Source: Rufibacter tibetensis
GTDB taxonomy: Bacteria > Bacteroidota > Bacteroidia > Cytophagales > Hymenobacteraceae
Direction: 5' to 3'
Assembly (NCBI RefSeq): GCF_001310085.1
Contig: NZ_CP012643.1
Location: 1,643,001-1,707,000 of the forward strand
Length of the DNA stretch: 64,000 nucleotides
The notes beneath the pieces were generated by a model. That model was not told where the DNA came from, made no database searches, and saw nothing but the letters and a program-made list of their open reading frames with translations. Positions within the stretch are counted from its first letter, which is position 1; each line of letters begins with the position of its first letter. The position numbers and the translations under genes were made by a program. Positions 1 through 64,000 of the stretch are shown here, in pieces.

Positions 1-189
1 GAAGACTACCAGGAACACCAGGGCCTGCTCTTCCCTCAGAAACTGACCGGGTACAAATATGAGAATGGACAGATAGGCGAGGCACGCTATACTGTTAGTT
101 TTAGCAACCTCCAACTAAAAGAGAAGCAGCCTGACCAGCGTCTCTTTGAGATGCCCGAAAAAGCCGAAGTGGACGCTGCCAAGAAGTAA
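1..189 (+). CDS. C-terminal fragment of an unidentified protein
   Basis: Frame 1 is open from the window edge to a TAA at 187-189 and gives the last 62 residues of a protein that begins outside the window. The segment reads LFPQKLTGYKYENGQIGEAR, then a beta-rich stretch and LFEMPEKAE. This resembles the end of LolA-like domains that close some Bacteroidota M16-type peptidases and lipoprotein-carrier-like proteins (typical pattern: G-L-x-x-P-x-K followed by a late L-F-x-M-P). The assignment is a guess from motif shape only. A strong hairpin follows at 274-326. Confidence 0.6.
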   Translation, partial: EDYQEHQGLLFPQKLTGYKYENGQIGEARYTVSFSNLQLKEKQPDQRLFEMPEKAEVDAAKK

Positions 190-273
190 CCCTGCTTTTT
201 CTTGTTTGCATTTGGTAACGCCCGAGTGTTAATCACTGAGCACTCCTGAAAACTATTATCAAGAGGCTATAGC

Positions 274-326
274 AAAACTCCTTCCTCCTTCCAGCTTTAA
301 TGGCTCTGAAAGAGGAAGGAGTTTTT
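274..326. terminator. Bidirectional Rho-independent terminator
   Basis: A 14-bp perfect stem (AAAACTCCTTCCTC at 274-287 pairing with GAGGAAGGAGTTTT at 312-325) is bounded by A and T runs. It lies between two convergent genes, so it can serve both strands. Confidence 0.8.
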
Positions 327-330
327 GCGT

Positions 331-361
331 TCGTTTTGAGAAAAAACGCCTAAAACAGAAA
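331..361 (+). repeat. Dispersed TAAAAC motif, copy near 345
   Basis: One copy of the degenerate intergenic motif described in the findings: an A-rich AGAAAA-like block, a GCC core, then TAAAAC. It lies between the terminator and the nitrilase stop codon. Confidence 0.35.
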
Positions 362-396
362 CGCCCTTTCGCGCGCTACACATTTTGAAATAGCTG

Positions 397-1347
397 CTAT
401 TCGTCTTTCATGTCCAAGATAGACTGGCGTTCCCTGTTTACCGTGAGCCGGGTGACATCGGGGCGGGAATAGTGGCCGGATACGTCAAAATTTTGCCGTT
501 CCTCCAGTACCCGGTTAAAATCTAAGGTCTCTATGATGAGTCCTTCTTTCCCTGTTACGGGCTCAATGATCCACTCACCGTCTGGTCCGGCAATACAAGA
601 GCCTCCATTAGCCAGCACCTCAGGGGAATTCTGAATAATCTTCTCCAGGTGCGGAGTGTCTGTTGGGAAGTCCTCAATCCGCATCAGCCCAGATACAGAA
701 AGCACGAACGACCGGGACTCTTTTGCCATGAAGCGGGTGATGTCGATGGTGTTTCTGTCAGAACCAGGCCATACCGCCACGTGCAGGTTTTCACCTTGTC
801 CATACAGCGCCGTTCTGGCCAGGGGCATCCAGTTTTCCCAGCAATTTAACCCGCCCACGCAGAACTGATTTAACGTGTGCACCCTCAGGCCGTTTCCGTC
901 ACCAGGCGACCAGGTCAACCGCTCTTCATAGGTGGGCTGCAGCTTACGGTGCACCGACTGGATCTCCCCTTTTTCGCTGATGTAGACCAAAGAGCAATAC
1001 AGGCTATGTCCGCCCCTGTTTTTCCCGCGCTCAATGATCCCGAGGTAAACGGCGATGTTGTATTGTCTTGCCAGATCGCAGACCTCCTGCAGTTCTCCCG
1101 CCTCAATCTGCACTGCGTTTCTGACATAATGTGCGTGTATTTCCTTTTGCACCGAAGAGTTAAACTCCGCCCCGTTGGTCAGGGACAACCAAAAAGGATA
1201 GCCCGGTACAAGGCCTTCCCCAAAAACAACCAACCCACAGCCTTGCTCCCCTGCCTCTGTGACAGAAGCTTTCACTTTGTCCAGCGTTTTGGTTTTGTTT
1301 AACCACACTGGTGAAATCTGGGCTAGGGCTACTTTTAATGTGTTCAT
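397..1347 (-). CDS. Nitrilase-type carbon-nitrogen hydrolase
   Basis: This 316-residue protein has the complete Glu-Lys-Cys triad of the nitrilase superfamily: E44 in VFGEG, K135 in HRKLQPT and C169 in GLNCWENWMPL. The GLNCWEN motif with aromatic and Pro residues after it is typical of true nitrilases and cyanide-type hydrolases rather than amidases. The length matches the family. The predicted reaction is hydrolysis of a small nitrile to acid plus ammonia in the cytoplasm; the substrate cannot be read. It lies downstream of a RidA gene on the same strand, with a decayed PLP enzyme between them, which suggests an old amino-acid or nitrogen operon. The start is the ATG at 1347. Confidence 0.88.
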   Translation of the reverse strand: MNTLKVALAQISPVWLNKTKTLDKVKASVTEAGEQGCGLVVFGEGLVPGYPFWLSLTNGAEFNSSVQKEIHAHYVRNAVQIEAGELQEVCDLARQYNIAVYLGIIERGKNRGGHSLYCSLVYISEKGEIQSVHRKLQPTYEERLTWSPGDGNGLRVHTLNQFCVGGLNCWENWMPLARTALYGQGENLHVAVWPGSDRNTIDITRFMAKESRSFVLSVSGLMRIEDFPTDTPHLEKIIQNSPEVLANGGSCIAGPDGEWIIEPVTGKEGLIIETLDFNRVLEERQNFDVSGHYSRPDVTRLTVNRERQSILDMKDE

Positions 1348-1484
1348 ATTTTTGGTGTGTATTTTTTAAAACAGAGGTAAAGCATCTACAACAGAAAAGA
1401 AGCGGCCAGCTGTTCCAAATCTAAGGCTTTTGAGACCGCTTACCTGCTGCTAAAGCTCTTTATTTTTCAAGCTTGCAGAGCGTT

Positions 1485-1672
1485 TTATAAGGCCCTGATC
1501 AGGTCTACTGCATTTTCTATGTCCAAAGAAAGTCGTAACAGGTTATCCCTTGGGCCAATCGCTCCTGCTCAGGCAGATACGTATGAGCTGACCTGGCCGG
1601 CTGGCAGATGGTATTCTCCACCCCGTCCGGGTTGCTGGTGCCTGTTATGGACGCTACTAGTTTTTGCTTAAC
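1485..1672 (-). pseudogene. Remnant of a Cys/Met-metabolism PLP enzyme (C-terminus)
   Basis: The minus strand of this gap translates as GVENTICQPARSAHTYLPEQ followed by ERLAQGI in one frame. After a shift near 1543-1553 it continues as DNLLRLSLDIENAVDLIRAL and ends at a TAA at 1485-1487. That order (GVE, a Pro-Ala segment, a His, a Pro-Glu-rich turn, LxRLSxxIE, a C-terminal LIxAL helix) is the signature end of cystathionine gamma-synthase and methionine gamma-lyase-type enzymes. Only about 60 codons survive, with one frameshift and no start, so it is a relic. It sits directly downstream of ridA, whose product removes reactive enamines made by such lyases, so the old neighbourhood makes sense. 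Confidence 0.72.
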
Positions 1673-1713
1673 ATGCGATGGCTGGTTAGTCTCTAAAGGT
1701 ACGTTCTGCGGCG

Positions 1714-2178
1714 CTATTCTTCCACCTCTAACGTTACTTCTATTTCTACGGCTATTCCACCCGGCAAAGAGCCCATTCCTACGGCTGAGCGCACGTGCTT
1801 GCCTTTTTCGCCAAACACTTCCACCATCAAATCTGAAAAGCCATTGATCACCTTAGGATGATCAATGAAATCTGCGGTGGCGTTCACCATGCCCAGTACC
1901 CTTACAATCCGCTTCACTTTGCCTAGCTCGCCAAGGGCCTGCTTTATGGTAGCCAGAACGCATGTTCCCACCCGTTGGGCCGCCTGATATCCTTGCTCCA
2001 CCGTCAGGTCCTGGCCTAGTTTGCCAATATCAACCGCAGACGGAGCCCCACAATAGCCGTGTCCTGACAGGAACAACAGATTCCCTGACTGCACATGGGT
2101 CACATAGTTGGCAATGGGTTGCACAGGCTGCGGAAGCTCTATGCCAAGTTCTTCTAGTCGTTGTTCTGGTGTAGTCAT
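1714..2178 (-). CDS. RidA/YjgF family enamine/imine deaminase-like protein
   Basis: The protein has 154 residues and the RidA-like fold pattern: LFLSGHGY early, then VLATIKQALGELGKVKRIVRVLGMVNATADF, and SAVGMGSLPGGIAVEIEVT near the end. The family forms trimers and hydrolyses reactive 2-aminoacrylate-type enamines released by PLP enzymes; other subgroups have different or unknown roles. The sequence is longer than E. coli RidA and lacks a clear catalytic Arg at the canonical late position (SLPGG replaces the usual PxxxxVE/R block), so it may belong to a divergent subgroup. A decayed PLP lyase follows on the same strand. Confidence 0.85.
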   Translation of the reverse strand: MTTPEQRLEELGIELPQPVQPIANYVTHVQSGNLLFLSGHGYCGAPSAVDIGKLGQDLTVEQGYQAAQRVGTCVLATIKQALGELGKVKRIVRVLGMVNATADFIDHPKVINGFSDLMVEVFGEKGKHVRSAVGMGSLPGGIAVEIEVTLEVEE

Positions 2179-2418
2179 GCTTGACAGATAGCTGTGAATG
2201 CCTATATTAGGTCTTTTACGAAAAGAAAGAAAAAACCAACTAGGTGTTATTAGATAGCGGCTTGGCTACAGGGTGCACCGTTATACCGTCACTGCAATTT
2301 GGAACAGTGTTCAATCAATGAATGCTACTGTCGCTACTCCAAAATACCCGTTCCGTTAGCACCAAATACTAATGTTCTTTGAAAGAGTACATCAAAGAAG
2401 TTCCTACCTTTAGAGAAT

Positions 2419-2922
2419 ATGAGTGATGCATCAAATCTTTGTTTGTCCTGTGGACTCTGTTGTGAGGGTACCGTGATTGGTTTTGTACAGGTTGGTCGTG
2501 AAGAATTGCCTTTATTAAGAGACTTGATAGATGTTGAGAATACCACCGGAGATGGTTTTTTTCTTCAACCCTGTAAAAAATACTGTGATGGCTGCACTAT
2601 CTATGCTAGAAGGCCAAAGCAATGTGCCAAATTCGAGTGCGGACTCCTAAAATCCCTCGACCAAAAGAAATTGAGTTTTGATTCGGCTATTGAGGTAGTC
2701 AAGGAGGTTAAACAACTAAAAACTACCATAGAGAGCAAGATAGCATTACTACAAATTGAACTACATTCTCAATCGTTTTACTTTCAAATGATTGAATTGA
2801 ACAAGTTGTTACAGAAAAATACTTCTGAACTAGCATTCACGCAAGATCAGTTAAACTTGATAGCTGACCTCAAGCAACTTGACAGTTTGCTGTTAAAAGA
2901 ATTTGGCGACTCCATGTTTTAA
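2419..2922 (+). CDS. YkgJ-family cysteine cluster protein
   Basis: The 167-residue protein opens with CLSCGLCC (C8, C11, C14, C15), followed by a second cluster C52, C56, C59, C69 and C74, the layout of the YkgJ/UPF0153 putative zinc- or iron-chelating family. The C-terminal half is a Lys/Leu/Glu-rich helical region with coiled-coil character and no recognised domain. Function in this family is not established; metal binding is an inference from the cysteine pattern. The gene is visibly more AT-rich than its neighbours and ends 38 bp before the next gene, so the two may be co-transcribed. Confidence 0.8.
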   Translation: MSDASNLCLSCGLCCEGTVIGFVQVGREELPLLRDLIDVENTTGDGFFLQPCKKYCDGCTIYARRPKQCAKFECGLLKSLDQKKLSFDSAIEVVKEVKQLKTTIESKIALLQIELHSQSFYFQMIELNKLLQKNTSELAFTQDQLNLIADLKQLDSLLLKEFGDSMF

Positions 2923-2960
2923 GTATTTGAATCAACTTTTGTAAATCAAAACTACACATC

Positions 2961-3530
2961 GTGGCAAAGCAAAATCAAAAGGAGTTACCACCAGCAGAGC
3001 GTGAAGAAATGCTCAGCCTGTTAAAAGCCCGTTTTGAGAAAAACGTGAACCGCCATAGAGGTCTTGCATGGGCTGATGTGCAAGCAAAGTTGGAAGCGAA
3101 CCCTGAAAAACTGTGGTCGCTCCAGGAGATGGATAAAACCGGCGGCGAGCCAGACGTGGTGGGGTATGATGACAAAACCGGCGAGTACCTCTTTTACGAC
3201 TGCTCAGCAGAAAGCCCCAAAGGCCGCAGAAGTGTTTGCTACGACAAAGAGGCTCTAGAGGCAAGGAAAGAAAACAAACCTAAGAATAGCGCCACGGCTC
3301 TGGCGGCAGACATGGGCATTTCGCTTCTAACGGAAGAAGAATACCGGAATCTGCAGGAATTTGGGAAGTATGACACCAAAACATCTAGTTGGGTGCATAC
3401 CCCGGCTGCCATCAGAAAACTTGGGGGAGCTATCTTCTGTGATCGTCGGTACGGCCATGTTTTCTTGTACCACAACGGAGCGGATTCTTACTATGCAGCA
3501 AGAGGGTTCCGGGGCTCACTTAGGGTCTAA
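2961..3530 (+). CDS. DUF4256 family protein
   Basis: The 189-residue protein matches the DUF4256 pattern along its whole length: LKARFEKNVNRHRGL near the N-terminus, the block EKLWSLQEMDKTGGEPDVVG, FYDCSAESPKGRRSVCYD in the middle, and IFCDRRYGHVFLYHNGA with YYAARGFRGSLRV at the end. The family is cytoplasmic and widespread in Bacteroidota and Firmicutes, with no known function. It starts at GTG (2961), 38 bp after the preceding stop. The GH35 gene follows 43 bp later on the same strand. Confidence 0.9.
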   Translation: MAKQNQKELPPAEREEMLSLLKARFEKNVNRHRGLAWADVQAKLEANPEKLWSLQEMDKTGGEPDVVGYDDKTGEYLFYDCSAESPKGRRSVCYDKEALEARKENKPKNSATALAADMGISLLTEEEYRNLQEFGKYDTKTSSWVHTPAAIRKLGGAIFCDRRYGHVFLYHNGADSYYAARGFRGSLRV

Positions 3531-3573
3531 TTTTTCAAAACCAATTTGCAGAATGGCTAAGCTCTTTAAGGGA

Positions 3574-5217
3574 ATGAACATACAAAGGATGCTTTCCTTA
3601 CTTCTACTTGCCTTCATTATACAAACCCAACCCGTACTTGCCCAAGGGAACATCCCCCATTTACAGAAAATAGGCGATAAACAGCAGTTGGTGGTCAATG
3701 GCAAGCCTTTCCTGATGCTGGCAGGTGAGCTGGGTAACTCCACCGCGAGCACCATGGAATCTATGGTACCTGTTTGGCCCAGGTTAAAAGAGTTAAACCT
3801 GAACACCGTGTTGGTACCGGTCTACTGGGAACTGCTGGAGCCGGAAGAAGGCAAATTTGAATACCAACTGGTAGAAGACTTGATTAAGGAAGCCCGGAAG
3901 CACGATTTAAAACTAGTGCTTCTTTGGTTTGGTGCCTGGAAGAACAGCATGTCCAGCCACGCCCCTGCCTGGGTAAAAGTAAACCAGAAACGGTTCCCGA
4001 GGGCCAAAAGCCAGTCTGGGGAAAGTCAGGAGATTCTTACCCCTTTTTCCGAAAACAACCTCAAAGCAGACCTCAATGCGTATCAACAGTTATTGCGGCA
4101 GACCAAGAAAGTAAATGCCGCCCACCAGACGGTCATTCTCATGCAGCCTGAAAATGAGATCGGGATGCTGCCCTCGGCCAGAGATTATCATCCGGCGGCC
4201 AATCAGAAATTCAAGGAGGAGGTCCCGCAGGAGTTGATGAGCTATCTGGTCAAAAATAAGAAGAACCTCAACCCCGAGTTTTCTGCCGTCTGGCAGAAAA
4301 CCGGCTATAAAGCCAAAGGCACCTGGGAAGAGGTGTTCGGCAAAGGCCTACCTACCGATGAGATCTTTATGGCCTACTATTTCGCCCGGTACACCGACCA
4401 AGTGACGGCTGCCGGAAAGAAGGAATACGCCTTGCCCGCCTTTGTCAACGCCGCCTTGAACCGCCCGAACGCCAAGCCCGGAGAATATCCCAGCGCCGGA
4501 CCGCTTCCGCATATTTTGGACGTCTGGAAAGCCGGTTCTCCTCACATTGATTTCTATTCCCCTGACTTTTATAACCCGCAATTCAAGCAATGGAGCGACC
4601 TGTATGTACGGCAGGGCAACCCTTTGTTCGTGCCAGAGCATAAGTTTGATAACACCATTGCCGCGAAAGCGTTGTTCGCCATCGGGCATTATGAAGCACT
4701 GGGCTTCTCGCCATTTTCCATAGAGCAGGTACCGGGTACTCCCTTGAATGCCATGGAGCAAAAATTGTCAAAAGTGTATGACGTCCTGCATCAAATCAAA
4801 CCGCTCTTGGATAAGAACAGAGGGCAGCACCGCATAGAGGGCGTGCTGCTAGACAAGGAAGTAAAGGAAGCCACTATTGTCTTAGGCGATTATGAATTCA
4901 CCGCGGGCCACACCTTCAATTTAGGCTGGGAGCCGAACGCCAAAGCAGAGGAATGGGAACCCGCCGGCGCCATCCTCATCCAGACAGGAGACAACGAGTT
5001 CTATTATGCCGGCTTTGGGGTATCGCTGAAGATGAAAAACCTGAAGAACCCCAAAGCTCGCGTAGGAATCCTGAAAACCGATCGTGGTGCTTTCAAAGAC
5101 GGCAAGTGGACCGTCTACCAACACTTAAACGGAGACCAGACCCACCAGGGAAGACACATCCGCTCGTTTGTAGATGATGTGTCTATTCAGCGGTTCACCC
5201 TGTATGAGTATGAGTAA
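3574..5217 (+). CDS. GH35-like beta-galactosidase with C-terminal DUF5597
   Basis: From the ATG at 3574 the protein has 547 residues: a signal peptide ending LAQ (about residue 24), a TIM-barrel with GKPFLMLAGELGNS, the acid/base pair QPENEIG (E195) and a likely nucleophile E355 in LFVPEHK, then a beta-sandwich tail of the DUF5597 type. This is the Bacteroidota secreted family related to GH35 and GH42 that releases terminal beta-galactosyl residues from plant polysaccharides; the exact substrate is unknown. The frame is open upstream to 3361, but 3574 follows AAGGGA and starts a clean signal peptide, so it is preferred (3553 is possible). It fits the hemicellulase genes that follow. Confidence 0.85.
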   Translation: MNIQRMLSLLLLAFIIQTQPVLAQGNIPHLQKIGDKQQLVVNGKPFLMLAGELGNSTASTMESMVPVWPRLKELNLNTVLVPVYWELLEPEEGKFEYQLVEDLIKEARKHDLKLVLLWFGAWKNSMSSHAPAWVKVNQKRFPRAKSQSGESQEILTPFSENNLKADLNAYQQLLRQTKKVNAAHQTVILMQPENEIGMLPSARDYHPAANQKFKEEVPQELMSYLVKNKKNLNPEFSAVWQKTGYKAKGTWEEVFGKGLPTDEIFMAYYFARYTDQVTAAGKKEYALPAFVNAALNRPNAKPGEYPSAGPLPHILDVWKAGSPHIDFYSPDFYNPQFKQWSDLYVRQGNPLFVPEHKFDNTIAAKALFAIGHYEALGFSPFSIEQVPGTPLNAMEQKLSKVYDVLHQIKPLLDKNRGQHRIEGVLLDKEVKEATIVLGDYEFTAGHTFNLGWEPNAKAEEWEPAGAILIQTGDNEFYYAGFGVSLKMKNLKNPKARVGILKTDRGAFKDGKWTVYQHLNGDQTHQGRHIRSFVDDVSIQRFTLYEYE

Positions 5218-5307
5218 GTAGGCCTGCTGAAGTTTAACCTGAGAGTACAGTGCATTTCACTCTGGTATACAAGGTGTATGACCGTAGTTGTTATCTTTAT
5301 TTAGTAG

Positions 5308-6216
5308 TTAGAGCAGATAAACATAATGAAGCTTTTAACATTAATTTTTCTCCTACTTCATTTTCAAACTTTCGCATGTGATTGTGAACCACCTCCAGTT
5401 GCATTAGATTTTTTAAGATCCAAATATGTTTTTTTCGGTTCAATAACAGAAAAAAACATAGCTGAAGACTCTCTTACATATACAGTCACTTTTAGAATTG
5501 ATAAACACTACAAGAAGAATGGGAGTGATCCTAAGTTTTTAGATTTTACCCTTCCATTAAAATCACAGTTCTCTACATGTGGCTCCAATGCGAATAAAGA
5601 TGGAAAATGGCTAGTGTATGCTTATGAAAGAGGAGCTGAAATTTCCTTTTATACTTATTGCTCTAATTCAAAGCGTTACCGTGCTTTGGAAAATATAGAC
5701 GAACAAGAGCTTTCGTTATTGGAACAGGGGAATGAAATAGACATTAATGAAATTATCTTCGAAAGAGCCTTAATCAAGTCAGCTTATGAAGAATTTGAAG
5801 GAGCTGAACCAAAAACTCAGGCAAGCAGCCTTCTGATGCAGGTAAAGCCTAAATATTACAAAGGCCTTGCAAAGACACATTTGGAAAGAGCTATAATCTA
5901 TATCAATAAAGATGGTGAAATAACAAACATAGTTATTCCTGATAAGTCTTTAAAATATGAATCGGAGATGAAATATGATTTTATACATCTTAAGTATAAG
6001 CCAGCTGACACTTTAACCAAACTTCAAAAAGGCATTGTAAAGGTGCTGAAGCAAGGAGAACCATGGAAACCTGCAAGGTATAATGGGAAAACTGTGAATT
6101 CACGAGTGTTTGTTAGAATAACATTTGATATAAATGGGAGGCTCATAATCTCTGATCTATATTAAATTTTCTAACCACACCTATACGCCAGCTGCGCCGC
6201 TGTATAGCCAAGTCCG
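5308..6216 (+). mobile_element. Lone integron-like gene cassette
   Basis: A single gene (5326-6165) is bounded on the left by GTTAGAG at 5307-5313, which looks like an integron R' half-site cut after its G. On the right is an attC-like imperfect palindrome (6170-6222) that ends in GTTAGAT. The right-hand R'' half-site TCTAAC is complementary to both GTTAGA copies, as expected if a cassette inserted at G^TT. The gene starts 18 bp after the left boundary and runs in the usual cassette direction. No integron integrase is in the window. The interpretation as a cassette is inference from site structure. Confidence 0.55.
5326..6165 (+). CDS. Secreted protein, TIMP/NTR-like N-terminus and TonB-C-like tail
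   Basis: The 279-residue protein begins with a signal peptide MKLLTLIFLLLHFQTFA and then CDCEPPP, a Cys-x-Cys right after the cleavage site. This arrangement is typical of TIMP/NTR-fold proteins, in which the new N-terminal Cys is functional. C89 and C110 (in FSTCGSN and YTYCSNS) could form further disulfides. The last 90 residues (IYINKDGEITNIVIPDKSLK, then LQKGIVKVLKQGEPWKPARY and VFVRITFDINGRL) resemble the energy-transducer/TonB C-terminal fold. It is clearly more AT-rich than the flanking glycosidases. It is the only gene in the attC-like cassette. I do not recognise a function. Confidence 0.72.
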   Translation: MKLLTLIFLLLHFQTFACDCEPPPVALDFLRSKYVFFGSITEKNIAEDSLTYTVTFRIDKHYKKNGSDPKFLDFTLPLKSQFSTCGSNANKDGKWLVYAYERGAEISFYTYCSNSKRYRALENIDEQELSLLEQGNEIDINEIIFERALIKSAYEEFEGAEPKTQASSLLMQVKPKYYKGLAKTHLERAIIYINKDGEITNIVIPDKSLKYESEMKYDFIHLKYKPADTLTKLQKGIVKVLKQGEPWKPARYNGKTVNSRVFVRITFDINGRLIISDLY

Positions 6217-6222
6217 TTAGAT
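6170..6222 (+). repeat. attC-like recombination site
   Basis: Reading left to right: R'' TCTAAC (6170-6175), spacer CACAC, L'' CTATAC (6181-6186), an inner CAGC/GCTG hairpin, L' GTATAG (6202-6207), an 8-nt spacer and R' GTTAGAT (6216-6222). Both outer and inner arms are complementary and the spacers differ by 3 nt, as in integron attC sites (RYYYAAC … GTTRRRY). It lies 5 bp after the stop of the gene it would mobilise. Confidence 0.62.
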
Positions 6223-6287
6223 TTAAAGATCAATCTAACTTCAAGCGATTGCCTCTTCTCACATTTAGAGCCTTAAAACCCAAAACA

Positions 6288-7559
6288 ATGAATAAAATCC
6301 TTTACGCTTTATTATTCATTTTCCTGATTGCCTCCTCCTTCCAGCAACCGCCTACAGGTAAGAAAGACAAGAAGGCCCCGGCTATCATTAATTCCTCGGC
6401 AAAAGCGCGTGTAGATGCCACCTTGAAGAGCTTTGTGGATTCAGGCAAAATTGCGGGTGTATCGGCGTTGATCTTTGAGAAGAACAAAGAGGTCTACCAC
6501 AATGCTTTTGGGTATGCCGACCGCGAAGCCAAGGCGAAGATGGACCGGAACACCATTGTGCGCATCTACTCCATGACCAAACCGGTGACCGGAGTAGCGC
6601 TCATGAAACTCTATGAAAAGGGCGCGTTCCAGTTGGATGACCCGCTTTCAAAATTCATTCCTGAATTTGCCGACATGAAAGTCTACAAGGGATTGGATGC
6701 TTCGGGTAACCTGATTTTGGAGCCGCTCAAACGTCCCATCACCGTCCGGGATATTACGCGCCATACGGCAGGGTTCGCGACCACTACCGACCTTCCGGGT
6801 ATACGTGACGTGTTGCAGAAGGCAGATCTTTCCAACCCGAACAACACGCTGGAGCAGATGGTGAAAAAACTCGCCAGCCTGCCGCTTCTGTTTCAGCCCG
6901 GCGAGCAGTGGTCGTACGGACCATCGGTAGACGTGCAGGCCTATCTGGTGGAGCGCCTCTCCGGCAAACCGTTTGCCCAATACCTGCAGGAAAACATCTT
7001 TACCCCACTCGGCATGACCAACACCCGGTACGTGGTGGCGCCCGGCGATAGAAAAAGGTTTGCCGCTACCTACCGCAAAAGCGTAGAGGGCCAGCTAGCC
7101 CGCATCCCCGATGCCGACAATCTTTTCAACACCAAAGAATTTGCCTTGACTCCGGGCGGCTGGGGCCTCACTTCTACCTTGGATGATTACATGAAGTTCG
7201 CCCGCATGCTGGTGAACGAGGGTACCCTGGGCAAAGCCAAAATCCTGAAACCCGAAACTATCAAACTGATGGCCACGAACCATTTGTCTGACAGTGTGAC
7301 CCAACGTATGTGGCTGCCCAGCAAAGGCCAGGTAGGTTTCGGGATTGATTTCGCAGTACGTTTGCATCCACCCGCTACAAAAGAGGAAAACAACGGCGTG
7401 GTGGGTGAATTCTTCTGGGATGGCGCGGCCAGCACCTTGTTCTGGGTGGACCCGGTCAATGACCTTACCGCCGTCTTGTTTGTGCAGGTGTTCCCATTTG
7501 ACGGCAAACTGCACAAGAGTTTCCGGGATGCCGTTTATGGTCCGTTTATGCCAAACTAA
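6288..7559 (+). CDS. Serine hydrolase, beta-lactamase class C-like
   Basis: From the ATG at 6288 the protein has 423 residues, with a signal peptide (MNKILYALLFIFLIASS) and a beta-lactamase/D-Ala-D-Ala-peptidase-like fold. S95-M-T-K98 in RIYSMTKPV is the SxxK motif, and Y210 in QWSYGPSVD is the Tyr of the YxN-like motif. The third motif region reads FFWDGAASTLFWVDP, in place of a plain KTG. Bacteroidota enzymes of this type are mostly esterases or peptide hydrolases rather than true beta-lactamases. The frame is open to 6249, but the upstream 13 residues carry no signal-peptide features. It sits between the cassette and the mannan genes. Confidence 0.85.
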   Translation: MNKILYALLFIFLIASSFQQPPTGKKDKKAPAIINSSAKARVDATLKSFVDSGKIAGVSALIFEKNKEVYHNAFGYADREAKAKMDRNTIVRIYSMTKPVTGVALMKLYEKGAFQLDDPLSKFIPEFADMKVYKGLDASGNLILEPLKRPITVRDITRHTAGFATTTDLPGIRDVLQKADLSNPNNTLEQMVKKLASLPLLFQPGEQWSYGPSVDVQAYLVERLSGKPFAQYLQENIFTPLGMTNTRYVVAPGDRKRFAATYRKSVEGQLARIPDADNLFNTKEFALTPGGWGLTSTLDDYMKFARMLVNEGTLGKAKILKPETIKLMATNHLSDSVTQRMWLPSKGQVGFGIDFAVRLHPPATKEENNGVVGEFFWDGAASTLFWVDPVNDLTAVLFVQVFPFDGKLHKSFRDAVYGPFMPN

Positions 7560-7704
7560 GCTTAAAACGCCCAGCAGAAACAGGAGGTATCGTCTTAATG
7601 AAGCATAGGCAGCAAGCCCAATTTCAGCGCCCGTAACTTATCGTTCCTCTAGGCTTTGGCGTAGCTAAAATGGTGCTATATTTAGAGAGAATAGACCCGC
7701 TTCT

Positions 7705-9090
7705 ATGCCGCTACGTTACTCTCTCCATTTCTTGCGCTGTACCCTTGTGTTGCTCTCCATGGCGCTACTGTCGTTTTCGGCTTCGGCTAGGCAGAGTCGG
7801 GCAAAAATAGCGGCCGAGATTGAGCAGTCCATGCGCAGCAAATTGCTAAACGTGTGGTACCCTAGAAGCATAGATAAGCAATATGGAGGGTTCCTGAGTT
7901 CGTTCACGTATGACTGGCAGCCCACCGGCTCGCAGGACAAAATGATTGTGACCCAGGCGCGTCACACCTGGTCCAACGCCATTGCTTCCCAACTTTATCC
8001 TAAAGAAGCACATTACAAAACCGGCGCCCGGCATGGGTTCACATTCCTCAGAGATGTGCTCTGGGACAAACAACACGGTGGCTTTCACACACTGGTTAAC
8101 CGGCAAGGCCAGGTGATTCGCCGCGGTTTTGCCGAGAAAGAAGCCTATGGGAATGCCTTCGCCCTGTATGCCTTGTCGGCCTACTATAAAGCTACCGGTG
8201 ACAAAGAGGCATTGGCACTGGCGCAGGAAACGTTTCGGTGGTTAGAGAAGCACAGCCATGACCCGGTCCACAAAGGGTATTTCCAGCACCTGAAACTGGA
8301 CGGAACGCCCATTGTACGGTTTGACACCATCTCCTCCACATCAGATTTGGGCTACAAAGACCAGAATACGTCTATCCATTTACTGGAGGCTTTCACCGAA
8401 CTCTACCAGATCTGGCCCGACCCACTGGTGCGTGAACGGCTCCAAGAAATGCTTTTCCTCATCCGGGACAAAATCACTACACGGCAAGGGTACATGGTGC
8501 TGTTTTTCCAACCCGACTGGACGCCTGTCTCCTTCCGGGACACAGACCGGGAAACCATTCTGCGGCACCGCTACCTGGACCATGTTTCCTTCGGTCACGA
8601 TGTGGAGACCGCTTACCTTCTGCTGGAGGCGTCACATGTGTTGGGCTTGAAGAATGATACCACCACGTTGCGGGTAGCCAAACGGATGGTTGACCATTCC
8701 CTGCGCAATGGCTGGGATGCAGAGAAAGGCGGCTTTTACGAGGAAGGCTATTACTTCAAAGGAGACGCGAACCTCACCATCACCAAGGATGCTAAAAACT
8801 GGTGGTCCCAAGCCGAGGGGCTCAACACACTCCTCCTCATGGCCGATCTTTTCCCGAAAGACGAGATGCAGTATTACCAGAAATTCGAAACCCTCTGGCG
8901 TTATATTTCCACCTACCTGATTGACCAGGAACATGGCGGTTGGTACGCGGGCGGACTGGACAAAGAACCCAATCAGAAGACGGCCCTGAAAGGGCATATC
9001 TGGAAAGGCAACTACCACCAGCTCCGCGCCATGGCCAATTGCGTAGCGCGTTTAAAGCACGAAAACCATAAAACACCTCACAAACAATAA
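7705..9090 (+). CDS. Secreted AGE-family sugar 2-epimerase (mannobiose/cellobiose type)
   Basis: The 461-residue protein has a signal peptide (…LLSFSASA) and then an (alpha/alpha)6-barrel with motifs of N-acylglucosamine 2-epimerase relatives: DKQYGGFLSSFTYDW, RHTWSNA, HGGFHTLVNRQG, EKEAYGNAFALYALS, YLDHVSFGHDVETAYLL and the late GGWYAGGLDKEP with HIWKGNYHQLRAM. Family members of this length in Bacteroidota are cellobiose or mannobiose 2-epimerases that turn beta-1,4-mannobiose into mannosylglucose. The signal peptide argues for a periplasmic role, unusual for enzymes usually placed in the cytoplasm. The gene lies 16 bp before a GH26 mannanase, which supports a mannobiose substrate; that is an inference from context. 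Confidence 0.86.
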   Translation: MPLRYSLHFLRCTLVLLSMALLSFSASARQSRAKIAAEIEQSMRSKLLNVWYPRSIDKQYGGFLSSFTYDWQPTGSQDKMIVTQARHTWSNAIASQLYPKEAHYKTGARHGFTFLRDVLWDKQHGGFHTLVNRQGQVIRRGFAEKEAYGNAFALYALSAYYKATGDKEALALAQETFRWLEKHSHDPVHKGYFQHLKLDGTPIVRFDTISSTSDLGYKDQNTSIHLLEAFTELYQIWPDPLVRERLQEMLFLIRDKITTRQGYMVLFFQPDWTPVSFRDTDRETILRHRYLDHVSFGHDVETAYLLLEASHVLGLKNDTTTLRVAKRMVDHSLRNGWDAEKGGFYEEGYYFKGDANLTITKDAKNWWSQAEGLNTLLLMADLFPKDEMQYYQKFETLWRYISTYLIDQEHGGWYAGGLDKEPNQKTALKGHIWKGNYHQLRAMANCVARLKHENHKTPHKQ

Positions 9091-9106
9091 TAGCTACCCT
9101 ACCAGT

Positions 9107-10108
9107 ATGAGAAAAACCTTACTCTTTTCTTTCCTGATTCTCAGCCTGCAATGCTTGGGCCAGGGCTTTGCGCCGGTGAACCCGAATGCTACGCCCGAGG
9201 CTAAAAAGCTGCTTGCCTATTTGTACGAAATCAACGGCAAGCACCTCTTGTCTGGGCAGCATAACTACAATGAGACTCCTGATAAATTCTCAGCAATGGT
9301 GGTAGACCGTACCGGTAAACAACCCGCTATCTGGGGAACCGATTTCATTTGGCGGGGAGCCCAAGACTCGGGTCAGGAAATTGTAAAAGAAGCCATTCAA
9401 AAACACCAGCAAGGCCATATTGTAACGCTCATGTGGCACGCTGGTCGTCCCATTGACACGGCACCTTTCCGCTGGAAAGAAAGTATTCAGGGGGAACTTA
9501 CTGACCAGCAATGGAAAGAACTGACCACTCCCGGCACCGCGCTGCACAAAATTTGGCTAGCGCAGGTAGACCAAACCGCCGAGCACCTGAAGCAGCTGCA
9601 GGCCGCCAACGTACCCGTGCTCTGGCGACCTTACCATGAAATGAACGGCGTTTGGTTTTGGTGGGGCGATAAGAAGGGGAAAGACGGCTACCAGAAACTC
9701 TGGACCATGCTCTACGACCGCTACACCAATCACCACAAGCTCAACAACCTGCTCTGGGTCTGGAACGCCAACACCCCGCGTGACATCCCCAAAGACGAAG
9801 CCTTCGCCTACCACCTCTACTACCCCGGCGCTAAGTATGTGGATATTCTGGCCACCGATGTCTACAACTTCGATTATGAGCAAAAAGACTACAACGAGCT
9901 GCTGGCCCTGGCCAAAGGCAAACTGATCACCCTGGGCGAAGTAGGCGAACTTCCCAAAGCCGAGATCCTGCAGGTACAGCCCAAGTGGTCCTGGTTTATG
10001 GTATGGGCCAACTGGATTGAAACCCACAACACCCCGGAGCGGGTGAAAGAAGTCTATAACTTGCCCCAGACCTTGACCTTGGATGAACTAGCAGCTACTA
10101 AAAAGTAA
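9107..10108 (+). CDS. GH26 endo-beta-1,4-mannanase
   Basis: The 333-residue secreted enzyme has a signal peptide (MRKTLLFSFLILSLQCLG) and a GH26 barrel. The acid/base is E178 in WRPYHEMNGVWFWW and the nucleophile is E278 in LITLGEVG; HLLSGQHNY and MWHAGRP are further GH26 landmarks. It should cut internal beta-1,4-mannosidic bonds of mannan or glucomannan to oligosaccharides, mainly mannobiose. It has no carbohydrate-binding module. It forms a tight unit with the upstream epimerase (16-bp gap) and precedes a GH9 enzyme, so the set would suit glucomannan. Confidence 0.92.
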   Translation: MRKTLLFSFLILSLQCLGQGFAPVNPNATPEAKKLLAYLYEINGKHLLSGQHNYNETPDKFSAMVVDRTGKQPAIWGTDFIWRGAQDSGQEIVKEAIQKHQQGHIVTLMWHAGRPIDTAPFRWKESIQGELTDQQWKELTTPGTALHKIWLAQVDQTAEHLKQLQAANVPVLWRPYHEMNGVWFWWGDKKGKDGYQKLWTMLYDRYTNHHKLNNLLWVWNANTPRDIPKDEAFAYHLYYPGAKYVDILATDVYNFDYEQKDYNELLALAKGKLITLGEVGELPKAEILQVQPKWSWFMVWANWIETHNTPERVKEVYNLPQTLTLDELAATKK

Positions 10109-10187
10109 GCCTCGGGTAAAGGTAACAAGGGTTCTCTCTCTTGACGAGAATGAATACTTACGCCTTGGTGAAAGCCTGCGTTTACGC

Positions 10188-10217
10188 ACCAATTTTCAGA
10201 AAACAAACCCAAAACGA
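10188..10217 (+). repeat. Dispersed TAAAAC motif, copy before GH9
   Basis: The sequence AATTTTCAGAAAACAAACCC is followed by AAAACG and ends 15 bp before the GH9 start codon. It fits the dispersed motif consensus described in the findings. Confidence 0.4.
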
Positions 10218-10232
10218 ACCTTCTAAAAATCA

Positions 10233-12743
10233 ATGATCAAAAAACTTCTCAAAAGAGCCTCCTGCCTGACAGCTATGGCGGTGCTGGCCCTGCAAGCGCC
10301 CGATGATGCATTGGCCCAAGCAAACAACACAGGTAGCTTAAGACTAAACGAACTGGAATACCTGGAGATGCCGGGCCTGAACGTGATGCTGGCCCACGAC
10401 TTCTACCCCGAGAGCCACCAAGGTGGCGTAGGCATCATCCAGAACGGCCTACGCATTGGCACTAACGGAGATCTTCGCCTGGAGCCCACGCCCGGTCAAT
10501 GGCAACCGGTACCCAAAGTAGGTCCGCGCATGGTGGACAAAGCCACCCAGACCATCAGCGTGCGGATGCAATACCCAGACCCGGACAAAAACCGCAAAGG
10601 CTTTAACCCCATCATCTACCCCGACCTGAATTTCGCCTACGAGGTGAAGGTGCGGCCCGAGGGCAAGAACTTCCGGATCATTGTGGATTTAGACCAGCCC
10701 CTGCCTGATGCCTGGATTGGCAAGGTAGGGTTCAACTTCGAGCTGTTTCCGGGCATCTTGTTCGGGAAGAGCTATTACATGGACCAACAGTTCGGCATTT
10801 TTCCGCGGCAGTTGAACGGTCCTGGTTTTTACGATGCCTCTAAAGAATACCAGACCACCCCGCTGGCGACCGGTCAGCAGCTGACCATCGTGCCCGAAGA
10901 TCCTCGGCAGACGCTCACTATTCAGAACGTCACTGGTGAAGGGCTGCAGTTGATTGACGGCCGGGCGCAGCACAACAACGGTTGGTTTGTGGTAAGATCG
11001 TTGGTAAAGAAAGGTGCTTCAAAAGGGGCTGTTGAATGGCTTGTGTCGCCTAATGCCATCGTTGGATGGAAATATGATCCGGTGGTACAGATCTCGCAGG
11101 TGGGCTACCATCCTAAGCAGCAGAAAGTAGCCGTTATTGAACTAGACAAAACCGAAACGCAGCGCCATCCGGTGGCTTTGTACCGCATCAAGGAAACCGG
11201 TGGGTTGGAGAAAGTGCTGGAAACGCAGCCAAAAGAATGGGGCAAGTTCCTACGCTACCATTACCTGCAGTTTGACTTCACCAAGGTGGAGCAGCCGGGT
11301 ATGTACAAAGTGCAGTACGGCACCTATGAAACCAGTCCGTTCCAGATCAGCGACCAGGTGTACAAACGGCACGTGTGGCAGTCGGTGATTGAGACGTTTT
11401 TGCCGGTGCAGATGTGCCACATGCGCGTGAACGACCGCTACAAAGTCTGGCACGACGCCTGCCACCTAGATGATGCCCGCATGGCGCCCCTCAACCACAA
11501 CCATTTTGACGGCTATCTCTCCGGCCCCAGCACGTTAACCAAATTCCAACCGGGTGAGCACGTGCCTAACCTGGCCGTAGGTGGCTGGCACGATGCCGGC
11601 GACTATGACATGCGCGTGGAATCCTTGGCGGATGAGATCCGGATTTTATCGCTTGCTTTTGAGGAATTCAAAGTAAAATACGACAACACCAGCATCGACC
11701 AGAAACTGAAAATAGCTGAGCTGCACCGTCCTGACGGGAAGAACGATATCTTACAGCAAGTAGAACATGGTGCGCTTTCCATAGTGGCCGGTTACCGCAA
11801 CTTGGGCAGACTGTACCGCGGCATCATTGAGCCGTCGTTGCGCCAATACACCTTGCTGGGCGAAGCCTCTACCCAAACCGATGAAGTAGTATTTGACCAA
11901 GCCAAAGCACCTAACCCGCTCCCGGAGATTGGGCAGAAAGGCGCCCCGGATGACCGTTGGGTGTTCACCGAGGAAAACCCTGGCCGCGAACTGCAGGTCG
12001 CTTCCTGCCTGGCCGTTGCGTCACGGGCTTTGAAAGGCTACAATGATTCTCTATCTACCCACTGCCTGCAGATTGCCCAAGAACTGTGGGACCGCACCAA
12101 AGAGAAAGACAAGATGCAGCGCGTGAATGCCGCCGCCGAGTTGTTCCTTTCTACCAAGGACAAGAAGTACGCCAACTGGCTCGTAGACAACACGCAAGAC
12201 ATCACCAAAAACATCGGCCGCACGGGTTGGGTGATTGGCCGCACTTTGCCGCTCATCAAAGACAAAAAATACATAGCAGCGGTACTAGCGGCGGTGGCCA
12301 GCCACAAGAAAACCGTAGAAGAACAGGAAAAGAAGACACCGTACGGCATGCCGTATGAGCCAGACATCTGGGGCGCCGGTTGGGGCATCCAGAACTTCGG
12401 GGTACAGCAGTATTTCTTGCATGCCTCCTACCCCACCATCTTCCCGAAAACCTACATGCTGCACGCCATGAACTTCGTACTAGGCGTGCACCCGGGTTCC
12501 AATGTTTCTTCCTTCGCTTCAGGCGTGGGTGCCAAATCCCTGACTACCGCCTACGGCACCAACCGTGATGAGTGGTCGTACATTCCGGGCGGTGTAGGTT
12601 CCGGCACGGCCTTAATCCGCCCAGACTTCCCGGAGTTGCTGCACTGGCCGTACCTCTGGCAACAAACCGAATACGTGATCGGCGGCGGTTCCTCCGATTA
12701 CATGTTCCTGATTCTGGCCGCAGACCATTTGCTGAGCAAGTAA
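10233..12743 (+). CDS. GH9 glycosidase with N-terminal Ig-like domain
   Basis: The 836-residue protein has a signal peptide (…DDALAQ), a beta-rich N-terminal region of about 250 residues that I do not recognise, a CelD_N-type Ig-like domain (about residues 285-380, VVQISQVGYHP … SPFQISD) and a GH9 (alpha/alpha)6-barrel. Catalytic landmarks are GGWHDAGDYD near residue 450, which holds the water-activating Asp pair, and E811 in QQTEYVIGGGSSDYMF, the likely acid. GH9 enzymes cut beta-1,4-glucans by inversion; this one may be an endoglucanase, glucomannanase or exo-glucosaminidase-like relative. It follows the GH26 gene by 124 bp and ends the cluster at a strong terminator. Confidence 0.88.
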   Translation: MIKKLLKRASCLTAMAVLALQAPDDALAQANNTGSLRLNELEYLEMPGLNVMLAHDFYPESHQGGVGIIQNGLRIGTNGDLRLEPTPGQWQPVPKVGPRMVDKATQTISVRMQYPDPDKNRKGFNPIIYPDLNFAYEVKVRPEGKNFRIIVDLDQPLPDAWIGKVGFNFELFPGILFGKSYYMDQQFGIFPRQLNGPGFYDASKEYQTTPLATGQQLTIVPEDPRQTLTIQNVTGEGLQLIDGRAQHNNGWFVVRSLVKKGASKGAVEWLVSPNAIVGWKYDPVVQISQVGYHPKQQKVAVIELDKTETQRHPVALYRIKETGGLEKVLETQPKEWGKFLRYHYLQFDFTKVEQPGMYKVQYGTYETSPFQISDQVYKRHVWQSVIETFLPVQMCHMRVNDRYKVWHDACHLDDARMAPLNHNHFDGYLSGPSTLTKFQPGEHVPNLAVGGWHDAGDYDMRVESLADEIRILSLAFEEFKVKYDNTSIDQKLKIAELHRPDGKNDILQQVEHGALSIVAGYRNLGRLYRGIIEPSLRQYTLLGEASTQTDEVVFDQAKAPNPLPEIGQKGAPDDRWVFTEENPGRELQVASCLAVASRALKGYNDSLSTHCLQIAQELWDRTKEKDKMQRVNAAAELFLSTKDKKYANWLVDNTQDITKNIGRTGWVIGRTLPLIKDKKYIAAVLAAVASHKKTVEEQEKKTPYGMPYEPDIWGAGWGIQNFGVQQYFLHASYPTIFPKTYMLHAMNFVLGVHPGSNVSSFASGVGAKSLTTAYGTNRDEWSYIPGGVGSGTALIRPDFPELLHWPYLWQQTEYVIGGGSSDYMFLILAADHLLSK

Positions 12744-12759
12744 CCTTCACCTCATCCTA

Positions 12760-12804
12760 AAAACAGAAAAGCCCGGAGACACACCTTCGGGCTTTTCTGT
12801 TTTT
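12760..12804. terminator. Rho-independent terminator after GH9
   Basis: A 16-bp perfect stem (AAAACAGAAAAGCCCG at 12760-12775 with its complement at 12788-12803), a 12-nt loop and a T run close the glycosidase cluster. Confidence 0.88.
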
Positions 12805-13212
12805 GGGCTGGTTCTGAAAATACAAGCCCAAAACGCTACATCATTTGAAGCTCATCCTTCTAAATGATTATTGATAATTTAGCTTCGGTATAAAACCATT
12901 TTATTGCCATCTCTCTCCTCTACCACTCGCAAAGTTGTTTTGAATGCCTTTCAATAAAACTGGTGCAGAAACTACTTCGGGTTCTACTACTTACTTGTAG
13001 GTAATTCATAAAATATTAGGAATCAGTATCTTATTATTTATTTACAAAAAAGTATATTCAATAATAAATTCAAATCTGATAACCGAGACAGGAAAACTCA
13101 CCAACCCCATCAGCAGTTTTCCCGTCAGGCATTTTCCTTTGACTTATCCTAGTTTATACAGGCAATAGTAGAAAACTGCATTTTGAAAGAGTAGGCACTA
13201 AACCTTATCTGC
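12801..13212. other. AT-rich gap before the tandem family
   Basis: About 400 bp without a supported gene. A copy of the dispersed motif lies at 12801-12836 (GGGCTGGTTCTGAAAATA, then GCCCAAAACGC). The region from 12990 to 13080 is very AT-rich and probably holds the promoter of the small-protein array. I could not place a -33/-7 pair with confidence. Confidence 0.5.
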
Positions 13213-13656
13213 ATGAAAAAGATATTCCTTGCTTTGATCTTGCTTACTCTGGTTAATACTTGTTACAGCCAGACGCCTGTCCTACCTAATCAAGAAACCC
13301 CCAAAGGCACGAAAGAATATTACCTGCATAAAAGCAAAGCAAACAAGACCAGAGGCTTGATTCTCACCGCCGGAGGAGCTTTGCTTATAGGAACTGCTTT
13401 TTATATAGCTGTTGATGAGTCACTTGAGAGTTTAGGTACCTTGGGGCAGGACGAGTACGACAATACTATACCAGACATACTAGCCTACACAGGCTTAGGA
13501 GCAGTCATTGGGGGTACCATCTCCTTGATTTCCGCTAGCCACAAGAAAAAAAAAGCAAGGTCTTTAGCAATTATCCAACAACAGGTTCCCCTACCCTTAC
13601 AAGGAACTTCAATGACCAAAGCAGTACCAACAGTGGGTATAAAATTTCATTTTTAA
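13213..13656 (+). CDS. Small secreted two-helix protein, tandem family copy 1
   Basis: The 147-residue protein has a signal peptide ending CYSQ, a polar spacer with the KSK motif, a Gly-rich hydrophobic helix (GLILTAGGALLIG), an acidic loop with DNTIP, a second Gly-rich helix (GLGAVIGGTISLISA), a KKKKARS cluster, and a C-terminal AVPTVGIKFHF. The alternating final strand ending in Phe looks like an outer-membrane beta-signal although the protein has only helices besides it. It is the first of six tandem paralogues on the plus strand, sharing this order of parts. I do not recognise the family. Confidence 0.82.
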   Translation: MKKIFLALILLTLVNTCYSQTPVLPNQETPKGTKEYYLHKSKANKTRGLILTAGGALLIGTAFYIAVDESLESLGTLGQDEYDNTIPDILAYTGLGAVIGGTISLISASHKKKKARSLAIIQQQVPLPLQGTSMTKAVPTVGIKFHF

Positions 13657-13725
13657 AGTCTCAGCCTTGCAGCAAACAGCCTAAAACAGAGAAGACAAAA
13701 ACTACATTTTAAACCATTGAAGCTG

Positions 13726-14130
13726 ATGAAGACGAAAAGCCTCCTATTTCTACTGTTCCTGCTTTTGGTAAAAACCACCACCTTCAGCCAGGTAGCCCCT
13801 CCTCCTCCTGCCAAAGATTATGCAAAAAGAGCTACTTCTCTCACTACGGCAGGGGTGCTTTCCCTCATTGGGGGTGCTCTGTTAGGAGTGGCTAGTGCAG
13901 TTACGTTTGAGTTTGGAGTTACTGAGAAAGTTAACAACAACGATTCCGCCATACTGGGAGTGGCCAGTTTAAGCGCTCTGATAGGAGGTACTTGCCTGCT
14001 CATTGCGGGCAAACACAACCGAAAAAAAGCTAAGTCTATTAAGCTAAAACAGGGACAAACCTTCTTGCCAAACCAAGGGAGTTTGATGAGTAAGGCTGTC
14101 CCAACAATAGGTGTGCAAATAGCTTTTTGA
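13726..14130 (+). CDS. Small secreted two-helix protein, tandem family copy 2
   Basis: From the ATG at 13726 (the frame opens at a TTG at 13717) the protein has 134 residues. The signal peptide ends TFSQ, the spacer is Pro-rich (VAPPPPAKD) and shorter than in copy 1, and the KSK motif is lost. Helix 1 is GVLSLIGGALLGVASAV, helix 2 is SLSALIGGTCLLIAG, followed by RKKAKSI and the C-terminal KAVPTIGVQIAF. It is the most diverged copy in the loop (no DNT motif, but NNNDSA in its place). It lies 69 bp after copy 1. Confidence 0.8.
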   Translation: MKTKSLLFLLFLLLVKTTTFSQVAPPPPAKDYAKRATSLTTAGVLSLIGGALLGVASAVTFEFGVTEKVNNNDSAILGVASLSALIGGTCLLIAGKHNRKKAKSIKLKQGQTFLPNQGSLMSKAVPTIGVQIAF

Positions 14131-14185
14131 AACGGCATATGCTGATACCTGCTGAATGAAAAATGTAGCGCTAAACACAGTAGCC

Positions 14186-14632
14186 ATGAAAACGATCCTT
14201 CTTTCAATAGTACTTCTGCTTTTTTCAACAACTGCCTACTGCCAGGTAAAGCTCAACTCCACTACCCAAGATAGTCTCACTCCCTCCCAAGAACAACTGC
14301 TAGCCGAAAGTAAGAGCCAGAAGAGAACCGGGTTGATTCTATTAATGGGAGGTATTGGCTTAGTAATCGCCGGAGGCGCCACCTATGAACCTAATATCAA
14401 TGCTTTCGGGGCGGCTCAATTTGAGGAGAAGGATAACACACTTCCTGCAGTACTCGCAGTAGCTGGCCTATTTTCCATCATTGGAGGTGCGGTTCAACTA
14501 GTTACCGCGAAAGAAAGTAAGAAAAAGGCTTTATCTGTATTCATACATCCTGAAAGAGTACCTGTTCCTCACACAAAAGGGTATTTGACAACAGATGTAG
14601 CTCCAACAGTAGGCCTGCAGATTACTTTTTAA
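14186..14632 (+). CDS. Small secreted two-helix protein, tandem family copy 3
   Basis: The ATG at 14186 is chosen because it begins the M-K-x-I-L-L signal peptide shared by the family; the frame is open to 14156. The 148-residue product has a signal peptide ending AYCQ, a spacer with KSQKRTG, helix 1 GLILLMGGIGLVIAGGA, a loop with TYEPNIN and DNTLP, helix 2 AVAGLFSIIGGAVQLVTA, the KKKALS cluster and C-terminal TVGLQITF. It is closest to copy 4 (shared DSTTQ-like spacer and the ATYE loop). Confidence 0.8.
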   Translation: MKTILLSIVLLLFSTTAYCQVKLNSTTQDSLTPSQEQLLAESKSQKRTGLILLMGGIGLVIAGGATYEPNINAFGAAQFEEKDNTLPAVLAVAGLFSIIGGAVQLVTAKESKKKALSVFIHPERVPVPHTKGYLTTDVAPTVGLQITF

Positions 14633-14633
14633 A

Positions 14634-14702
14634 TTGGCAGAACCATGCTTATGCGAGTCAGTTCAAGCTAGAGTTGGTGATGTAAGAACTTAGCCCTAAA
14701 AG
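14634..14702 (+). repeat. Homologous intergenic spacer a
   Basis: This spacer between copies 3 and 4 aligns over nearly its full length with 15160-15228 between copies 4 and 5: both contain GCAGAAC, TATGCGAGTCA, a TTGGT block and AAGAACT before the start codon. Shared spacers indicate that gene plus spacer duplicated as one unit. Confidence 0.7.
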
Positions 14703-14711
14703 ATGAAAGCT

Positions 14712-15158
14712 ATGAAAATGATGTTACTCTCTCTTACTTTTTTCCTTTCAACAGCAGCTTCTTATAGCCAGGTAAAGACGGATAGCACTACCCAAGGCAT
14801 TTCTATTTCTTCTCAAAAACTCCTTTTAGATCAAAGTAAGTCTCAAAAGAAAGCTGGCAAGATTCTTTTTTGGGGAGGGATTGGCTTGCTGGTTACTGGA
14901 GTCGCTACCTATGAGGTTCCCTTTTATCCCTTGGGTCGCCCGGCTGTGGAAGAGGAGGTAGACAACACATTTCCCATAGTGTTGATGGTCACAGGTGTAC
15001 TCTCTTCAGTGATAGGCGTGGTTCAAATAACTGCTGCAAAACGTAGTAAGGCAAAGGCTTTGTCTATGGTCATCCACCAGAAAAGAATTTCTGTCATTCA
15101 ACAAGGTGCTTTCACGTCAAAGCCAGCTCCGGCACTAGGCCTACAGGTTACTTTCTGA
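14712..15158 (+). CDS. Small secreted two-helix protein, tandem family copy 4
   Basis: The ATG at 14712 lines up with the family start; an in-frame ATG at 14703 is possible. The 148-residue protein has a signal peptide ending SYSQ, the spacer VKTDSTTQ, KSQKKAG, helix 1 GKILFWGGIGLLVTGVA, a loop ATYEVPFYPLG with VDNTFP, helix 2 GVLSSVIGVVQITAA, the basic SKAKALS cluster and C-terminal ALGLQVTF. The high similarity to copy 3 in coding and non-coding parts marks a recent tandem duplication. Confidence 0.8.
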   Translation: MKMMLLSLTFFLSTAASYSQVKTDSTTQGISISSQKLLLDQSKSQKKAGKILFWGGIGLLVTGVATYEVPFYPLGRPAVEEEVDNTFPIVLMVTGVLSSVIGVVQITAAKRSKAKALSMVIHQKRISVIQQGAFTSKPAPALGLQVTF

Positions 15159-15159
15159 A

Positions 15160-15228
15160 TCAGCAGAACTACGCGTATGCGAGTCAACTCAGGTTAGAAT
15201 TGGTCATCAAAGAACTCAACCCCAAATG
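15160..15228 (+). repeat. Homologous intergenic spacer b
   Basis: The counterpart of the spacer at 14634-14702, with about three quarters of positions identical by eye and the same position relative to the flanking genes. Confidence 0.7.
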
Positions 15229-15237
15229 ATGAATGCC

Positions 15238-15651
15238 ATGAGAGCGATCTTTCTTTCCGTAGTACTTCTGAGTCTGTCAATAACTTCTTACAGCCAAGGC
15301 GTTGTAGAAAAAACATATTCTCAAGACTATTACTTACAAAAGAGTAAGTCTCAAAAGAAGGTTGGCTGGATTCTTACAGGAGGCGGTCTTGGTCTAGCAG
15401 TTGCCGGTTTCATTACAATGACGGCGCATAATCCCCTGTGGAATCCTAAGCAGCCCCAAACGACTATTGGATCTACCATGACAGTAGTGGGGTTAGCCTC
15501 CACGTTGGCAGGAGTGTTCCCCCTTATTTCTGCCGGATCTTATAAACGCAAAGCCAAGTCAGTAGTAATTGGACATACCTATACCTTACCTCAACCAGGG
15601 ACGGCAGTCACTAAAGCCGTTCCAGGGGTAAGCCTGCAGATTGCCTTTTGA
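15238..15651 (+). CDS. Small secreted two-helix protein, tandem family copy 5
   Basis: The ATG at 15238 matches the family start; ATGs at 15226 and 15229 also exist. The 137-residue product has a signal peptide ending SYSQ, a spacer with DYYLQKSKSQKKVG, helix 1 GWILTGGGLGLAVAGFI, a loop rich in N, W and P (AHNPLWNPKQPQ) without the DNT motif, helix 2 GLASTLAGVFPLISAG, KRKAKSV, and C-terminal GVSLQIAF. The KSKSQKK motif links it to copies 1 and 4. Confidence 0.8.
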   Translation: MRAIFLSVVLLSLSITSYSQGVVEKTYSQDYYLQKSKSQKKVGWILTGGGLGLAVAGFITMTAHNPLWNPKQPQTTIGSTMTVVGLASTLAGVFPLISAGSYKRKAKSVVIGHTYTLPQPGTAVTKAVPGVSLQIAF

Positions 15652-15723
15652 AGCGAATAGCGCAAGAAGGTTTCCAAGCAGGATCAAACTTTTTACTCCA
15701 ACAACTACACTGAGCCAATTCAT

Positions 15724-16164
15724 ATGAAAACAACTATCCTCTTCCTATTACTGGCATTGCTGGCTACTACCTCCTTCAGCCAGGTATACACCTCCCCCAC
15801 GCCCGTACGAGAGTCTACTTCCCTTTCAAAAGAAGAGTATCTAAAGAAAAGCAGAGACCAAAGAACTGCGGGCGTGATCTTACTAGTAGGAGGAGTAGGG
15901 CTACTGGGTGGTGGCTTTGTGTCATTTATAGGTGAAGCATTAGATGGAACTGGCGGCGGAGGAAGCAATGGCGGTCATTCAGGTTTATTTATTGGGGGTA
16001 GTGTTGTTTCGTTTGTTCTTGGAGGTGTCTGCCTTGTTTCTGCCAAACGCAATAAGAAGAATGCAATGTCCTTGACGGCTGGTCGTGCGCAATTTCCCCA
16101 GCTTACATCAAAGAATTTCCATACACAGTCAGTGCCAACGCTGGGCTTTAAAGTTTCTTTTTAA
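15724..16164 (+). CDS. Small secreted two-helix protein, tandem family copy 6
   Basis: The 146-residue protein has a signal peptide ending SFSQ, the spacer SLSKEEYLKKSRDQRTAG, helix 1 GVILLVGGVGLLGGGFV, an extended Gly-rich loop (DGTGGGGSNGGHSG), helix 2 GGSVVSFVLGGVCLVSA, KRNKKNAMS, and C-terminal TLGFKVSF. It is the last copy in the array. The next gene, an unrelated oxidoreductase, begins 127 bp later on the same strand. Confidence 0.8.
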   Translation: MKTTILFLLLALLATTSFSQVYTSPTPVRESTSLSKEEYLKKSRDQRTAGVILLVGGVGLLGGGFVSFIGEALDGTGGGGSNGGHSGLFIGGSVVSFVLGGVCLVSAKRNKKNAMSLTAGRAQFPQLTSKNFHTQSVPTLGFKVSF

Positions 16165-16291
16165 AGCGGAAACTCCTTCTATTGGCAACTACTAAGAGCC
16201 TTGAAACACACCGGTATGCCCGAACAAAACCGGAATGAGGCTGTTACGATAACACACCTCCGTTCAAAGGGAGAATCTATCTGCAGCCACC

Positions 16292-17710
16292 ATGAAAATC
16301 TTACTTACCGGTACTACGGGGTACATTGGGCAAAGCCTGCTTCCGGCGCTGCTGAAAGACGGCCATGAAGTGGTATGCTGCGTGCGGGACAAAAACCGGT
16401 TTGACCCAAGTAAATACACGACAGGCAAACTGCAGGTTATTGAGGTAGATTTCCTGGAACAGGATTCTCTGGCGGCCATTCCAGATGACATTGACGCCGC
16501 GTATTACCTTATCCATTCCATGTCGGCGGAGGGGGAAGATTTTGAGAAGCTGGAAAAGACCACGGCGCTCCATTTCAGGGATAGAATTCAGAAAACGGCC
16601 GCTAAACAGGTCATCTACCTGGGGGGCATCACCAATGACCAGAAGCTGTCCAAGCACCTGCACTCCAGAAAAGTAGTAGAGGAAGTTCTTGCTTCGGGCA
16701 CTTACCACCTCACTACCTTGCGGGCCGGCATCATTCTGGGTTCGGGCAGCGCGTCTTTTGAAATCATGCGTGATCTGGTAGAGAAACTGCCCGTTATGAT
16801 TACCCCCAAGTGGCTCAACACCAAATCGCAGCCCATCGCCATCCGGAACGTGATTGAGTACCTAGCCGGGGTGCTAGGCAAAGAGGAATTGTATGACCAA
16901 AGCTTTGATATTGGCGGGCCCGATGTGCTCACCTACAAGGAAATGCTGTTGGGGTTTGCCAAAGTGCGGGGCTTGAAACGGACCATTCTCATTGTGCCGG
17001 TCATGACACCCAAGCTTTCCTCCTATTGGCTTTATTTCGTCACTTCCACCTCATACACCCTGGCTACCAACCTGGTGCAGAGCATGCGCGTGGAAGTGGT
17101 GTGCAAAGACAACCGGCTTAAAGAAATTCTGGGTGTCACGTTGCTGCCGTATGACACCGCCATTAAACTAGCCTTTGACCGCATCCAGAACGAGGGCGTA
17201 ATTGCCAGTTGGAAAGATGCGTTGTCCAGCAACGTCCTGAACGAAGGCATCTCTAAACTGCTCACTGTGCCCACCTTCGGGTGTTTCACAGACAAACGAC
17301 AGGCCGAGGTAACCCAGGTAGAAAAATCGGTGCACAAGATCTGGTCTATTGGCGGCGAGAACGGGTGGTATTACGCCAACTGGCTTTGGAAACTGCGCGG
17401 GTTTATTGATAAGCTGTTTGGTGGTGTAGGCCTTCGGCGCGGCCGGAAAAATAGCACCATGATCCATGCCGGCGAATCGCTGGATTTTTGGCGCGTCCTC
17501 TACGCCGACAAAGAAGAAAAACGCCTGCTCCTCTACGCTGAAATGAAGTTACCCGGCGAGGCCTGGCTGGAGTTCAAGATCATTGGGCAGACGCTTTACC
17601 AGACCGCCACCTTCCGTCCGCTTGGGTTGTGGGGCCGCCTGTACTGGTACTCAGTGCTGCCATTTCATGCCTTTATTTTCAGTAACATGCTCAAACGGAT
17701 TTCCTCCTGA
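16292..17710 (+). CDS. NAD(P)-binding SDR-like protein with C-terminal DUF2867
   Basis: The 472-residue protein begins with an atypical-SDR Rossmann motif TGTTGYIGQSL, and has YLIHSMS, YLGGITND and LRAGIILGSGSASFE at positions typical of NmrA/SDR-a proteins (first 300 residues). The C-terminal 150 residues (KIWSIGGENGWYYANWLWK … FWRVLYADKE … FRPLGLWGRLYWYSVLPFH) match DUF2867. Such fusions occur in Bacteroidota and Actinobacteria; their substrate is unknown. It is likely cytoplasmic, perhaps membrane-associated through the aromatic C-terminus. Confidence 0.88.
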   Translation: MKILLTGTTGYIGQSLLPALLKDGHEVVCCVRDKNRFDPSKYTTGKLQVIEVDFLEQDSLAAIPDDIDAAYYLIHSMSAEGEDFEKLEKTTALHFRDRIQKTAAKQVIYLGGITNDQKLSKHLHSRKVVEEVLASGTYHLTTLRAGIILGSGSASFEIMRDLVEKLPVMITPKWLNTKSQPIAIRNVIEYLAGVLGKEELYDQSFDIGGPDVLTYKEMLLGFAKVRGLKRTILIVPVMTPKLSSYWLYFVTSTSYTLATNLVQSMRVEVVCKDNRLKEILGVTLLPYDTAIKLAFDRIQNEGVIASWKDALSSNVLNEGISKLLTVPTFGCFTDKRQAEVTQVEKSVHKIWSIGGENGWYYANWLWKLRGFIDKLFGGVGLRRGRKNSTMIHAGESLDFWRVLYADKEEKRLLLYAEMKLPGEAWLEFKIIGQTLYQTATFRPLGLWGRLYWYSVLPFHAFIFSNMLKRISS

Positions 17711-17734
17711 ACAGCATAGTTTCTGCCCGTTTGT

Positions 17735-17770
17735 AGACCGTTTTTCAATTTCTAGGCCCAAAACAAGAAG
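17735..17770 (+). repeat. Dispersed TAAAAC motif, copy after 17710
   Basis: A CCGTTTTTC block followed by TAGGCCCAAAAC lies 25 bp after the upstream stop codon and fits the dispersed motif consensus loosely. Confidence 0.3.
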
Positions 17771-17893
17771 TCCTTCTGATAACCTGAAAGCCTCAACAGG
17801 AAAACAACTCCACAAGTCTTCGGTTAACAGATGAAATACACCGTTAGACAATAGACTCAGTGGCAAATGCCTGGTGAATAGCAGAAGGATAAG

Positions 17894-18796
17894 ATGGAGA
17901 AAGTGATTTTAGTGGCAGGCGGTACCGGGAATCTGGGCGAAAGAATTATTCATTTCCTTCTTAAAAACGGAGCTCAGGTGCGGGCCATTGTTCGCGCCAG
18001 CAGTGACGCCAGAAAAGTAGAAAGACTCCGGAAACTGGGTGTAGAGGTTATGCAGGTGAATATGAACAGCGTGGCCGAAATCACTAAAGCCTGCCAGGAT
18101 GTTTCTTGTGTGGTATCTGCCCTGTCAGGCTTGCGTGAAGTCATTGTTGACACCCAGAAAGTCTTGCTGGATGCCGCCGTAGCAGCCGAAGTTCCCCGGT
18201 TCATTCCCTCAGACTTCTCGCTGGATTTCACCAAGCTTGCTGTTGAGGAAAACCGGAACCTGGGCTTGCGGAAAGAATTTCACCAGTACCTGAACAAGGC
18301 ACCTATCATTGCCACTACCATCTTCAACGGTGCCTTCGCTGATATGCTGACCGGCCAGATGCCATTGGTGCTCTTTAAATTTAAACGGGTACTGTACTGG
18401 GGCAACGCCGACCAGCGCATGGACTTTACCACCATGGACAACACCGCGGCATTCACCGCACGGGCTGCGTTGGATGACGCCGCCCCGCGCTACCTCAGAA
18501 TTGCCGGAGACCAATTAAGCGCCCGCGAGATCAGGGAAGTGGCAAGCCAGGTTACGGGAGAAAAGTATGGCCTGCTCCGTCCCGGCGGGTTGGGGTTATT
18601 GGGTATGATGATCAAAGTGGCCCGTACCGTAGCTCCTGGAGGAGAGGAAATCTACCCCGCCTGGCAAGGCATGCAGTACATGCACAACATGCTGGATGGT
18701 CGCGGCCATCTGCACAAACTAGACAACCAGCGCTACCCAGATCTGCGGTGGACCACTGTACGGGACGTGCTTTCAGCACACCTGGCAACTGCCTGA
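17894..18796 (+). CDS. NmrA-like NAD(P)H-binding oxidoreductase
   Basis: The 300-residue protein has the Rossmann motif VAGGTGNLGERI, an NADP-type R in VRASSD, and VPRFIPSDFSLDF followed by NRNLGLRKEFHQYL, which resembles the phenylpropanoid/isoflavone-reductase and aromatic-alcohol-reductase branch of the NmrA family (the Lys in that helix is the usual catalytic residue). It is cytoplasmic and full-length. It follows a related SDR-like protein on the same strand but 183 bp away, so a shared transcript is uncertain. The substrate cannot be inferred. Confidence 0.85.
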   Translation: MEKVILVAGGTGNLGERIIHFLLKNGAQVRAIVRASSDARKVERLRKLGVEVMQVNMNSVAEITKACQDVSCVVSALSGLREVIVDTQKVLLDAAVAAEVPRFIPSDFSLDFTKLAVEENRNLGLRKEFHQYLNKAPIIATTIFNGAFADMLTGQMPLVLFKFKRVLYWGNADQRMDFTTMDNTAAFTARAALDDAAPRYLRIAGDQLSAREIREVASQVTGEKYGLLRPGGLGLLGMMIKVARTVAPGGEEIYPAWQGMQYMHNMLDGRGHLHKLDNQRYPDLRWTTVRDVLSAHLATA

Positions 18797-18821
18797 GCCA
18801 ACCTCCTAACCACTCAAATTT

Positions 18822-20837
18822 CTATTTCTGCTCCGGGTACAGGATGGCGTAACTCACGTCCTGAAAATACCTTGAAAGGTAACGGGGCACCACGTTGAAC
18901 TCGGGTCTGTATGAAACGGTGTGCGGTCTACCCAGCACCACGGTGAACAAATCGTTTTTGGTGATGTCTTTGGCCAGAGATGGAAAATCATCCCAGTTCT
19001 CATACAGTTCATAGCTGATGTTCACCGTGTAGCGGTCCTGGTTCTGCACGAAGGTCTCTAAGGTCTGCAACGTGCCTTTAGCCCCTAAAATGCGGATTCT
19101 GGCGCCTGCCCCTTTGGCTAATTGCAGAATGGTGTTCACCCAGTACGGGAACCCAGCTTCGCGTTCAGAGTTTTTAGGCACCACCACAATAATGGTTTGC
19201 AGGGTGTTCAGTGGCTCACAGAACTTGCAGAAGATGGTCTGCACAGTGGTGTGGTTTACCACCCGGTTCAGGATGCTGCCCCAAAACCATTCGCGGGTGC
19301 TTAACTTGCCGTTCCAGGCCATGACCACCTCTGTAATGCGCAGTTCCCTTACCGCCCTGATGATCCCGTTCCCCACGTTGATATCTACCCGGTACACTGG
19401 ACGAATTACATCCGGATCTTCGGTTACCTCATGAATTACGGAGGCCACATCGCGCTGGTGCAGCTTGATTTTATCCTCGGGGTTATGATGTTCTGAAACC
19501 ACCACCAGGGGCAGTAACGGTTCGGCGGCAATTGGATTCTTGATGAGCAACGAAAAGTCCAGAAGCCGTTTCAGGTGCTCCATGTTATCTACCGGAATCA
19601 GGATACGTTCATCGCCCTCGGTGCCTTCCGGTACTTTATCGGCCATGGCAATGGCAATTTTCCTACCCGCTTTTTCGGCCACGATGCTACTGATGAGGCA
19701 GGAAACCAAAATCAGGAGAATGGTCCCGTTCAAGGCTCTTTCGTCCAGAATTTTCAGGTTATACCCAATCAAGACTACCGCAATGGTGGCCGCCGCATGG
19801 GCACTGCTCATTCCAAAAATCAATCTCCGTTCATCAGCATCAAATCCGTAGATCTTTTGGGTACAAAAAGCCGCCAGCCATTTCCCGGCAAACGAAATCA
19901 CGATGATTACGGCCGCTACAAACAAGGCCTCGGGGCCTTCCAGCAGCACCCGCACGTCTACCAGCATGCCCACGCTGATGAGGAAAAACGGGATAAACAA
20001 AGTGTTGCCCACAAACTCGGTGCGGTGCATCAGCGGCGAGGCTTTGGGAATAAGTTGGTTTAAGGCTAAACCAGCCAAAAACGCTCCAATAATAGGCTCG
20101 GCTCCGGCCACGTGCGCCAAGAACCCAGATAAAAACACCACCGCCAAAACAAACAGGTATTGGGCATTTCCCTCGCCCTCCAGGGCCCTGAAAAACCAAC
20201 GGCTTATGCGGGGCACGCCCCAAAGCACCACAAACACGAAGACCGCCAGAGAAGCCACAAACTGCACCCAAAACAAAGGCGACAAATCTGGTTTCTGGAG
20301 ATTGGTGACTACGGCCAGAATAATCAGCACGGCCGCATCAGTGATGATGGTACCGCCCAGAATAAGGGTCACCGTTCGGTGCTGCGTAATGCCCAAGCGC
20401 CCGATGATGGGGTACGCCACCAGCGTATGCGTGGAGAACATACTGGCCAGCAGGAAAGACGAAAGCAGGCTGTACCCCAGAATATAGTGCGCCCCAAGAA
20501 AACCCAGAATAAGTGGGATGATGAAGGTGAGCGTTCCAAAGACAATGCTCTTGTTTTTGTTCTCCCGGAAATCGTCCATGTCCATTTCCAGACCGGCCAG
20601 GAACATGATGTAGAGCAACCCGATGGTACTGAACAGCACCACGCTTTCATCGCGCTCCAGCACGCCCAACCCATGCGGCCCCAGCAACACGCCAGACAAG
20701 ATGAGGCCCAGAATACCCGGGATTCCCATTTTGTTGAACAGCATGGGAGAAAACAAAATCACCAGCAAGATGACCGCGAAAACTAAAACCGGGTCCTGAA
20801 TAGGAAGACTGAACAGGGACAGGGATGATAAGACCAT
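18822..20837 (-). CDS. Kef-type (CPA2) cation:proton antiporter with C-terminal USP-like domain
   Basis: From the ATG at 20837 the protein has 671 residues. About 400 residues of 12-13 hydrophobic helices (PVLVFAVILLVILFSPMLFNKMGIPGILGLILSGVLLGPHGL is the CPA2 entry; FLAGLEMDMDDF and AGAEPIIGAFLAGLALNQ are core motifs) are followed by a cytoplasmic tail of about 250 residues in which two universal-stress-protein-like repeats can be suspected (ERILIPVDNMEHLKRLLDFS … TIIVVVPKNSE). It would exchange Na+ or K+ for protons across the inner membrane. The frame is open to 20972, but the extra 45 residues are charged and unlike the family. Confidence 0.87.
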   Translation of the reverse strand: MVLSSLSLFSLPIQDPVLVFAVILLVILFSPMLFNKMGIPGILGLILSGVLLGPHGLGVLERDESVVLFSTIGLLYIMFLAGLEMDMDDFRENKNKSIVFGTLTFIIPLILGFLGAHYILGYSLLSSFLLASMFSTHTLVAYPIIGRLGITQHRTVTLILGGTIITDAAVLIILAVVTNLQKPDLSPLFWVQFVASLAVFVFVVLWGVPRISRWFFRALEGEGNAQYLFVLAVVFLSGFLAHVAGAEPIIGAFLAGLALNQLIPKASPLMHRTEFVGNTLFIPFFLISVGMLVDVRVLLEGPEALFVAAVIIVISFAGKWLAAFCTQKIYGFDADERRLIFGMSSAHAAATIAVVLIGYNLKILDERALNGTILLILVSCLISSIVAEKAGRKIAIAMADKVPEGTEGDERILIPVDNMEHLKRLLDFSLLIKNPIAAEPLLPLVVVSEHHNPEDKIKLHQRDVASVIHEVTEDPDVIRPVYRVDINVGNGIIRAVRELRITEVVMAWNGKLSTREWFWGSILNRVVNHTTVQTIFCKFCEPLNTLQTIIVVVPKNSEREAGFPYWVNTILQLAKGAGARIRILGAKGTLQTLETFVQNQDRYTVNISYELYENWDDFPSLAKDITKNDLFTVVLGRPHTVSYRPEFNVVPRYLSRYFQDVSYAILYPEQK

Positions 20838-21145
20838 TATGGTATAAGGAAAAGGATACACTAGGTACGGCGCATCTGAACGGATGTTCCTGCCTTCCTT
20901 TGCCCTTACTTGATACAGGGTAACTAGTTTTGGCATTGGCCCTGCTCTTCCCCAATCTCCGTATATTTTCACAAAACAAGGTACAAACCCCAGACTGGAG
21001 AGCCTTTCCAGAAGCAGGACCAGTCCTGCAGGCCAAGTCTACTGAAACTCCATGCGGAGGCTATGGGAAACTTTTCTACATTTAAGAAGCCAACTCTGTC
21101 CTGCACTGGCTTGCTGGCTTGAATCATCTCTCAGAACACGCTTAC

Positions 21146-21179
21146 CGCCTATTTTCCTGAAAACACCCTAGAAACTAAA
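21146..21179 (+). repeat. Dispersed TAAAAC-like motif, copy before the GntP gene
   Basis: CGCCTATTTTCCTGAAAACA with a weak AGAAAC end lies 15 bp before the gene start. The first half fits the motif better than the second. Confidence 0.3.
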
Positions 21180-21193
21180 CCAACTACTGGTCT

Positions 21194-22510
21194 ATGCCAC
21201 TCCTGCTGATTGCCCTTGCCGTACTCGCATTGCTGATTCTGATGATCGTTTTCCGGCTGAATGCCTTTCTGGCCCTGATTCTGGTAGCGCTGGGCCTGGG
21301 CATTGCCGAAGGGATGCCGGTGAAAGACGCAATTACCTCGGTGCAGAATGGCATTGGCAGTACGCTTGGTTCCATTGCCTTGATCATAGGTTCTGGTTCT
21401 ATGCTGGGCACCCTCATTTCAGACAGCGGGGCCGCTCAACGTATTTCGTTGAGTTTAATTAAGAAGTTCGGGATAAGGCATATTCAATGGGCCATGATCT
21501 TGACTGGTTTTGTGGTAGGTCTGCCTATGTTCTACAATGCGGGTTTTATTCTGCTGATTCCGCTGGTGTTTAGCATTGCCGCCTCTACGGGGTTGCCGCT
21601 TTTGTACGTGGGCATTCCCATGGCAGCGGCGCTTTCGGTGACGCACGGCTACTTGCCTCCGCACCCCGGTCCTACTTCCATTGCCGTCATTTACAAAGCA
21701 GACATGGGCCTGACGCTCATCTATGGGGTCATTGTGGCCATACCCTCCATCATCATTGCCGGACCTATCTTCACGCGTTTTCTAACCAAGTACAAAGCCA
21801 GTCCGCCCGCCGGGTTGGCTCCCCCTAGAATCTTCACCGATGAGGAAATGCCAGGCTACGGCGTGAGTTTCTTCACCGCTGTTTTCCCGGTGGTACTCAT
21901 GGCTGTGGCTACGTTGGCCAATGCCGCCCTGCCACCAGAATCTGTTCTCCGGAAAACGCTGGACTTTGTGGGTGATCCGGCCATTGCCTTGCTCCTATCG
22001 GTACTGCTGGCTATTTACACTTTGGGGTTAAGCCGGGGCCGCAAGATGGATGATTTGATGTCGTTGCTGACAGGCTCAGTGAGCAGCATTGCCATGATCA
22101 TGCTGATCATTGGCGGCGGCGGCGCCCTGAAACAGGTACTGGTAGACAGCGGCGTAGGCGATTACATTACGGCACTGGTACGCGACCTGTCGCTCTCCCC
22201 TTTGGTGCTGGCCTGGAGCATAGCGGCTTTGTTACGGGTATGTTTAGGATCGGCCACGGTAGCCGCCATTACTACTGCAGGCATCACCTTGCCCATGATT
22301 GCCACCGGCGTAAGCCCAGAACTGATGGTGCTTTCCACGGGCGCGGGCAGCCTGATGTTCTCGCACGTCAACGACCCTGGCTTCTGGATGTTCAAAGAAT
22401 ACTTCAGCCTCAGCATTCCAGACACCATTGCCACTTGGTCCATCATGGAAACATTGGTATCAGTGATCGGTTTATTAGGCGTGTTGGGGCTGAATGCTTT
22501 CATAGGTTAA
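21194..22510 (+). CDS. GntP-family gluconate/organic acid permease
   Basis: The 438-residue inner-membrane protein has about 12 hydrophobic helices and GntP landmarks: GIAEGMPVKDAITSVQNGIGSTLGSIALIIGSGSMLG near the N-terminus, LPMFYNAGFILLIPLVFS, HGYLPPHPGPTSIA (the conserved PPHPGP loop) and LGSATVAAITTAGITLP with FSHVNDPGFWMFKEYF late. It should import gluconate or a similar sugar acid with protons. No gluconate kinase or regulator is adjacent, so the true substrate stays open. The start at 21194 leads directly into the first helix. Confidence 0.92.
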   Translation: MPLLLIALAVLALLILMIVFRLNAFLALILVALGLGIAEGMPVKDAITSVQNGIGSTLGSIALIIGSGSMLGTLISDSGAAQRISLSLIKKFGIRHIQWAMILTGFVVGLPMFYNAGFILLIPLVFSIAASTGLPLLYVGIPMAAALSVTHGYLPPHPGPTSIAVIYKADMGLTLIYGVIVAIPSIIIAGPIFTRFLTKYKASPPAGLAPPRIFTDEEMPGYGVSFFTAVFPVVLMAVATLANAALPPESVLRKTLDFVGDPAIALLLSVLLAIYTLGLSRGRKMDDLMSLLTGSVSSIAMIMLIIGGGGALKQVLVDSGVGDYITALVRDLSLSPLVLAWSIAALLRVCLGSATVAAITTAGITLPMIATGVSPELMVLSTGAGSLMFSHVNDPGFWMFKEYFSLSIPDTIATWSIMETLVSVIGLLGVLGLNAFIG

Positions 22511-22844
22511 GCCATTCACATACTCCTTAAACTTAGGACACAAGCCAAGTTTCAAAGCAGGGTCTAACATCCACCAAGGCTTTTAAGATGTTTTCAGGAA
22601 ATATGCCCGAAAACCGTTCCCTTCTATTGCAGAAGATTTATGATGGCTTACCCCAACTGTTTTGCTATAATAAAACAAATAAGTAAATTCATTCACCTGC
22701 CCTCCCGCTCTGCTTTGATAGCGTCTTTGAAAGAATTTTGCTTAGCGGACAACCTGGTAGTAGCCGCTCTGTAAACCTTCTGCACGCGTAAGAGCGCCTC
22801 CGTGAGTTTCATCTGGTAAAGAATAAAAATCAAGAAGAACGGCT
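22511..22844. other. Intergenic gap with a motif copy and a small reverse ORF
   Basis: 334 bp between GntP and the isolated seventh paralogue. It holds one dispersed-motif copy at 22588-22616 (GATGTTTTCAGGAAATA, GCCCGAAAAC) and a 39-codon reverse ORF at 22693-22812 listed separately. No hairpin of note was seen. Confidence 0.5.
22693..22812 (-). CDS. Possible small basic protein of 39 residues
   Basis: A complete ATG-to-TGA reading frame encodes MKLTEALLRVQKVYRAAT, then TRLSAKQNSFKDAIKAEREG and R. The composition is natural for a soluble helix (regular Leu/Ala, many Lys and Arg) and unlike the AT-rich surroundings. It might be a real small protein or the end of a decayed gene. There is no homology evidence. 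Confidence 0.25.
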   Translation of the reverse strand: MKLTEALLRVQKVYRAATTRLSAKQNSFKDAIKAEREGR

Positions 22845-23264
22845 ATGAGAAAGCTTCTAATAGTTTGCGCACTTTTAACTTCAGTGTTGTCTTCCTACGG
22901 CCAGGTAACTCCTCCTCCTGAGAAAACAAGCGCGGAATTACTCCAGTTAGGCCGGTCTCAAACTACCGCCGGCTGGATTTTTGCCGCAAGTGGGCTTGCC
23001 TTATTAGTGGCGGGAGCGGCCACTCACCAGAATGTACTTGAGCAATGGTATCTGGATGAGGAAGCAGACAATACCATGTCAAACGGAATGATGGGGCTGG
23101 GAAGCGCAGCTATGGTAGGCAGTGTGTTCTTCTTTTTATCAGGTAGCCGCAACAAAGATAAAGCCGCCTATCTGGAGATGACCAGCCACCTCACCCGAAC
23201 TCCCCAGTTAGGTGCATCAGGATCAAAAGTGCAGCCCGGCATTTCCCTCAAAATAACCTTCTGA
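22845..23264 (+). CDS. Small secreted two-helix protein, isolated seventh copy
   Basis: The 139-residue protein shares the full plan of the tandem family 6.7 kb upstream: a signal peptide ending SYGQ, the spacer VTPPPEKTSAELLQLGRSQTT, helix 1 GWIFAASGLALLVAGAA, a loop with ADNTMS, helix 2 GLGSAAMVGSVFFFLSG, a basic RNKDKAAYL cluster, and a C-terminal GISLKITF. It has shed some Gly in helix 1. Its separation by four unrelated genes shows that the family can move or that the intervening genes were inserted. Confidence 0.8.
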   Translation: MRKLLIVCALLTSVLSSYGQVTPPPEKTSAELLQLGRSQTTAGWIFAASGLALLVAGAATHQNVLEQWYLDEEADNTMSNGMMGLGSAAMVGSVFFFLSGSRNKDKAAYLEMTSHLTRTPQLGASGSKVQPGISLKITF

Positions 23265-23593
23265 GTTCTTCCTCAGCAGGTAGCAATCTCTTATGCTTGT
23301 GTCAATCTTTAGGCTGCCCAAGCGGTTGCCAATGCCGTTTGCCCAACCAGAAAACGGGTAATAGAGCAATTTGCTTTGTCTAGGCAAGTCTAAATTTAAA
23401 CTGTTTGGTGAGCAGTTGTGCATACTTTCACCAGATAACTCATCACCCTCAAGTCAACTTGGTTGCTAAACCAGCACAGAGACAAAATCCTTTTTTCATC
23501 AGCTTAAATGCCTTTTACCTCGTAGCATAGAGAACGGCCTTTCTAATCGAGCAAGGCTGTACGTTGTTTTTAAAGCATTTTTAAGAAACCAGG
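23265..23593. other. Intergenic gap, no feature seen
   Basis: 329 bp of mixed composition between the seventh paralogue and the FrnE-like gene. I see no reading frame with coding character, no strong hairpin and no copy of the window's repeats. Confidence 0.5.
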
Positions 23594-24289
23594 ATGAAAG
23601 TAGAGATATGGTCTGATGTGGTTTGTCCTTTTTGCTACATAGGCAAACGCAGATTTGAGAAGGCGCTGGAAGCCTTTCCGGCGAAAGAGAAAGTAGAAGT
23701 AGTCTGGCGCAGTTTCCAGTTAGATCCCGACCTGAAGTTTGTGCCTGGCCAATCGGTGCACGAGTACCTGGGCAAACGGAAAGGCGGCACTACGGCAGAC
23801 GGCAAGAAAATGAATGACCAGATGGCTGCCATGGCCAAAGAAGTAGGCCTGAACTATGACTTTGACAAGGCCATCATCAACAACACCTTTGACGCGCACC
23901 GTTTAATCCACCTTGCTAAAAACCACCAGAAGCAGGACGAGATGAAAGAACGGCTGTTTGAGGCGTATTACACGCAAGGCAAAAACGTGGGTGATCTGGA
24001 TACGCTGGTACAACTGGGCGAAGAAGTAGGCCTAGACGGCGCAGAGATCAGACAGGCCCTGCAAAGTGATGCCTACGCGCAGGAAGTGCAGCAAGACATC
24101 TATCAGGCCCAGCAGGTAGGCGTGCGCGGCGTTCCCTTCTTTGTGTTCAATAACAAGTACGCCGTCTCTGGTGCGCAACCCACTGAGTTGTTCCAGGAAG
24201 TACTGGACAAGGTATGGGACGAAGAAAAACCCCAGATCATTAGCGGCGAAGGTGCGGGCTCCTGTTCCATTGACGGCACCTGTGATTAA
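23594..24289 (+). CDS. DsbA-family FrnE-like oxidoreductase
   Basis: The 231-residue protein has a thioredoxin fold with an inserted helical domain. The C11-P-F-C14 active site lies in SDVVCPFCYIGKRR, the cis-Pro loop is VGVRGVPFFVFNNKYAVSGAQP, and DAHRLIHLAK is the usual mid-helix. It has no signal peptide, so it is cytoplasmic like FrnE and other 2-hydroxychromene-isomerase-like members. It likely acts in thiol-disulfide exchange or stress defence. It begins a three-gene unit with the PfpI-like (27-bp gap) and OYE (7-bp gap) genes. Confidence 0.92.
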   Translation: MKVEIWSDVVCPFCYIGKRRFEKALEAFPAKEKVEVVWRSFQLDPDLKFVPGQSVHEYLGKRKGGTTADGKKMNDQMAAMAKEVGLNYDFDKAIINNTFDAHRLIHLAKNHQKQDEMKERLFEAYYTQGKNVGDLDTLVQLGEEVGLDGAEIRQALQSDAYAQEVQQDIYQAQQVGVRGVPFFVFNNKYAVSGAQPTELFQEVLDKVWDEEKPQIISGEGAGSCSIDGTCD

Positions 24290-24316
24290 CACATAACCCA
24301 ATTAAAAACTAACACT

Positions 24317-24997
24317 ATGAAAATACTCATTGTTTTGACTTCGCACAGCGAGCTAGGAAATACCGGAGAGAAAACCGGCTTCTGGATAGAAGAATTTGCC
24401 GCTCCCTACTACGTATTCAAGGATGCCGGCGCAGAGATCACCCTGGCCTCGCCCAAAGGCGGACAACCACCTATTGACCCAAAAAGTGATGCCCCTGAAA
24501 ACCAAACCGAAGCTACCAAGCGCTTCAAGGAAGACCAGGCGTTGCAACAACTCCTGGCCAACACAAAAAAGGTGAGAGATGTATTTGCAGAAGATTTTGA
24601 TAGCGTCTTTTATCCCGGTGGACACGGTCCACTATGGGACTTGTATGAAAGCCCGGAATCGGTGCAGTTGATTGAGGCTTTCTGGAAGAGCAAGAAACCC
24701 GTAGCCGCCGTCTGCCACGCGCCCGCCGTCTTGCTCAACGTGAAAGACGAGAATGGCGAGCCTTTAGTGAAAGGCAAGAATGTGACCGGTTTTACCAACA
24801 CCGAGGAAGAAGCCGTGGGCTTAACCGAAGTAGTGCCGTACTTGCTGGAAGATGAATTAAAGAACAAAGGTGGGCACTATTCCAAAACCAGTGATTGGGG
24901 CGTGCATGTAGTAAAGGATGGTTTGCTGATCACCGGTCAGAACCCGGCTTCGTCTGAAGAAGCGGCGCACCAACTACTTCAACTCTTAAACAAATAA
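24317..24997 (+). CDS. DJ-1/PfpI family protein, Hsp31-like
   Basis: The 226-residue cytoplasmic protein has the nucleophile elbow AVCHAPAVLL (C133, H134) and E25 in GFWIEEFAAPYYVF, the set seen in Hsp31/YhbO-related class I glutamine-amidotransferase-like proteins (glyoxalase III, deglycase or chaperone roles are claimed for relatives). PGGHGPLWDL and TGFTNTEEEAVGL are further landmarks. It sits between a FrnE-like and an OYE-like gene on the same strand, which points to a redox/electrophile stress operon. Confidence 0.92.
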   Translation: MKILIVLTSHSELGNTGEKTGFWIEEFAAPYYVFKDAGAEITLASPKGGQPPIDPKSDAPENQTEATKRFKEDQALQQLLANTKKVRDVFAEDFDSVFYPGGHGPLWDLYESPESVQLIEAFWKSKKPVAAVCHAPAVLLNVKDENGEPLVKGKNVTGFTNTEEEAVGLTEVVPYLLEDELKNKGGHYSKTSDWGVHVVKDGLLITGQNPASSEEAAHQLLQLLNK

Positions 24998-25004
24998 GCG
25001 GCCT

Positions 25005-26120
25005 ATGAACCAGCAGGAAGAGAAAAAGAACGCGTTTCCTTTGTTATTCTCTGAAGGAAAACTGGGCAATTTGCACCTGAAAAACCGGGTGGGGTTGGCT
25101 CCTATGACCAGAACGTCAGCGGACCCCGATGGCACTCCCAATGAGGCCATGAAGAAGTATTACACCCGCTATGCGCAGGGGGGCTTCGGCTTACTTATCA
25201 CCGAAGGTACCTACCCCGATGAACTGCACAGCCAGGGATACTTGAATCAACCGGGCATCACGAACCCAAAGCACATAGCTGCCTGGCAGGAGATCAACCA
25301 GAGCGTACAGGCAGCCGGTGCTAAGATCATTTGCCAGATCATGCACGCGGGCGCCTTGTCACAGGGCAACCGGTACAAAGATTACACTATTGGCCCCTCG
25401 GCAGTGACACCCAAGGGAACACAGATGGAATTCTACGGCGGCAAGGGAGCTTTCCCCACACCCAAGGAAATGACGATAGAAGACATCCAGTCGGTGGTAA
25501 AAGGCTTTACCCAGGCGGCAAAGAATGCTGTGGAGGCTGGCTTTGATGGCATTGAAATTCATGGCGCCAACGGGTACATCCTGGACCAGTTCCTCACCGA
25601 CTACACCAATCAGCGCCAGGATGAATACGGCGGAGATCCGGCCCGTAGGGTACGACTGTTGGTAGAAACGGTGCAAGCCTGCAGAGCAGCGGTGGGCAAT
25701 GACTTCCCCATAGGAATTAGAATCTCCCAAACCAAAGTGAATGACTACACCCACTCCTGGGCAGGTGCCGAAGAAGACGCCAAGGTTATCTTCACTGCGC
25801 TGGGTAACGCTGGCCTGGACTTTATTCACGTGACTGAACACCACGCCGATAAACCTGCCTTTCAGGAAGGAAGTCCTACGCTGGCAGCCCTGGCCAAAAA
25901 ATACGGCAACCTGCCTGTAGTGGTCAATGGGCACCTGGACACCCCAGAAAAAGCAGAAGCCATGCTGCAAACCGGCGACGTGGATGTGGTTACCCTAGGG
26001 AAAACCGCCCTGGCCAACAAAGATTGGGTAAACAAAGTAGCTGCCGGCCAGCCCTTGGATGAATTTGCACCAGAACGCTTCTTTGTGCCAGACGCCAAAG
26101 TAAAGGAGTTTGAGCAGTAA
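25005..26120 (+). CDS. Old-yellow-enzyme-type NADH:flavin oxidoreductase
   Basis: The 371-residue FMN enzyme has NRVGLAPMTRTSADPDGTP at the phosphate-binding start, QIMHAGALSQ, the catalytic pair region DGIEIHGANGYILDQFLTDYTNQRQDEYGG and PVVVNGHL with DVVTLGKTALAN late. It reduces activated C=C bonds or nitro groups with NAD(P)H. The usual H-x-x-N is read here as H-G-A-N. It follows the PfpI-like gene by 7 bp and ends at a strong terminator, so the three genes are probably one operon for electrophile detoxification. Confidence 0.92.
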   Translation: MNQQEEKKNAFPLLFSEGKLGNLHLKNRVGLAPMTRTSADPDGTPNEAMKKYYTRYAQGGFGLLITEGTYPDELHSQGYLNQPGITNPKHIAAWQEINQSVQAAGAKIICQIMHAGALSQGNRYKDYTIGPSAVTPKGTQMEFYGGKGAFPTPKEMTIEDIQSVVKGFTQAAKNAVEAGFDGIEIHGANGYILDQFLTDYTNQRQDEYGGDPARRVRLLVETVQACRAAVGNDFPIGIRISQTKVNDYTHSWAGAEEDAKVIFTALGNAGLDFIHVTEHHADKPAFQEGSPTLAALAKKYGNLPVVVNGHLDTPEKAEAMLQTGDVDVVTLGKTALANKDWVNKVAAGQPLDEFAPERFFVPDAKVKEFEQ

Positions 26121-26151
26121 AAAGCAGGATCTTTGACATAGGTAACTACCC

Positions 26152-26193
26152 ATAAAAAGGGGTGCCCTCTTTCCAGAGGGCCCCCCTTTTTAT
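26152..26193 (+). terminator. Terminator after the redox operon
   Basis: A near-perfect stem (ATAAAAAGGGGTGCCCTCT with its complement at 26175-26193) with a TTCC loop ends in a T run, 32 bp after the OYE stop codon. Confidence 0.88.
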
Positions 26194-26245
26194 TTCAGCT
26201 TCTTTTCCTGATTTCAAGCAAGAAACGTAGTGCTTCACAATTGCA

Positions 26246-26402
26246 GATTCTCCCCTTGAGGGGAGCGTAGAGGGGTGTTTACACCTGCTGGTCCAATAAT
26301 GCTGAGTATATATTTATCTGTAGTAGATAAAGCATAATGTTATTCAGCAATACTTGTTCTCCTGTGTACACACCCCTCTGCGCTCCCCTCAAGGGGAGAA
26401 TC
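26246..26402. mobile_element. 157-bp gene-less derivative of the DUF559 element
   Basis: Two 39-bp inverted repeats (26246-26284 and 26364-26402, 37 of 39 positions identical) match the ends of the DUF559 element at 44604-45095. The left end continues inward with CTGC and the right end with AGGAGA, just as in the full element, so the polarity is kept. The 79-bp interior has no gene but holds a TTTATCT/AGATAAA hairpin. It behaves as a miniature, non-autonomous copy, an internal deletion or a primary miniature form. The flanks show no matching target duplication. Confidence 0.75.
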
Positions 26403-26417
26403 TCTTATATCAACTTC

Positions 26418-29048
26418 TTACTTCAGCGCTATTGTTCCTTCCACGGTTTTCTTGCTTTTCTTGGTAGCGGCATCTGGCTGGCTTCCGCCTACACTGATGG
26501 TCACGTTACCCGGCACGTGCTTGGCGGTGCCGTCCTCGGCAATTAAATGAAGGTCTTGCGGACGCAGTGTAAAGTTGACCACCTTGCTCTCGCCGCGTTT
26601 CAAGGCAATGCGTTCGAAACCTTTCAGAGCTCTGATTGGGGTTTTAAAACCGTTCTGCTGGCGCGTCAGGTATAGCTGCACTACTTCTTCGCCGTCCATT
26701 TTACCGGAGTTGGTCACGCGCACGCTTACCTGTACTGGGCTGTTCACCTGGGTATTTTTAGGCATGTCCAGTTTGTCATAGGTGAAGGTGGTATAGCTCA
26801 GGCCATATCCGAATCCATACAACGGTTGCCCTTTGAAGTAGCGATACGTGCGGTTGTCCATGGAGTAATCCCCGAAGGCAGGCAGATCCTGATCGCTTTT
26901 GTAGAACGTCACCGGCAGACGTCCGGCCGGGTTGTAGTCGCCAAACAGCACATCGGCAATGGCCGTACCCGCCGACTGACCAGCGTACCAGGCGTTCACA
27001 ATAGCCGGAATGTTCTGGGCTTCCCATGGCATGGCAATAGCACTACCGGTCATCATCACAAACACCACCGGTTTGCCCGTGGCTTTGAGCGTCTTCATCA
27101 GGTCGGTCTGTACTTTGGGCAGCAAGATGGATGTACGGTCACCGCCGTTGAAGCCGGGCTCATTTACCTTCATTTCCTCGCCTTCCAATTGCGGTGAAAT
27201 TCCACCCACATAGATGATCGCATCGGCGTCCTTTACACGGTTGGCTATGGCTTTGAAATCTGACTTGGCGAAGTTACCAGCCCGCAGTTGGATAGAAGCT
27301 TTGCCGCCGTCTTGGTTATATTCTACCACTAAACGGTATTTCTGACCAGCCTTGGTGGGCAGTTTGTAGCTCTTCGCGCCCCAACGGTTTCGGGTCCAGG
27401 CGTTCAATTGCTCTTTGCCGTCTACCAATAAACGATAGCCGTCATCGCCTTCTACTTCCAGGGTAATAGAACCGGTGGTAGCAGCAGTGTAGTCGGTGGT
27501 GTAACGGGCTGAGAAGTTGTAGGCTTTCATGTTGCCTACCACGGTTTCGCCCTCCTGCCAGAAATTGTTAATGTCTGCTTCCTGACGGGTAGTGACAGGT
27601 TGGCCTTTCAGCTCCATGTTGTTGAAGTACTCAGCTTGCACGCCGGGCTTGCCTTCAAAACTCAACTGCGGGGTAATATTGGTGTATACCAGCAACGTGT
27701 CTTTGGTGAAGGTAGAAGCGCGTTCATACACTACCTCAGTACCAGCACCTACTTTGTTTTTGATACCCTGCAAGGCGGTTACAATCTCAGACGGCAAGCC
27801 GTTGTAGTTTCCAAGCACCGCAATCGGGTTGTCAGCGTTCGGGCCTACTACGGCAATCTTCCGCAGGTTCTTTTTAAGCGGCAGGGTGTTCTTGTCGTTC
27901 TTCAGGAGCACCATAGACTGTTGCGCCATTTTAAGTGAGTGGGCTTTGTGCGGAGCGCTTTCCAATACACTCACCGGCGTCTGTGCGTACTTCACCATGG
28001 CTACCGGATCAAACATACCCAGCTTAAACCGAATGGTGAACAAACGCTTCACCGATACATCAATCATGCGCTCTTCAATTTTTCCTTGCTTTACGGCTTG
28101 CACCAAGGCTTTGTAGGCATCAGTTCCGCAGTCAATGTCGGTGCCGTGCATCACAGCGTCGGCCGAGGCCGAGGCAGCATCTGGATGGGTTTTATGGTTT
28201 TTGAAGAAGTCGTCAATAGCCCAGCAGTCAGACGTTACGTAACCGGTAAATTTCCACTGGTTGCGCAGGATGTCGTTCATGAGCACGTCTGAGCCGCAGC
28301 AAGGCTGACCTCTAAAGGCGTTGTAGGCGCACATCACGCCGGCTACTTTGGCATTCACCACCAATTCTTCAAAAGTAGGCAGATACGTGTCCCACAGGTC
28401 ATAATTAGTTGCTTGGGCGTTGAACACGTGGCGCTCCGGCTCAGGCCCACTGTGTACGGCGTAGTGCTTGGCGCAGGCTGCCGCTTTCAGGTACTTGGGG
28501 TCATCGCCCTGCAAGCCGCGCACAAAGGCCCGGCCCAACATGGCCGTCAGGAACGGGTCTTCGCCGTAAGTTTCTTGCCCACGACCCCAGCGTGGATCCC
28601 GGAAGATGTTGATGTTGGGCGTCCAGTAAGTCAAACCCACGTAGCGCTGGCCAGATTTCCCGTCGGCAATGGCTTTGTTGTAAATGGCGCGACCTTCCAG
28701 CGCGGAGTAATCGGCCATGACCTGTAGAGAAGTAGTGTCAAAGGTAGCAGCCATGCCGATGGCCTGCGGATAAACGGTTACTTTGTAAGGCGTGCGGGCT
28801 ACACCGTGTAGTACTTCGTTCCACCAGTCATAAGAGGGAATACCCAGACGGTCAATAGCCGGGGCGGCGTTCAACATCTGGGCTACCTTTTCTTCTAAGG
28901 TAAGGCGTGAGACCAGGTCGTTCACCCGGGCTTCAATGGTGAGCGAAGGGTCCTGAAACGGATAGGCATATTTCTCTTCTTTACTGGAAGTAAATGCCAG
29001 TATGCCAACGATGGCACAAAAAGAGAGTAAAACATAGACTTTTTTCAT
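26418..29048 (-). CDS. GH3 beta-glycosidase with inserted PA14 domain
   Basis: From the ATG at 29048 the protein has 876 residues: a signal peptide (MKKVYVLLSFCAIVGILAFTS), a GH3 barrel (LTLEEKVAQMLN, WGRGQETYGEDPFLTAML, AACAKHYAVHSGPEPERH, nucleophile Asp in GYVTSDCWAIDD), an alpha/beta domain split by a PA14 module (VQAEYFNNMELKGQP … YRLLVDGKEQLNAW), and a fibronectin-like C-terminus. The family removes terminal beta-glucosyl or beta-xylosyl units; the PA14 insertion often shapes the glycan pocket. The ORF extends to 29111 but lacks a signal peptide there. It complements the GH35, GH26 and GH9 enzymes but is not contiguous with them. Confidence 0.9.
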   Translation of the reverse strand: MKKVYVLLSFCAIVGILAFTSSKEEKYAYPFQDPSLTIEARVNDLVSRLTLEEKVAQMLNAAPAIDRLGIPSYDWWNEVLHGVARTPYKVTVYPQAIGMAATFDTTSLQVMADYSALEGRAIYNKAIADGKSGQRYVGLTYWTPNINIFRDPRWGRGQETYGEDPFLTAMLGRAFVRGLQGDDPKYLKAAACAKHYAVHSGPEPERHVFNAQATNYDLWDTYLPTFEELVVNAKVAGVMCAYNAFRGQPCCGSDVLMNDILRNQWKFTGYVTSDCWAIDDFFKNHKTHPDAASASADAVMHGTDIDCGTDAYKALVQAVKQGKIEERMIDVSVKRLFTIRFKLGMFDPVAMVKYAQTPVSVLESAPHKAHSLKMAQQSMVLLKNDKNTLPLKKNLRKIAVVGPNADNPIAVLGNYNGLPSEIVTALQGIKNKVGAGTEVVYERASTFTKDTLLVYTNITPQLSFEGKPGVQAEYFNNMELKGQPVTTRQEADINNFWQEGETVVGNMKAYNFSARYTTDYTAATTGSITLEVEGDDGYRLLVDGKEQLNAWTRNRWGAKSYKLPTKAGQKYRLVVEYNQDGGKASIQLRAGNFAKSDFKAIANRVKDADAIIYVGGISPQLEGEEMKVNEPGFNGGDRTSILLPKVQTDLMKTLKATGKPVVFVMMTGSAIAMPWEAQNIPAIVNAWYAGQSAGTAIADVLFGDYNPAGRLPVTFYKSDQDLPAFGDYSMDNRTYRYFKGQPLYGFGYGLSYTTFTYDKLDMPKNTQVNSPVQVSVRVTNSGKMDGEEVVQLYLTRQQNGFKTPIRALKGFERIALKRGESKVVNFTLRPQDLHLIAEDGTAKHVPGNVTISVGGSQPDAATKKSKKTVEGTIALK

Positions 29049-29328
29049 GAATTCCGGAAAAGAGTGGTTATGCGATCTAAATTCGGGAAAATATTCAACA
29101 TTTCGGTGCATTAGTAGAGAGTTTCCTTCCTAATTCATGCTCTTTTTGCGACAACTCTGCTTGTCTTCCTTTTGAGCCTGCTTTGGAAAAACTACGTCAA
29201 AACCACTTACCGAATTTTATCCTTTTATAAATTTTAGGTTCTTCTAGTCTGCATAAAGTAGTTGGTAAAGGCAGCTTTGACAACTTTGAATTACTTACAT
29301 ATGAAAAGTAAGCAGTATGCGCTCTCCT

Positions 29329-29367
29329 GTGTAAACACCCCTCTGCGCTCCCCTAAAGGGGAGAATC
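29329..29367 (-). repeat. Solo end of the DUF559 element
   Basis: The 39-bp block matches the inverted repeat of the element at 44604-45095 at 37 of 39 positions. The inner flank TCTCCT (at 29323-29328) marks it as a right-type end. No partner end lies within the adjacent gap. Confidence 0.75.
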
Positions 29368-29477
29368 TGCTCGTATAAGCTGCTTTATACGGGTATAAAT
29401 TCCAGATCTACCGTGCAGAAAGACCTACTCCAGTACTAATGAATATCAAACTTCTGTCACAGGAGACATAAATAAAG

Positions 29478-29515
29478 AAAGTCCCTCTTACCGCTAAGGG
29501 TAAGAGGGACTTTTA
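29478..29515. terminator. Terminator of the SulP/carbonic anhydrase/TetR operon
   Basis: A 15-bp perfect stem (AAAGTCCCTCTTACC with its complement) and a 6-nt loop. On the minus strand it is followed by a T-rich tail. It lies 56 bp after the TetR stop codon. Confidence 0.85.
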
Positions 29516-29570
29516 TAGAATAGAAATAAGAGGGAAAAAGCAGCTATCCTAGGAACACCACTTTGACTCT

Positions 29571-30251
29571 CTACTTCTTGATGGTATTGAGAACCAATTC
29601 CGTTAAGAAGTCTACCAGTTGATCTTCCTGGGCCAGGTCTATGTTCGTGAGCGAAGGCAGATGCTTGGCGAAGAAAACCTGCTGGTGGGCACTTTCTGAG
29701 ACTGTAGACACCAATGAATCGGGGTACTTGTACTCTGGGTTAATTTCCAGAATAATGCTCGCAATACGTTTGTTCAGCCGTTTATAACTCAGAAAGAACC
29801 CTTCCTTGTTGTTTTCATCTACTTCTTTGGTGAGATACGCTTTGGCAGACTCGGCAATCACAATTTTTTGGAGTGTTACCTCATCAATGTGGGCGAAATC
29901 CATGTCGTTCTCTATCCGTCCGGACAGAATCTGGATGGCGACTCGTAGCCTCTCTTGCGGGGAGGCAATATTAGAGGTTGCAAACACCAGGCGATATTCC
30001 AGCCAGCTCCAGTACCAGGAGATCAGGTACACCAATAGATGGTGCTTGCTTTCAAAATACCGGTAAATGGTAGCTTCAGTAATGCCGATCCGCTCTGCCA
30101 GCTTTTTGAACGTAAAGCCCTCAAGACCCAGCTCCTCCATCAGCTTGATGCCGTGTTCAATGATCATCCGGCCTTTCTCAGAGCTCTCAGGGTCTTTGAG
30201 GTATACTTTCTCCTCTACTGTAATCTTAATGTTAGCCAGCAGATTCTTCAT
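29571..30251 (-). CDS. TetR/AcrR-family regulator
   Basis: The 226-residue protein has an N-terminal extension of about 23 residues and then a TetR helix-turn-helix: LEGFTFKKLAERIGITEATIYRYFESKHHLL (about residues 39-70). The C-terminal ligand domain is not assignable. It is the last gene of a minus-strand unit after SulP and carbonic anhydrase (13-bp gap to the latter), so it probably regulates its own operon. Two 18-bp palindromes just upstream of the first gene are the obvious candidate operator. The ligand is unknown; a bicarbonate, anion or fatty-acyl signal are all open. Confidence 0.9.
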   Translation of the reverse strand: MKNLLANIKITVEEKVYLKDPESSEKGRMIIEHGIKLMEELGLEGFTFKKLAERIGITEATIYRYFESKHHLLVYLISWYWSWLEYRLVFATSNIASPQERLRVAIQILSGRIENDMDFAHIDEVTLQKIVIAESAKAYLTKEVDENNKEGFFLSYKRLNKRIASIILEINPEYKYPDSLVSTVSESAHQQVFFAKHLPSLTNIDLAQEDQLVDFLTELVLNTIKK

Positions 30252-30264
30252 GGTGTAAGCTCCC

Positions 30265-30897
30265 TTAGGCCACCTCTTGGCTGTAGAATTCTACCGCGCC
30301 AGACTTCACATCGTACATGCCTCCTACAAGGCCTATCTCGCCATTCTGGATCATTTCACTCAGAATAGGGCTTTTTTCTTTGATGAGCTGCACGGCGCGT
30401 CTAACATTTTCTTGGGCCACTAACTCTACAAATTCTTTGTTTTTAGAGCTTTTCTCTCCTATGTAATCAACAGCCTCTACAGAAGGAGTAATTTTATTCA
30501 CTAATCCGGTAAGATTGCCCAATTCTACGTGATCGCAAGCACCTTTGATGGCCCCGCAGCTGGTGTGCCCTAACACCACAATGAGTTTTGAACCCGCCAC
30601 TTTGCAGGCAAACTCCATACTGCCCAGTATGTCTTCATTTACCACGTTACCGGCAATACGGGCATTGAAAACATCACCTATCCCTAAGTCAAAAATAAGC
30701 TCTGAGGACGTGCGCGAATCTATGCAGCTTAGAATGATAGCGAAGGGATGTTGGCCTTCAGCAGTTTCTTCTACCTGCTGCAATAGGTTGCGGTCTGCCT
30801 TTGTATTACTTACAAAACGCTTATTTCCTTCTTTTAAAATGTTAATGGCATCTGCGGGAGTTAGCTTTTGCTGGGTCTCTTTGGTGTACGCTTTCAT
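30265..30897 (-). CDS. Beta-class carbonic anhydrase
   Basis: The 210-residue protein has the zinc site of beta carbonic anhydrases: C58 and D60 in LSCIDSRTSSE, H111 and C114 in LGHTSCGAIKGA. R62 completes the Asp-Arg dyad. It interconverts CO2 and bicarbonate in the cytoplasm. It follows the SulP transporter by 24 bp on the same strand and precedes the TetR gene by 13 bp. A SulP transporter beside a carbonic anhydrase suggests bicarbonate import or pH/CO2 homeostasis. Confidence 0.93.
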   Translation of the reverse strand: MKAYTKETQQKLTPADAINILKEGNKRFVSNTKADRNLLQQVEETAEGQHPFAIILSCIDSRTSSELIFDLGIGDVFNARIAGNVVNEDILGSMEFACKVAGSKLIVVLGHTSCGAIKGACDHVELGNLTGLVNKITPSVEAVDYIGEKSSKNKEFVELVAQENVRRAVQLIKEKSPILSEMIQNGEIGLVGGMYDVKSGAVEFYSQEVA

Positions 30898-30921
30898 GTT
30901 TTATTTAGTGATTAGTGGAAA

Positions 30922-32487
30922 TTACAAACTTACGCTGGTGGCATTGGCACGCTGCCTTCCTTGTGTCTCTTTGAAAGTGATGCTTATATGTTTCATATGA
31001 GCATTTTCTTTGAAGTCCTCGATCAATTCTTTGACGTCATGATCAACAAAAGCAGATTTTGAATAGTCTATTACCAGGTCTGCTCCCTCAGGAATCTTAC
31101 GCAGGGCCTGCATGATGTTGCCTTTGTTCAGGAACGTTACCTCCTCAGCCAGCACAAGATGGTATTGGTCTTTGCCTTCTGGCGTTTTCTCCTGGTGCAA
31201 CAAGTGAGACACTTCGTAGCTGTTCTTCAAAATAAAGAGCACGGCTACTGCCATTCCAATGCCTATACCAGTGAGTAAGTCTGTGAAGACAATGGCGATA
31301 ATGGTGACAATGAAGGGCAGGAACTGCATCCAGCCGGAGCGGTACACACTTTTAAACAAAGCTGGTTTGGCTAGTTTATACCCTACTGTTAATAAAATGG
31401 CCGCTAAACTGGCCAACGGAATCATGTTCAGAACCCCCGGGATAGTGAGCGCACAAATTAAAATCAATACTCCGTGGGTGAAAGCGGCAAGCTTGGTTTT
31501 ACCACCAGACTGGATGTTGGCAGAGCTACGCACAATTACTTGGGTCACAGGCAGACCGCCTATCAATCCTGCCACCATGTTGCCTACGCCTTGGGCTTTA
31601 AGTTCACGGTTAGCGGGGCTAATTCTCTTGTATGGGTCTAATTTATCCGTGGCCTCCAAGCAAAGGAGAGTTTCCAAACTAGCCACTACGGCCAGCGTAC
31701 CTGCCAGGAAAATCACTTCATAGCTTAAAATACGGCTGAAATCTGGACTGGTGAACTGCTGAAAGAAGCCACCTAAGCTTTCTGCCACCGGCAGCGAAAC
31801 CAAGTGGTTGCTGCGTAAAGCTAACTGCGGATAATAGTTCTGAAACAAAATGTTCAACCCGATGCCCAGCAGTACTACCACCAGTGGCCCCTGGATGAGC
31901 TGGAAAATTCTTCCTTTTTTGGAAAGCACCTGATCCCAAAGAATCAGGATAAACAAAGACAAGCCACTAATGATGACTGCTGAAGGCGATACCGCATTGA
32001 GCATCTGGAACAGTTCGGAGAATGTATTTTCCCCATCAGGCTGTCTAAAATGCACATTGCCCTCAAAATTCTGATCGTAACCAAAGGCGTGCGGAAGCTG
32101 CTTCAGGATAATGATCACCCCAATACCTGCCAGCATTCCCTTGATCACTGAGGTTGGAAAATAATACCCGATGCTGCCCGCTTTCAGAAAGCCCAGGGCC
32201 AACTGTATAACCCCAGCCAGGAAAACAGCTGACAGGAAAACCTCAAAGCTGCCCAGTTGGTCAATGGCGTTAAGCACGATCACGGCCAGACCAGCCGCCG
32301 GCCCACTTACCCCCAACTGCGAGCCGCTAATCAGGCTGACCACTACGCCACCAATGATTCCGGAGATGATACCGGCAAACAAAGGAGCTCCGGACGCCAT
32401 GGCAATTCCTAGACACAAGGGAACTGCTACCAGAAAAACGACCAGTCCGGCAGGAAAATCGCTTTTTAATTCTTTAAAGCTAAGCAT
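30922..32487 (-). CDS. SulP-family anion transporter with STAS domain
   Basis: The 521-residue protein has a SulP core of about 11-12 helices (FPAGLVVFLVAVPLCLGIAMASGAPLFAGIISGIIGG; SGPAAGLAVIV; LLCLEATDKLDPYKRISPANRELKAQGVGN; GGLPVTQVIVRSSANIQSGGKTK). A short C-terminal STAS domain follows (LVIDYSKSAFVDHDVKELIEDF). Bacterial SulP proteins move sulfate, bicarbonate, chloride or dicarboxylates; the partner carbonic anhydrase 24 bp downstream favours bicarbonate. It is the first gene of the operon and two palindromes lie 15 to 54 bp upstream of its start. Confidence 0.92.
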   Translation of the reverse strand: MLSFKELKSDFPAGLVVFLVAVPLCLGIAMASGAPLFAGIISGIIGGVVVSLISGSQLGVSGPAAGLAVIVLNAIDQLGSFEVFLSAVFLAGVIQLALGFLKAGSIGYYFPTSVIKGMLAGIGVIIILKQLPHAFGYDQNFEGNVHFRQPDGENTFSELFQMLNAVSPSAVIISGLSLFILILWDQVLSKKGRIFQLIQGPLVVVLLGIGLNILFQNYYPQLALRSNHLVSLPVAESLGGFFQQFTSPDFSRILSYEVIFLAGTLAVVASLETLLCLEATDKLDPYKRISPANRELKAQGVGNMVAGLIGGLPVTQVIVRSSANIQSGGKTKLAAFTHGVLILICALTIPGVLNMIPLASLAAILLTVGYKLAKPALFKSVYRSGWMQFLPFIVTIIAIVFTDLLTGIGIGMAVAVLFILKNSYEVSHLLHQEKTPEGKDQYHLVLAEEVTFLNKGNIMQALRKIPEGADLVIDYSKSAFVDHDVKELIEDFKENAHMKHISITFKETQGRQRANATSVSL

Positions 32488-32502
32488 AAGTCTTTAATAC
32501 CG

Positions 32503-32541
32503 TTTTAATGTTGATTAAAAGTGTTTTAATATTTATTAAAA
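32503..32541 (-). promoter_or_regulatory. Twin 18-bp palindromes upstream of the SulP operon
   Basis: TTTTAAT-N4-ATTAAAA occurs twice, at 32503-32520 and 32524-32541, with identical 7-bp arms, different 4-nt centres, and a 21-bp repeat period, two turns of the helix. The pair begins 16 bp upstream of the start codon, so a bound protein would block the promoter or the start region. The TetR-family gene at the end of the operon is the natural candidate to bind it. Confidence 0.65.
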
Positions 32542-32627
32542 GTAATACTATAGCTCACCAAAGTAAAACTATATACCCCAGATTTGCAAGGAAAGTTCCG
32601 CGTTAAGTGTAATTGAATAAGACCAAA

Positions 32628-32678
32628 AAGCAGAAATGCGGCTTACCTCTTTTAAAAGGATTGGCCGCATTTCTGCTT
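32628..32678. terminator. Hairpin downstream of the O-methyltransferase
   Basis: A 14-bp stem (AAGCAGAAATGCGGC near 32629-32642 with GCCGCATTTCTGCTT at 32664-32678) encloses a 21-nt loop that contains its own CTTTTAAAAG palindrome. It lies downstream of the methyltransferase stop on the minus strand and upstream of the SulP operator. Confidence 0.7.
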
Positions 32679-32755
32679 ACGATTTAACTGAAAATAGTTG
32701 GGATATAGGCAAGGGACCGAGAAAAAATCCCCACACTCCTACCTCTATTCTTGCC

Positions 32756-33763
32756 TTAAACCGGTACTGCCTCCAGAATAGAGACATCGGCAACCGTGGG
32801 AACCATACGAGCCAAGCGGAAGCCCGACTGTTCAAAAAGATGCTGGTATTCTGGCAAGCTGCGCTGTCTTCCTCCCAACAGGGCCAGCATATGAATGTCC
32901 AGCATCTTTGACCAGTGTGGCCCTTGGTCTGGCGAGATCAGTTGTTCTATCACCAACAGTTTGGCTCCCTCTGGTGCTGACTGCCGGATTGCTTTCAGAA
33001 TTTTCACGGCCTCCTCGTCTGCCCAATCATGGATGATTTCCATGAGCAGGTACCCGTCACAGGCAGGCAGTGGATCTTTGAAAAAGTTACCCGCTTGCAG
33101 CTCTAGGCGGTCAGAAGCCAATTCGCTTGCGTCTTCTACCACGTTGGGCAGATCAAACAAGATCCCTTTTGCATTTGGTGCCTTCTGCAGCACTGCGGCC
33201 AGCAAATGCCCCCTTCCGCCGCCTATATCACCTATGGTTTCAAAACCACTGAAGTCATAGGCAGCCATTACGCCCGCTGCTTGTCCAAAACTCTTGGAGG
33301 TCATAGCTGCATTAAATATTCTGTTCTCCTCTGCATGGGTGCCAAAGTAATCCCAGAGCCCTTCGGGAATGACCTTCTCAGCTGCCGGACGGCCCGTTTG
33401 CAGACTATGCTCCAACCCCTCAAAAATTTGCCAGAATACCGGCAACCCGAACATCTTGGCAAAAGCTTTTAAGGATTGTGGATGGTCCTGGCGTAAAAGA
33501 CGGGAGGCTGCTGAGTGCTTAAAAGCCCCTTCGTGAACTTCAAAAACACCATGGGCTGCCAAAAGCCGCATCATTCGCGCCAGCGCCTCTGGGTGCACCT
33601 GTAACTCAGCGGCCAGTTCTTCAGCGCTGCGTGGAGTTTCCTCCAAATGGTCGGCTAAACCTATGCCAGCTACTACGTGCAGGCAACGCGCTACACAGTA
33701 GCCGCCCGCCAGTTGTGCCAAAGTATCAAACGGATTAGAAGAAGTAGAAAGAGAAGCATCCAT
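32756..33763 (-). CDS. SAM-dependent O-methyltransferase (acetylserotonin/caffeate type)
   Basis: The 335-residue protein has an N-terminal winged-helix dimerisation domain (about residues 10-100, SAEELAAELQVHPEALARMMRLLAAHGVF) and a class I Rossmann methyltransferase domain with TIGDIGGGRGHLLAAVL (SAM loop) and the catalytic-His region MEIIHDWADEEAVKIL. The family methylates hydroxyls of small aromatic or polyketide products. No biosynthetic cluster surrounds it, so the substrate is open. It starts at the ATG at 33763 and is probably monocistronic, ending at the hairpin near 32650. Confidence 0.92.
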   Translation of the reverse strand: MDASLSTSSNPFDTLAQLAGGYCVARCLHVVAGIGLADHLEETPRSAEELAAELQVHPEALARMMRLLAAHGVFEVHEGAFKHSAASRLLRQDHPQSLKAFAKMFGLPVFWQIFEGLEHSLQTGRPAAEKVIPEGLWDYFGTHAEENRIFNAAMTSKSFGQAAGVMAAYDFSGFETIGDIGGGRGHLLAAVLQKAPNAKGILFDLPNVVEDASELASDRLELQAGNFFKDPLPACDGYLLMEIIHDWADEEAVKILKAIRQSAPEGAKLLVIEQLISPDQGPHWSKMLDIHMLALLGGRQRSLPEYQHLFEQSGFRLARMVPTVADVSILEAVPV

Positions 33764-34273
33764 GGTATAGCGTTTTAGAGGGAAACAAAATGCTTACCAA
33801 TCTCTCAGGAGAAGGCTTATTAAAGATACTATTTAATCTTATTTATTTAACATAGCTAACATATGAATATCATGATTTGAAGAGAGATTTGAAGGTATAT
33901 TATAGAAATAGGCTTTGAAACACTTGCCTGAAGAGGTGAAAGCCCAAACAAACGCTTTCATTCATTTCATTAAGTTAAAACTATCACTACCTTAGGGAGC
34001 TACTCGCCGTTATCTCCTGTTCCCCAAGCAGATAACCAGAACACTCTTCTGCGCTCACGCTTAAAGTACTTCCAGCTTTCTGTCCTTCATTACTCATGAA
34101 AAGAAGCAGATTTCAGGTATTCTTTTGGCCTTGGTCCCCTTGCTTACTTTTACCTCTCTTGGGCACAACACCTCCATCAAGGGAAAGACGCGCCTTTGCA
34201 CATCTCCTATCCCCTTCCAAGAAGGCAGATGCACCTCTTGTTATTTTTTCATTTCACCTAACCCAATACAGTC
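33764..34273. other. Intergenic gap between methyltransferase and S9 peptidase
   Basis: 510 bp between divergent genes. The left half is AT-rich and likely holds the methyltransferase promoter. The right half contains two overlapping short frames near 34096-34334 that together resemble a frameshifted signal peptide (MKRSRFQ in one frame, ALVPLLTFTSLG in another), which may be a relic but is too weak to call. Confidence 0.4.
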
Positions 34274-36304
34274 ATGCTTAGAACTACTCGCTTTCTTTTT
34301 GTCATGGTTTTGCTGCTGGGGTATTTGCCTCTAGCGGCGCAAACAAACAAGTTACCTGCGCTGATTGACCGGGAAATCTTCTTCGGGGACCCGGAAATTG
34401 TGAATGCCCAGATCTCGCCTGATGGTTCTTTTATTGCCTTCATTAAGCCTCACAAAGGCACCCGCAATATTTGGGTAAAGAAGCGCGAAGAACCCTTTAC
34501 TGCCGGCAAGCCCATGACCGCCGACACTACCCGCCCAATTATCAATTACTCCTGGTCCAGAGACGGGAAAACGCTGCTGTACGTGCAAGACAAAGGCGGC
34601 AATGAGAACTTCCATGTCTACGCGGTGCAGCCCTCCCAGAAGCTGGAGGCCGGACAAGAGGTACCCACCGCCCGCAACCTCACCAACGTACCCAATACCA
34701 GAGCCATGATTTACCTTGCTCCCCGGTCAGAACCCAACATCTTGTATGTAGGCCTGAACGAGCGCGACAAGGCCTGGCATGATTTGTACCGCCTGGATCT
34801 GGCCACCGGCGAAAAGACGCTGGTGCGCCAGAACACCGACCGCATTACCGGCTGGACCTTTGACTGGAACGATAAATTGCGCCTGGCCACCCGCTCCAAG
34901 CCAGACGGCAGCTCTGAGATTTTGCGGGTAGACGAGAAAGAACTACAGCCCATTTACAGCTCCACCATTTTTGAAACGAGTGTTCCAATAGGGTTTCACA
35001 AAGACAACAAGCGTTTCTACCTGAGAACCGATAAAGGCAACCGCAATCTACAACAACTGGTGCTGGTAGACCCGGTCACCCTAAAAGAAGAACTGGTAGA
35101 AACTGACCCTAAGAACCGAGTAGACGTGGGCCAGGTGCTCCTTTCCGAAGTGACCCGCGAGCCTATCTTTATCGCTTACCAGGATGATAAAATGCGCCGT
35201 ACCTGGAAAGACAAAACCTATGAAAAAGACTTCAGCACCATAGAGAAGAAGTTTCCGGGCCAAATGGTTCTCCTGGGTTCCTCCACCAAAGATGAGCAGT
35301 ACTGGATGGTGAATGTCCTCAGCGATGTAAACTCCGGAGAGGTGCACCTCTTTGACCGCAAAACCAAACAACTCACCTTTCAATACCGCCCCCAGCCTAA
35401 GCTACCGGTGAATGATCTGGCTACCATGCAGGTCATCCGTTACAAATCTTCTGATGGCCTGGAGATACCCGCCTACCTTACCTTGCCTAAGAACTCTTCA
35501 AGAAAAAATCTACCCTTAGTAGTAGTGCCGCACGGAGGTCCCTGGAGCCGTAACGTATGGGGCTTCAACAGCTATCACCAGTTTCTGGCTAACCGTGGAT
35601 ATGCGGTGCTATCGCCTAACTTCAGGGGCTCCACTGGTTTTGGGAAAGAATTCCTGAATGCGGGCAATAAAGAGTGGGGCCAGAAGATGCAGGATGATAT
35701 TACGTGGGGCGTAAAACACCTTATTGCGCAGGGCACCGTTGACCCTAAACGGGTAGGCATTATGGGAGGTTCCTATGGAGGCTACGCCACCCTGGCAGGA
35801 CTGGCCTTTACCCCTGACGTGTATGCCGCTGGCGTTTCCATTGTGGGTCCGTCTAACCTCAACACCTTGTTGAACACCATTCCGCCGTATTGGGAAGCTG
35901 AAAGGAAAAAGTTTGCGGAGCGCATGGGCGACTTGACTACCCCCGAAGGCAAAGAACAGCTCGCCCGCCAGTCACCGTTGAACTCCGCTGACAAGATCAA
36001 AGCACCGCTCATGGTAGTGCAGGGCGCCAATGACCCACGGGTCAACAAAGCCGAATCTGACCAGATTGTGATCGCCCTTCGCACCCGTGGCTTTCCGGTA
36101 GAATACCTGGTGGCCCCAGACGAAGGCCATGGTTTCGCCCGCCCCGTGAACAACATGGCCATGCTGGCCGCCGCCGAAAAATTCCTGGCCAAACACTTAG
36201 GCGGCCGCTACCAGGAATCTATGTCACCCGCTGTGGCCACGCGCTTGAAGGAGATCACCGTTGATGTGAAAACCGTAGCGCTTGCAGCACCCAAAAGCGA
36301 GTAA
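34274..36304 (+). CDS. Secreted S9-family prolyl oligopeptidase-like peptidase
   Basis: The 676-residue protein has a signal peptide (…LGYLPLAAQ), a beta-propeller domain (about residues 30-390, WSRDGKTLLYVQDKGGNENFHVYAV) and an alpha/beta-hydrolase domain with the triad S500 in GGSYGGYA, D587 in GANDPRV and H619 in EGHGF. The GGSYGG elbow marks dipeptidyl-peptidase/acylaminoacyl-peptidase relatives. It should act in the periplasm or at the cell surface on short peptides. It stands alone on its transcript. Confidence 0.93.
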   Translation: MLRTTRFLFVMVLLLGYLPLAAQTNKLPALIDREIFFGDPEIVNAQISPDGSFIAFIKPHKGTRNIWVKKREEPFTAGKPMTADTTRPIINYSWSRDGKTLLYVQDKGGNENFHVYAVQPSQKLEAGQEVPTARNLTNVPNTRAMIYLAPRSEPNILYVGLNERDKAWHDLYRLDLATGEKTLVRQNTDRITGWTFDWNDKLRLATRSKPDGSSEILRVDEKELQPIYSSTIFETSVPIGFHKDNKRFYLRTDKGNRNLQQLVLVDPVTLKEELVETDPKNRVDVGQVLLSEVTREPIFIAYQDDKMRRTWKDKTYEKDFSTIEKKFPGQMVLLGSSTKDEQYWMVNVLSDVNSGEVHLFDRKTKQLTFQYRPQPKLPVNDLATMQVIRYKSSDGLEIPAYLTLPKNSSRKNLPLVVVPHGGPWSRNVWGFNSYHQFLANRGYAVLSPNFRGSTGFGKEFLNAGNKEWGQKMQDDITWGVKHLIAQGTVDPKRVGIMGGSYGGYATLAGLAFTPDVYAAGVSIVGPSNLNTLLNTIPPYWEAERKKFAERMGDLTTPEGKEQLARQSPLNSADKIKAPLMVVQGANDPRVNKAESDQIVIALRTRGFPVEYLVAPDEGHGFARPVNNMAMLAAAEKFLAKHLGGRYQESMSPAVATRLKEITVDVKTVALAAPKSE

Positions 36305-36337
36305 AACAAACGGCTAAAGACTTTCAGTCTGCTTACT

Positions 36338-36418
36338 GCCCAGCTCAGGTTTTCTTCTGGCATGCTTTCCCAAATAGCTGGGCAAAGCACCGCCTTAGGA
36401 GAACCTGAGCTGTTTTTT
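36338..36418 (+). terminator. Terminator with two alternative hairpins
   Basis: CAGCTCAGGTT (from 36341) can pair with AACCTGAGCTG (to 36412), which is followed by six T, making a terminator with a long loop. Alternatively GCCCAGCT (36338-36345) can pair with AGCTGGGC (36376-36383). The two pairings exclude each other. It lies 34 bp after the S9 stop codon. Confidence 0.65.
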
Positions 36419-36664
36419 ATTCCTTCTAAGCCAATGATGCTTGTTGAAGTATGATCATTGAGACGTATTTCTACCTCTATTTTACTGCGACTGGTTGTGC
36501 AAAATCATCACCGAGTAATGTGACGCTCATCGGAAACCTTGCCCATCAGCATGCCGTGAACCCTACCTGAAGGAGCCAGGCTTTAGGTCTGTTTTCCAGA
36601 AAATCGAATCAAAACCCACTAACTCTAAGAAAAAACAGACGCCCGTCATAGTGGTAACCTGTTT

Positions 36665-36700
36665 CTGGGCTGTCTTGCAGAAAACGGGGCTAAAACAGGA
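36665..36700 (+). repeat. Dispersed TAAAAC motif, well-preserved copy
   Basis: GGCTGTCTTGCAGAAAACG, GGGC, TAAAACAGG: one of the best matches to the consensus described in the findings. Confidence 0.45.
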
Positions 36701-36766
36701 GAAGCAAAAAAGCGGGTAGTCTTGCCAGAAGCTTACGCATCGCGGCACTTCCGCTTTCTTCTTAGG

Positions 36767-36786
36767 ACCCTTGTCCAGACAAGGGT
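36767..36786. promoter_or_regulatory. 20-bp palindrome upstream of the membrane protein
   Basis: ACCCTTGTC-CA-GACAAGGGT has perfect 9-bp arms and lies about 110 bp upstream of 36897. It has no T run, so it looks more like an operator than a terminator. No dedicated regulator is adjacent. Confidence 0.4.
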
Positions 36787-36896
36787 ATTTCACCTCCGTT
36801 TTGGTACACGTCAGGCAAAACTCCTTTTCGCTTTATTCCAGGTGTACCCTTCGCTTTAAGGTTGAATTTCATTTCTGATTCATAAAACTGCAGGTG

Positions 36897-37331
36897 ATGC
36901 AATTGAAAGCACTTTTCACAAACTGGACCAAGGTAGCAGGTTTGCTGCTCATGGCAGGCGCGCTGGCCTGGACCATAAAATTGGGGGTGATCATCTCCAC
37001 CAATGGCAGAATCATAGATACCGGAGCCGCGGCCTTTCTCATGAAAGCAGGCATCCTATTGCTGGTGGCAGGGTCCACCGGAATAGGTCACCGGTTAAGT
37101 CTTCATCAACCCGTTTGGGTCAAGGTGCTTGCGATCATTCTTTCAACGGTGGTTGTTTTCGGCTTGTTTCTGCTGTTTGCGAAAGTCGCTTCTTCCCTCC
37201 TGGTGGCACCCTTGCTGGAAGGCAGTAACATCTGGTATGCGCAGCAGGAGGCACCCATCGGCATGGCCGTGTTCTTTTTCCTGATTGTGGGGTTCCTGCT
37301 TTACAGAAGCTACAGATCAGTTGCCCGTTAG
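36897..37331 (+). CDS. Small integral membrane protein, unrecognised
   Basis: From the ATG at 36897 (36894 also possible) the protein has 144 residues with four hydrophobic helices (GLLLMAGALAWTIKLGVII; AAFLMKAGILLLVAGSTGIG; VWVKVLAIILSTVVVFGLFLLFAKV; IGMAVFFFLIVGFLLYRS). The end is basic (RSYRSVAR), which suggests a cytoplasmic C-terminus. No known family was recognised. It precedes the broken cytochrome gene by 67 bp on the same strand. Confidence 0.72.
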   Translation: MQLKALFTNWTKVAGLLLMAGALAWTIKLGVIISTNGRIIDTGAAAFLMKAGILLLVAGSTGIGHRLSLHQPVWVKVLAIILSTVVVFGLFLLFAKVASSLLVAPLLEGSNIWYAQQEAPIGMAVFFFLIVGFLLYRSYRSVAR

Positions 37332-37398
37332 TCTTTCTCTTTTTCCTTAATACCCTGTTTCCTTCGTCATTTTTTTAAGCTAAATCTATAAAACTATC

Positions 37399-37980
37399 AT
37401 GTTCCGTAAAATCTTGAAGTGGACAGCCCTTGTCTTGGTTCTTCTTCTTAGTGGGATAGCGGTTGCTACCATGTTCCGGCAGCACCTGACCTATGAAGCC
37501 CCTTACCCTAATGTGAAGACCTCCACAGATCTGGCCATGATAGAGAAAGGCAAGCACATTGTCATGGTAGAAAAAGCCTGCGTATAGTGCCATAGCTCTG
37601 CGCTGAACATAGAGGTGCTGAAGAAGGGCGAAGAGCCTTCCCTGGTCGGAAACAAAAAAGTGGAGACACCCTTCGGCACCATTTTCACCACCAACCTCAC
37701 CCCTGACCCCAAGACCGGAATAGGCAAAATGACCGATGCGGAGATTGCCCGTGTCTTGCGCTACGGAGTAAAACCAAACGGCGAGGCAGTACTTCCTTTC
37801 ATGCAGGGACAGGACATGAGCGACGAAGACCTGGTAGCCGTCATTTCCTATCTCAGATCCATCAAACCAATCGAGAACAAAGTGCCGGACCACGAGTTCA
37901 CCCTGCTGGGGAAATTTGCCAGAGCCTTTATGCTGAAGCCTGCTGCTCCTGAACCAACCGAAAGCCTGGCCAGGAAATAA
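37399..37980 (+). pseudogene. Cytochrome c gene with an amber codon inside its haem motif
   Basis: The frame encodes an N-terminal membrane anchor (MFRKILKWTALVLVLLLSG) and the start of a class I cytochrome c, but the haem motif reads A-C61-V-stop-C-H: a TAG at 37585-37587 replaces the second x of CxxCH. The frame then stays open for 131 codons to 37980 with normal cytochrome features (FTTNLTPDPKTGIGKMTDAEIARVLRYGVKPNGEAVLPFM; the Met ligand region is QGQDMSDEDLVAVISYLR). A single base change (e.g. from CAG or TAT) explains it. The anchor resembles that of the di-haem cytochrome at 57569-58447. A very recent nonsense mutation or a sequencing error is likely; readthrough cannot be excluded. 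Confidence 0.8.
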
Positions 37981-38063
37981 TAAGGGCTGGCCACAAACTT
38001 CAGGGATACACGGTCCTGAAAAGCCGGGCCGAGCCAAGGAAATTAAATAGAGTGTAGAGCATA

Positions 38064-38110
38064 CACAAAAGCCAAAGCCTCTGCCAAAAGCCGAGGCTTT
38101 GGCTTTTGTG
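38064..38110. terminator. Terminator-like hairpin after the cytochrome pseudogene
   Basis: An 18-bp stem (CACAAAAGCCAAAGCCTC with its complement at 38093-38110) and an 11-nt loop lies 84 bp after the pseudogene's final stop. A/T ends on both arms give bidirectional potential. Confidence 0.75.
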
Positions 38111-38198
38111 GGTATATTACTTCCCGTTTTCTGCTGAGAATAGCCCTGCCTGGGCTGTAGCTTCTTTAGACCCGTTTACCAAATTGAAATCACTTCAT

Positions 38199-39245
38199 AT
38201 GCCATCCCTTCTCCGCACCCTGCTGCTTTTCTGCTGCCTTCTTTATAGCCTGGCAGGGCGGGCACAAACCACGCAGGGAATCATTGAACCTGAGCCGGTG
38301 GGTGGCACGGTAGATCTGGCGCTGGTGTACTATAAGATCAACTTCACTCAGGAACAGCGGCAGTACCTGACGGAGAAATCCATTGAGTTAATTTTTCCCA
38401 TCAGTGCAGAGGGGAAAGCTAAGCTGGAGAAGATAAACGGCGTCACTGATCCCGTGATTCTGGACAGTCTGGTGCAAGCATCTGCCCGGGTGCCGCGCTT
38501 TCGGCCCAAAGAGGTGAATGGAGTAAAACAAGCGGCGGTATACTTCTATCCCTTGCGCTACCCCGCCTACGGCGGAACCAGGCCCATCTCCAGATTTGAC
38601 GAGATGTACCGGTACCATACGGCCAAGCTGGAAGATCTTGAGCACGTTCACCTTTCGGGCAAGCGCCTGGAAATAGTATTTGGCTTTATGGCCAACTCGT
38701 TCTACGGGAAAGCCGCCGAGTACCTGGAGGCAGGCGGAGGCATGAAAGTGGAACTGCAGTATGTAGGCAAGAAAGGCATAGGCAGTGGCCTGATCATGGA
38801 CTTCTATGGCAATAACTTAAAGAAGCCCTACCCCATTGCCTCTACCCGCGAACAGAACAGCGGCCCACCTACGCTCCTGGTAGGCATGGGGCTCAACAAA
38901 GCCCTGGTACGAAAGGAAAGAAAGGAGTTGTTCGTGCAGGCGGAACTGGCGTTGGCCTTCCATAACGTGACTCCGCGCCAGGGCGATACGGATGAAGAGT
39001 ACACCCAGTTTATTGGCGGAGGTCCCGGACTGGTGGCCCATTACCTGCTGCAGGTAGGCAAATCTAAACCTAGTGCTTCCTACGGCACGCCCGCGTTGTC
39101 TAAGCACTACGTGAACCTGCACGCGGGCCTCCGGTCTTTGTACTACTCCCAACGCGAAGCCTCCGGCCTGATGGTGGAAGCTGGTATCTCCTACCGGTTC
39201 GGCACCCACATGGTAGACAGCTATCAGTGGAAACAGAAGCCGTGA
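38199..39245 (+). CDS. Secreted protein of unknown function, possible TonB-C-like domain
   Basis: From the ATG at 38199 the protein has 348 residues with a signal peptide (MPSLLRTLLLFCCLLYSLAGRAQ). The part SIELIFPISAEGKAKLEKIN … VPRFRPKEVNGVKQAAVYFYPLRYPAYG resembles the energy-transducer/TonB C-terminal fold. The second half alternates hydrophobic and polar residues and includes LEIVFGFMANSFYG and GLMVEAGISYRFG, which look like beta-barrel strands. It could be a small outer-membrane or periplasmic protein. The frame is open to 38106 but only the shorter form has a signal peptide. A truncated copy of its C-terminus lies at 40613-40725. Confidence 0.75.
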   Translation: MPSLLRTLLLFCCLLYSLAGRAQTTQGIIEPEPVGGTVDLALVYYKINFTQEQRQYLTEKSIELIFPISAEGKAKLEKINGVTDPVILDSLVQASARVPRFRPKEVNGVKQAAVYFYPLRYPAYGGTRPISRFDEMYRYHTAKLEDLEHVHLSGKRLEIVFGFMANSFYGKAAEYLEAGGGMKVELQYVGKKGIGSGLIMDFYGNNLKKPYPIASTREQNSGPPTLLVGMGLNKALVRKERKELFVQAELALAFHNVTPRQGDTDEEYTQFIGGGPGLVAHYLLQVGKSKPSASYGTPALSKHYVNLHAGLRSLYYSQREASGLMVEAGISYRFGTHMVDSYQWKQKP

Positions 39246-39260
39246 GGAATCATCAAAAAA

Positions 39261-39302
39261 ATCGTTTTGCACCTGTTTCCTGAAAACGAGGCGTAAAACG
39301 AT
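39261..39302 (+). repeat. Dispersed TAAAAC motif inside an outer inverted repeat
   Basis: The motif copy CACCTGTTTCCTGAAAACGA, GGCGTAAAACG is enclosed by AAAATCGTTTT (39257-39267) and AAAACGATTTT (39296-39306), an additional inverted repeat. The whole unit starts 12 bp after the preceding stop codon, so it may act as a terminator. Confidence 0.5.
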
Positions 39303-39496
39303 TTTGTGAGTTAAGGCAGGACGTAACAAGAAGGCTACTTTTCTGAAAGAGCCTGAGCGCCTCTCTTTACCTCTCCTACTTCAGAAAACTGGAGGCTAAG
39401 TTGGCTTTCCTGGGCATCTGTTTACCTTCCTGTACAAACATAAGCAAGAGGATCTGGGTTAAAGGAAATATCCATTCACCTAAACCGGTCTGTAAG

Positions 39497-40408
39497 ATGC
39501 AAGAAACTACTACCTCCATCGGAAATTTATCTTCTGGTTTACTGCGGGTAGCTGAGGAATATTGGGAGAGGTTCCTTTTCCTGTTGCCTAATATCATCCT
39601 CGCTATTCTGATCTTGTTTGTGGCTTTGTGGCTAGCAGCTAGAATAAGGCTCCTGCTGGAATCAAGGTTAGACAAGAAGTCACATAACCAGATTACCACC
39701 CGGTATATTGCCATGATTGCCAAATGGGCGATTACGCTTTTAGGGCTGATGCTGGTGCTGCATACCTTAGGTTTAAGTGGCGTAGCCGGTGGGATCTTTG
39801 CTGGGGCGGGGGTTTCGGCACTGGTGGTGGGCTTTGCTTTCAAAGACATTGCCGAGAACTTTTTGGCCGGACTTATCCTGGCCTTCAATCGTCCCTTTGA
39901 GGTAAATGACTCTATCTCTGTGAATGACTTGACCGGCAAGGTGCTGGATCTGAGCCTGAGAACCACCCACATCAGGACCTTTGACAGCAAGGACATTTTT
40001 ATCCCCAATGGCACCATCCTAAACTCCTCCGTCACCAACCTCACCTACAACGGACTCATCAGGATGGATTTTGTGGTGGGCATAGATTACAACGACAACA
40101 TACAAGATGCCATTGACCTGATTGAGAAAACGACGTTAGGCATTGATGGGGTGTATAGAGAAGACCCTCCTTATGCACTGGTGGAGGAACTGGCCACCAA
40201 CACGGTCAACATCAAAGTATTTTTCTGGGTAGAAACGGATGATTACAAGAAAGGAGCTCTTCTCTTAAGAGGCAGAATGATGCAGGAAACCGCCAAAGCC
40301 CTGCTGGGAAATGGTTTCGGGTTACCAGCCAACATCCAGGAATTGAAACTATATGACTACCAGAAGTCTATTCCGGTACAGATGATGCAACCCGCCGAGG
40401 AGCAGTAA
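39497..40408 (+). CDS. MscS-type mechanosensitive channel
   Basis: From the ATG at 39497 the protein has 303 residues. Three N-terminal helices (LPNIILAILILFVALWLAARI; YIAMIAKWAITLLGLMLVLHTLG; the pore helix GVAGGIFAGAGVSALVVGFAFKDIAENFLAGLILAFNRPFEVND) are followed by the beta domain (GKVLDLSLRTTHIRTFDSKDIFIPNGTILNSSVTNLT) and an alpha/beta C-terminal vestibule. It opens under membrane tension to release osmolytes. The frame is open to 39401, but those residues are unlike the family. The terminator lies at 40501-40540. Confidence 0.92.
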   Translation: MQETTTSIGNLSSGLLRVAEEYWERFLFLLPNIILAILILFVALWLAARIRLLLESRLDKKSHNQITTRYIAMIAKWAITLLGLMLVLHTLGLSGVAGGIFAGAGVSALVVGFAFKDIAENFLAGLILAFNRPFEVNDSISVNDLTGKVLDLSLRTTHIRTFDSKDIFIPNGTILNSSVTNLTYNGLIRMDFVVGIDYNDNIQDAIDLIEKTTLGIDGVYREDPPYALVEELATNTVNIKVFFWVETDDYKKGALLLRGRMMQETAKALLGNGFGLPANIQELKLYDYQKSIPVQMMQPAEEQ

Positions 40409-40500
40409 TCTTTTTTTAAAGGTCCTCTCAGCTTTCTCTTAAAGCCGGTAAACTCACCAAAACCAATTGACGGAAGAGAAGTTGTTTTGTACTTACTTTC

Positions 40501-40540
40501 ACAAAAAGAGCCCGAAAAAATATTTTCGGGCTCCTTTTGT
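40501..40540. terminator. Terminator after the MscS gene
   Basis: ACAAAAAGAGCCCGAAAA pairs with TTTTCGGGCTCCTTTTGT around a short loop, with A and T runs at the base, about 93 bp after the stop codon. Confidence 0.88.
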
Positions 40541-40612
40541 TTTGGCGCAATGTAGAAGAACTTGGCTGCACTATTTTTTAGGTGAGCTTCAATACAGAGG
40601 AAATTAAATATG

Positions 40613-40725
40613 ACCTTCCATAACGTGGCTCCGCTCACTCCTACCGCGAAACCTCCGGCCTAATGGCCGAAGCCGGCATCTCCTACTGTTTCGGCGCACC
40701 CACATGGTGGAAACAAAAGCAGTAG
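40613..40725 (+). pseudogene. Truncated paralogue of the 38199-39245 gene
   Basis: The stretch CTTCCATAACGTGGCTCCGC matches 38957-38976 with one change, and then, after a deletion, HSYRETSGLMAEAGISYCFG followed by APTWWKQKQ and a TAG repeats the C-terminus of the upstream protein (SQREASGLMVEAGISYRFG … WKQKP). The intervening coding part is lost and there is no start. It looks like a partial tandem duplication that decayed, and lies in the gap between a terminator and the DUF1016 gene. Confidence 0.75.
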
Positions 40726-40910
40726 AGAGTTGAAAGCCCGTCTGCATTGGCCTTGTTGATAGATGCCTCCGCATAGATTGATCATCCACATATGGATATA
40801 TTTTTAACCCTGAATAGAAAATGTAACTTGCTAATCAACTAGTGAATGGGTGAGACGGTTAATGAAAACTTGCTGCTTATTTACTTTCTAAAACTGCGCG
40901 AAGAAGCGGA

Positions 40911-41909
40911 ATGAAAGAGTTGGAACCATACAATGGATTAATTAAGCAAATTGGCGAGTTGCTCCAAGCCGGGCGTGCACAGGCGGGACGGGCCATCAAT
41001 ACCATTCTGGTGCAGACCTATTGGCAGATTGGCAAGCACATTGTAGAATTTGAGCAGGGCGGAAAAGCGAAAGCTGAATACGGTTCTGAGTTGTTAGACC
41101 GACTTTCCAAAGACCTGACCTTTGCATTCGGAAAAGGCTTTAGCCGATCAAACTTGGTTTACATGCGGAAGTTCTACATGGCCTTTCCAAATAGTGAGAC
41201 GCTGTCTCACCAATTAAGCTGGAGCCACTACTTTGAAATTCTGAAAGCTGACAACAACCTTGAAATCAGTTTTTATGCAAAGCAATGCGAAAAAGAAAAC
41301 TGGAGCGTGCGCGAGCTGAAACGCCAGATGAAAAGCATGCTGTTTCACCGGGTAGCTTTAAGCAAAGACAAAACGGGTGTTTTGCAAATTGCCGAACAAG
41401 GTGCCGATATCCAAAAGCCTGCTGATATCATCAAAGACCCATACGTATTTGAGTTCTTGGGCATTCCGCAGCAGTACCAGTACAAAGAAGACGAACTGGA
41501 AGAAAAGCTAATCCGAAATTTAGAGGAATTTCTGTTGGAGTTGGGCAAAGGCTTTGCTTTCATTGGCCGCCAATATAAAATCAGTCTGGCTAACCGGCAT
41601 TTCTTTGTGGACCTGGTTTTTTACCACCGCATTCTCAAATGTTTTGTCTTGATAGACCTGAAGCGCGGCGAAATAGAACACAACGACATCGGGCAGATGA
41701 ACCTGTACCTGAACTACTTCGCCAAGGAAGAAAACGTGGAGGGCGACAATCCACCCATCGGGATTGTATTAGGCGCTTACAAAGACCACATTTTAGTAGA
41801 ATACGCCACAGAAAACATCAGCAACCAGCTTTTTGTAAGCAAATACCAACTCTACCTCCCCGATAAAGCTTTGCTTTCAGCGGAACTTGAAAAATTGTTA
41901 GAAGGATAG
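40911..41909 (+). CDS. DUF1016/YhcG-type PD-(D/E)XK nuclease
   Basis: The 332-residue protein has the DUF1016 N-terminal domain (TYWQIGKHIVEFEQGGKAKAEYGSELLDRLSKDLT … LSWSHYFEILK) and a YhcG PD-(D/E)XK nuclease fold with D234 (HFFVDLVFYH) and D249-x-K251 (LIDLKRG). The family is spread by horizontal transfer, often in defence islands and among type I restriction and toxin genes; no direct role is proved. The gene stands alone, after a truncated paralogue and before a cassette, in the most accessory part of the window. Confidence 0.92.
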   Translation: MKELEPYNGLIKQIGELLQAGRAQAGRAINTILVQTYWQIGKHIVEFEQGGKAKAEYGSELLDRLSKDLTFAFGKGFSRSNLVYMRKFYMAFPNSETLSHQLSWSHYFEILKADNNLEISFYAKQCEKENWSVRELKRQMKSMLFHRVALSKDKTGVLQIAEQGADIQKPADIIKDPYVFEFLGIPQQYQYKEDELEEKLIRNLEEFLLELGKGFAFIGRQYKISLANRHFFVDLVFYHRILKCFVLIDLKRGEIEHNDIGQMNLYLNYFAKEENVEGDNPPIGIVLGAYKDHILVEYATENISNQLFVSKYQLYLPDKALLSAELEKLLEG

Positions 41910-42060
41910 TAGTAAATCAATCCTTTATTGGCCAATTATACTTCAACCACATACTATGTTTGTTAACCCGACTCCAGTTATTAGTCATTTTTGGTTGTAA
42001 ACAGGATGTTTTACTCTATTCATGGTGCCAATAACCGGAACAGTTCCTTATACACAGTAG

Positions 42061-42882
42061 TTGGGCGTAATAGATATATTTATGAAAGGGAACTACATTC
42101 ATTTAATCTTGCTGCTTTTCCTCTGTTCTTCCTGTTGGCAAGAGGATTTTGATTCCTTAAATGAGGAATGCACCTCTGGCTGTACAGTCATCAGCGGTAA
42201 GTTTACCACTAAAACCAATGAACCAGTGGCGAACATCCCTGTTGGTTTAAGGTTCGAGAATAAAGGAACCTTTGGAATGACTTCAAGCACCAGGCACATA
42301 GCCTCTACGAAGACAGACGCAAACGGTAATTATTATATAAAGTTCAGGTTGAGGGACCGTGAATTCGGGGATTCCGCCAGTAAATATGGAGGCCATGTCC
42401 TGCTAAACTTCTCCTTTGACAAACAGAAGTTTTTGGAAATTCCTTGGTACAACATTAGCGAGGGAGACGAATTAATAGGTTCAATTTCCAAAAGGGATAC
42501 AACGATAGTAACGGACTTCCACATAGCCACCAGAACAAAAATCAGGATAAGGTTGAAAGGCTATTCTACACCTGTTCCTAACGACCACTTCTCAATTATT
42601 ACAACTTGCGCTGTTGGTGCTAATAAAACAGAAACATCTGGCGGCTTTATTGAAGCCAGTGGCATCAACACGGAAAAGGAAGTCGATGCCTGCGGAAACC
42701 AATTGACTACCTTATATATCAGGAAAAAGAAGAACGGGATTTATACTCTTAAAGACACTGCAGTTTATGCTCCTGTTGGACAAATTACGGCAGTAGAGTT
42801 TACCTATTAAAACTACTACGCCCAACATTGTGCATAAGCCATGCTACGGCCGACGGCCTTGCACGCCTCATGCACGTGACCG
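42061..42882 (+). mobile_element. Second lone integron-like gene cassette
   Basis: The left boundary is GTTGGGC at 42060-42066 (R' half-site, GTTRRRY). The right side is an attC-like imperfect palindrome (42820-42888) whose R'' half-site GCCCAAC is exactly complementary to the left R'. This match between the 5' junction and the cassette's own R'' is what integron cassettes show, since R' of the circle becomes the 5' end. The single gene begins 22 bp inside. The downstream R' reads GTTGACC, as if supplied by the flank. No integrase was seen. Confidence 0.55.
42082..42810 (+). CDS. Lipoprotein with carboxypeptidase-regulatory-like domain
   Basis: From the ATG at 42082 the 242-residue protein has a lipoprotein signal (MKGNYIHLILLLFLCSSC, likely acylated at C18). 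A beta-sandwich follows, in the style of the Bacteroidota CarboxypepD_reg-like domain: SGKFTTKTNEPVANIPVGLRF … TKTDANGNYYIKFRL. Further Cys (CTSGCTV) may pair. The second half is beta-rich and unassigned. Composition is more AT-rich than in the neighbouring genes. It is the sole gene of the second attC-like cassette. The frame opens at a TTG at 42061 inside the boundary, which is not a likely start. Confidence 0.72.
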   Translation: MKGNYIHLILLLFLCSSCWQEDFDSLNEECTSGCTVISGKFTTKTNEPVANIPVGLRFENKGTFGMTSSTRHIASTKTDANGNYYIKFRLRDREFGDSASKYGGHVLLNFSFDKQKFLEIPWYNISEGDELIGSISKRDTTIVTDFHIATRTKIRIRLKGYSTPVPNDHFSIITTCAVGANKTETSGGFIEASGINTEKEVDACGNQLTTLYIRKKKNGIYTLKDTAVYAPVGQITAVEFTY

Positions 42883-42888
42883 TTGACC
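42820..42888 (+). repeat. attC-like recombination site 2
   Basis: R'' GCCCAAC (42820-42826), 3-nt spacer, L'' GTGCAT (42830-42835), an imperfect hairpin with GGCCGACGGCC at its tip, L' ATGCAC (42870-42875), 6-nt spacer, R' GTTGACC (42882-42888). The inner arms continue as an imperfect stem (GTGCAT-AAG-C against its partner). The site begins 9 bp after the stop codon of the gene. Confidence 0.58.
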
Positions 42889-42910
42889 ATAACAATCTCA
42901 AATTCTCCCT

Positions 42911-43492
42911 ATGCACTCCTCCCTCTTTACTTATATCACCCAGTACACCAAAACCACGCTCACCGAGGAGGAGCAGAAATTGATTCAAGGCGCCTTCCAC
43001 CCGAAGAAGCTGCGTAAGAAGCAGTACCTGCTGCAGGAGGGAAATATTTGCCGCTACCTGGGGTTTGTGGTGCGCGGGGCCATGCGGCAGTACAGCATAG
43101 ATGACAAAGGCGCCGAGCACATTGTACAGCTGGCGGTAGAGAACTGGTGGGTGGGCGACCGGGAAAGCTATCTCATGCTCACCCCCTCTTTGTACAACAT
43201 TGATGCCTGGGAAGACATCGAGGTCCTGCTCATTGAAAAAGCTGATCTGCTGAACCTTTACCAGCAGGTACCCGCCCTGACCCAGATGGCCCGGCAGATG
43301 GATGATCGGCATTCCATGGCCACCCAGCGCAGAATCAATGCTGCCATCAGCTTCTCAGCGGAGAAACGCTATGCCGAGTTTGTAGACTGCCACCCCGAAT
43401 TCCTGCAGCGCTTTCCGCAGCACCTCATTGCCTCGTACCTGGGCATCACCAAAGAAACCCTCAGCCGCATCCGGAAGCAACAGGCGCTTTAA
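42911..43492 (+). CDS. Crp/Fnr-family transcriptional regulator
   Basis: The 193-residue protein has a cNMP-binding-like barrel (FHPKKLRKKQYLLQEGNICRYLGFVVRGAMRQYS … VGDRESYLMLTPSLYNIDAWEDIEVLLI) and a C-terminal winged helix (FPQHLIASYLGITKETLSRIRKQQ). The canonical arginine of cAMP sites is missing, as in most Bacteroidota members, so the signal is unknown. It starts 22 bp after the attC-like site and lies upstream of the pirin gene, with a palindromic Fnr-like site in the gap. It likely controls pirin and possibly itself. Confidence 0.92.
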   Translation: MHSSLFTYITQYTKTTLTEEEQKLIQGAFHPKKLRKKQYLLQEGNICRYLGFVVRGAMRQYSIDDKGAEHIVQLAVENWWVGDRESYLMLTPSLYNIDAWEDIEVLLIEKADLLNLYQQVPALTQMARQMDDRHSMATQRRINAAISFSAEKRYAEFVDCHPEFLQRFPQHLIASYLGITKETLSRIRKQQAL

Positions 43493-43517
43493 GGCAACTC
43501 GCCCCCCACTCCAGTTT

Positions 43518-43533
43518 GTTGACATTTGTCAAC
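43518..43533 (+). promoter_or_regulatory. Fnr/Crp-like palindromic operator upstream of pirin
   Basis: GTTGACATTTGTCAAC has 7-bp perfect arms and contains TTGAC-N4-GTCAA, the layout of Crp/Fnr operators (compare TTGAT-N4-ATCAA for Fnr). It lies 25 bp after the regulator gene's stop codon and 110 bp before the pirin start, and the adjacent gene encodes a Crp/Fnr protein. Confidence 0.7.
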
Positions 43534-43557
43534 GGTTTATTTTATCCTACATCATCG

Positions 43558-43586
43558 TTTGGCGGCGGGTCTTTGCCGCACCTTTG
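43558..43586 (+). promoter_or_regulatory. Possible Bacteroidota promoter of the pirin gene
   Basis: TTTG at 43558-43561 and CACCTTTG at 43579-43586 are 17 bp apart, close to the TTTG/TAnnTTTG promoter of this phylum although the TA is CA here. The operator lies about 25 bp upstream, a position that suits activation. Confidence 0.4.
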
Positions 43587-43643
43587 TATCGTTCGGAAGG
43601 GGAAAATAGCAAGTCCTTCTACCACCCTTAAAACGATACAGCC

Positions 43644-44519
43644 ATGAAAAAAGAAGTAAGTTTCTCTACCAGAGGCCAACGCGCCGACATAGGTGATTTA
43701 ACCATCTACCGCGTTGTGCCTAACCGCTACGCCCAGGCCGTCGGTCCCTTCGTGTTCCTGGACCACATCGCGCCCAAAGTTCACGCCGCCGATGCGCCCC
43801 GCATGAAAACCGGCACCGGTGCCCACCCGCACAGAGGCATTGCCACCCTCACCTATTTGCTGCAGGGCGAAGACGAGCATTTTGATAGCGCCGGACACCA
43901 CGCCAAAGTCACCTCGGGCGGCATCCAGTGGATGAAAGCGGGAAACGGCGTCATCCATGACGAGAACCTGAACCCCGACCCTGAGGATGATAGCCGCACC
44001 ACGCATGGCCTGCAGTTCTGGGTAAACCTTCCGTCCAAAAACAAAGCCGAAGCGCCGGAATACCTCGCCATCCAGGCAGAAAACGTGCCGCAGAAAACCC
44101 TGGACCAGAACCGGGGCTGGGTAAAGGTAGTGGCCGGACGCTACGAGGAGCTGACTTCCCAGATCCCGAGCTATTCTGAGCAGTTCATCTACCACCTGCA
44201 CCTGGAAGCGGGCCAGACATTCGCCCTGGACACCACGCCCGGCCTGGAGTACGCCGCCTTCTTGCTGGAAAGCAATTCGGTGCTCAATGACACGCCCTAC
44301 CACGCCGGCGAGTTCCTGGAATTTGACCGCCACGAAGGCACCATTGAACTGACCAACCCGTCTGCCGACGCCATCGACATCATCTTCTTCGGCGGCGAAC
44401 GCTACCAGGAACCCATTGTGGCAGAAGGTCCCTTCGTGATGAATTCCAAAGCCGAAATCGCCGAAGCCTACCGCGACTTCTTCAAAGGCAAGTACGGCCA
44501 GATTGTGTACCCTAACTAG
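43644..44519 (+). CDS. Pirin-family protein
   Basis: The 291-residue bicupin has the iron-binding signature of pirins: H61 and H63 in GAHPHRGIATLTYLL, then H105 and E107 in GVIHDENL. The second cupin is FALDTTPGLEYAAFLLESN and it ends with the pirin C-terminal FFGGERYQEPIVAEGPFVMN. Bacterial pirins have been described as quercetinases or redox-responsive regulators of enzymes; which applies here is unknown. It follows a Crp/Fnr gene on the same strand, with a palindrome between, so oxygen or redox control is plausible. Confidence 0.93.
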   Translation: MKKEVSFSTRGQRADIGDLTIYRVVPNRYAQAVGPFVFLDHIAPKVHAADAPRMKTGTGAHPHRGIATLTYLLQGEDEHFDSAGHHAKVTSGGIQWMKAGNGVIHDENLNPDPEDDSRTTHGLQFWVNLPSKNKAEAPEYLAIQAENVPQKTLDQNRGWVKVVAGRYEELTSQIPSYSEQFIYHLHLEAGQTFALDTTPGLEYAAFLLESNSVLNDTPYHAGEFLEFDRHEGTIELTNPSADAIDIIFFGGERYQEPIVAEGPFVMNSKAEIAEAYRDFFKGKYGQIVYPN

Positions 44520-44603
44520 GATATTGAGACTACTTGGAAGATCTCACACCTGTCATCCTGAAAGCAACTTGTGGGCGAACGGTAGTAGCGGTTCATGAAA
44601 GCA

Positions 44604-44642
44604 GATTCTCCCCTTGAGGGGAGCGAAGAGGGGTGTTTACAC
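44604..44642 (+). repeat. Left inverted repeat of the DUF559 element
   Basis: Begins GATTCTCCCC at the outer edge and ends GTTTACAC at the inner edge; the inner flank CTGC is shared with the left end at 26246-26284. Confidence 0.85.
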
Positions 44643-44673
44643 CTGCAGAACACGCATTTCGTAAACATTCCTG

Positions 44674-45045
44674 ATGCCCAACAAGATCATTCCATACCGC
44701 CCAGACCTCCGAGACAAGGCAAAGCACCTCCGCAAAAACAGCACGCTAGCGGAGGTGCTACTCTGGGAGGAGATCAAGAACGGCAAGTTAGGAGTCCAGT
44801 TTCACAGGCAAGTACCTATGCTCAACTACATTGTTGATTTCTACAGCCATGAATTGCAGCTAGCCATTGAAGTAGATGGCGATAGCCATGATGAAAAGGT
44901 GGTATATGACCATCAAAGAGAGCAGGAGTTAAAAGCCTATGGCGTGGAGTTCCTTAGGTTTCAGGATTTAGATGTCAAGAGAAACATCAGGTATGTGGTG
45001 GACAAAATATTCCACTGGATTGAAGAATATAAGAGTCAGCGATAA
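44674..45045 (+). CDS. DUF559 (Vsr-like) endonuclease-domain protein
   Basis: The 123-residue protein is nearly all DUF559: ARLRKNST-like HLRKNSTLAEVLLWEEIKN (E27), FHRQVPMLNYIVDFY (H44, D55), the catalytic-type strand LAIEVDGDSHD (E66, D68, H72) and VEFLRFQDLDVKRNI at the end. This is a minimal PD-(D/E)XK/Vsr-type fold. DUF559 proteins are very common in Bacteroidota, usually as single short genes; their role is not established. Here the gene is enclosed between inverted repeats and would be the only candidate for mobilising them. The start at 44674 is 32 bp inside the left repeat. Confidence 0.93.
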   Translation: MPNKIIPYRPDLRDKAKHLRKNSTLAEVLLWEEIKNGKLGVQFHRQVPMLNYIVDFYSHELQLAIEVDGDSHDEKVVYDHQREQELKAYGVEFLRFQDLDVKRNIRYVVDKIFHWIEEYKSQR

Positions 45046-45056
45046 ATAGCTCTCCT

Positions 45057-45095
45057 GTGTAAACACCCCTCTTCGCTCCCCTCAAGGGGAGAATC
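45057..45095 (-). repeat. Right inverted repeat of the DUF559 element
   Basis: Reverse complement of the left repeat without mismatch; 12 bp separate it from the DUF559 stop codon. The inner flank TCTCCT is shared with copies at 29329 and 26364. Confidence 0.85.
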
Positions 45096-45214
45096 AGCAC
45101 ACGGAAGCGTCTTTTCAAATGAGGACTGTTTACAGCCTATTTTTAGCATAACAGTCTAAAACAAACAACCTCACTTATCTACTAATCAATAAGAATTTAA
45201 TAAAACCAGAAAAC

Positions 45215-45814
45215 ATGACAAGCATAGGAATCATAGGAGCCGGAAAAATAGGAAAAGCGTTTGCGCAGCACGCAGCCAAAGCGGGGTATGACACCATCAT
45301 CAGCAATAGCCGTGGGCCTGAATCTTTGCAGCCGGTGGTGGAAGCCATTGGCCACGGCATCAAAGCCGGAACGGTAACCGAAGCCGCTGCTGCAGACATT
45401 GTGTTTCTGGCCGTGCCCTGGAACAAACTGGAAGAGGCCGTTTCTGGGGTGCCGAGTTGGGAGAACCATCTGGTGATAGACGCCACCAATGCGGTGTTGC
45501 CCGGCTTTGTGCCTGCAGACCTAGGTGGTAAGCCTTCCTCTGAAGTAGTAGCGTCTTTGTTGCCCGGGGCAAAATTAGTGAAAGCGTTCAATACGTTGCT
45601 GGCGGCAGTATTGACAGCTGACCCCAAAGAAGAAGGGGGTAGCCGCGTGGTCTTCTATTCCGGGAATGATGAGGAAGCGAAAAAGAGGGTGCTGGACGTG
45701 ATCAACCGCATCGGGTTTTCGGGAGTAGACTTAGGCAAACTAGACGAGGGCGGACGCTTACAGCAATTCCCCGGCGGTCCGTTGCCTGCGCTTAATCTAA
45801 TCAAATTGAAGTAG
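45215..45814 (+). CDS. F420-dependent-type NADP reductase (Rossmann dinucleotide binder)
   Basis: The 199-residue protein begins MTSIGIIGAGKIGKAFAQHAAKAGYD, a GxGxxG nucleotide fold with S32-N-S-R (phosphate contact). It continues with DIVFLAVPWNKLEEAV, HLVIDATNAVLPGF, KLVKAFNTLLAAVL and GFSGVDLGKLDEGGRLQQFPGGPLPALNLIK at the end. This is the pattern of the NPD/F420H2:NADP oxidoreductase family, which in Bacteroidota must use another flavin or substrate because F420 is not made there. It is probably monocistronic; a terminator shared with the convergent SDR gene follows. Confidence 0.9.
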   Translation: MTSIGIIGAGKIGKAFAQHAAKAGYDTIISNSRGPESLQPVVEAIGHGIKAGTVTEAAAADIVFLAVPWNKLEEAVSGVPSWENHLVIDATNAVLPGFVPADLGGKPSSEVVASLLPGAKLVKAFNTLLAAVLTADPKEEGGSRVVFYSGNDEEAKKRVLDVINRIGFSGVDLGKLDEGGRLQQFPGGPLPALNLIKLK

Positions 45815-45930
45815 GCTGGTCTGTGAATTTAACCAGGTAGCAGAGTAAAATCTCTCATGACGTAGAGACTGTTTTGAGCTTACTTTCAGCCGAACAGGCT
45901 ACAAACAACATTGTAACTTCCTTTCATACG

Positions 45931-45985
45931 AAAAGCCAAAAGCGCCTCACCAGGAATACTAGTGAGGCGCTTTTGGCTTTGTTTT
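45931..45985. terminator. Convergent terminator
   Basis: A stem of about 18 bp (AAAAGCCAAAAGCGCCTCAC against GTGAGGCGCTTTTGGCTTT) with an 11-nt loop and flanking A and T runs lies between the convergent reductase and SDR genes. A dispersed-motif copy overlaps its right end (45980-46008). Confidence 0.88.
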
Positions 45986-46008
45986 AGAAAATCAGGGATA
46001 AAACAGGA

Positions 46009-46812
46009 TCAACCGTTATCCACAAAGCCGGGGTAGAGGGTCATGCCGCCGTCAACGTAGATGGTGGTACCGGTGATATAGTCGCTTTCCGGGGAGGCCA
46101 GCCACACGGCTACTTTGGCAATATCTTCAGGCAGACCGATGCGCTTGTACGGGATCAGCTTCATGAGCTCCTTTTTCTTTTCCTCGTCTTGCCATACATC
46201 GGCGTTGATGTCCGTGGCGATGGCGCCTGGGGAAATGCCGTTTACCCGTATCTTTTTAGGGGCCACTTCCAAGGCCAGTGATTTCATGAGCATAAGAATA
46301 CCGCCTTTGGAAGAGGCATAGTTCACGTGCCCGGCCCAGGGAATGATGTCGTGCACGGAGCTCATGAAGATGATGTTTCCTTTGGCCTTGTCCTCGGGCG
46401 AAGGAGTGGGTTTCTTGTCGAAGATTTTGATGGCCTCGCGGGCGCATAGGAAGTAACCGGTGAGGTTGGTGGTCATTACCTTGTTCCATTGCTCCAGCGT
46501 CATCTCAGCGAAGGAACTGTCCTTCTGGATACCCGCATTGCTCACGAGCACGTCTACGGTGCCGTAGGTGTCAATGGCTTCCTGGAACATGCGGGTCACA
46601 TCTTCTTCTTTGCCCACATCGGCTTTGCAGATGAAGCCTTTTCCCCCGCCCTCTTCCACTTGTTTTAAGGTCTCGCGGGCACTTTCTTCATCGCCGTGGT
46701 AATTGATGATGACGTTGGCACCCTGCTGCCCAAAGGCAATGGCAATTCCTTGCCCTATGCCCGAACTGGCCCCTGTTACCAAAACTGTTTGTGGTGTTGC
46801 ATTTGCTGCCAT
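46009..46812 (-). CDS. SDR-family glucose 1-dehydrogenase-like oxidoreductase
   Basis: The 267-residue classical SDR has TGASSGIGQGIAIAFG, VLVSNAGIQKD (NAG motif), SSVHDIIPWAGHVNYASSKGG (catalytic S, Y, K) and GISPGAIATDINADVW. It most resembles glucose 1-dehydrogenases. It follows the GH15 gene by 29 bp on the same strand, so the pair could release glucose and oxidise it; that link is inferred from position only. Confidence 0.92.
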   Translation of the reverse strand: MAANATPQTVLVTGASSGIGQGIAIAFGQQGANVIINYHGDEESARETLKQVEEGGGKGFICKADVGKEEDVTRMFQEAIDTYGTVDVLVSNAGIQKDSSFAEMTLEQWNKVMTTNLTGYFLCAREAIKIFDKKPTPSPEDKAKGNIIFMSSVHDIIPWAGHVNYASSKGGILMLMKSLALEVAPKKIRVNGISPGAIATDINADVWQDEEKKKELMKLIPYKRIGLPEDIAKVAVWLASPESDYITGTTIYVDGGMTLYPGFVDNG

Positions 46813-46841
46813 ATTCCTAGTTTTTAAGGTTCGTGTATTTG

Positions 46842-48650
46842 TTATTTTGAGCTTCTGTTTAACTGCTTGTCCAGGTTGTAAGCGGCACTGATTAACCCCA
46901 GATGGGTGAAAGCCTGCGGAAAATTACCCAGATGCTCGCCCTGAAACCCCAGCTGTTCGGCATACAAGCCCAGGTGGTTGGCATAACCCATCATTTTCTC
47001 AAAGTAGAACCTTGCTTTCTCCACCTGCCCTGATCGCGACAGGCATTCTACATACCAGAAAGAACACATAGAGAAAGTACCCTCGTGGCTCACAAATCCA
47101 TCGGGGGCGGCTAGCTCTGGCCGGTAGCGGTACACCAATGAGTCTGACACCAGTTCTTCTTCAATGCGCTTGAGGGTGGAAAGCCAGCGGGGATCTTTGG
47201 GACTGATAAACCGAACCAGTGGCATGAGCAGCGTTGAGGCGTCTACGGTCTGGGCACCGGGGTATTGCATGAAGGCCTGTTTTTCCTCATCCCAGAAATC
47301 AGTGAAGATGCTGTTGAAGATCTTGTCGCGCTCGGTGCGCCATTCTTCCTTCAAAGGGAAAGACCGGCTGGTGCCTATTCTGATGGCCCGGTCAAAAGCC
47401 ACCCAGCAGAGCAAACGCGAATACAGGAAATTCTTCCGGCCACCGCGTACTTCCCAGATACCTTCATCGGGCTGGTTCCAGTTTTGGGTAAGCCAATCCA
47501 GGTGCCGCTCCAGGCTTTTCCAGAAATCATAGGAAATCGGGTCGCCGTATTTATCTGAGAGGTACACAGAGTCCATGAGTTCGCCATAGATGTCCAGTTG
47601 CAACTGCCCGTAAGCATCGTTCCCTATCCTAACAGGCGAGGATTGTTTGTACCCTTCAAAATGCTCCAGCTCTTTTTCCTCCAGTTGCCGGTGCCCATCC
47701 AGGGAATACATGATACCCAAACGGTCCTGGCCTTTGATGTCCTCGCAAATATCTTCCACCCAATGGATGAAGTTGCCAGCTTCTTTGGTGTACCCCAACC
47801 TGATCAAGGCATACATAGAGAAAGAGGCGTCTCTGATCCAGGTGAAGCGGTAGTCGAAGTTTCGGCCTGCGCCGATGCTCTCGGGTAAACTGAAGGTAGG
47901 CGCGGCCACAATGGAACCGTACTTATGGGATGTCAACAGTTTCAACACCAAAGCCGACCGGTTGACCATGTCGCGCCAGCGCCCGGTATAGGTAGACTGG
48001 CTTATCCAGTTTTTCCAGTAGTTGACGGTCTCGTACAAACTCTGCGTCACGAAGGCTTCAAAGTCTGCTCCTTTGGCGTGCTCCTGGCCTACATGCTCCA
48101 GAATGAAATCGGCGGTTTGCGCAGGCCCTAAGGTAAACTCCGCCACTACGTCGGTCCCGGTCACCTGCAACGGCACCGAGCTTAGCAGTCGCAAAACAAT
48201 GGTACCGGCATCACTGCAGGAGAAAAGCACTTCATTCTCTGACACCCGCTCTACTGTATGTTCACTCCGGCCATAATTGAACCGGGGCCTACACTTCATC
48301 CGGTACTTCACTTCTCCCCTGATGGTGGTCACCCGGCGCACCAACTCCTTGCCACTGTACAGTTCCTCTACGGGCATAAAGTCTGTGATCTCCCCCACCC
48401 CTTCCAGCGATAGAAACCGGGTCAGCAGCACGTTGGTGTCTGGCAAGTACAGCTGCTTTGTTTTCTGGTCTTTGAAAAGAGGCTCAATCATGAAACTTCC
48501 GCCTTTCTCAGCATCCAGCAGAGACGCGAAGATACTGGGTGAATCAAAGTTGGGGAAACACATGAAATCAATGGAACCGTTCAGGCCCACCAAGGCCACG
48601 GTGTTCAGGTCTCCAATGATTCCGTAATTTTCAATAGGCTGATAACTCAT
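46842..48650 (-). CDS. GH15-family glucoamylase/trehalase-like enzyme
   Basis: The 602-residue protein has an N-terminal beta-sandwich (YQPIENYGIIGDLNTVALVGLNGSIDFMCFPNFDSPSIFASLLD) and an (alpha/alpha)6 GH15 barrel with IGAGRNFDYRFTWIRDASFSMYALIRLGY, a VRGGRKNFLYSRLLCWVAFDRAIRI middle block and SHEGTFSMCSFWYVECLSRSGQ late, the usual GH15 landmarks. It has no signal peptide, so it is cytoplasmic, like the GH15 trehalases and glucan hydrolases found in many bacteria. It heads a two-gene unit with the SDR downstream. Confidence 0.92.
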   Translation of the reverse strand: MSYQPIENYGIIGDLNTVALVGLNGSIDFMCFPNFDSPSIFASLLDAEKGGSFMIEPLFKDQKTKQLYLPDTNVLLTRFLSLEGVGEITDFMPVEELYSGKELVRRVTTIRGEVKYRMKCRPRFNYGRSEHTVERVSENEVLFSCSDAGTIVLRLLSSVPLQVTGTDVVAEFTLGPAQTADFILEHVGQEHAKGADFEAFVTQSLYETVNYWKNWISQSTYTGRWRDMVNRSALVLKLLTSHKYGSIVAAPTFSLPESIGAGRNFDYRFTWIRDASFSMYALIRLGYTKEAGNFIHWVEDICEDIKGQDRLGIMYSLDGHRQLEEKELEHFEGYKQSSPVRIGNDAYGQLQLDIYGELMDSVYLSDKYGDPISYDFWKSLERHLDWLTQNWNQPDEGIWEVRGGRKNFLYSRLLCWVAFDRAIRIGTSRSFPLKEEWRTERDKIFNSIFTDFWDEEKQAFMQYPGAQTVDASTLLMPLVRFISPKDPRWLSTLKRIEEELVSDSLVYRYRPELAAPDGFVSHEGTFSMCSFWYVECLSRSGQVEKARFYFEKMMGYANHLGLYAEQLGFQGEHLGNFPQAFTHLGLISAAYNLDKQLNRSSK

Positions 48651-49189
48651 GCAGTCAAGGATAGATGGTACGCTGGTTCAGGAAAGCAGAAAGACCAGCA
48701 GGTGCTAGTAAATACTGGCATTGGGCCGCAAGTGTTCGGTTACCTAAAGGTTTTCTGCCCAAAGCAGCTCTGCTCTTGCCTTGTTTTCACAAAAACACAC
48801 CGCAAACGCAAGAGGATGAACACCCACCAGTATTCTCGTCTTAGAGAGGTAGGAAGTGCTGTGTATTAAAAGTAGACTGAGGTTTTTCATCTGGCTTACT
48901 TTACCTGAGCGCTGGATTTGTGATTTTCACCCCAGGTGTTTTCTGCCTGTTTTTAGAAGAATAGGGGTAAAACGCACTGCACAGGTCTTCAATAGGAAGA
49001 ATATACCTATGCAATTGCCTTCTTTGCACTCAGATCTTCCTATGAAAAGCAGTCATAAAACACCCTGTACCTTACCTGCCGCAAATCAAGCTCCGCCTGT
49101 AAAAGGAAACGAAAAAGTAACCTTAACTTGCCAACCATAGGCTTTCTTTGCCTGTTACAGTCATGCCGTTTACCTATGGTTCTACCCTA
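48651..49189. other. Divergent intergenic gap with one motif copy
   Basis: 539 bp between the divergent GH15 and MATE genes. It holds the dispersed-motif copy at 48935-48975 (GCCTGTTTTTAGAAGAATA, GGGGTAAAACGC). A 94-codon frame at 48856-49140 lacks coding character. Promoters for both genes should lie here, but I could not place them. Confidence 0.45.
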
Positions 49190-50584
49190 ATGAGTTCAAA
49201 AAGAGAGTACGCAAGGCTTATTTGGGATGCCGTGAAAGGCATAGAGCAGGACTATACCCGCCTCAGCCTGAAGAAGTCTATTTTGCTGCTGGCCACACCC
49301 ATGATCCTGGAAATGCTCATGGAGTCATTGTTTGCGGTGGTAGACATCTTTTTTGTGGGTCGGCTGGGACCAGCGGCCATTGCTACCGTGGGCCTTACCG
49401 AGTCTGTGCTCATGATTGTGTACTCGGTGGGCATGGGTATTAGCATGGCTGGTACCGCGATGGTGGCGCGCCGGGTGGGCGAAAAGAAGTTCAAGCAGGC
49501 AGGCACCACCACGTTCCAGCTTTTGGTCACCGGGGCTGTGCTGGCGGTGCTCATGGGCTCCATTACGTTTGTCTTCGCCGAGGATATTCTCCGGCTCATG
49601 GGTGCTTCTTCTGAGGTGCTTTCCATAGGCGTGGACTATGCGCGCATCATCTTCGCGGGGAACCTGGCCATTATCTTACTATTTCTCATCAACGGGGCGT
49701 TTAGAGGAGCCGGACAGCCGCACCTGGCCATGCGCACGCTGTGGTTCGCGAACGGGATCAACATCTTTCTGGCGCCCTTGCTCATTTTCGGACTGGGTCC
49801 GGTAGAAGGATTAGGATTGGCCGGAGCCGCCTGGGCCACTACCATCAGCCGAAGCTTAGGCGTAGGCTACCAGTTATACCACTTGTTCAACGGCAAGCAC
49901 TTGCTCAAAATCACGAAGAAGAACATGGTGCTGCGCGCGAAAGTGGTGTACCGGATCTTGAAAGTGTCTGTAGGTGGTATGGGCCAGTTCCTGATTGATT
50001 CTGCCAGCTGGATTTTCCTGACCCGCATCATTGCTGAGTTCGGGAGCAATGCTTTGGCGGGGTATACCATTTCCTTCCGGATTATCATGTTCACGCTACT
50101 GCCGGCCTGGGGCTTGTCTTCGGCGGCAGCTACGTTGGTAGGGCAGAACCTGGGCGCAGGAAAACCTCGTCGGGCCGAAGTATCTGTGTGGCTTACGGCG
50201 CGGTACAACATGATTTTTCTGGCGGTAGCTACCTTGGCGTTTTTCCTGTTCGGGGAGCACCTGGCCCGCTTCTTCACCCAGGAACCCGAGGTTATTGCCA
50301 TTGCCTCAGAGGGCCTTAAGATCATCACGCTGGGGTATGTGTTCTTCGGGTTGGGCATGGTCATGGTGCAGGCCTTCAACGGCGCCGGTGACACCAGAAC
50401 TCCCGCTTTCATCAACATTCTGGTGCTTTGGGTTTTTGAAATACCGGCGGCGTACCTGCTGGCCATTTACCTGGGCTACGAGCAAACAGGCATCTTTGTA
50501 ACCATTGCTTTCAGCCACTCTTTGCACGCGCTCATCAGTTGGTGGCTTTTCAGAAAAGGCCGTTGGAAAACGGTAAAGGTGTAA
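49190..50584 (+). CDS. MATE-family multidrug/Na+ efflux transporter
   Basis: From the ATG at 49190 the protein has 464 residues (starts at 49163 or the TTG at 49148 are possible) and about 12 helices in the two-lobe MATE pattern: LSLKKSILLLATPMILEMLMESLFAVVDIFFVGRLGPAAIATVGLTE opens lobe one, and GMGQFLIDSASWIFLTRIIAEFGSNALAGYTISFRIIMFTLLPAWGLSSAAATLVGQNLGAG opens lobe two. It exports cationic drugs or metabolites against Na+ or H+. The N-terminus up to the first helix is charged and cytoplasmic. Confidence 0.92.
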   Translation: MSSKREYARLIWDAVKGIEQDYTRLSLKKSILLLATPMILEMLMESLFAVVDIFFVGRLGPAAIATVGLTESVLMIVYSVGMGISMAGTAMVARRVGEKKFKQAGTTTFQLLVTGAVLAVLMGSITFVFAEDILRLMGASSEVLSIGVDYARIIFAGNLAIILLFLINGAFRGAGQPHLAMRTLWFANGINIFLAPLLIFGLGPVEGLGLAGAAWATTISRSLGVGYQLYHLFNGKHLLKITKKNMVLRAKVVYRILKVSVGGMGQFLIDSASWIFLTRIIAEFGSNALAGYTISFRIIMFTLLPAWGLSSAAATLVGQNLGAGKPRRAEVSVWLTARYNMIFLAVATLAFFLFGEHLARFFTQEPEVIAIASEGLKIITLGYVFFGLGMVMVQAFNGAGDTRTPAFINILVLWVFEIPAAYLLAIYLGYEQTGIFVTIAFSHSLHALISWWLFRKGRWKTVKV

Positions 50585-50610
50585 TGCTGAAAACGCATCT
50601 AAGCTTCTGC

Positions 50611-50646
50611 TTTCAGGCTGTTTCCTAAGAAATGCTCTTAAAATGC
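50611..50646 (+). repeat. Dispersed TAAAAC motif, copy after MATE
   Basis: GGCTGTTTCCTAAGAAATGC, TCTTAAAATGC lies 27 bp after the MATE stop codon and matches the consensus in most positions. Confidence 0.4.
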
Positions 50647-50733
50647 TTGTCAGAAGAAGGGCGATGGAGCTTGTATGATCGTTCATATTTCTGATATTAG
50701 CTTTACCCCTCACCTCTAGCATTCATCAACTGC

Positions 50734-51090
50734 ATGAAAGAATTTTCCTTACTTTTCAGAATGGACATCACCTCAGAAGAGGCGCAGCCTTCCCCCGAGC
50801 TCCTGCAGACCTACCTGGCGCAATGGAGCACGTGGATCAGCAAACTATCAAACCAGGAGGTACTGGCACCCGGCGGAAACCATTTCTCCCGTGAAGGCAA
50901 GGTGCTTAGATCCAATAACGAAATAACTGATGGTCCTTATACGGCTCAGCAGCAGTCAGTGGCAGGTTACATTCTGGTGTACGCCCAGGACCTAGAAGCG
51001 GCTTCTGTTCTGGCAAGCGAATGCCCTATCTTACAAGGCGAAAACACCAGCGTAGAGGTGCGCGAAATTGCCGTACCCGGGAAACTGTAA
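50734..51090 (+). CDS. YciI-like (YCII/DGPF) protein
   Basis: The 118-residue protein has the DGPF/YCII pattern: FSLLFRMDITSEE, the SNNEITDGPYTAQQQSVAGYILVYAQDLEAASVLASECPIL core (DGPF-type loop) and VEVREI at the end. The fold is ferredoxin-like and dimeric, and the function is unknown; relatives accompany ECF sigma factors, though none is adjacent here. It overlaps nothing, but the GH140 gene begins 7 bp after its stop, so the two are probably co-transcribed. Confidence 0.88.
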   Translation: MKEFSLLFRMDITSEEAQPSPELLQTYLAQWSTWISKLSNQEVLAPGGNHFSREGKVLRSNNEITDGPYTAQQQSVAGYILVYAQDLEAASVLASECPILQGENTSVEVREIAVPGKL

Positions 51091-51097
51091 GGCCTGC

Positions 51098-52459
51098 ATG
51101 AGAAGCATCCTGCTCCCTCTCCTTCTTGTTTTAAGCTCGATTTGTGTTTATGGCCAGAAAACGCCTCTGCTAAAAGTCAGCGCAGATAAGCGGTACCTGG
51201 AAACCCAAACCGGCAAGCCTTTCTTCTGGCTGGGAGACACCGCCTGGGAGTTACTTCATAGGTTAAACCGTGAAGAGGCAGACCTTTACCTCAGAGACAG
51301 AGAGGGCAAAGGTTTTACCGTCATCCAAACGGTGGTATTGGCAGAGCTGGATGGCTTGAAAACACCCAATGCCTACGGGCACCTTCCCTTACTTAACCAA
51401 GATCCCACGCAGCTGAATGAAAAGTATTTTGACCATGTAGATTACGTGGTGAACAAGGCCGAAAAGCTGGGGCTTTACATTGGCCTGTTACCCACTTGGG
51501 GAGATAAATTCAATAAAGCCTGGGGCGTGGGCCCTGAAATCTTCACCCCTGAAAACGCCAGACAGTTTGGAGAGATTTTAGCCAAACGATACGCGAAACA
51601 GAACAACATCATCTGGATATTAGGCGGCGACCGCTGGCCTGAAAACGAGGAAGACCGGCAGATCATCCGGGCCATGGCCCAGGGCATCAGGAGCGTTGGC
51701 ACCAAACACCTCATTACCTATCACCCCAGCGGCGCAAAGAAAGCAACCGACCATTTTAATGAAGATTGGCTGGACTTAGACATGTTCCAGTCTGGGCATG
51801 AGCGGCTAAGCCATGATTTCAAGTTTATCAGAAGCAGCCGCGCCGTTACGCCAACCCGGCCCGTGATCAACGGTGAACCGCGCTATGAAGACCACCCCGA
51901 CCGGTTCAAGCCCGAGGAGTTTGGCTGGATGGATGCCTCAGACGTTCGCTCCTCTGCGTATTGGACCATGCTCAGCGGAGCGGCGGGGTACACGTACGGT
52001 GCCCACGGCATCTGGCAGATGTACCAGGCCAACCGAAGTCCTATCAGTTGGGCCAGGACCAGCTGGCAAGCGTCTTTAGACCTTCCCGGCGCCACCCACC
52101 TCATGCTCCTGAAAAAGTTATTTACTGCTTTCCCGTGGCAGCAACTGCGCAACGACCAATCCCTGATTCTGAATAACAATCCCGAAGGGGAAGCCCACCA
52201 GGTGGCAGCTATTGGCGAACAAAAGGATTTCCTGCTGGCCTACACTCCCATGGGGAAAGAACTAAAACTGGACCTCTCCAAACTCCCGGCAAACAAACTG
52301 GAAGCTTACTGGTTTAACCCCAGAGATGGGCAGTGTAAGAAAATAGGAGAATTCAACCGCACCGATCAACCCACCTTTACTCCCTGGTCTGTAGGCAGAG
52401 GAAGTGACTTCGTTTTAATCCTTCTGCCTGTAAACTCGCCCTACAAACTCCCCTGGTAG
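51098..52459 (+). CDS. GH140-type apiosidase-like glycosidase (DUF4038)
   Basis: From the ATG at 51098 the protein has 453 residues: a signal peptide (MRSILLPLLLVLSSICVYG), a TIM-barrel with DUF4038 landmarks (KPFFWLGDTAWELLHRLNREEADLYL … LGLYIGLLPTWGDKF … IIWILGGDRW … PVINGEPRYE) and a C-terminal collagen-binding-like beta-sandwich (KLEAYWFNPRDGQCKKIGEF). The GGD and GEP positions match the catalytic Asp and Glu of GH140. GH140 removes apiose-containing side chains of rhamnogalacturonan II; the substrate here is an inference from family. Confidence 0.88.
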   Translation: MRSILLPLLLVLSSICVYGQKTPLLKVSADKRYLETQTGKPFFWLGDTAWELLHRLNREEADLYLRDREGKGFTVIQTVVLAELDGLKTPNAYGHLPLLNQDPTQLNEKYFDHVDYVVNKAEKLGLYIGLLPTWGDKFNKAWGVGPEIFTPENARQFGEILAKRYAKQNNIIWILGGDRWPENEEDRQIIRAMAQGIRSVGTKHLITYHPSGAKKATDHFNEDWLDLDMFQSGHERLSHDFKFIRSSRAVTPTRPVINGEPRYEDHPDRFKPEEFGWMDASDVRSSAYWTMLSGAAGYTYGAHGIWQMYQANRSPISWARTSWQASLDLPGATHLMLLKKLFTAFPWQQLRNDQSLILNNNPEGEAHQVAAIGEQKDFLLAYTPMGKELKLDLSKLPANKLEAYWFNPRDGQCKKIGEFNRTDQPTFTPWSVGRGSDFVLILLPVNSPYKLPW

Positions 52460-52754
52460 GAAAACTGCTCCCTCTGCCAGATACCATCACGTCTGAACCT
52501 ACAACTATCCCTTCGTGGTTACCAAACCCCTGCTCATGAAGCGAAAAGGCGGCATTCTGGGCCACAACCTGGCGTTGGTGCGAATGCTTGATTCCAACAA
52601 AACCATTATCATCTGAGCAATACAAACCAATTTAACCCAAATTCTGACGGCAACAAGGAAAACCTGCGGGAAGCCCTGCTGATGGAATTAAGGAAAGCAC
52701 CCCGCTGACCTGTGTCTGGAAGCAGGTGGAATCTAGCCTAAAACTCTTCGCTGA
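52460..52754. other. Intergenic gap, possible short gene remnant
   Basis: 295 bp after GH140. A short frame near 52630-52708 reads NKENLREALLMELRKAPR and looks like an end of a decayed coding sequence but has no identifiable family. No terminator was found. Confidence 0.3.
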
Positions 52755-53675
52755 TTAAGCCGCAGATTTCTTGGGCAAACAGCAGTTCTTGTACTTCTGT
52801 CCGCTACCACAAGGGCATGGTTCGTTGCGGCCCAGGCGCTTGCCGTAGGGGTTAAGCAGTTCCCTGAAATTAAGCCTGAAACGGCGTTTAGGGTTCTGCT
52901 TGAAAATGCGGGTGAGCATGGCGTACAGCCGTGGGTGCTTCTCGGCCATTTGGCCCGGTTTCTCAAAGAAGTACTCGGTAGATACGGCAAAGAACTCTGC
53001 CTCGTTGGTGGCACCGTACGGGTTAATGTCTGATTCTCCTTTTTTGATTTCCTTGATTTTGCGGTCCCGCAGCTCTTCCCAAGGCTTTACCAACTCATCA
53101 GGTAAATAGGCGCCGGGGGTTCCGTCAATCTCGCCATCGGCTTGGTCCAGCATGTGTGCGAACTCATGGATGCCCACGTTCTGGCGGTCGGCCATGTCAT
53201 TGAAACCACGTTCCAAAGCGGGTTTGGAGAGCGTTACGTAGTGGTCGTTCTGGAACGGGTTTACGCGGCCTAATACCTCTGAGACGGCTTCGCTGTCTTC
53301 GTCTTTGAACCGCTGCAAACTGCCTGGGAACACCAGCACCTCGCCCAGGTTCTGGTACTCCCAATCCTGTATGCCAAATATGGGGATGATGGCACTGGAC
53401 GCAACCAAGAGTTTGGTGGTGTCATCTATGACGGTTTCAATGCCTGTAATGCGTTTTTCTGACAGAAACAGCTGCACCATTTTCTCGAAGCGGTTCTTTT
53501 CGTCATCGGTCTTCAAGGTATGATAAAAGCCCACGCGGTCGGTGAGGATCTTGCGCCACTCCGCCGGGAACTCCTGCGCCATGACTTTCTTCCGCCGCCG
53601 GCTTTTACGCGTTGCCCACCTGATAAAGATGGTACAAATCACCACCACAAATACGATAAAAGCTATCATTCCCAT
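52755..53675 (-). CDS. MtfA-type zinc metallopeptidase fused to a SEC-C zinc motif
   Basis: The 306-residue protein has an N-terminal membrane helix (GMIAFIVFVVVICTIFIRW), an M90/MtfA-like metallopeptidase (VGIHEFAHMLDQADG: H170, E171, H174; NEAEFFAVSTEYFFE with the third ligand) and a C-terminal SEC-C motif GRNEPCPCGSGQKYKNCC (C287, C289, C298, C299). MtfA in E. coli is a zinc aminopeptidase that binds the Mlc repressor; the fused SEC-C tail suggests a nucleic-acid- or protein-binding anchor. A membrane anchor plus SEC-C is not the textbook arrangement. Confidence 0.9.
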   Translation of the reverse strand: MGMIAFIVFVVVICTIFIRWATRKSRRRKKVMAQEFPAEWRKILTDRVGFYHTLKTDDEKNRFEKMVQLFLSEKRITGIETVIDDTTKLLVASSAIIPIFGIQDWEYQNLGEVLVFPGSLQRFKDEDSEAVSEVLGRVNPFQNDHYVTLSKPALERGFNDMADRQNVGIHEFAHMLDQADGEIDGTPGAYLPDELVKPWEELRDRKIKEIKKGESDINPYGATNEAEFFAVSTEYFFEKPGQMAEKHPRLYAMLTRIFKQNPKRRFRLNFRELLNPYGKRLGRNEPCPCGSGQKYKNCCLPKKSAA

Positions 53676-53773
53676 AGGGCATACCTAACGTGAAAGCGGC
53701 AGGAAAGATACTTCAGCAAAAGGAAAGATTTTGGAGTCTGGAAAGGAATCTAAAGAGGGTTGAATGTCAAGAA

Positions 53774-54862
53774 TCAATCAGAGGTTTGTAACACCTTTGG
53801 CTGATTCACCTCTACTGGCAGAAGAACGGTAAACTCGGCGAACTCTCCTACTTTGGTGTCTACTTTGAGTTCACCGCCATGGGCTTTAATGATGTCGTAA
53901 CTCAATGATAAGCCCAACCCCACTCCCTGCCCCGTAGGCTTAGTGGTATAAAAAGGCTGAAAGATCTTTTGTAAAATTTCTGCAGGGATTCCCATTCCGT
54001 TATCCCGGATGGTGACCTCTACTTTATCGCCGTGTTTCTTTGTAGTCAGCACAACAGCAGGTTCAAAATCTGCATTTTGGTGCTTCTTTCTCTTCTCGGC
54101 TACTGAATAAAAGGCATTGTTGAATAAATTGAGTAGCACCCTTCCCAAGTCCTGCGCCACAATGTTGATTTTGCCTATACTCCCGTCAAAACTGGTCTGC
54201 ATGGTTGCCTGGAAAGTCTTGTCTTTGGTACGCAAGCCTTGATAACTAAGCCGGAAGAATTCGTCGGCCAGTATGTTCAGGTCAGTAGGTTCTTTCTGGC
54301 CTTTGTTCGTGCGCGAATGCTGCAACATTCCTTTTACTATGGAATCGGCTCGTTTGCCATGACTGCTGATTTTTACCAGATTTTGCTTTAGTTCTTCAAA
54401 GTTGGCCATAGCCTCTTTTTGCTGCTTAGGCGGAAGGTCTTTGAGTGTACTTTCCAGAATTTCATCCAAAATCTCGGTGCTTACCTCAGAAAAGTTATTT
54501 ATGAAGTTTAAGGGGTTCTGTATTTCGTGGGCAATGCCGGCGGTAAGTTCTCCTAAAGCAGCCATTTTCTCCCGCTGCACTAACTGGGCCTGCGCCAAAT
54601 GTAATTCAGCAAGTGAGGCCTGTAGCGCTTCTTTCTGCTCAGACAGTTCCTGGGTGCGTTCTTTTACCCGTTGTTCCAACAACACATTTTGCTGTGTAAG
54701 CAGTTGCTGCTGCTCCTGGTGAAGGGCCTGCAAGTCTTTATGGTATTGCAGCTTCTTTCGCTGGCTGGTAATGAACGAGATCAGGAAGCCGGTAAACAGC
54801 ACTACCATGGCCAAAACCCCGATGATTATCCTATACTCTAAGTCTACTTCCGATAGGTTCAT
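53774..54862 (-). CDS. Sensor histidine kinase with a membrane helix and coiled coil
   Basis: The 362-residue protein has one N-terminal helix (IIIGVLAMVVLFTGFLISFI), a long coiled coil (residues about 35-100, rich in Gln and Leu), a HisKA-type dimer helix with H112 in GIAHEIQNPLNFINNFSEV and a HATPase domain (NLFNNAFYSVAEK; DNGMGIPAEIL; GVGLGLSLSYDII). It has no periplasmic sensor of its own. The gene overlaps the upstream 7-helix protein by 32 bp, so the two products are probably translated together and sense as a pair. No response regulator is adjacent. Confidence 0.92.
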   Translation of the reverse strand: MNLSEVDLEYRIIIGVLAMVVLFTGFLISFITSQRKKLQYHKDLQALHQEQQQLLTQQNVLLEQRVKERTQELSEQKEALQASLAELHLAQAQLVQREKMAALGELTAGIAHEIQNPLNFINNFSEVSTEILDEILESTLKDLPPKQQKEAMANFEELKQNLVKISSHGKRADSIVKGMLQHSRTNKGQKEPTDLNILADEFFRLSYQGLRTKDKTFQATMQTSFDGSIGKINIVAQDLGRVLLNLFNNAFYSVAEKRKKHQNADFEPAVVLTTKKHGDKVEVTIRDNGMGIPAEILQKIFQPFYTTKPTGQGVGLGLSLSYDIIKAHGGELKVDTKVGEFAEFTVLLPVEVNQPKVLQTSD

Positions 54863-55505
54863 ATAAGGCTTTGGCTATGAAGATACACAAGATGATATGC
54901 GCGATATTATGTACGTTCCAGATTTGAATTGCTAACTCAACATTCTGCGTGAGTAAAGGCACATAGAACAGGAAAACAAAGAAGTTGATGACTACATAGG
55001 CGCTCAACCCCGTGACTACCCAAAATTCCTGACTGCTGGTTAAATCCTCTTCTTCCCTGAGCAAGCTTAGGTAAAACAACATGCAGTAAATCAAAAGCAA
55101 AAAAGCCTCAACCGTTAGCAGATTCCCACTTAATTGGTTTTGATCAAGGAAATTCTCAAACGCACTGAAGTTTATTGTGACAAACAGGAAGAAGATAACG
55201 GGTATGAACCTTTTGATAGTTCTGAAAGAGGTCTGTGGTAGTTGAAAGAAGAAGTGACTGAAGCACACAAAGCGCACCACAGAATGCACGTTGTACAGGA
55301 AGTTGTTGCCTTGTAGCCAACTCGGCAAGTAAGCTTTAAAGTCACTGATGATGTTTCCGCTTAAATACAGAAATAGCGCTACCCATAGGTAAATGATAAT
55401 AGGTCTCAGCAGTGATGGCTGATCTTTGCGAAAAGTCAAAACCAGAAGAGGTATCAGCGTTGCCCACACCTCAGACCAATCAAAAACTAGTTGTAGCTTA
55501 TCCAT
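54831..55505 (-). CDS. Polytopic membrane protein, likely sensor partner of the kinase
   Basis: The 224-residue protein has about seven hydrophobic helices (WATLIPLLVLTFRK; PIIIYLWVALFLYLSGNII; SVVRFVCFSHFFFQL; FIPVIFFLFVTINFSAF; LLTVEAFLLLIYCMLFYLSLL; VVTGLSAYVVINFFVFLFYV; IAHIILCIFIAKAL), with no known family recognised. Its 3' end overlaps the histidine kinase start by 32 bp in another frame. The kinase has only one helix, so this protein may provide the membrane sensor. Confidence 0.75.
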   Translation of the reverse strand: MDKLQLVFDWSEVWATLIPLLVLTFRKDQPSLLRPIIIYLWVALFLYLSGNIISDFKAYLPSWLQGNNFLYNVHSVVRFVCFSHFFFQLPQTSFRTIKRFIPVIFFLFVTINFSAFENFLDQNQLSGNLLTVEAFLLLIYCMLFYLSLLREEEDLTSSQEFWVVTGLSAYVVINFFVFLFYVPLLTQNVELAIQIWNVHNIAHIILCIFIAKALYEPIGSRLRV

Positions 55506-55625
55506 TCTACTACCTAAAAGTGGGTAATCCTCTCCCCTGATGTTGCTTTTATAAAACTACATTTTATCTTTGATAAGTTAAATTGAATCTTTATTTTTTT
55601 AAATAATCATAAAATCTTCTATCTT

Positions 55626-56249
55626 ATGGTAAAGCAAGTATTATTTAAAGCGGTTTTTAGTTGGTTAATTGTTTTTCTACCAATTTCATCATGCACCGAC
55701 AAGGAAAACGATACAGGGTCAGAGAGCACCCCAACAGACAATACTCCTTCATCTATTACTCCTAGAGGTTCTATTGATATAAGTGGTATTGAAAGCTTAG
55801 ACACCTTATGGATTGAACCAAGTAAATTTGAAGCCATGAAAGGCAAAGATTTAAATTTTCAATTTTTTATTATAAATCAAGATATTCTAACATTACACGG
55901 ATGGTCAGGAAAAAGCAAAGATTACAATGGAAGACCAGCTAATATCGAATTACTAAATGGCAAAAAAAGCAATAAAAAACTCGGCCCTAAAACATACTTA
56001 AGTAGTCTCAGAATTAGCAAAAAAGATATTGATGGTGTAATCGACTCTATAAAAGCCTCGCATAAAGCTGTCCTGTTTGCTCCAAATGTTACTTATTCTC
56101 CAACAACGAAGAACAGGTATATTAGCTATAAAATATTTCTTAGTAACATGGAGCCAAACAAACAAAGTGACCCATCATTCCGAAAATTTACAGATAAAAC
56201 AGGATATGAATTAAATCCTTCTCCGCCCAGGTCTTTTGTTGAAGAGTAA
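55626..56249 (+). CDS. AT-rich lipoprotein of unknown function
   Basis: The 207-residue protein begins with a lipoprotein signal (MVKQVLFKAVFSWLIVFLPISSC, acylation at C23), then a low-complexity Ser/Thr/Pro linker (TGSESTPTDNTPSSITPRG) and an unassigned domain (LDTLWIEPSKFEAMKGKDLNFQFFIINQDILTLHGW …) with many Asn, Lys and Ile. Codon use is clearly more AT-rich than in the neighbours, which suggests transfer. It begins 120 bp from the divergent sensor operon. Confidence 0.7.
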   Translation: MVKQVLFKAVFSWLIVFLPISSCTDKENDTGSESTPTDNTPSSITPRGSIDISGIESLDTLWIEPSKFEAMKGKDLNFQFFIINQDILTLHGWSGKSKDYNGRPANIELLNGKKSNKKLGPKTYLSSLRISKKDIDGVIDSIKASHKAVLFAPNVTYSPTTKNRYISYKIFLSNMEPNKQSDPSFRKFTDKTGYELNPSPPRSFVEE

Positions 56250-56411
56250 ATCCTTCTACCAATTCGAAGGCTGGTTAATTTCTAATGGTAAGCCTTCTCA
56301 ATGACAGTATACCCAAGACTAATGAAAATTTAAGCCTTTAACTGGTTGCAATAGCAAACTACAACCTTGACGCAGCAGACAATTACCTTATTTTTAAATT
56401 TAGGCAATAGT

Positions 56412-56440
56412 GCTCTTTTCTGAAAAACGGCCTTAAAACC
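56412..56440 (+). repeat. Dispersed TAAAAC motif, copy before 56451
   Basis: CTCTTTTCTGAAAAACGGCC followed by TTAAAACC ends 10 bp before the start codon of the next gene. Confidence 0.4.
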
Positions 56441-56450
56441 CCATAACTGC

Positions 56451-56987
56451 ATGCGACAAGTAGTTCTTTACATTGCGATGAGTTTGGATGGCTACATTGC
56501 CAAAGAAGACGACAACATTGATTTTCTGAGCCTGGTGAAAAGGCCCGGTGAGGACTACGGCTACCATGCGTTTCAGCACACAGTAGATACCTTAATCTGG
56601 GGCCGAAGAACGTATGACAAAGTACTGTCTTTTGGCATGCCTGAGTTTCCGCACAAAGACAAAAAGTGTTACGTGCTCTCCAAAACCAAAACCGGGAAAG
56701 ACGTGAACGTGGAGTTTTACGGCGGAGACTTAAGAGACCTCATCTCATCTTTAAAACAGAAGCCCGGCAAAGACATTTACTTTGATGGCGGTAGTGAAGT
56801 AGTAGCGGCCTTGCTCAAAGACCAACTCATTGACAAGCTCATCATTTCAGTAATCCCCCACCTGTTGGGCAGCGGCATTCGGCTGTTCAAAGATGGTCGC
56901 CCTGAACAGTACCTTACCTTCACAAAGAGCATCTCGTTCGCCTCAGGATTGGTTCAGTTGTGGTACGACTGCCGTACCAGCGTTTAG
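56451..56987 (+). CDS. Dihydrofolate-reductase/RibD-C family protein
   Basis: The 178-residue protein has the DHFR/RibD-C-like pattern VVLYIAMSLDGYIAKEDDNIDFL, then DTLIWGRRTYDKVLSFG, KCYVLSKTK, GKDIYFDGGSEVVAALLKDQLIDKLIISVIPHLLGSGIRLFKD. It binds NADPH and reduces an unknown small substrate; YwjB/YyaP proteins of Bacillus are similar. It is convergent with the cupin gene (12-bp gap between stops). Confidence 0.92.
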   Translation: MRQVVLYIAMSLDGYIAKEDDNIDFLSLVKRPGEDYGYHAFQHTVDTLIWGRRTYDKVLSFGMPEFPHKDKKCYVLSKTKTGKDVNVEFYGGDLRDLISSLKQKPGKDIYFDGGSEVVAALLKDQLIDKLIISVIPHLLGSGIRLFKDGRPEQYLTFTKSISFASGLVQLWYDCRTSV

Positions 56988-56999
56988 AAAGGCAATTTG

Positions 57000-57566
57000 T
57001 TAAGGCTGCTCCAGGTAATACTTGTGCAAGTGCTGGTCCATGCCTCTGTAACGGGCAATGCGGGCCAGAACTTTCACAATGCCACGTTGCAGCCACAAAG
57101 GAATTCCGGGGATGTACGATTCGCCTTTTTCAAACAGAAGGGCCAGGTACCAGATGCTGGTGGGAATTCCTTTCTGGTTAGTTTTCCCATCATTCGCCAG
57201 GCCATAGGCGATCCGGAGCATTTCTTCAAAATGGCGAGCTGGCTTGATGGTGGTCTGGAAGACAACCCGTTCTTGCTGGCTGGGGTTGTAGAACCGGTGC
57301 ACGGTTTTAGCGGGTGCAGTGGCTACTTCGCCGGGTTGCAGGTGCAAATCTTCTTTGCCGCATTGGATGCCTAGCGTGCCCTCCACCACTTCAAAGATTT
57401 CTATGTAATCTACATGGTAGTGCAGGCCGTTACCGCCACCAGGTGCCAGTTCTACTTCTACCAGGGTGTAAGCTCCGTCCGTTTCGGCAGCGGTTTTCAG
57501 AAAAGTGACCTTATCCTTGATGAGCGGATTGGTCAGGGTTCTGGGCAGGGAGGATACTAAAGGCAT
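57000..57566 (-). CDS. Cupin-domain protein
   Basis: The 188-residue protein has a single cupin barrel: GGNGLHYHVDYIEIFEVVEGTLGIQ (motif 1, with H58 and H60-like and E residues) and PGEVATAPAKTVHRFYNPSQQE (motif 2). The C-terminal 70 residues are helical and hydrophobic (IWYLALLFEKGESYIPGIPLWLQRGIVKVLARIARYRG), which suggests a membrane-associated tail. It starts 2 bp after the stop of the di-haem cytochrome gene, so it is almost certainly co-transcribed with it. Function unknown. Confidence 0.86.
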   Translation of the reverse strand: MPLVSSLPRTLTNPLIKDKVTFLKTAAETDGAYTLVEVELAPGGGNGLHYHVDYIEIFEVVEGTLGIQCGKEDLHLQPGEVATAPAKTVHRFYNPSQQERVVFQTTIKPARHFEEMLRIAYGLANDGKTNQKGIPTSIWYLALLFEKGESYIPGIPLWLQRGIVKVLARIARYRGMDQHLHKYYLEQP

Positions 57567-57568
57567 GG

Positions 57569-58447
57569 CTATTGAATAGATTGGCAGTATTCGTAAATGG
57601 AGGCCAGTTCTTTATCAGTGTACTGAGCGGTCATTTTCCAGGGCATGTTGTCGTTGCTCAGCACTTTTCCTTCAGGGGTCTTACCGGTGCGCAGGGTCTG
57701 GATGAACTGGGCTATGGTCCAGTTACCCACATGACCGGAGCGGGTGATATTTGGCACCGGCGGAAAACCTGGCGCTACCGGATCACCGCCCTGCAGGTTG
57801 GCGTGGTGGCAGCCAGTGCAGGAGACCGCCAGGTATTTTCCAAAGGCAGCTCCTTCTACGTTCTCCACGTTGGCCACCATAGGTTTGGTATGGTCAATCT
57901 TCTCTACTGAAAGCAGTGGCATCTTGTCAAAGTAGGTCATCACTTTGGTCACCGGCCCCAGGTCCGAGACAGGTAAAGGATTGTTGACCGGGGCCAGGTT
58001 CTGGCAATAGGCAATAATGGCAGCCATGTCCTGTTCAGAGAGTAAAGTGGTCTCGTGCGAGGGCATGAACAGCAGCGGAAGACCATCTTGGCCTACCCCG
58101 TGGCGAAGGGCCCGTACCCAGTCTGATGTGCTGTAATTGGCTGGCAAACCACCTTCGCCTTTGGTGAGATTGGAAGAGACCAACCGCCCAAGGGCTTTAT
58201 CGTTCATCATCACTTTCCCGGCCAGGTTGGTGCCGTGGCAATCGGTGCAGCCTTTGATCACGGCCAGGTGCGCTCCCTTGTTTAATAAGGCGCTGTCTTG
58301 TGTTATCTCAATGTTTTCTGGTGCAAAGGAGTACTTTCTCTCCATTCGTTGCGCTACCGTGAAAGACGCATAGAAGTAGAAAAGGAGCCCTAACAAGACA
58401 AGGGAACCCAGAACCAGGCAGGTCCATTTCAGAATTTTCTTAAACAT
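57569..58447 (-). CDS. Di-haem c-type cytochrome
   Basis: From the ATG at 58447 the protein has 292 residues: an N-terminal membrane anchor (MFKKILKWTCLVLGSLVLLGLLFYFYASF) and two cytochrome c domains with C67-T-D-C-H71 and C210-T-G-C-H214. Met ligands are likely in LLFMPSHETTLLSEQDMAAIIAYC and DNMPWKMTAQYTDKELASIYEYC. It should carry electrons at the periplasmic face. Its anchor resembles that of the broken mono-haem gene at 37399-37980. The cupin gene follows within 2 bp. Confidence 0.92.
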   Translation of the reverse strand: MFKKILKWTCLVLGSLVLLGLLFYFYASFTVAQRMERKYSFAPENIEITQDSALLNKGAHLAVIKGCTDCHGTNLAGKVMMNDKALGRLVSSNLTKGEGGLPANYSTSDWVRALRHGVGQDGLPLLFMPSHETTLLSEQDMAAIIAYCQNLAPVNNPLPVSDLGPVTKVMTYFDKMPLLSVEKIDHTKPMVANVENVEGAAFGKYLAVSCTGCHHANLQGGDPVAPGFPPVPNITRSGHVGNWTIAQFIQTLRTGKTPEGKVLSNDNMPWKMTAQYTDKELASIYEYCQSIQ

Positions 58448-58574
58448 GTGCAGGAGGTGGTTTCTTGTAGACAAATACTGGCAAATCAGCTACTACTGCT
58501 TTTTACCTCAGACATGAAACCTTATGGGTCTCCCCTATTACTACCTGCATATTTTTGTCTTACCCTAAGATGTG

Positions 58575-58715
58575 GAGGGAAGCGCCAAGGCCCCAAGCAC
58601 AAAAACAGAACTGCTTATGAAAAGCCGATGGGTGGTTCCCAAGCGCTTAGTAGAGGCGGGCTATGTCTTCAAAGTTCCTTCAATTGAAGAAGCGGTACAA
58701 CTTTGTGCCCGGTAA
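58575..58715 (+). pseudogene. C-terminal remnant of a TIGR01777-type epimerase
   Basis: The frame reads KTELLMKSRWVVPKRLVEAG followed by YVFKVPSIEEAVQLCAR and a TAA at 58713-58715. The block L-x-x-S-x-x-V-V-P-K-R-L-x-E-A-G-Y-x-F-x-x-P-x-x-E-E-A is the DUF1731 end of TIGR01777/YfcH NAD-dependent epimerases. The rest of the gene is absent, so it is a relic. The gene after it is DUF2071, often found next to this epimerase family in Bacteroidota (a memory-based claim). Confidence 0.75.
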
Positions 58716-58822
58716 CTTGTTTTGAGGGTGTATTCCAAAAGCCTTGCGAAACGACCTTTATGGCTTAGGCACTTCTTTCCATTATCTAACCAAAGAATGA
58801 TACACCGCAAGGCACCTCCCTT

Positions 58823-59539
58823 ATGAAAAAGATTTTCTTAACGGCCGAGTGGCGCAAGCTCATCATGGTCAATTACGCCATAGACCCTCAGTTACTCACC
58901 AGGTATCTTCCAGCCCAGACAGAGCTTGACCTATGGAACGGCACCTGCTATGTGAGCCTGATTGGGTTTATGTTCCTGAACACCAAAATCAAGGGTATTC
59001 CTGTTCCGTTTCATACAAACTTTGAGGAAGTGAACCTGCGCTTTTACGTGAAGCATTTGGAGCAGGGCGTTTACAAAAGAGGAGTGGTTTTCATCAGGGA
59101 GATCGTTCCAAAACCTGCCATCACTTTGGTGGCCAACACGCTCTACGGCGAGAAGTATAAGACCATGCCCATGCAGCATTCCTGGGAGACAAAGCCCAAT
59201 GGCCTCGCCATTGAGTACCGCTGGAAGAAACAGAGGTGGCATTCTCTCAGCGTACTGGCAGAGGCTGCTCCCCAATCCATTGCCCCTGAAAGCGAAGAAG
59301 AGTTTATCACGGAGCATTATTGGGGCTACACCAAAATCAATGACCGCGAAACCTCTGCTTATGAAGTAGGGCACCCACGGTGGCAGGTCTATCCGGTAAA
59401 AGAACACAGCGTCTCCGTAGACTTTGAGGCGTTGTATGGTCCAGATTTTAGTTACTTACAAAAAGCTACTCCGCTATCAGTTTTCCTGGCGGAAGGATCA
59501 GAGATTTTCATCAAAGAAGGGGAAACACTCACCAGATGA
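58823..59539 (+). CDS. DUF2071 (YqjF-like) protein
   Basis: The 238-residue protein follows the DUF2071 pattern: FLTAEWRKLIMVNYAIDPQLLTRYLPAQTELDLWNGTCYVSLIGFMFLNTKIKGIPVPFHTNFEEVNLRFYV, RGVVFIREIVPKPAITLVANTLYGEKYKTMPM and HPRWQVYPVKEHSVSVDFEALYG. It is cytoplasmic, with no known function. A relic of a TIGR01777 epimerase precedes it. It ends convergent with a histidine kinase gene. Confidence 0.92.
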   Translation: MKKIFLTAEWRKLIMVNYAIDPQLLTRYLPAQTELDLWNGTCYVSLIGFMFLNTKIKGIPVPFHTNFEEVNLRFYVKHLEQGVYKRGVVFIREIVPKPAITLVANTLYGEKYKTMPMQHSWETKPNGLAIEYRWKKQRWHSLSVLAEAAPQSIAPESEEEFITEHYWGYTKINDRETSAYEVGHPRWQVYPVKEHSVSVDFEALYGPDFSYLQKATPLSVFLAEGSEIFIKEGETLTR

Positions 59540-59540
59540 T

Positions 59541-59572
59541 TTCAGGCTATTTTTCAGAAAACAGGCATAAAG
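59541..59572 (+). repeat. Dispersed TAAAAC motif, copy after 59539
   Basis: TTCAGGCTATTTTTCAGAAA, ACAGGCATAAAG begins one base after the stop codon and matches the first two thirds of the consensus well. Confidence 0.45.
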
Positions 59573-59595
59573 TGTTCTGTCTTCCGTAGCCGTTC

Positions 59596-61743
59596 TCATT
59601 TCATCACGGATACTTCTGCTTTCTGCCTTTTGAAGAAGACCCTGAAGGTAGAACCTTGGTCATGTTCGGTTTCCAGCTCAATTTTGCCACCGGCGTTTTC
59701 CACAATCCGCTTCACAATGTAGAGGCCAATTCCGGTACCTTCCACGTGGTCATGCAGACGCTTGAACATGGAGAATACCTTGCCCTTGTCTTCAGACTTC
59801 AATCCCAAGCCGTTGTCAGAAACCGACAAGATCAGGTAGCCAGGGGTAATTTCAGTGGTGATTTTGATTTCTGGGGTGCGGTCAGGAGAACGGTATTTCA
59901 AGGCGTTGCTGAACAGATTGTAAACAATGCTGCGCACGTTTTGCGCCGAGAACTTGACAGAAGAGTCTGGGGCAAAGTGGGTTTCAACCCTAGCGCCGGT
60001 GCTGTTGATCATGTTCTCAAAATCAAGCTGCACATCTGCCACCACCTCGGGGAGGTCAATAGAGGTAATGTCTTCGCCAGCCTCCCACTGAATCTTGGCT
60101 ACTTCTGTTAAATCTGCAACGGCCCTTTTAAATCGGTTTACCGAGGCATGCATTAGCTTGAGCACCCGCTGCACCACTTCCTGTTGCTGAATCTCATGGG
60201 GCAGCAGTTCTACCAACGTTTCTACCAGCCCTTCAATGTTGGAGATAGGCGCCTTCAGGTCATGCGAAGCGGAGTACACAAAATTGTCCAGATCTGCATT
60301 GATGGCCAGTAACTCGCGGTTTTTTACTTCTATTTGCTGGCGGGCTTCCACCTGTTCATTTATGCCAACAGCTACGGCAATAACCCCAATGATGGTGCCT
60401 TGGGCATCACGCATAGGATGGTACACAAAGCTGACGTACACTGGCTCCAGTTTCCCGTTGCGCTCCAGCAGTACGGCTAACTCGTTGTTCACGTACGGAA
60501 TTCCTGTGGTATACACGCCGTCCAGCAGTTCCTTGATGCCTTGGTCTTTTACCTCGGGCAGGGCTTCCAAGATAGGCTTTCGTAGCACGTCTTCCTGCTT
60601 CTTTCCCCAAAGTTCACAGATACCCGGGTTGGCTAGCTCTACCACATGTAGAGGGCCGCGCAAAATACAGATCGCAACCGGTGCCTGGTTAAACAGATCG
60701 CGTAACTCGGCCTGCTGGCGGGCAGCCTCTTCACGGGTTTGCACGCTGGAGATGGACGTGGCAATCTGGCCTGCTAACAGGTCATGGAAGTTGCGGTAAT
60801 CCGTATCATATTCCAGCTGGGGGCTGATGCCCGAAACAAAGAACCCAATGAGCTGGTCCTGGCCCGGCCGGAAGATGGGAAGAATGATAGCTTGCTTGGG
60901 TCCCACCTCGCTTCCATTCTGGTGCGCCGGAAACCCAAAGGCCTGTAGGTCTTCCAGCACCAGGCTTTTCTTGGAGTGCTGCACTTCTGAGAAAGGCCAT
61001 TGGCTTTGGACTTCGTGCTCTTCAAGCACCATCACCTCCGCCATCTGCACCGGTACTTTCCCCGATTGGCCAAGCAGGGTTACCTCTGTTTCGGTCCTGT
61101 TCAGGAGGTAGATCTGGCTGAACGGGATATCACTTTGGTTTTGGGCCAGAATGTCGCAGGTGGTTTGGCAGGCTTGGTTTAGGCCCTGGATCTGCGGCAG
61201 CGCATCAGAAATATCTTTGAGGGCTTTGAGGCGACGCTGGCCCAGAATGGTGCTGGTTTCCTCAGAACAGGCGCAAAACACCCCGGCAGCTTGTCCTTCG
61301 TCGTCAAAGGCAGGGCTGTAGGAGAAAGTCCAGTAGGTTTCTTCTTTGAAGCCTTTCCGCTCTAAGTACAGGAGCAAGCCCTCTGCATAGAAGGGTTTGC
61401 CTCCCGCCAGAATAGCTTCTGCCACCCCTCCTACTTCGTTCCAGATCTCGGCCCAAATGTTTCGGGCAGAGGCGCCCAGGGCAGACGGGTGTTTCTGACC
61501 CAAAGCAGGCAGATAAGCATCATTGTGGAAGGCATATAACCCATTTGACCACCAGATGAACATAGGGAAGCCAGAGTTAAGCAATAGCCTGATGTTGGCC
61601 TTCAAGCTCTGGGGCCAATGGCCCGGATTTCCCAAGGGGTGGTTTTCCCAGTCATAGGCGCGCATCAGTTGCCCCATCTCTCCGCCTTGCTGGAAAATAG
61701 TGCGTGCGTCTGACGTGGTTTCGGCTTTGTACTGGTGCGACAT
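59596..61743 (-). CDS. Soluble PAS/GAF sensor histidine kinase
   Basis: The 715-residue protein has an N-terminal PAS-like domain (SGFPMFIWWSNGLYAFHNDAYLPALGQKHPSALGASARNIWAE … YWTFSYSPAFDDEGQAAGVFCACSEET), a GAF-like domain (about residues 185-340), a PAS_4 domain (LRDLFNQAPVAICILRGPLHVVELANPGICELWGKK … VSFVYHPMRDAQGTIIGVIAVA) and a HisKA (H495 in YSASHDLKAPISNIEGL) plus HATPase_c (NLFSNALKYRSPD; DNGLGLKSEDKGKVFSMFKRLHDHVEGTGIGLYIVKRIVENAGG). No membrane segment or response regulator is present, so it is cytoplasmic; the N-terminal PAS looks like the phytochrome-like Bacteroidota kinases. The ATG at 61743 is used. Confidence 0.92.
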   Translation of the reverse strand: MSHQYKAETTSDARTIFQQGGEMGQLMRAYDWENHPLGNPGHWPQSLKANIRLLLNSGFPMFIWWSNGLYAFHNDAYLPALGQKHPSALGASARNIWAEIWNEVGGVAEAILAGGKPFYAEGLLLYLERKGFKEETYWTFSYSPAFDDEGQAAGVFCACSEETSTILGQRRLKALKDISDALPQIQGLNQACQTTCDILAQNQSDIPFSQIYLLNRTETEVTLLGQSGKVPVQMAEVMVLEEHEVQSQWPFSEVQHSKKSLVLEDLQAFGFPAHQNGSEVGPKQAIILPIFRPGQDQLIGFFVSGISPQLEYDTDYRNFHDLLAGQIATSISSVQTREEAARQQAELRDLFNQAPVAICILRGPLHVVELANPGICELWGKKQEDVLRKPILEALPEVKDQGIKELLDGVYTTGIPYVNNELAVLLERNGKLEPVYVSFVYHPMRDAQGTIIGVIAVAVGINEQVEARQQIEVKNRELLAINADLDNFVYSASHDLKAPISNIEGLVETLVELLPHEIQQQEVVQRVLKLMHASVNRFKRAVADLTEVAKIQWEAGEDITSIDLPEVVADVQLDFENMINSTGARVETHFAPDSSVKFSAQNVRSIVYNLFSNALKYRSPDRTPEIKITTEITPGYLILSVSDNGLGLKSEDKGKVFSMFKRLHDHVEGTGIGLYIVKRIVENAGGKIELETEHDQGSTFRVFFKRQKAEVSVMK

Positions 61744-61888
61744 AACAGAAGAATTAAGGGTATTTTCAGAAAGCGGCTATTTAAGAACTTTCCGGCACTT
61801 TGTCTTACGGGAATAAGATAGAAATACGTAAAAGCTTTTTGTGTAAATACGCAATTCTGCCCTATCCGGGCAAGCAGGGCTATAAAAC

Positions 61889-61918
61889 AAAAGGAACCCT
61901 GCATTTCAGGGCTCCTTT
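61889..61918 (-). terminator. Terminator of the outer-membrane protein gene
   Basis: AAAGGAACCCTG and CAGGGCTCCTTT pair with one mismatch around a short loop; the minus-strand side ends in a T-rich run. A second imperfect inverted repeat (TTAAGCAGCTGGCC at 61956-61969 with GGCTAACTGCTTAA at 61987-62000) precedes it. Confidence 0.7.
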
Positions 61919-62017
61919 ACAGAAACAGGCTCTAATTAGTTACGGGTTTCGCCCCTTAAGCAGCTGGCCCAGGAAGCTTCGCCCTAGGCTAACTGCTTAA
62001 AGAGTCACTTCAGGTTC

Positions 62018-64000
62018 TTAAAACCGGAAGAACGTATTGGTACCTCCCACTTTACCACCAAAATTGCGGATGTTGTAAGTGAACGTGAGCAGCACGTAGC
62101 GGGTGAGCACCTGGGTTTGGAAATCCTCTACAAAGTTCTCCCTGATGCTGCGGTAGGCACTAATGTTCTGGTCCAGCAAATCATACACGGATAGTTTCAA
62201 CTGAGCCCGGTCGTTTTTCATGAACAGGAACGTGACACCCGCGTTCAGGCGGCTTACGTCTTTCCGGAGGCCAGGCGCCACGTTGGAGTTGTAGGTATAA
62301 TCAAAGTTGGCTTCCCACACAATCCTTTTAGGCACCCGCACCACCACTCCGGTTCTGGATGTGCGGGTGGTAAAGCTGATGTCCTGGAACGTGTTGTCTT
62401 CATACACGCTGCGGCGGCTCCCAATAGTCAGCTGCTCACTGAATTCAAGCTTGTCGTTCAGGTTGACCCGGACGTTCAGGCTGGGGTTCACGGAGAAGGA
62501 CTGCCCATAGCTTTGGGTCTCATTCAGAATAATTAGGGTGCGCACGTAGTTCATCCACAACGAGGCTGTTAACGAGAATTGCTTTTTGCCGTCAAACTTC
62601 CAGTCTTTGTTGATGTCTGTGTTTGCGTTCAGTTGCCAGTTTCCATCGGTATTTACGGGGCGGGTGGTCTGCTGGCCGGTGGTTTCATTGACGGTTCTGG
62701 CGCGGGTCACGGCATCCTGGCTGTAACTTCCCGACAGGTACGCCCAATAGTTGATGGACCGCTTGGTGTCAAACTTCCGGAAGTGCAGGTTCACCGAGTT
62801 GGAGATAGTAGGGGTTAACCCCGGGTTCCCGAACTGTATGAACAAGGGATTGGACTGGTCGGTGACCGGCTGCAGATCTGCCGCCGATGGCTCCCGCACG
62901 TTTACGTTGTAACTGAAGTTGAAGTCTTTCCAGTTGGCAATCAAAGACGGAAACGCATAGAAGTATCTTTGATCGATGGGCTGTATTTTCTGGAAGGAGT
63001 TCTCAATGTTGAGCAACGTAAACCGCACGCCCGGCTGCAAGGTCAAGTCCTTGATTTTCCATTTCACCCCGGTAGTCACGTAGTTGCGCCAGCCGCTTCT
63101 TTCCACCTCATCTGAGAGCGCCGGAAGCAACACCGGAGGCACTGTTGCTTCGCCAGCCAGGTCAAACGTATTAATGCGGTTTCTGTCTCTGAAGTATTCT
63201 GAGTTCACCCTGACCACTCCGCTTAGCGTTTTACTGAAAGGTTCTGTGTAAGAAAAAGAAGTATTGATGGCCCGGTTGGTGACCACGTTGTCTCGCAATT
63301 GGTCCAGCGTTTCATTATAAGGGTTCAGGCCGAAGAAGTAGCTATCTACCAGATAGTATTGGTCCTGGTCGCCGTCATTGATGTTGTAGGTTCCGTAGAA
63401 GTTGAACTGGCGTCCTTTCTTTTTGCGCGAGCTTCGGTCAAAGGAGAGATTCCCCGAGTACGTCATGGTGCGGTTCTCCAGCATCTGTTGGTTATCACTG
63501 GTGTTGAGCGGCTCATAGAAACTGCGGAAGGTATTGGTGAAAAGCCCCTGCTCTGCCGCACTCTGCGCCAACACCACACTGGGCGAGAAACTGAGGTTGG
63601 TCACCGAATCAATCTTCCAGTCTAGCCGTCCGCCAATTCTGTGGCTTTGGTTGCTGCTTTCCTGGTTCCGGTTGCGGCGCGAAATGAGCGTGTCATTCCG
63701 CAGGTTTTGGGTGGAGTTAACCACCTGGTTTAAATCTGCGTCAATGCCCCCAAAGAAGTACTGCAGGTTCACTTTCACGTCACCCTTTAGCAAGGTGTTG
63801 AAGTTTCCGCCTGCCCCACTAGACCGCTGAATGCCGTCTTCAGTTCCGCCAAATGAGATGCCGTTCACCGCAAAGCCACCGTCGCTCCTAACCATAATAG
63901 TGTTCATGCCGCTGCGGCTGAAGCCTCCAATTCTGGAAATGTCCTCAAACCCAAAGGCCGGTTTGTTTAAGTTATTGGAATAACCCAGCAAGCTGATCTG
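62018..64000 (-). CDS. Outer-membrane beta-barrel receptor-type protein, partial
   Basis: The frame is open across the right window edge (the codons QIS precede the apparent start at 63991), so the N-terminus is missing. The 660 visible residues are beta-barrel strands with turns (FGGIDADLNQVVNSTQNLRND, RQFNFYGTYNINDGDQDQYY, WKDFNFSYNVNVREPSAADLQPV and RYVLLTFTYNIRNFGG), and the end is NTFFRF, an aromatic beta-signal. This matches OMP_b-brl_3/TonB-dependent receptor-like barrels; no SusD gene is seen on this side. A plug or CarboxypepD_reg domain may lie outside the window. A DUF-like role in uptake is likely but the substrate is open. Confidence 0.88.
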   Translation of the reverse strand, partial: QISLLGYSNNLNKPAFGFEDISRIGGFSRSGMNTIMVRSDGGFAVNGISFGGTEDGIQRSSGAGGNFNTLLKGDVKVNLQYFFGGIDADLNQVVNSTQNLRNDTLISRRNRNQESSNQSHRIGGRLDWKIDSVTNLSFSPSVVLAQSAAEQGLFTNTFRSFYEPLNTSDNQQMLENRTMTYSGNLSFDRSSRKKKGRQFNFYGTYNINDGDQDQYYLVDSYFFGLNPYNETLDQLRDNVVTNRAINTSFSYTEPFSKTLSGVVRVNSEYFRDRNRINTFDLAGEATVPPVLLPALSDEVERSGWRNYVTTGVKWKIKDLTLQPGVRFTLLNIENSFQKIQPIDQRYFYAFPSLIANWKDFNFSYNVNVREPSAADLQPVTDQSNPLFIQFGNPGLTPTISNSVNLHFRKFDTKRSINYWAYLSGSYSQDAVTRARTVNETTGQQTTRPVNTDGNWQLNANTDINKDWKFDGKKQFSLTASLWMNYVRTLIILNETQSYGQSFSVNPSLNVRVNLNDKLEFSEQLTIGSRRSVYEDNTFQDISFTTRTSRTGVVVRVPKRIVWEANFDYTYNSNVAPGLRKDVSRLNAGVTFLFMKNDRAQLKLSVYDLLDQNISAYRSIRENFVEDFQTQVLTRYVLLTFTYNIRNFGGKVGGTNTFFRF

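Follow-up and report, generated by a model that had tools for sequence, protein, structure and literature searches.

The analysed window, a stretch of 64,000 nucleotides from Rufibacter tibetensis, contained a stand-alone, intergenic gene for a DUF559 nuclease enclosed by inverted repeats that were identical over 39 bp (44604-44642 vs 45057-45095; Table 1), as had been claimed in the original prediction. With the outer bases included, the arms extended over 44601-44642 and 45057-45098 (42 nt at 98% identity). Each arm contained the CTCCCC-TTGA-GGGGAG hairpin expected from the prediction, and both ends were built on the same plan, namely a hairpin X-loop-X', a tag in which X' recurs (CTCCCC TTGA GGGGAG ... 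GAGGGG TG), and then GTGTTTACAC. Just inside this common part the two ends were unlike, reading ACACCTGC in the end referred to as B and ACACAGGAG in the end referred to as A. In single-stranded DNA folding, the hairpin stem was formed, and the whole ends folded not unusually well (z -1.0 to -1.6). The gene-less pair and the solo end that had been placed in the same window were also present. In total, 11 strand-wise matches to the hairpin were found in the window at no more than 3 mismatches, against a chance mean of 0.70, and as many were reached in 0 of 100 shuffles.

Table 1. Features of the DUF559 locus and related palindromic ends in the window.
Feature	Position	Strand	Description
B-type end	44601..44650	+	Outer GCAGATTC; hairpin 44608-44623; tag GAGGGGTG at 44628-44635, a copy of the 3' strand of the stem; TTTACACCTGC
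DUF559 (Vsr-like PD-(D/E)XK) nuclease, 123 aa	44674..45045	+	Assigned by profile match, conserved residues and fold
A-type end	45050..45098	-	Inward-reading GTGTTTACACAGGAGAGC; hairpin 45076-45091; outer GATTC
Gene-less B-A pair, same hairpin family	26244..26403	.	Hairpins 26250-26265 and 26383-26398
Solo A-type end	about 29322..29367	-	CTCCCC hairpin family

The single enclosed gene was of the predicted length, and its product matched DUF559 (E=2e-29), the only other match being a related nuclease family below the cut-off. No Y1 gene was located between the hairpins, in agreement with the proposed PD-(D/E)XK-type nuclease in place of a Y1 transposase. Among 41 aligned rows, E27, D55, and E66 were invariant and D68 was nearly invariant; we take these residues to be catalytic from the PD-(D/E)XK pattern. 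The predicted structure (pLDDT 91) was closest in a fold search to 3HRL (E=2.7e-7) and 3R3P (1.6e-4), with Vsr (1VSR) in tenth place (E 0.07), and a profile search of the PDB gave 3HRL (4e-28) and 3R3P (4.8e-5). NGO0050 (3HRL), which is titled a putative endonuclease-like protein, and Escherichia coli Vsr (1VSR) have the same fold as DUF559. Among the PADLOC defence families, two weak matches over part of the domain were obtained (best 1.3e-5). The median pN/pS was 0.17 for 11 Rufibacter copies (55 pairs), and the median dN/dS was 0.06, with usable dS in only 11 of the 55 pairs; judged by these ratios, DUF559 is under purifying selection.

The original prediction had called for a search of the complete genome for the arm and a count of its copies. 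In the 5.41-Mb genome, a 23-bp arm gave 40 matches at up to 3 mismatches, and its reversed control gave 0. These matches were sorted into 27 places: 7 had a lone end, 19 an inverted pair with no gene, and the remaining one was the DUF559 pair, whose 39-bp arms enclose the sole DUF559 gene of the genome. Twelve of the 19 gene-less pairs were 157-168 bp long, and some had a degraded or variant second hairpin. When the 20 pairs of this genome were typed, 17 were A-B, 2 were scored as B-B, and 1 was unclassified. Variant ends were seen at three loci (L025, L030, L036), where the loop and one strand of the stem had given way to a longer GC-rich insert.

AGCA was indeed present on both outer flanks of the DUF559 pair, as the prediction had noted, but its interpretation as a 4-bp target duplication was rejected, because GCA belongs to the arm consensus and flush direct repeats of at least 4 bp occurred in 1 of the 20 pairs, near the 0.53 expected from re-paired flanks. 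Flush repeats of at least 3 bp occurred in 3 of the 20 pairs against 0.88 expected, with 3.7% of shuffles reaching as many, and a 3-bp target duplication is weakly hinted at by these flanks. At these frequencies (1/20 and 3/20), the pairs did not show the target-site duplication of classical IS and MITE elements (DDE), and the complete copy lacked a transposase gene, its ORF matching DUF559 and the sub-cut-off nuclease family.

A total of 36 DUF559 genes were found in the 16 Rufibacter genomes, of which G004 had none. At seven loci (L054, L059, L060, L061, L063, L065, and L070; L138 and L060 are one locus), homology to the window was confined to the segment from 44598-44605 through 45095-45100. 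Three copies with shortened arms (L049, L057, L064) matched the window only from 44626-44631 to 45061-45066, and the C-type loci L053 and L071 matched it from 44604-44607 to 45092-45094 at 67-69%. Among the eight complete A-type copies, including that of the window, no flank was common to any of the 27 pairs compared between genomes; the three copies with shortened arms occupied one common locus (3/3 pairs). The B end was upstream and the A end downstream of the gene in 7 of the 8 copies as scored by script, and in the eighth (L060) the upstream end was read by eye as ACACCTGC, that is, B. Comparison of these loci showed that the element occurs as a unit at unrelated sites, and it would have moved as one. 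One chromosomal place was occupied by a D-type DUF559 in two species (L045, L056) and by a CTCCCC-type one in three others (L049, L057, L064).

Nine N-clade genes without enclosing arms were found at one common locus (36/36 pairs), and two relatives of these genes within C-type arms were at another locus than those nine (0/18). DUF559 might be a nuclease serving the host or its repair, either in palindrome control or in the manner of Vsr, a T:G mismatch nickase, and the repeats might be binding sites or regulators rather than transport ends. An N clade that stays in place next to a C-type pair and the purifying selection would fit such a role, as would the proposal, made in PMC12907096, that a Caulobacter DUF559 protein (VsrA) is a mismatch-repair enzyme. 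However, complete units of constant polarity found at sites that are unrelated, together with the in-frame copies in unrelated genes described below, make this explanation very unlikely.

A comparison with empty sites had also been called for in the prediction, and the window's site was found without the element in five relatives (G002, G004, G007, G010, G012), where both neighbour genes were adjacent and DUF559 was absent. The gap between the neighbours was 31 bp in G002 and 127-128 bp in G007 and G010; G012 carried a C-type gene-less pair there, and G004 a decayed 24-nt palindrome. For another gene-less pair, the intergenic region was 78-111 bp in G002, G007, and G013 vs 271 bp in the genome of the window, other relatives having longer unrelated DNA at this site, and for a third a decayed copy was in place in G012. 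Base-exact junctions were sought at the window site, at three gene-less pairs, one of them that of the window, and at a lone palindrome and metH; none was readable, because the flanks of the relatives were too diverged. Aligned blocks of the relatives were about 70-89% identical (73-93% between G007 and G010) with scrambled intergenic DNA, and the left flank of the window's gene-less pair was alignable in 0 of 9 relatives. The 24-nt palindrome of G004 only suggests an excision footprint in which two hairpins were fused; two lone copies in the genome of the window (L033, L035) were also palindromes shaped like two fused hairpins, although slipped replication would give the same palindromes.

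The prediction had left in doubt whether DUF559 genes elsewhere accompany such repeats. A total of 66 named DUF559 loci were found by protein similarity, of which 64 were testable for arms. In a motif-free test, inverted arms with a score of at least 20 surrounded DUF559 in 36 of the 64 loci, compared with 3 of 2198 control positions obtained by sliding along these loci; the score was below 20 in the other 28, and these scores undercount one-sided arrangements and take in a few palindromes from outside the families (L108, L131). Of the 66 loci, 60 had a family hairpin no more than 500 bp from DUF559 and 41 had one on both sides, and hairpin density was 2.23/kb near DUF559 vs 0.024/kb beyond 1 kb (~93-fold), as counted for four families at no more than 1 mismatch with motifs picked after seeing the same loci. 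Within Rufibacter, a hairpin was found near 27 of 36 DUF559 loci, vs 0 of 14 metH loci and 0 of 30 Y1-transposase loci (30 of the 45 found, three of which look IS200-type rather than RAYT). The hairpin and tag were oriented outward or inward, depending on the family. In G021, the sole two B-type hairpin matches (at most 1 mismatch) were 434 bp apart at the DUF559 locus, and in G025 the sole B-type matches, on the two sides of DUF559, were 449 bp apart; two Pontibacter genomes had 18 and 31 B-type matches. The hairpins are multi-copy in the genus, and an abundant repeat could happen to flank a DUF559 gene by coincidence, but this explanation was rejected as having a negligible probability in view of the motif-free arms, the enrichment with its motifs chosen afterwards, and the sole matches of G021 and G025.

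In a sample drawn evenly over the phylum, DUF559 was present in 33 of 61 genomes. Among the 43 examined of the 70 matches listed, arms scored at least 18 in 17 and below 18 in 26, the control for a score of at least 18 being 6 of 2198 positions. In a plasmid collection, 10 of 30 DUF559 matches were inspected; enclosing palindromes were found at two Deinococcus loci and one Pseudanabaena locus, arm scores were weak at the Picosynechococcus and Neisseria loci, and enclosing palindromes were absent at two Synechocystis loci and those of Sphingomonas, Sinorhizobium, and Methylobacterium. The E. coli DUF559 gene ycjD had no enclosing palindromes. Cyanobacterial plasmid DUF559 genes (L210, L212, L215) adjoined PglX-, DUF1156- or DUF499-type genes.

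The type of arm was compared with the phylogeny of the nuclease in a 104-row DUF559 tree, built from 121 columns and with fuzzy arm labels (L209, L211, and L214 were mislabelled A), in which 8 type changes were needed for the 59 rows whose arm type was recognised. With all eight groups, including no-arm and other, 28 changes were needed against a shuffled mean of 58.3, and 0 of 200 shuffles were as low; some of the rows are near-copies, since five loci of the named set appear again, for the same genomes, among the genus loci (L060/L138 and L071/L076 as duplicates, and L049/L075, L057/L074, and L064/L073 by near-zero branches). Inside one genus, a single DUF559 clade accompanied each of the A-, D-, E-, and F-type arms, and two accompanied the C-type arms. 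In addition, across DUF559 loci, 141 of 205 arms had stem and tag G-runs of the same length (75.5 on average and at most 98 in shuffles), as had 37 of 62 when each distinct stem was counted once (shuffled mean 19.5, maximum 33). As shown by comparison of arms and tree, DUF559 clades keep their own palindrome types.

A Y1 transposase was found in 15 of the 16 Rufibacter genomes, and the ends might be moved in trans by RAYT or another transposase, with DUF559 as a passenger. The genome of the window harbored a single RAYT-like gene with its own distinct REPs (CTGGCGCGAGC..GCTCGTGTCCGCACGC; L032 / G000:C1:187026-187253). These REPs have an inner CACGCATTNCTGAT in common with the A and C arms (CTCCCC and CCCCCTTTG families), so that cross-talk is possible. 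Strand-wise CTCCCC matches fell into three overlapping ranges: 47, 10, 33, 23, 13, 65, and 20 where a complete A-type DUF559 was present (seven genomes); 5, 12, and 18 where the DUF559 had shortened arms (three genomes); and 6, 11, 44, 9, 25, and 5 where there was neither (six genomes). By these counts, CTCCCC copies persist, or move, without a matching DUF559 in cis or in trans, which would suit a passenger. Nevertheless, the passenger explanation is unlikely: the RAYT of the genome has different REPs, 0 of 30 Y1 loci had A-D type hairpins nearby, and arm type follows DUF559 clade. Further, G013 contained 25 CTCCCC matches with no Y1 match, its sole DUF559 being of the N clade. RAYT as the sole mover was disfavoured by its distinct REPs, the Y1 loci, and G013.

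DUF559 was also found in frame within host genes. In G009, G011, and G014 it lay in the metH linker that precedes the B12 domain, flanked in 2 of the 3 by the palindrome-derived peptides PHPQPLSHGEG ... PSPRERGQGG; metH was without the insertion in 13 of 16 Rufibacter. In the phylum sample, in-frame DUF559 was identified in metH (L291), M23 peptidase (L296), hsdR (L287), hsdM (L289), an MmeI-like methylase (L286), and leuS (L285 and L297, and L315 at another place). Several of the in-frame loci, among which L038-L040 are counted, had palindrome-derived peptides on both sides; the arms of L285 and L040 were weak. In a quick tree, the DUF559 domains of metH, leuS, and M23 formed one branch (SH-aLRT 96), and the metH domain of the distant genome grouped with that of M23 (94), from which it appears that DUF559 probably entered metH more than once. 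Palindromic elements of Rickettsia are similarly inserted in frame in coding genes, although to our knowledge they carry no nuclease gene.

The recurrence of in-frame insertions in conserved genes, with the same metH linker hit in two families of bacteria, would also be expected from homing-type spread, in which DUF559 cuts element-free targets, the element is copied into the cut by homologous repair, and the arms are left over from the cut site or protect it. In line with this, the nuclease is detectably homologous in its catalytic domain to I-Bth0305I (3R3P), a Vsr-like EDxHD homing endonuclease. PMC9403480, where it deals with inteins, assigns a Thermosynechococcus DUF559 gene to the EDxHD homing endonucleases. 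I-Bth0305I, however, is a mobile-intron protein, whereas palindromic ends and dispersed gene-less derivatives were found here. The gene-less pairs at many unrelated sites are beyond the reach of homology-directed homing, and no Rfam family, introns included, was detected at the gathering threshold in 26100-45300, the ORF being a stand-alone intergenic one. We regard homing as somewhat unlikely.

The explanation we prefer, and hold to be reasonably likely, is that the locus is a small polar REPIN/MITE-like element of ~0.5 kb (B-end, duf559, A-end) with gene-less B-A derivatives, for which the Vsr/DUF559 nuclease would serve as the enzyme. This is supported by the unit-wise homology, the non-orthologous sites (0/27 common flanks), the fixed polarity, the element-free sites, the matching of arms and clades, and the enrichment specific to DUF559 (60/66 loci), which bear out the original idea of a DUF559 gene within mobile palindromic ends of REP/RAYT-like layout. 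We infer that DUF559 is the mover of the ends. It would recognise the hairpin-plus-tag ends, as a cruciform or as single-stranded DNA at the replication fork, and cut at or near them, and host repair would then join the segment, whether excised or copied, to DNA at another place. We know of no strand-transfer chemistry in PD-(D/E)XK nucleases, and joining must therefore come from elsewhere. Some gene-carrying forms stay put beside a gene-less pair, like RAYTs. Several observations count against this explanation: the CTCCCC hairpins in genomes lacking a matching DUF559, the many DUF559 genes without enclosing arms, the orientation of hairpin and tag that varies among families, the two clades found with C-type arms, the wide presence of Y1 transposases and the CACGCATTNCTGAT common to REPs and arms, the flanks too diverged for base-exact junctions, and the mismatch-repair proposal for the Caulobacter protein.

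REPIN/RAYT systems, as described in PMC3116915, are similar in having dispersed inverted palindromic doublets (here 19 gene-less pairs and the DUF559 pair among 27 places), a matching enzyme gene beside or between them, and a repeat type that co-varies with the enzyme. Their enzyme is a Y1 HUH transposase, whereas a DUF559/Vsr PD-(D/E)XK nuclease is enclosed here, with none of these hairpins within 500 bp at the 30 Y1 loci; moreover, gene-carrying units are located at different sites, and this genome also encodes a separate RAYT, which has REPs of its own. Hairpins are shared with IS200/IS605, but a Y1 TnpA between subterminal hairpins is absent. TIRYT elements (Di Nocera et al. 2013, PMC3733652) also have a gene flanked by inverted repeats, of which some contain a GGGGWSAS motif resembling the tags; the gene encodes a tyrosine transposase, and the words DUF and Vsr are absent from the main text of that paper. 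The abstract of the same paper describes CGTC REPs as being without a dedicated transposase (PMC3733652). No paper linking DUF559 to palindromic repeats was present among the matches listed (titles and starts of abstracts, most subscription papers lying outside), and none with both DUF559 and 'inverted repeats' was present in the literature searched. A role of DUF559 in moving its own ends, which the prediction did not know to be described, was likewise not found described in that literature.

It is fairly probable that single-domain DUF559/Vsr nucleases drive a widespread and undescribed class of mobile elements in Bacteroidota, Cyanobacteriota, and Deinococcota, characterised by clade-specific hairpin-plus-tag ends and gene-less derivatives, with one clade that inserts in frame in housekeeping genes (metH, leuS, M23). 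If so, palindromic repeats without a known mover would gain an enzyme of another superfamily, and DUF559 would gain a biological role. A nuclease without strand-transfer chemistry would then spread DNA, which is testable with the 123-aa protein and a 160-bp substrate, and the translated-repeat peptides and nuclease domains in methionine synthase and leucyl-tRNA synthetase would be explained.

Other repeats were observed near the CTCCCC ends. Four of these ends (window 44552-44600; L334, L335, L336) adjoined another repeat, TGTCATCCTGAAAGGATCTTGTGGGCGAAC..., at a spacing of 22-24 nt as counted by eye, which hints that another palindromic repeat may be preferred as a target. A stretch of ~75 bp at ~42805-42885 of the window recurred with 85-97% identity at many sites of the genus. 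In G007, a CTCCCC pair was nested within a CCCCCTTTG pair (L189, about 4134-4535).
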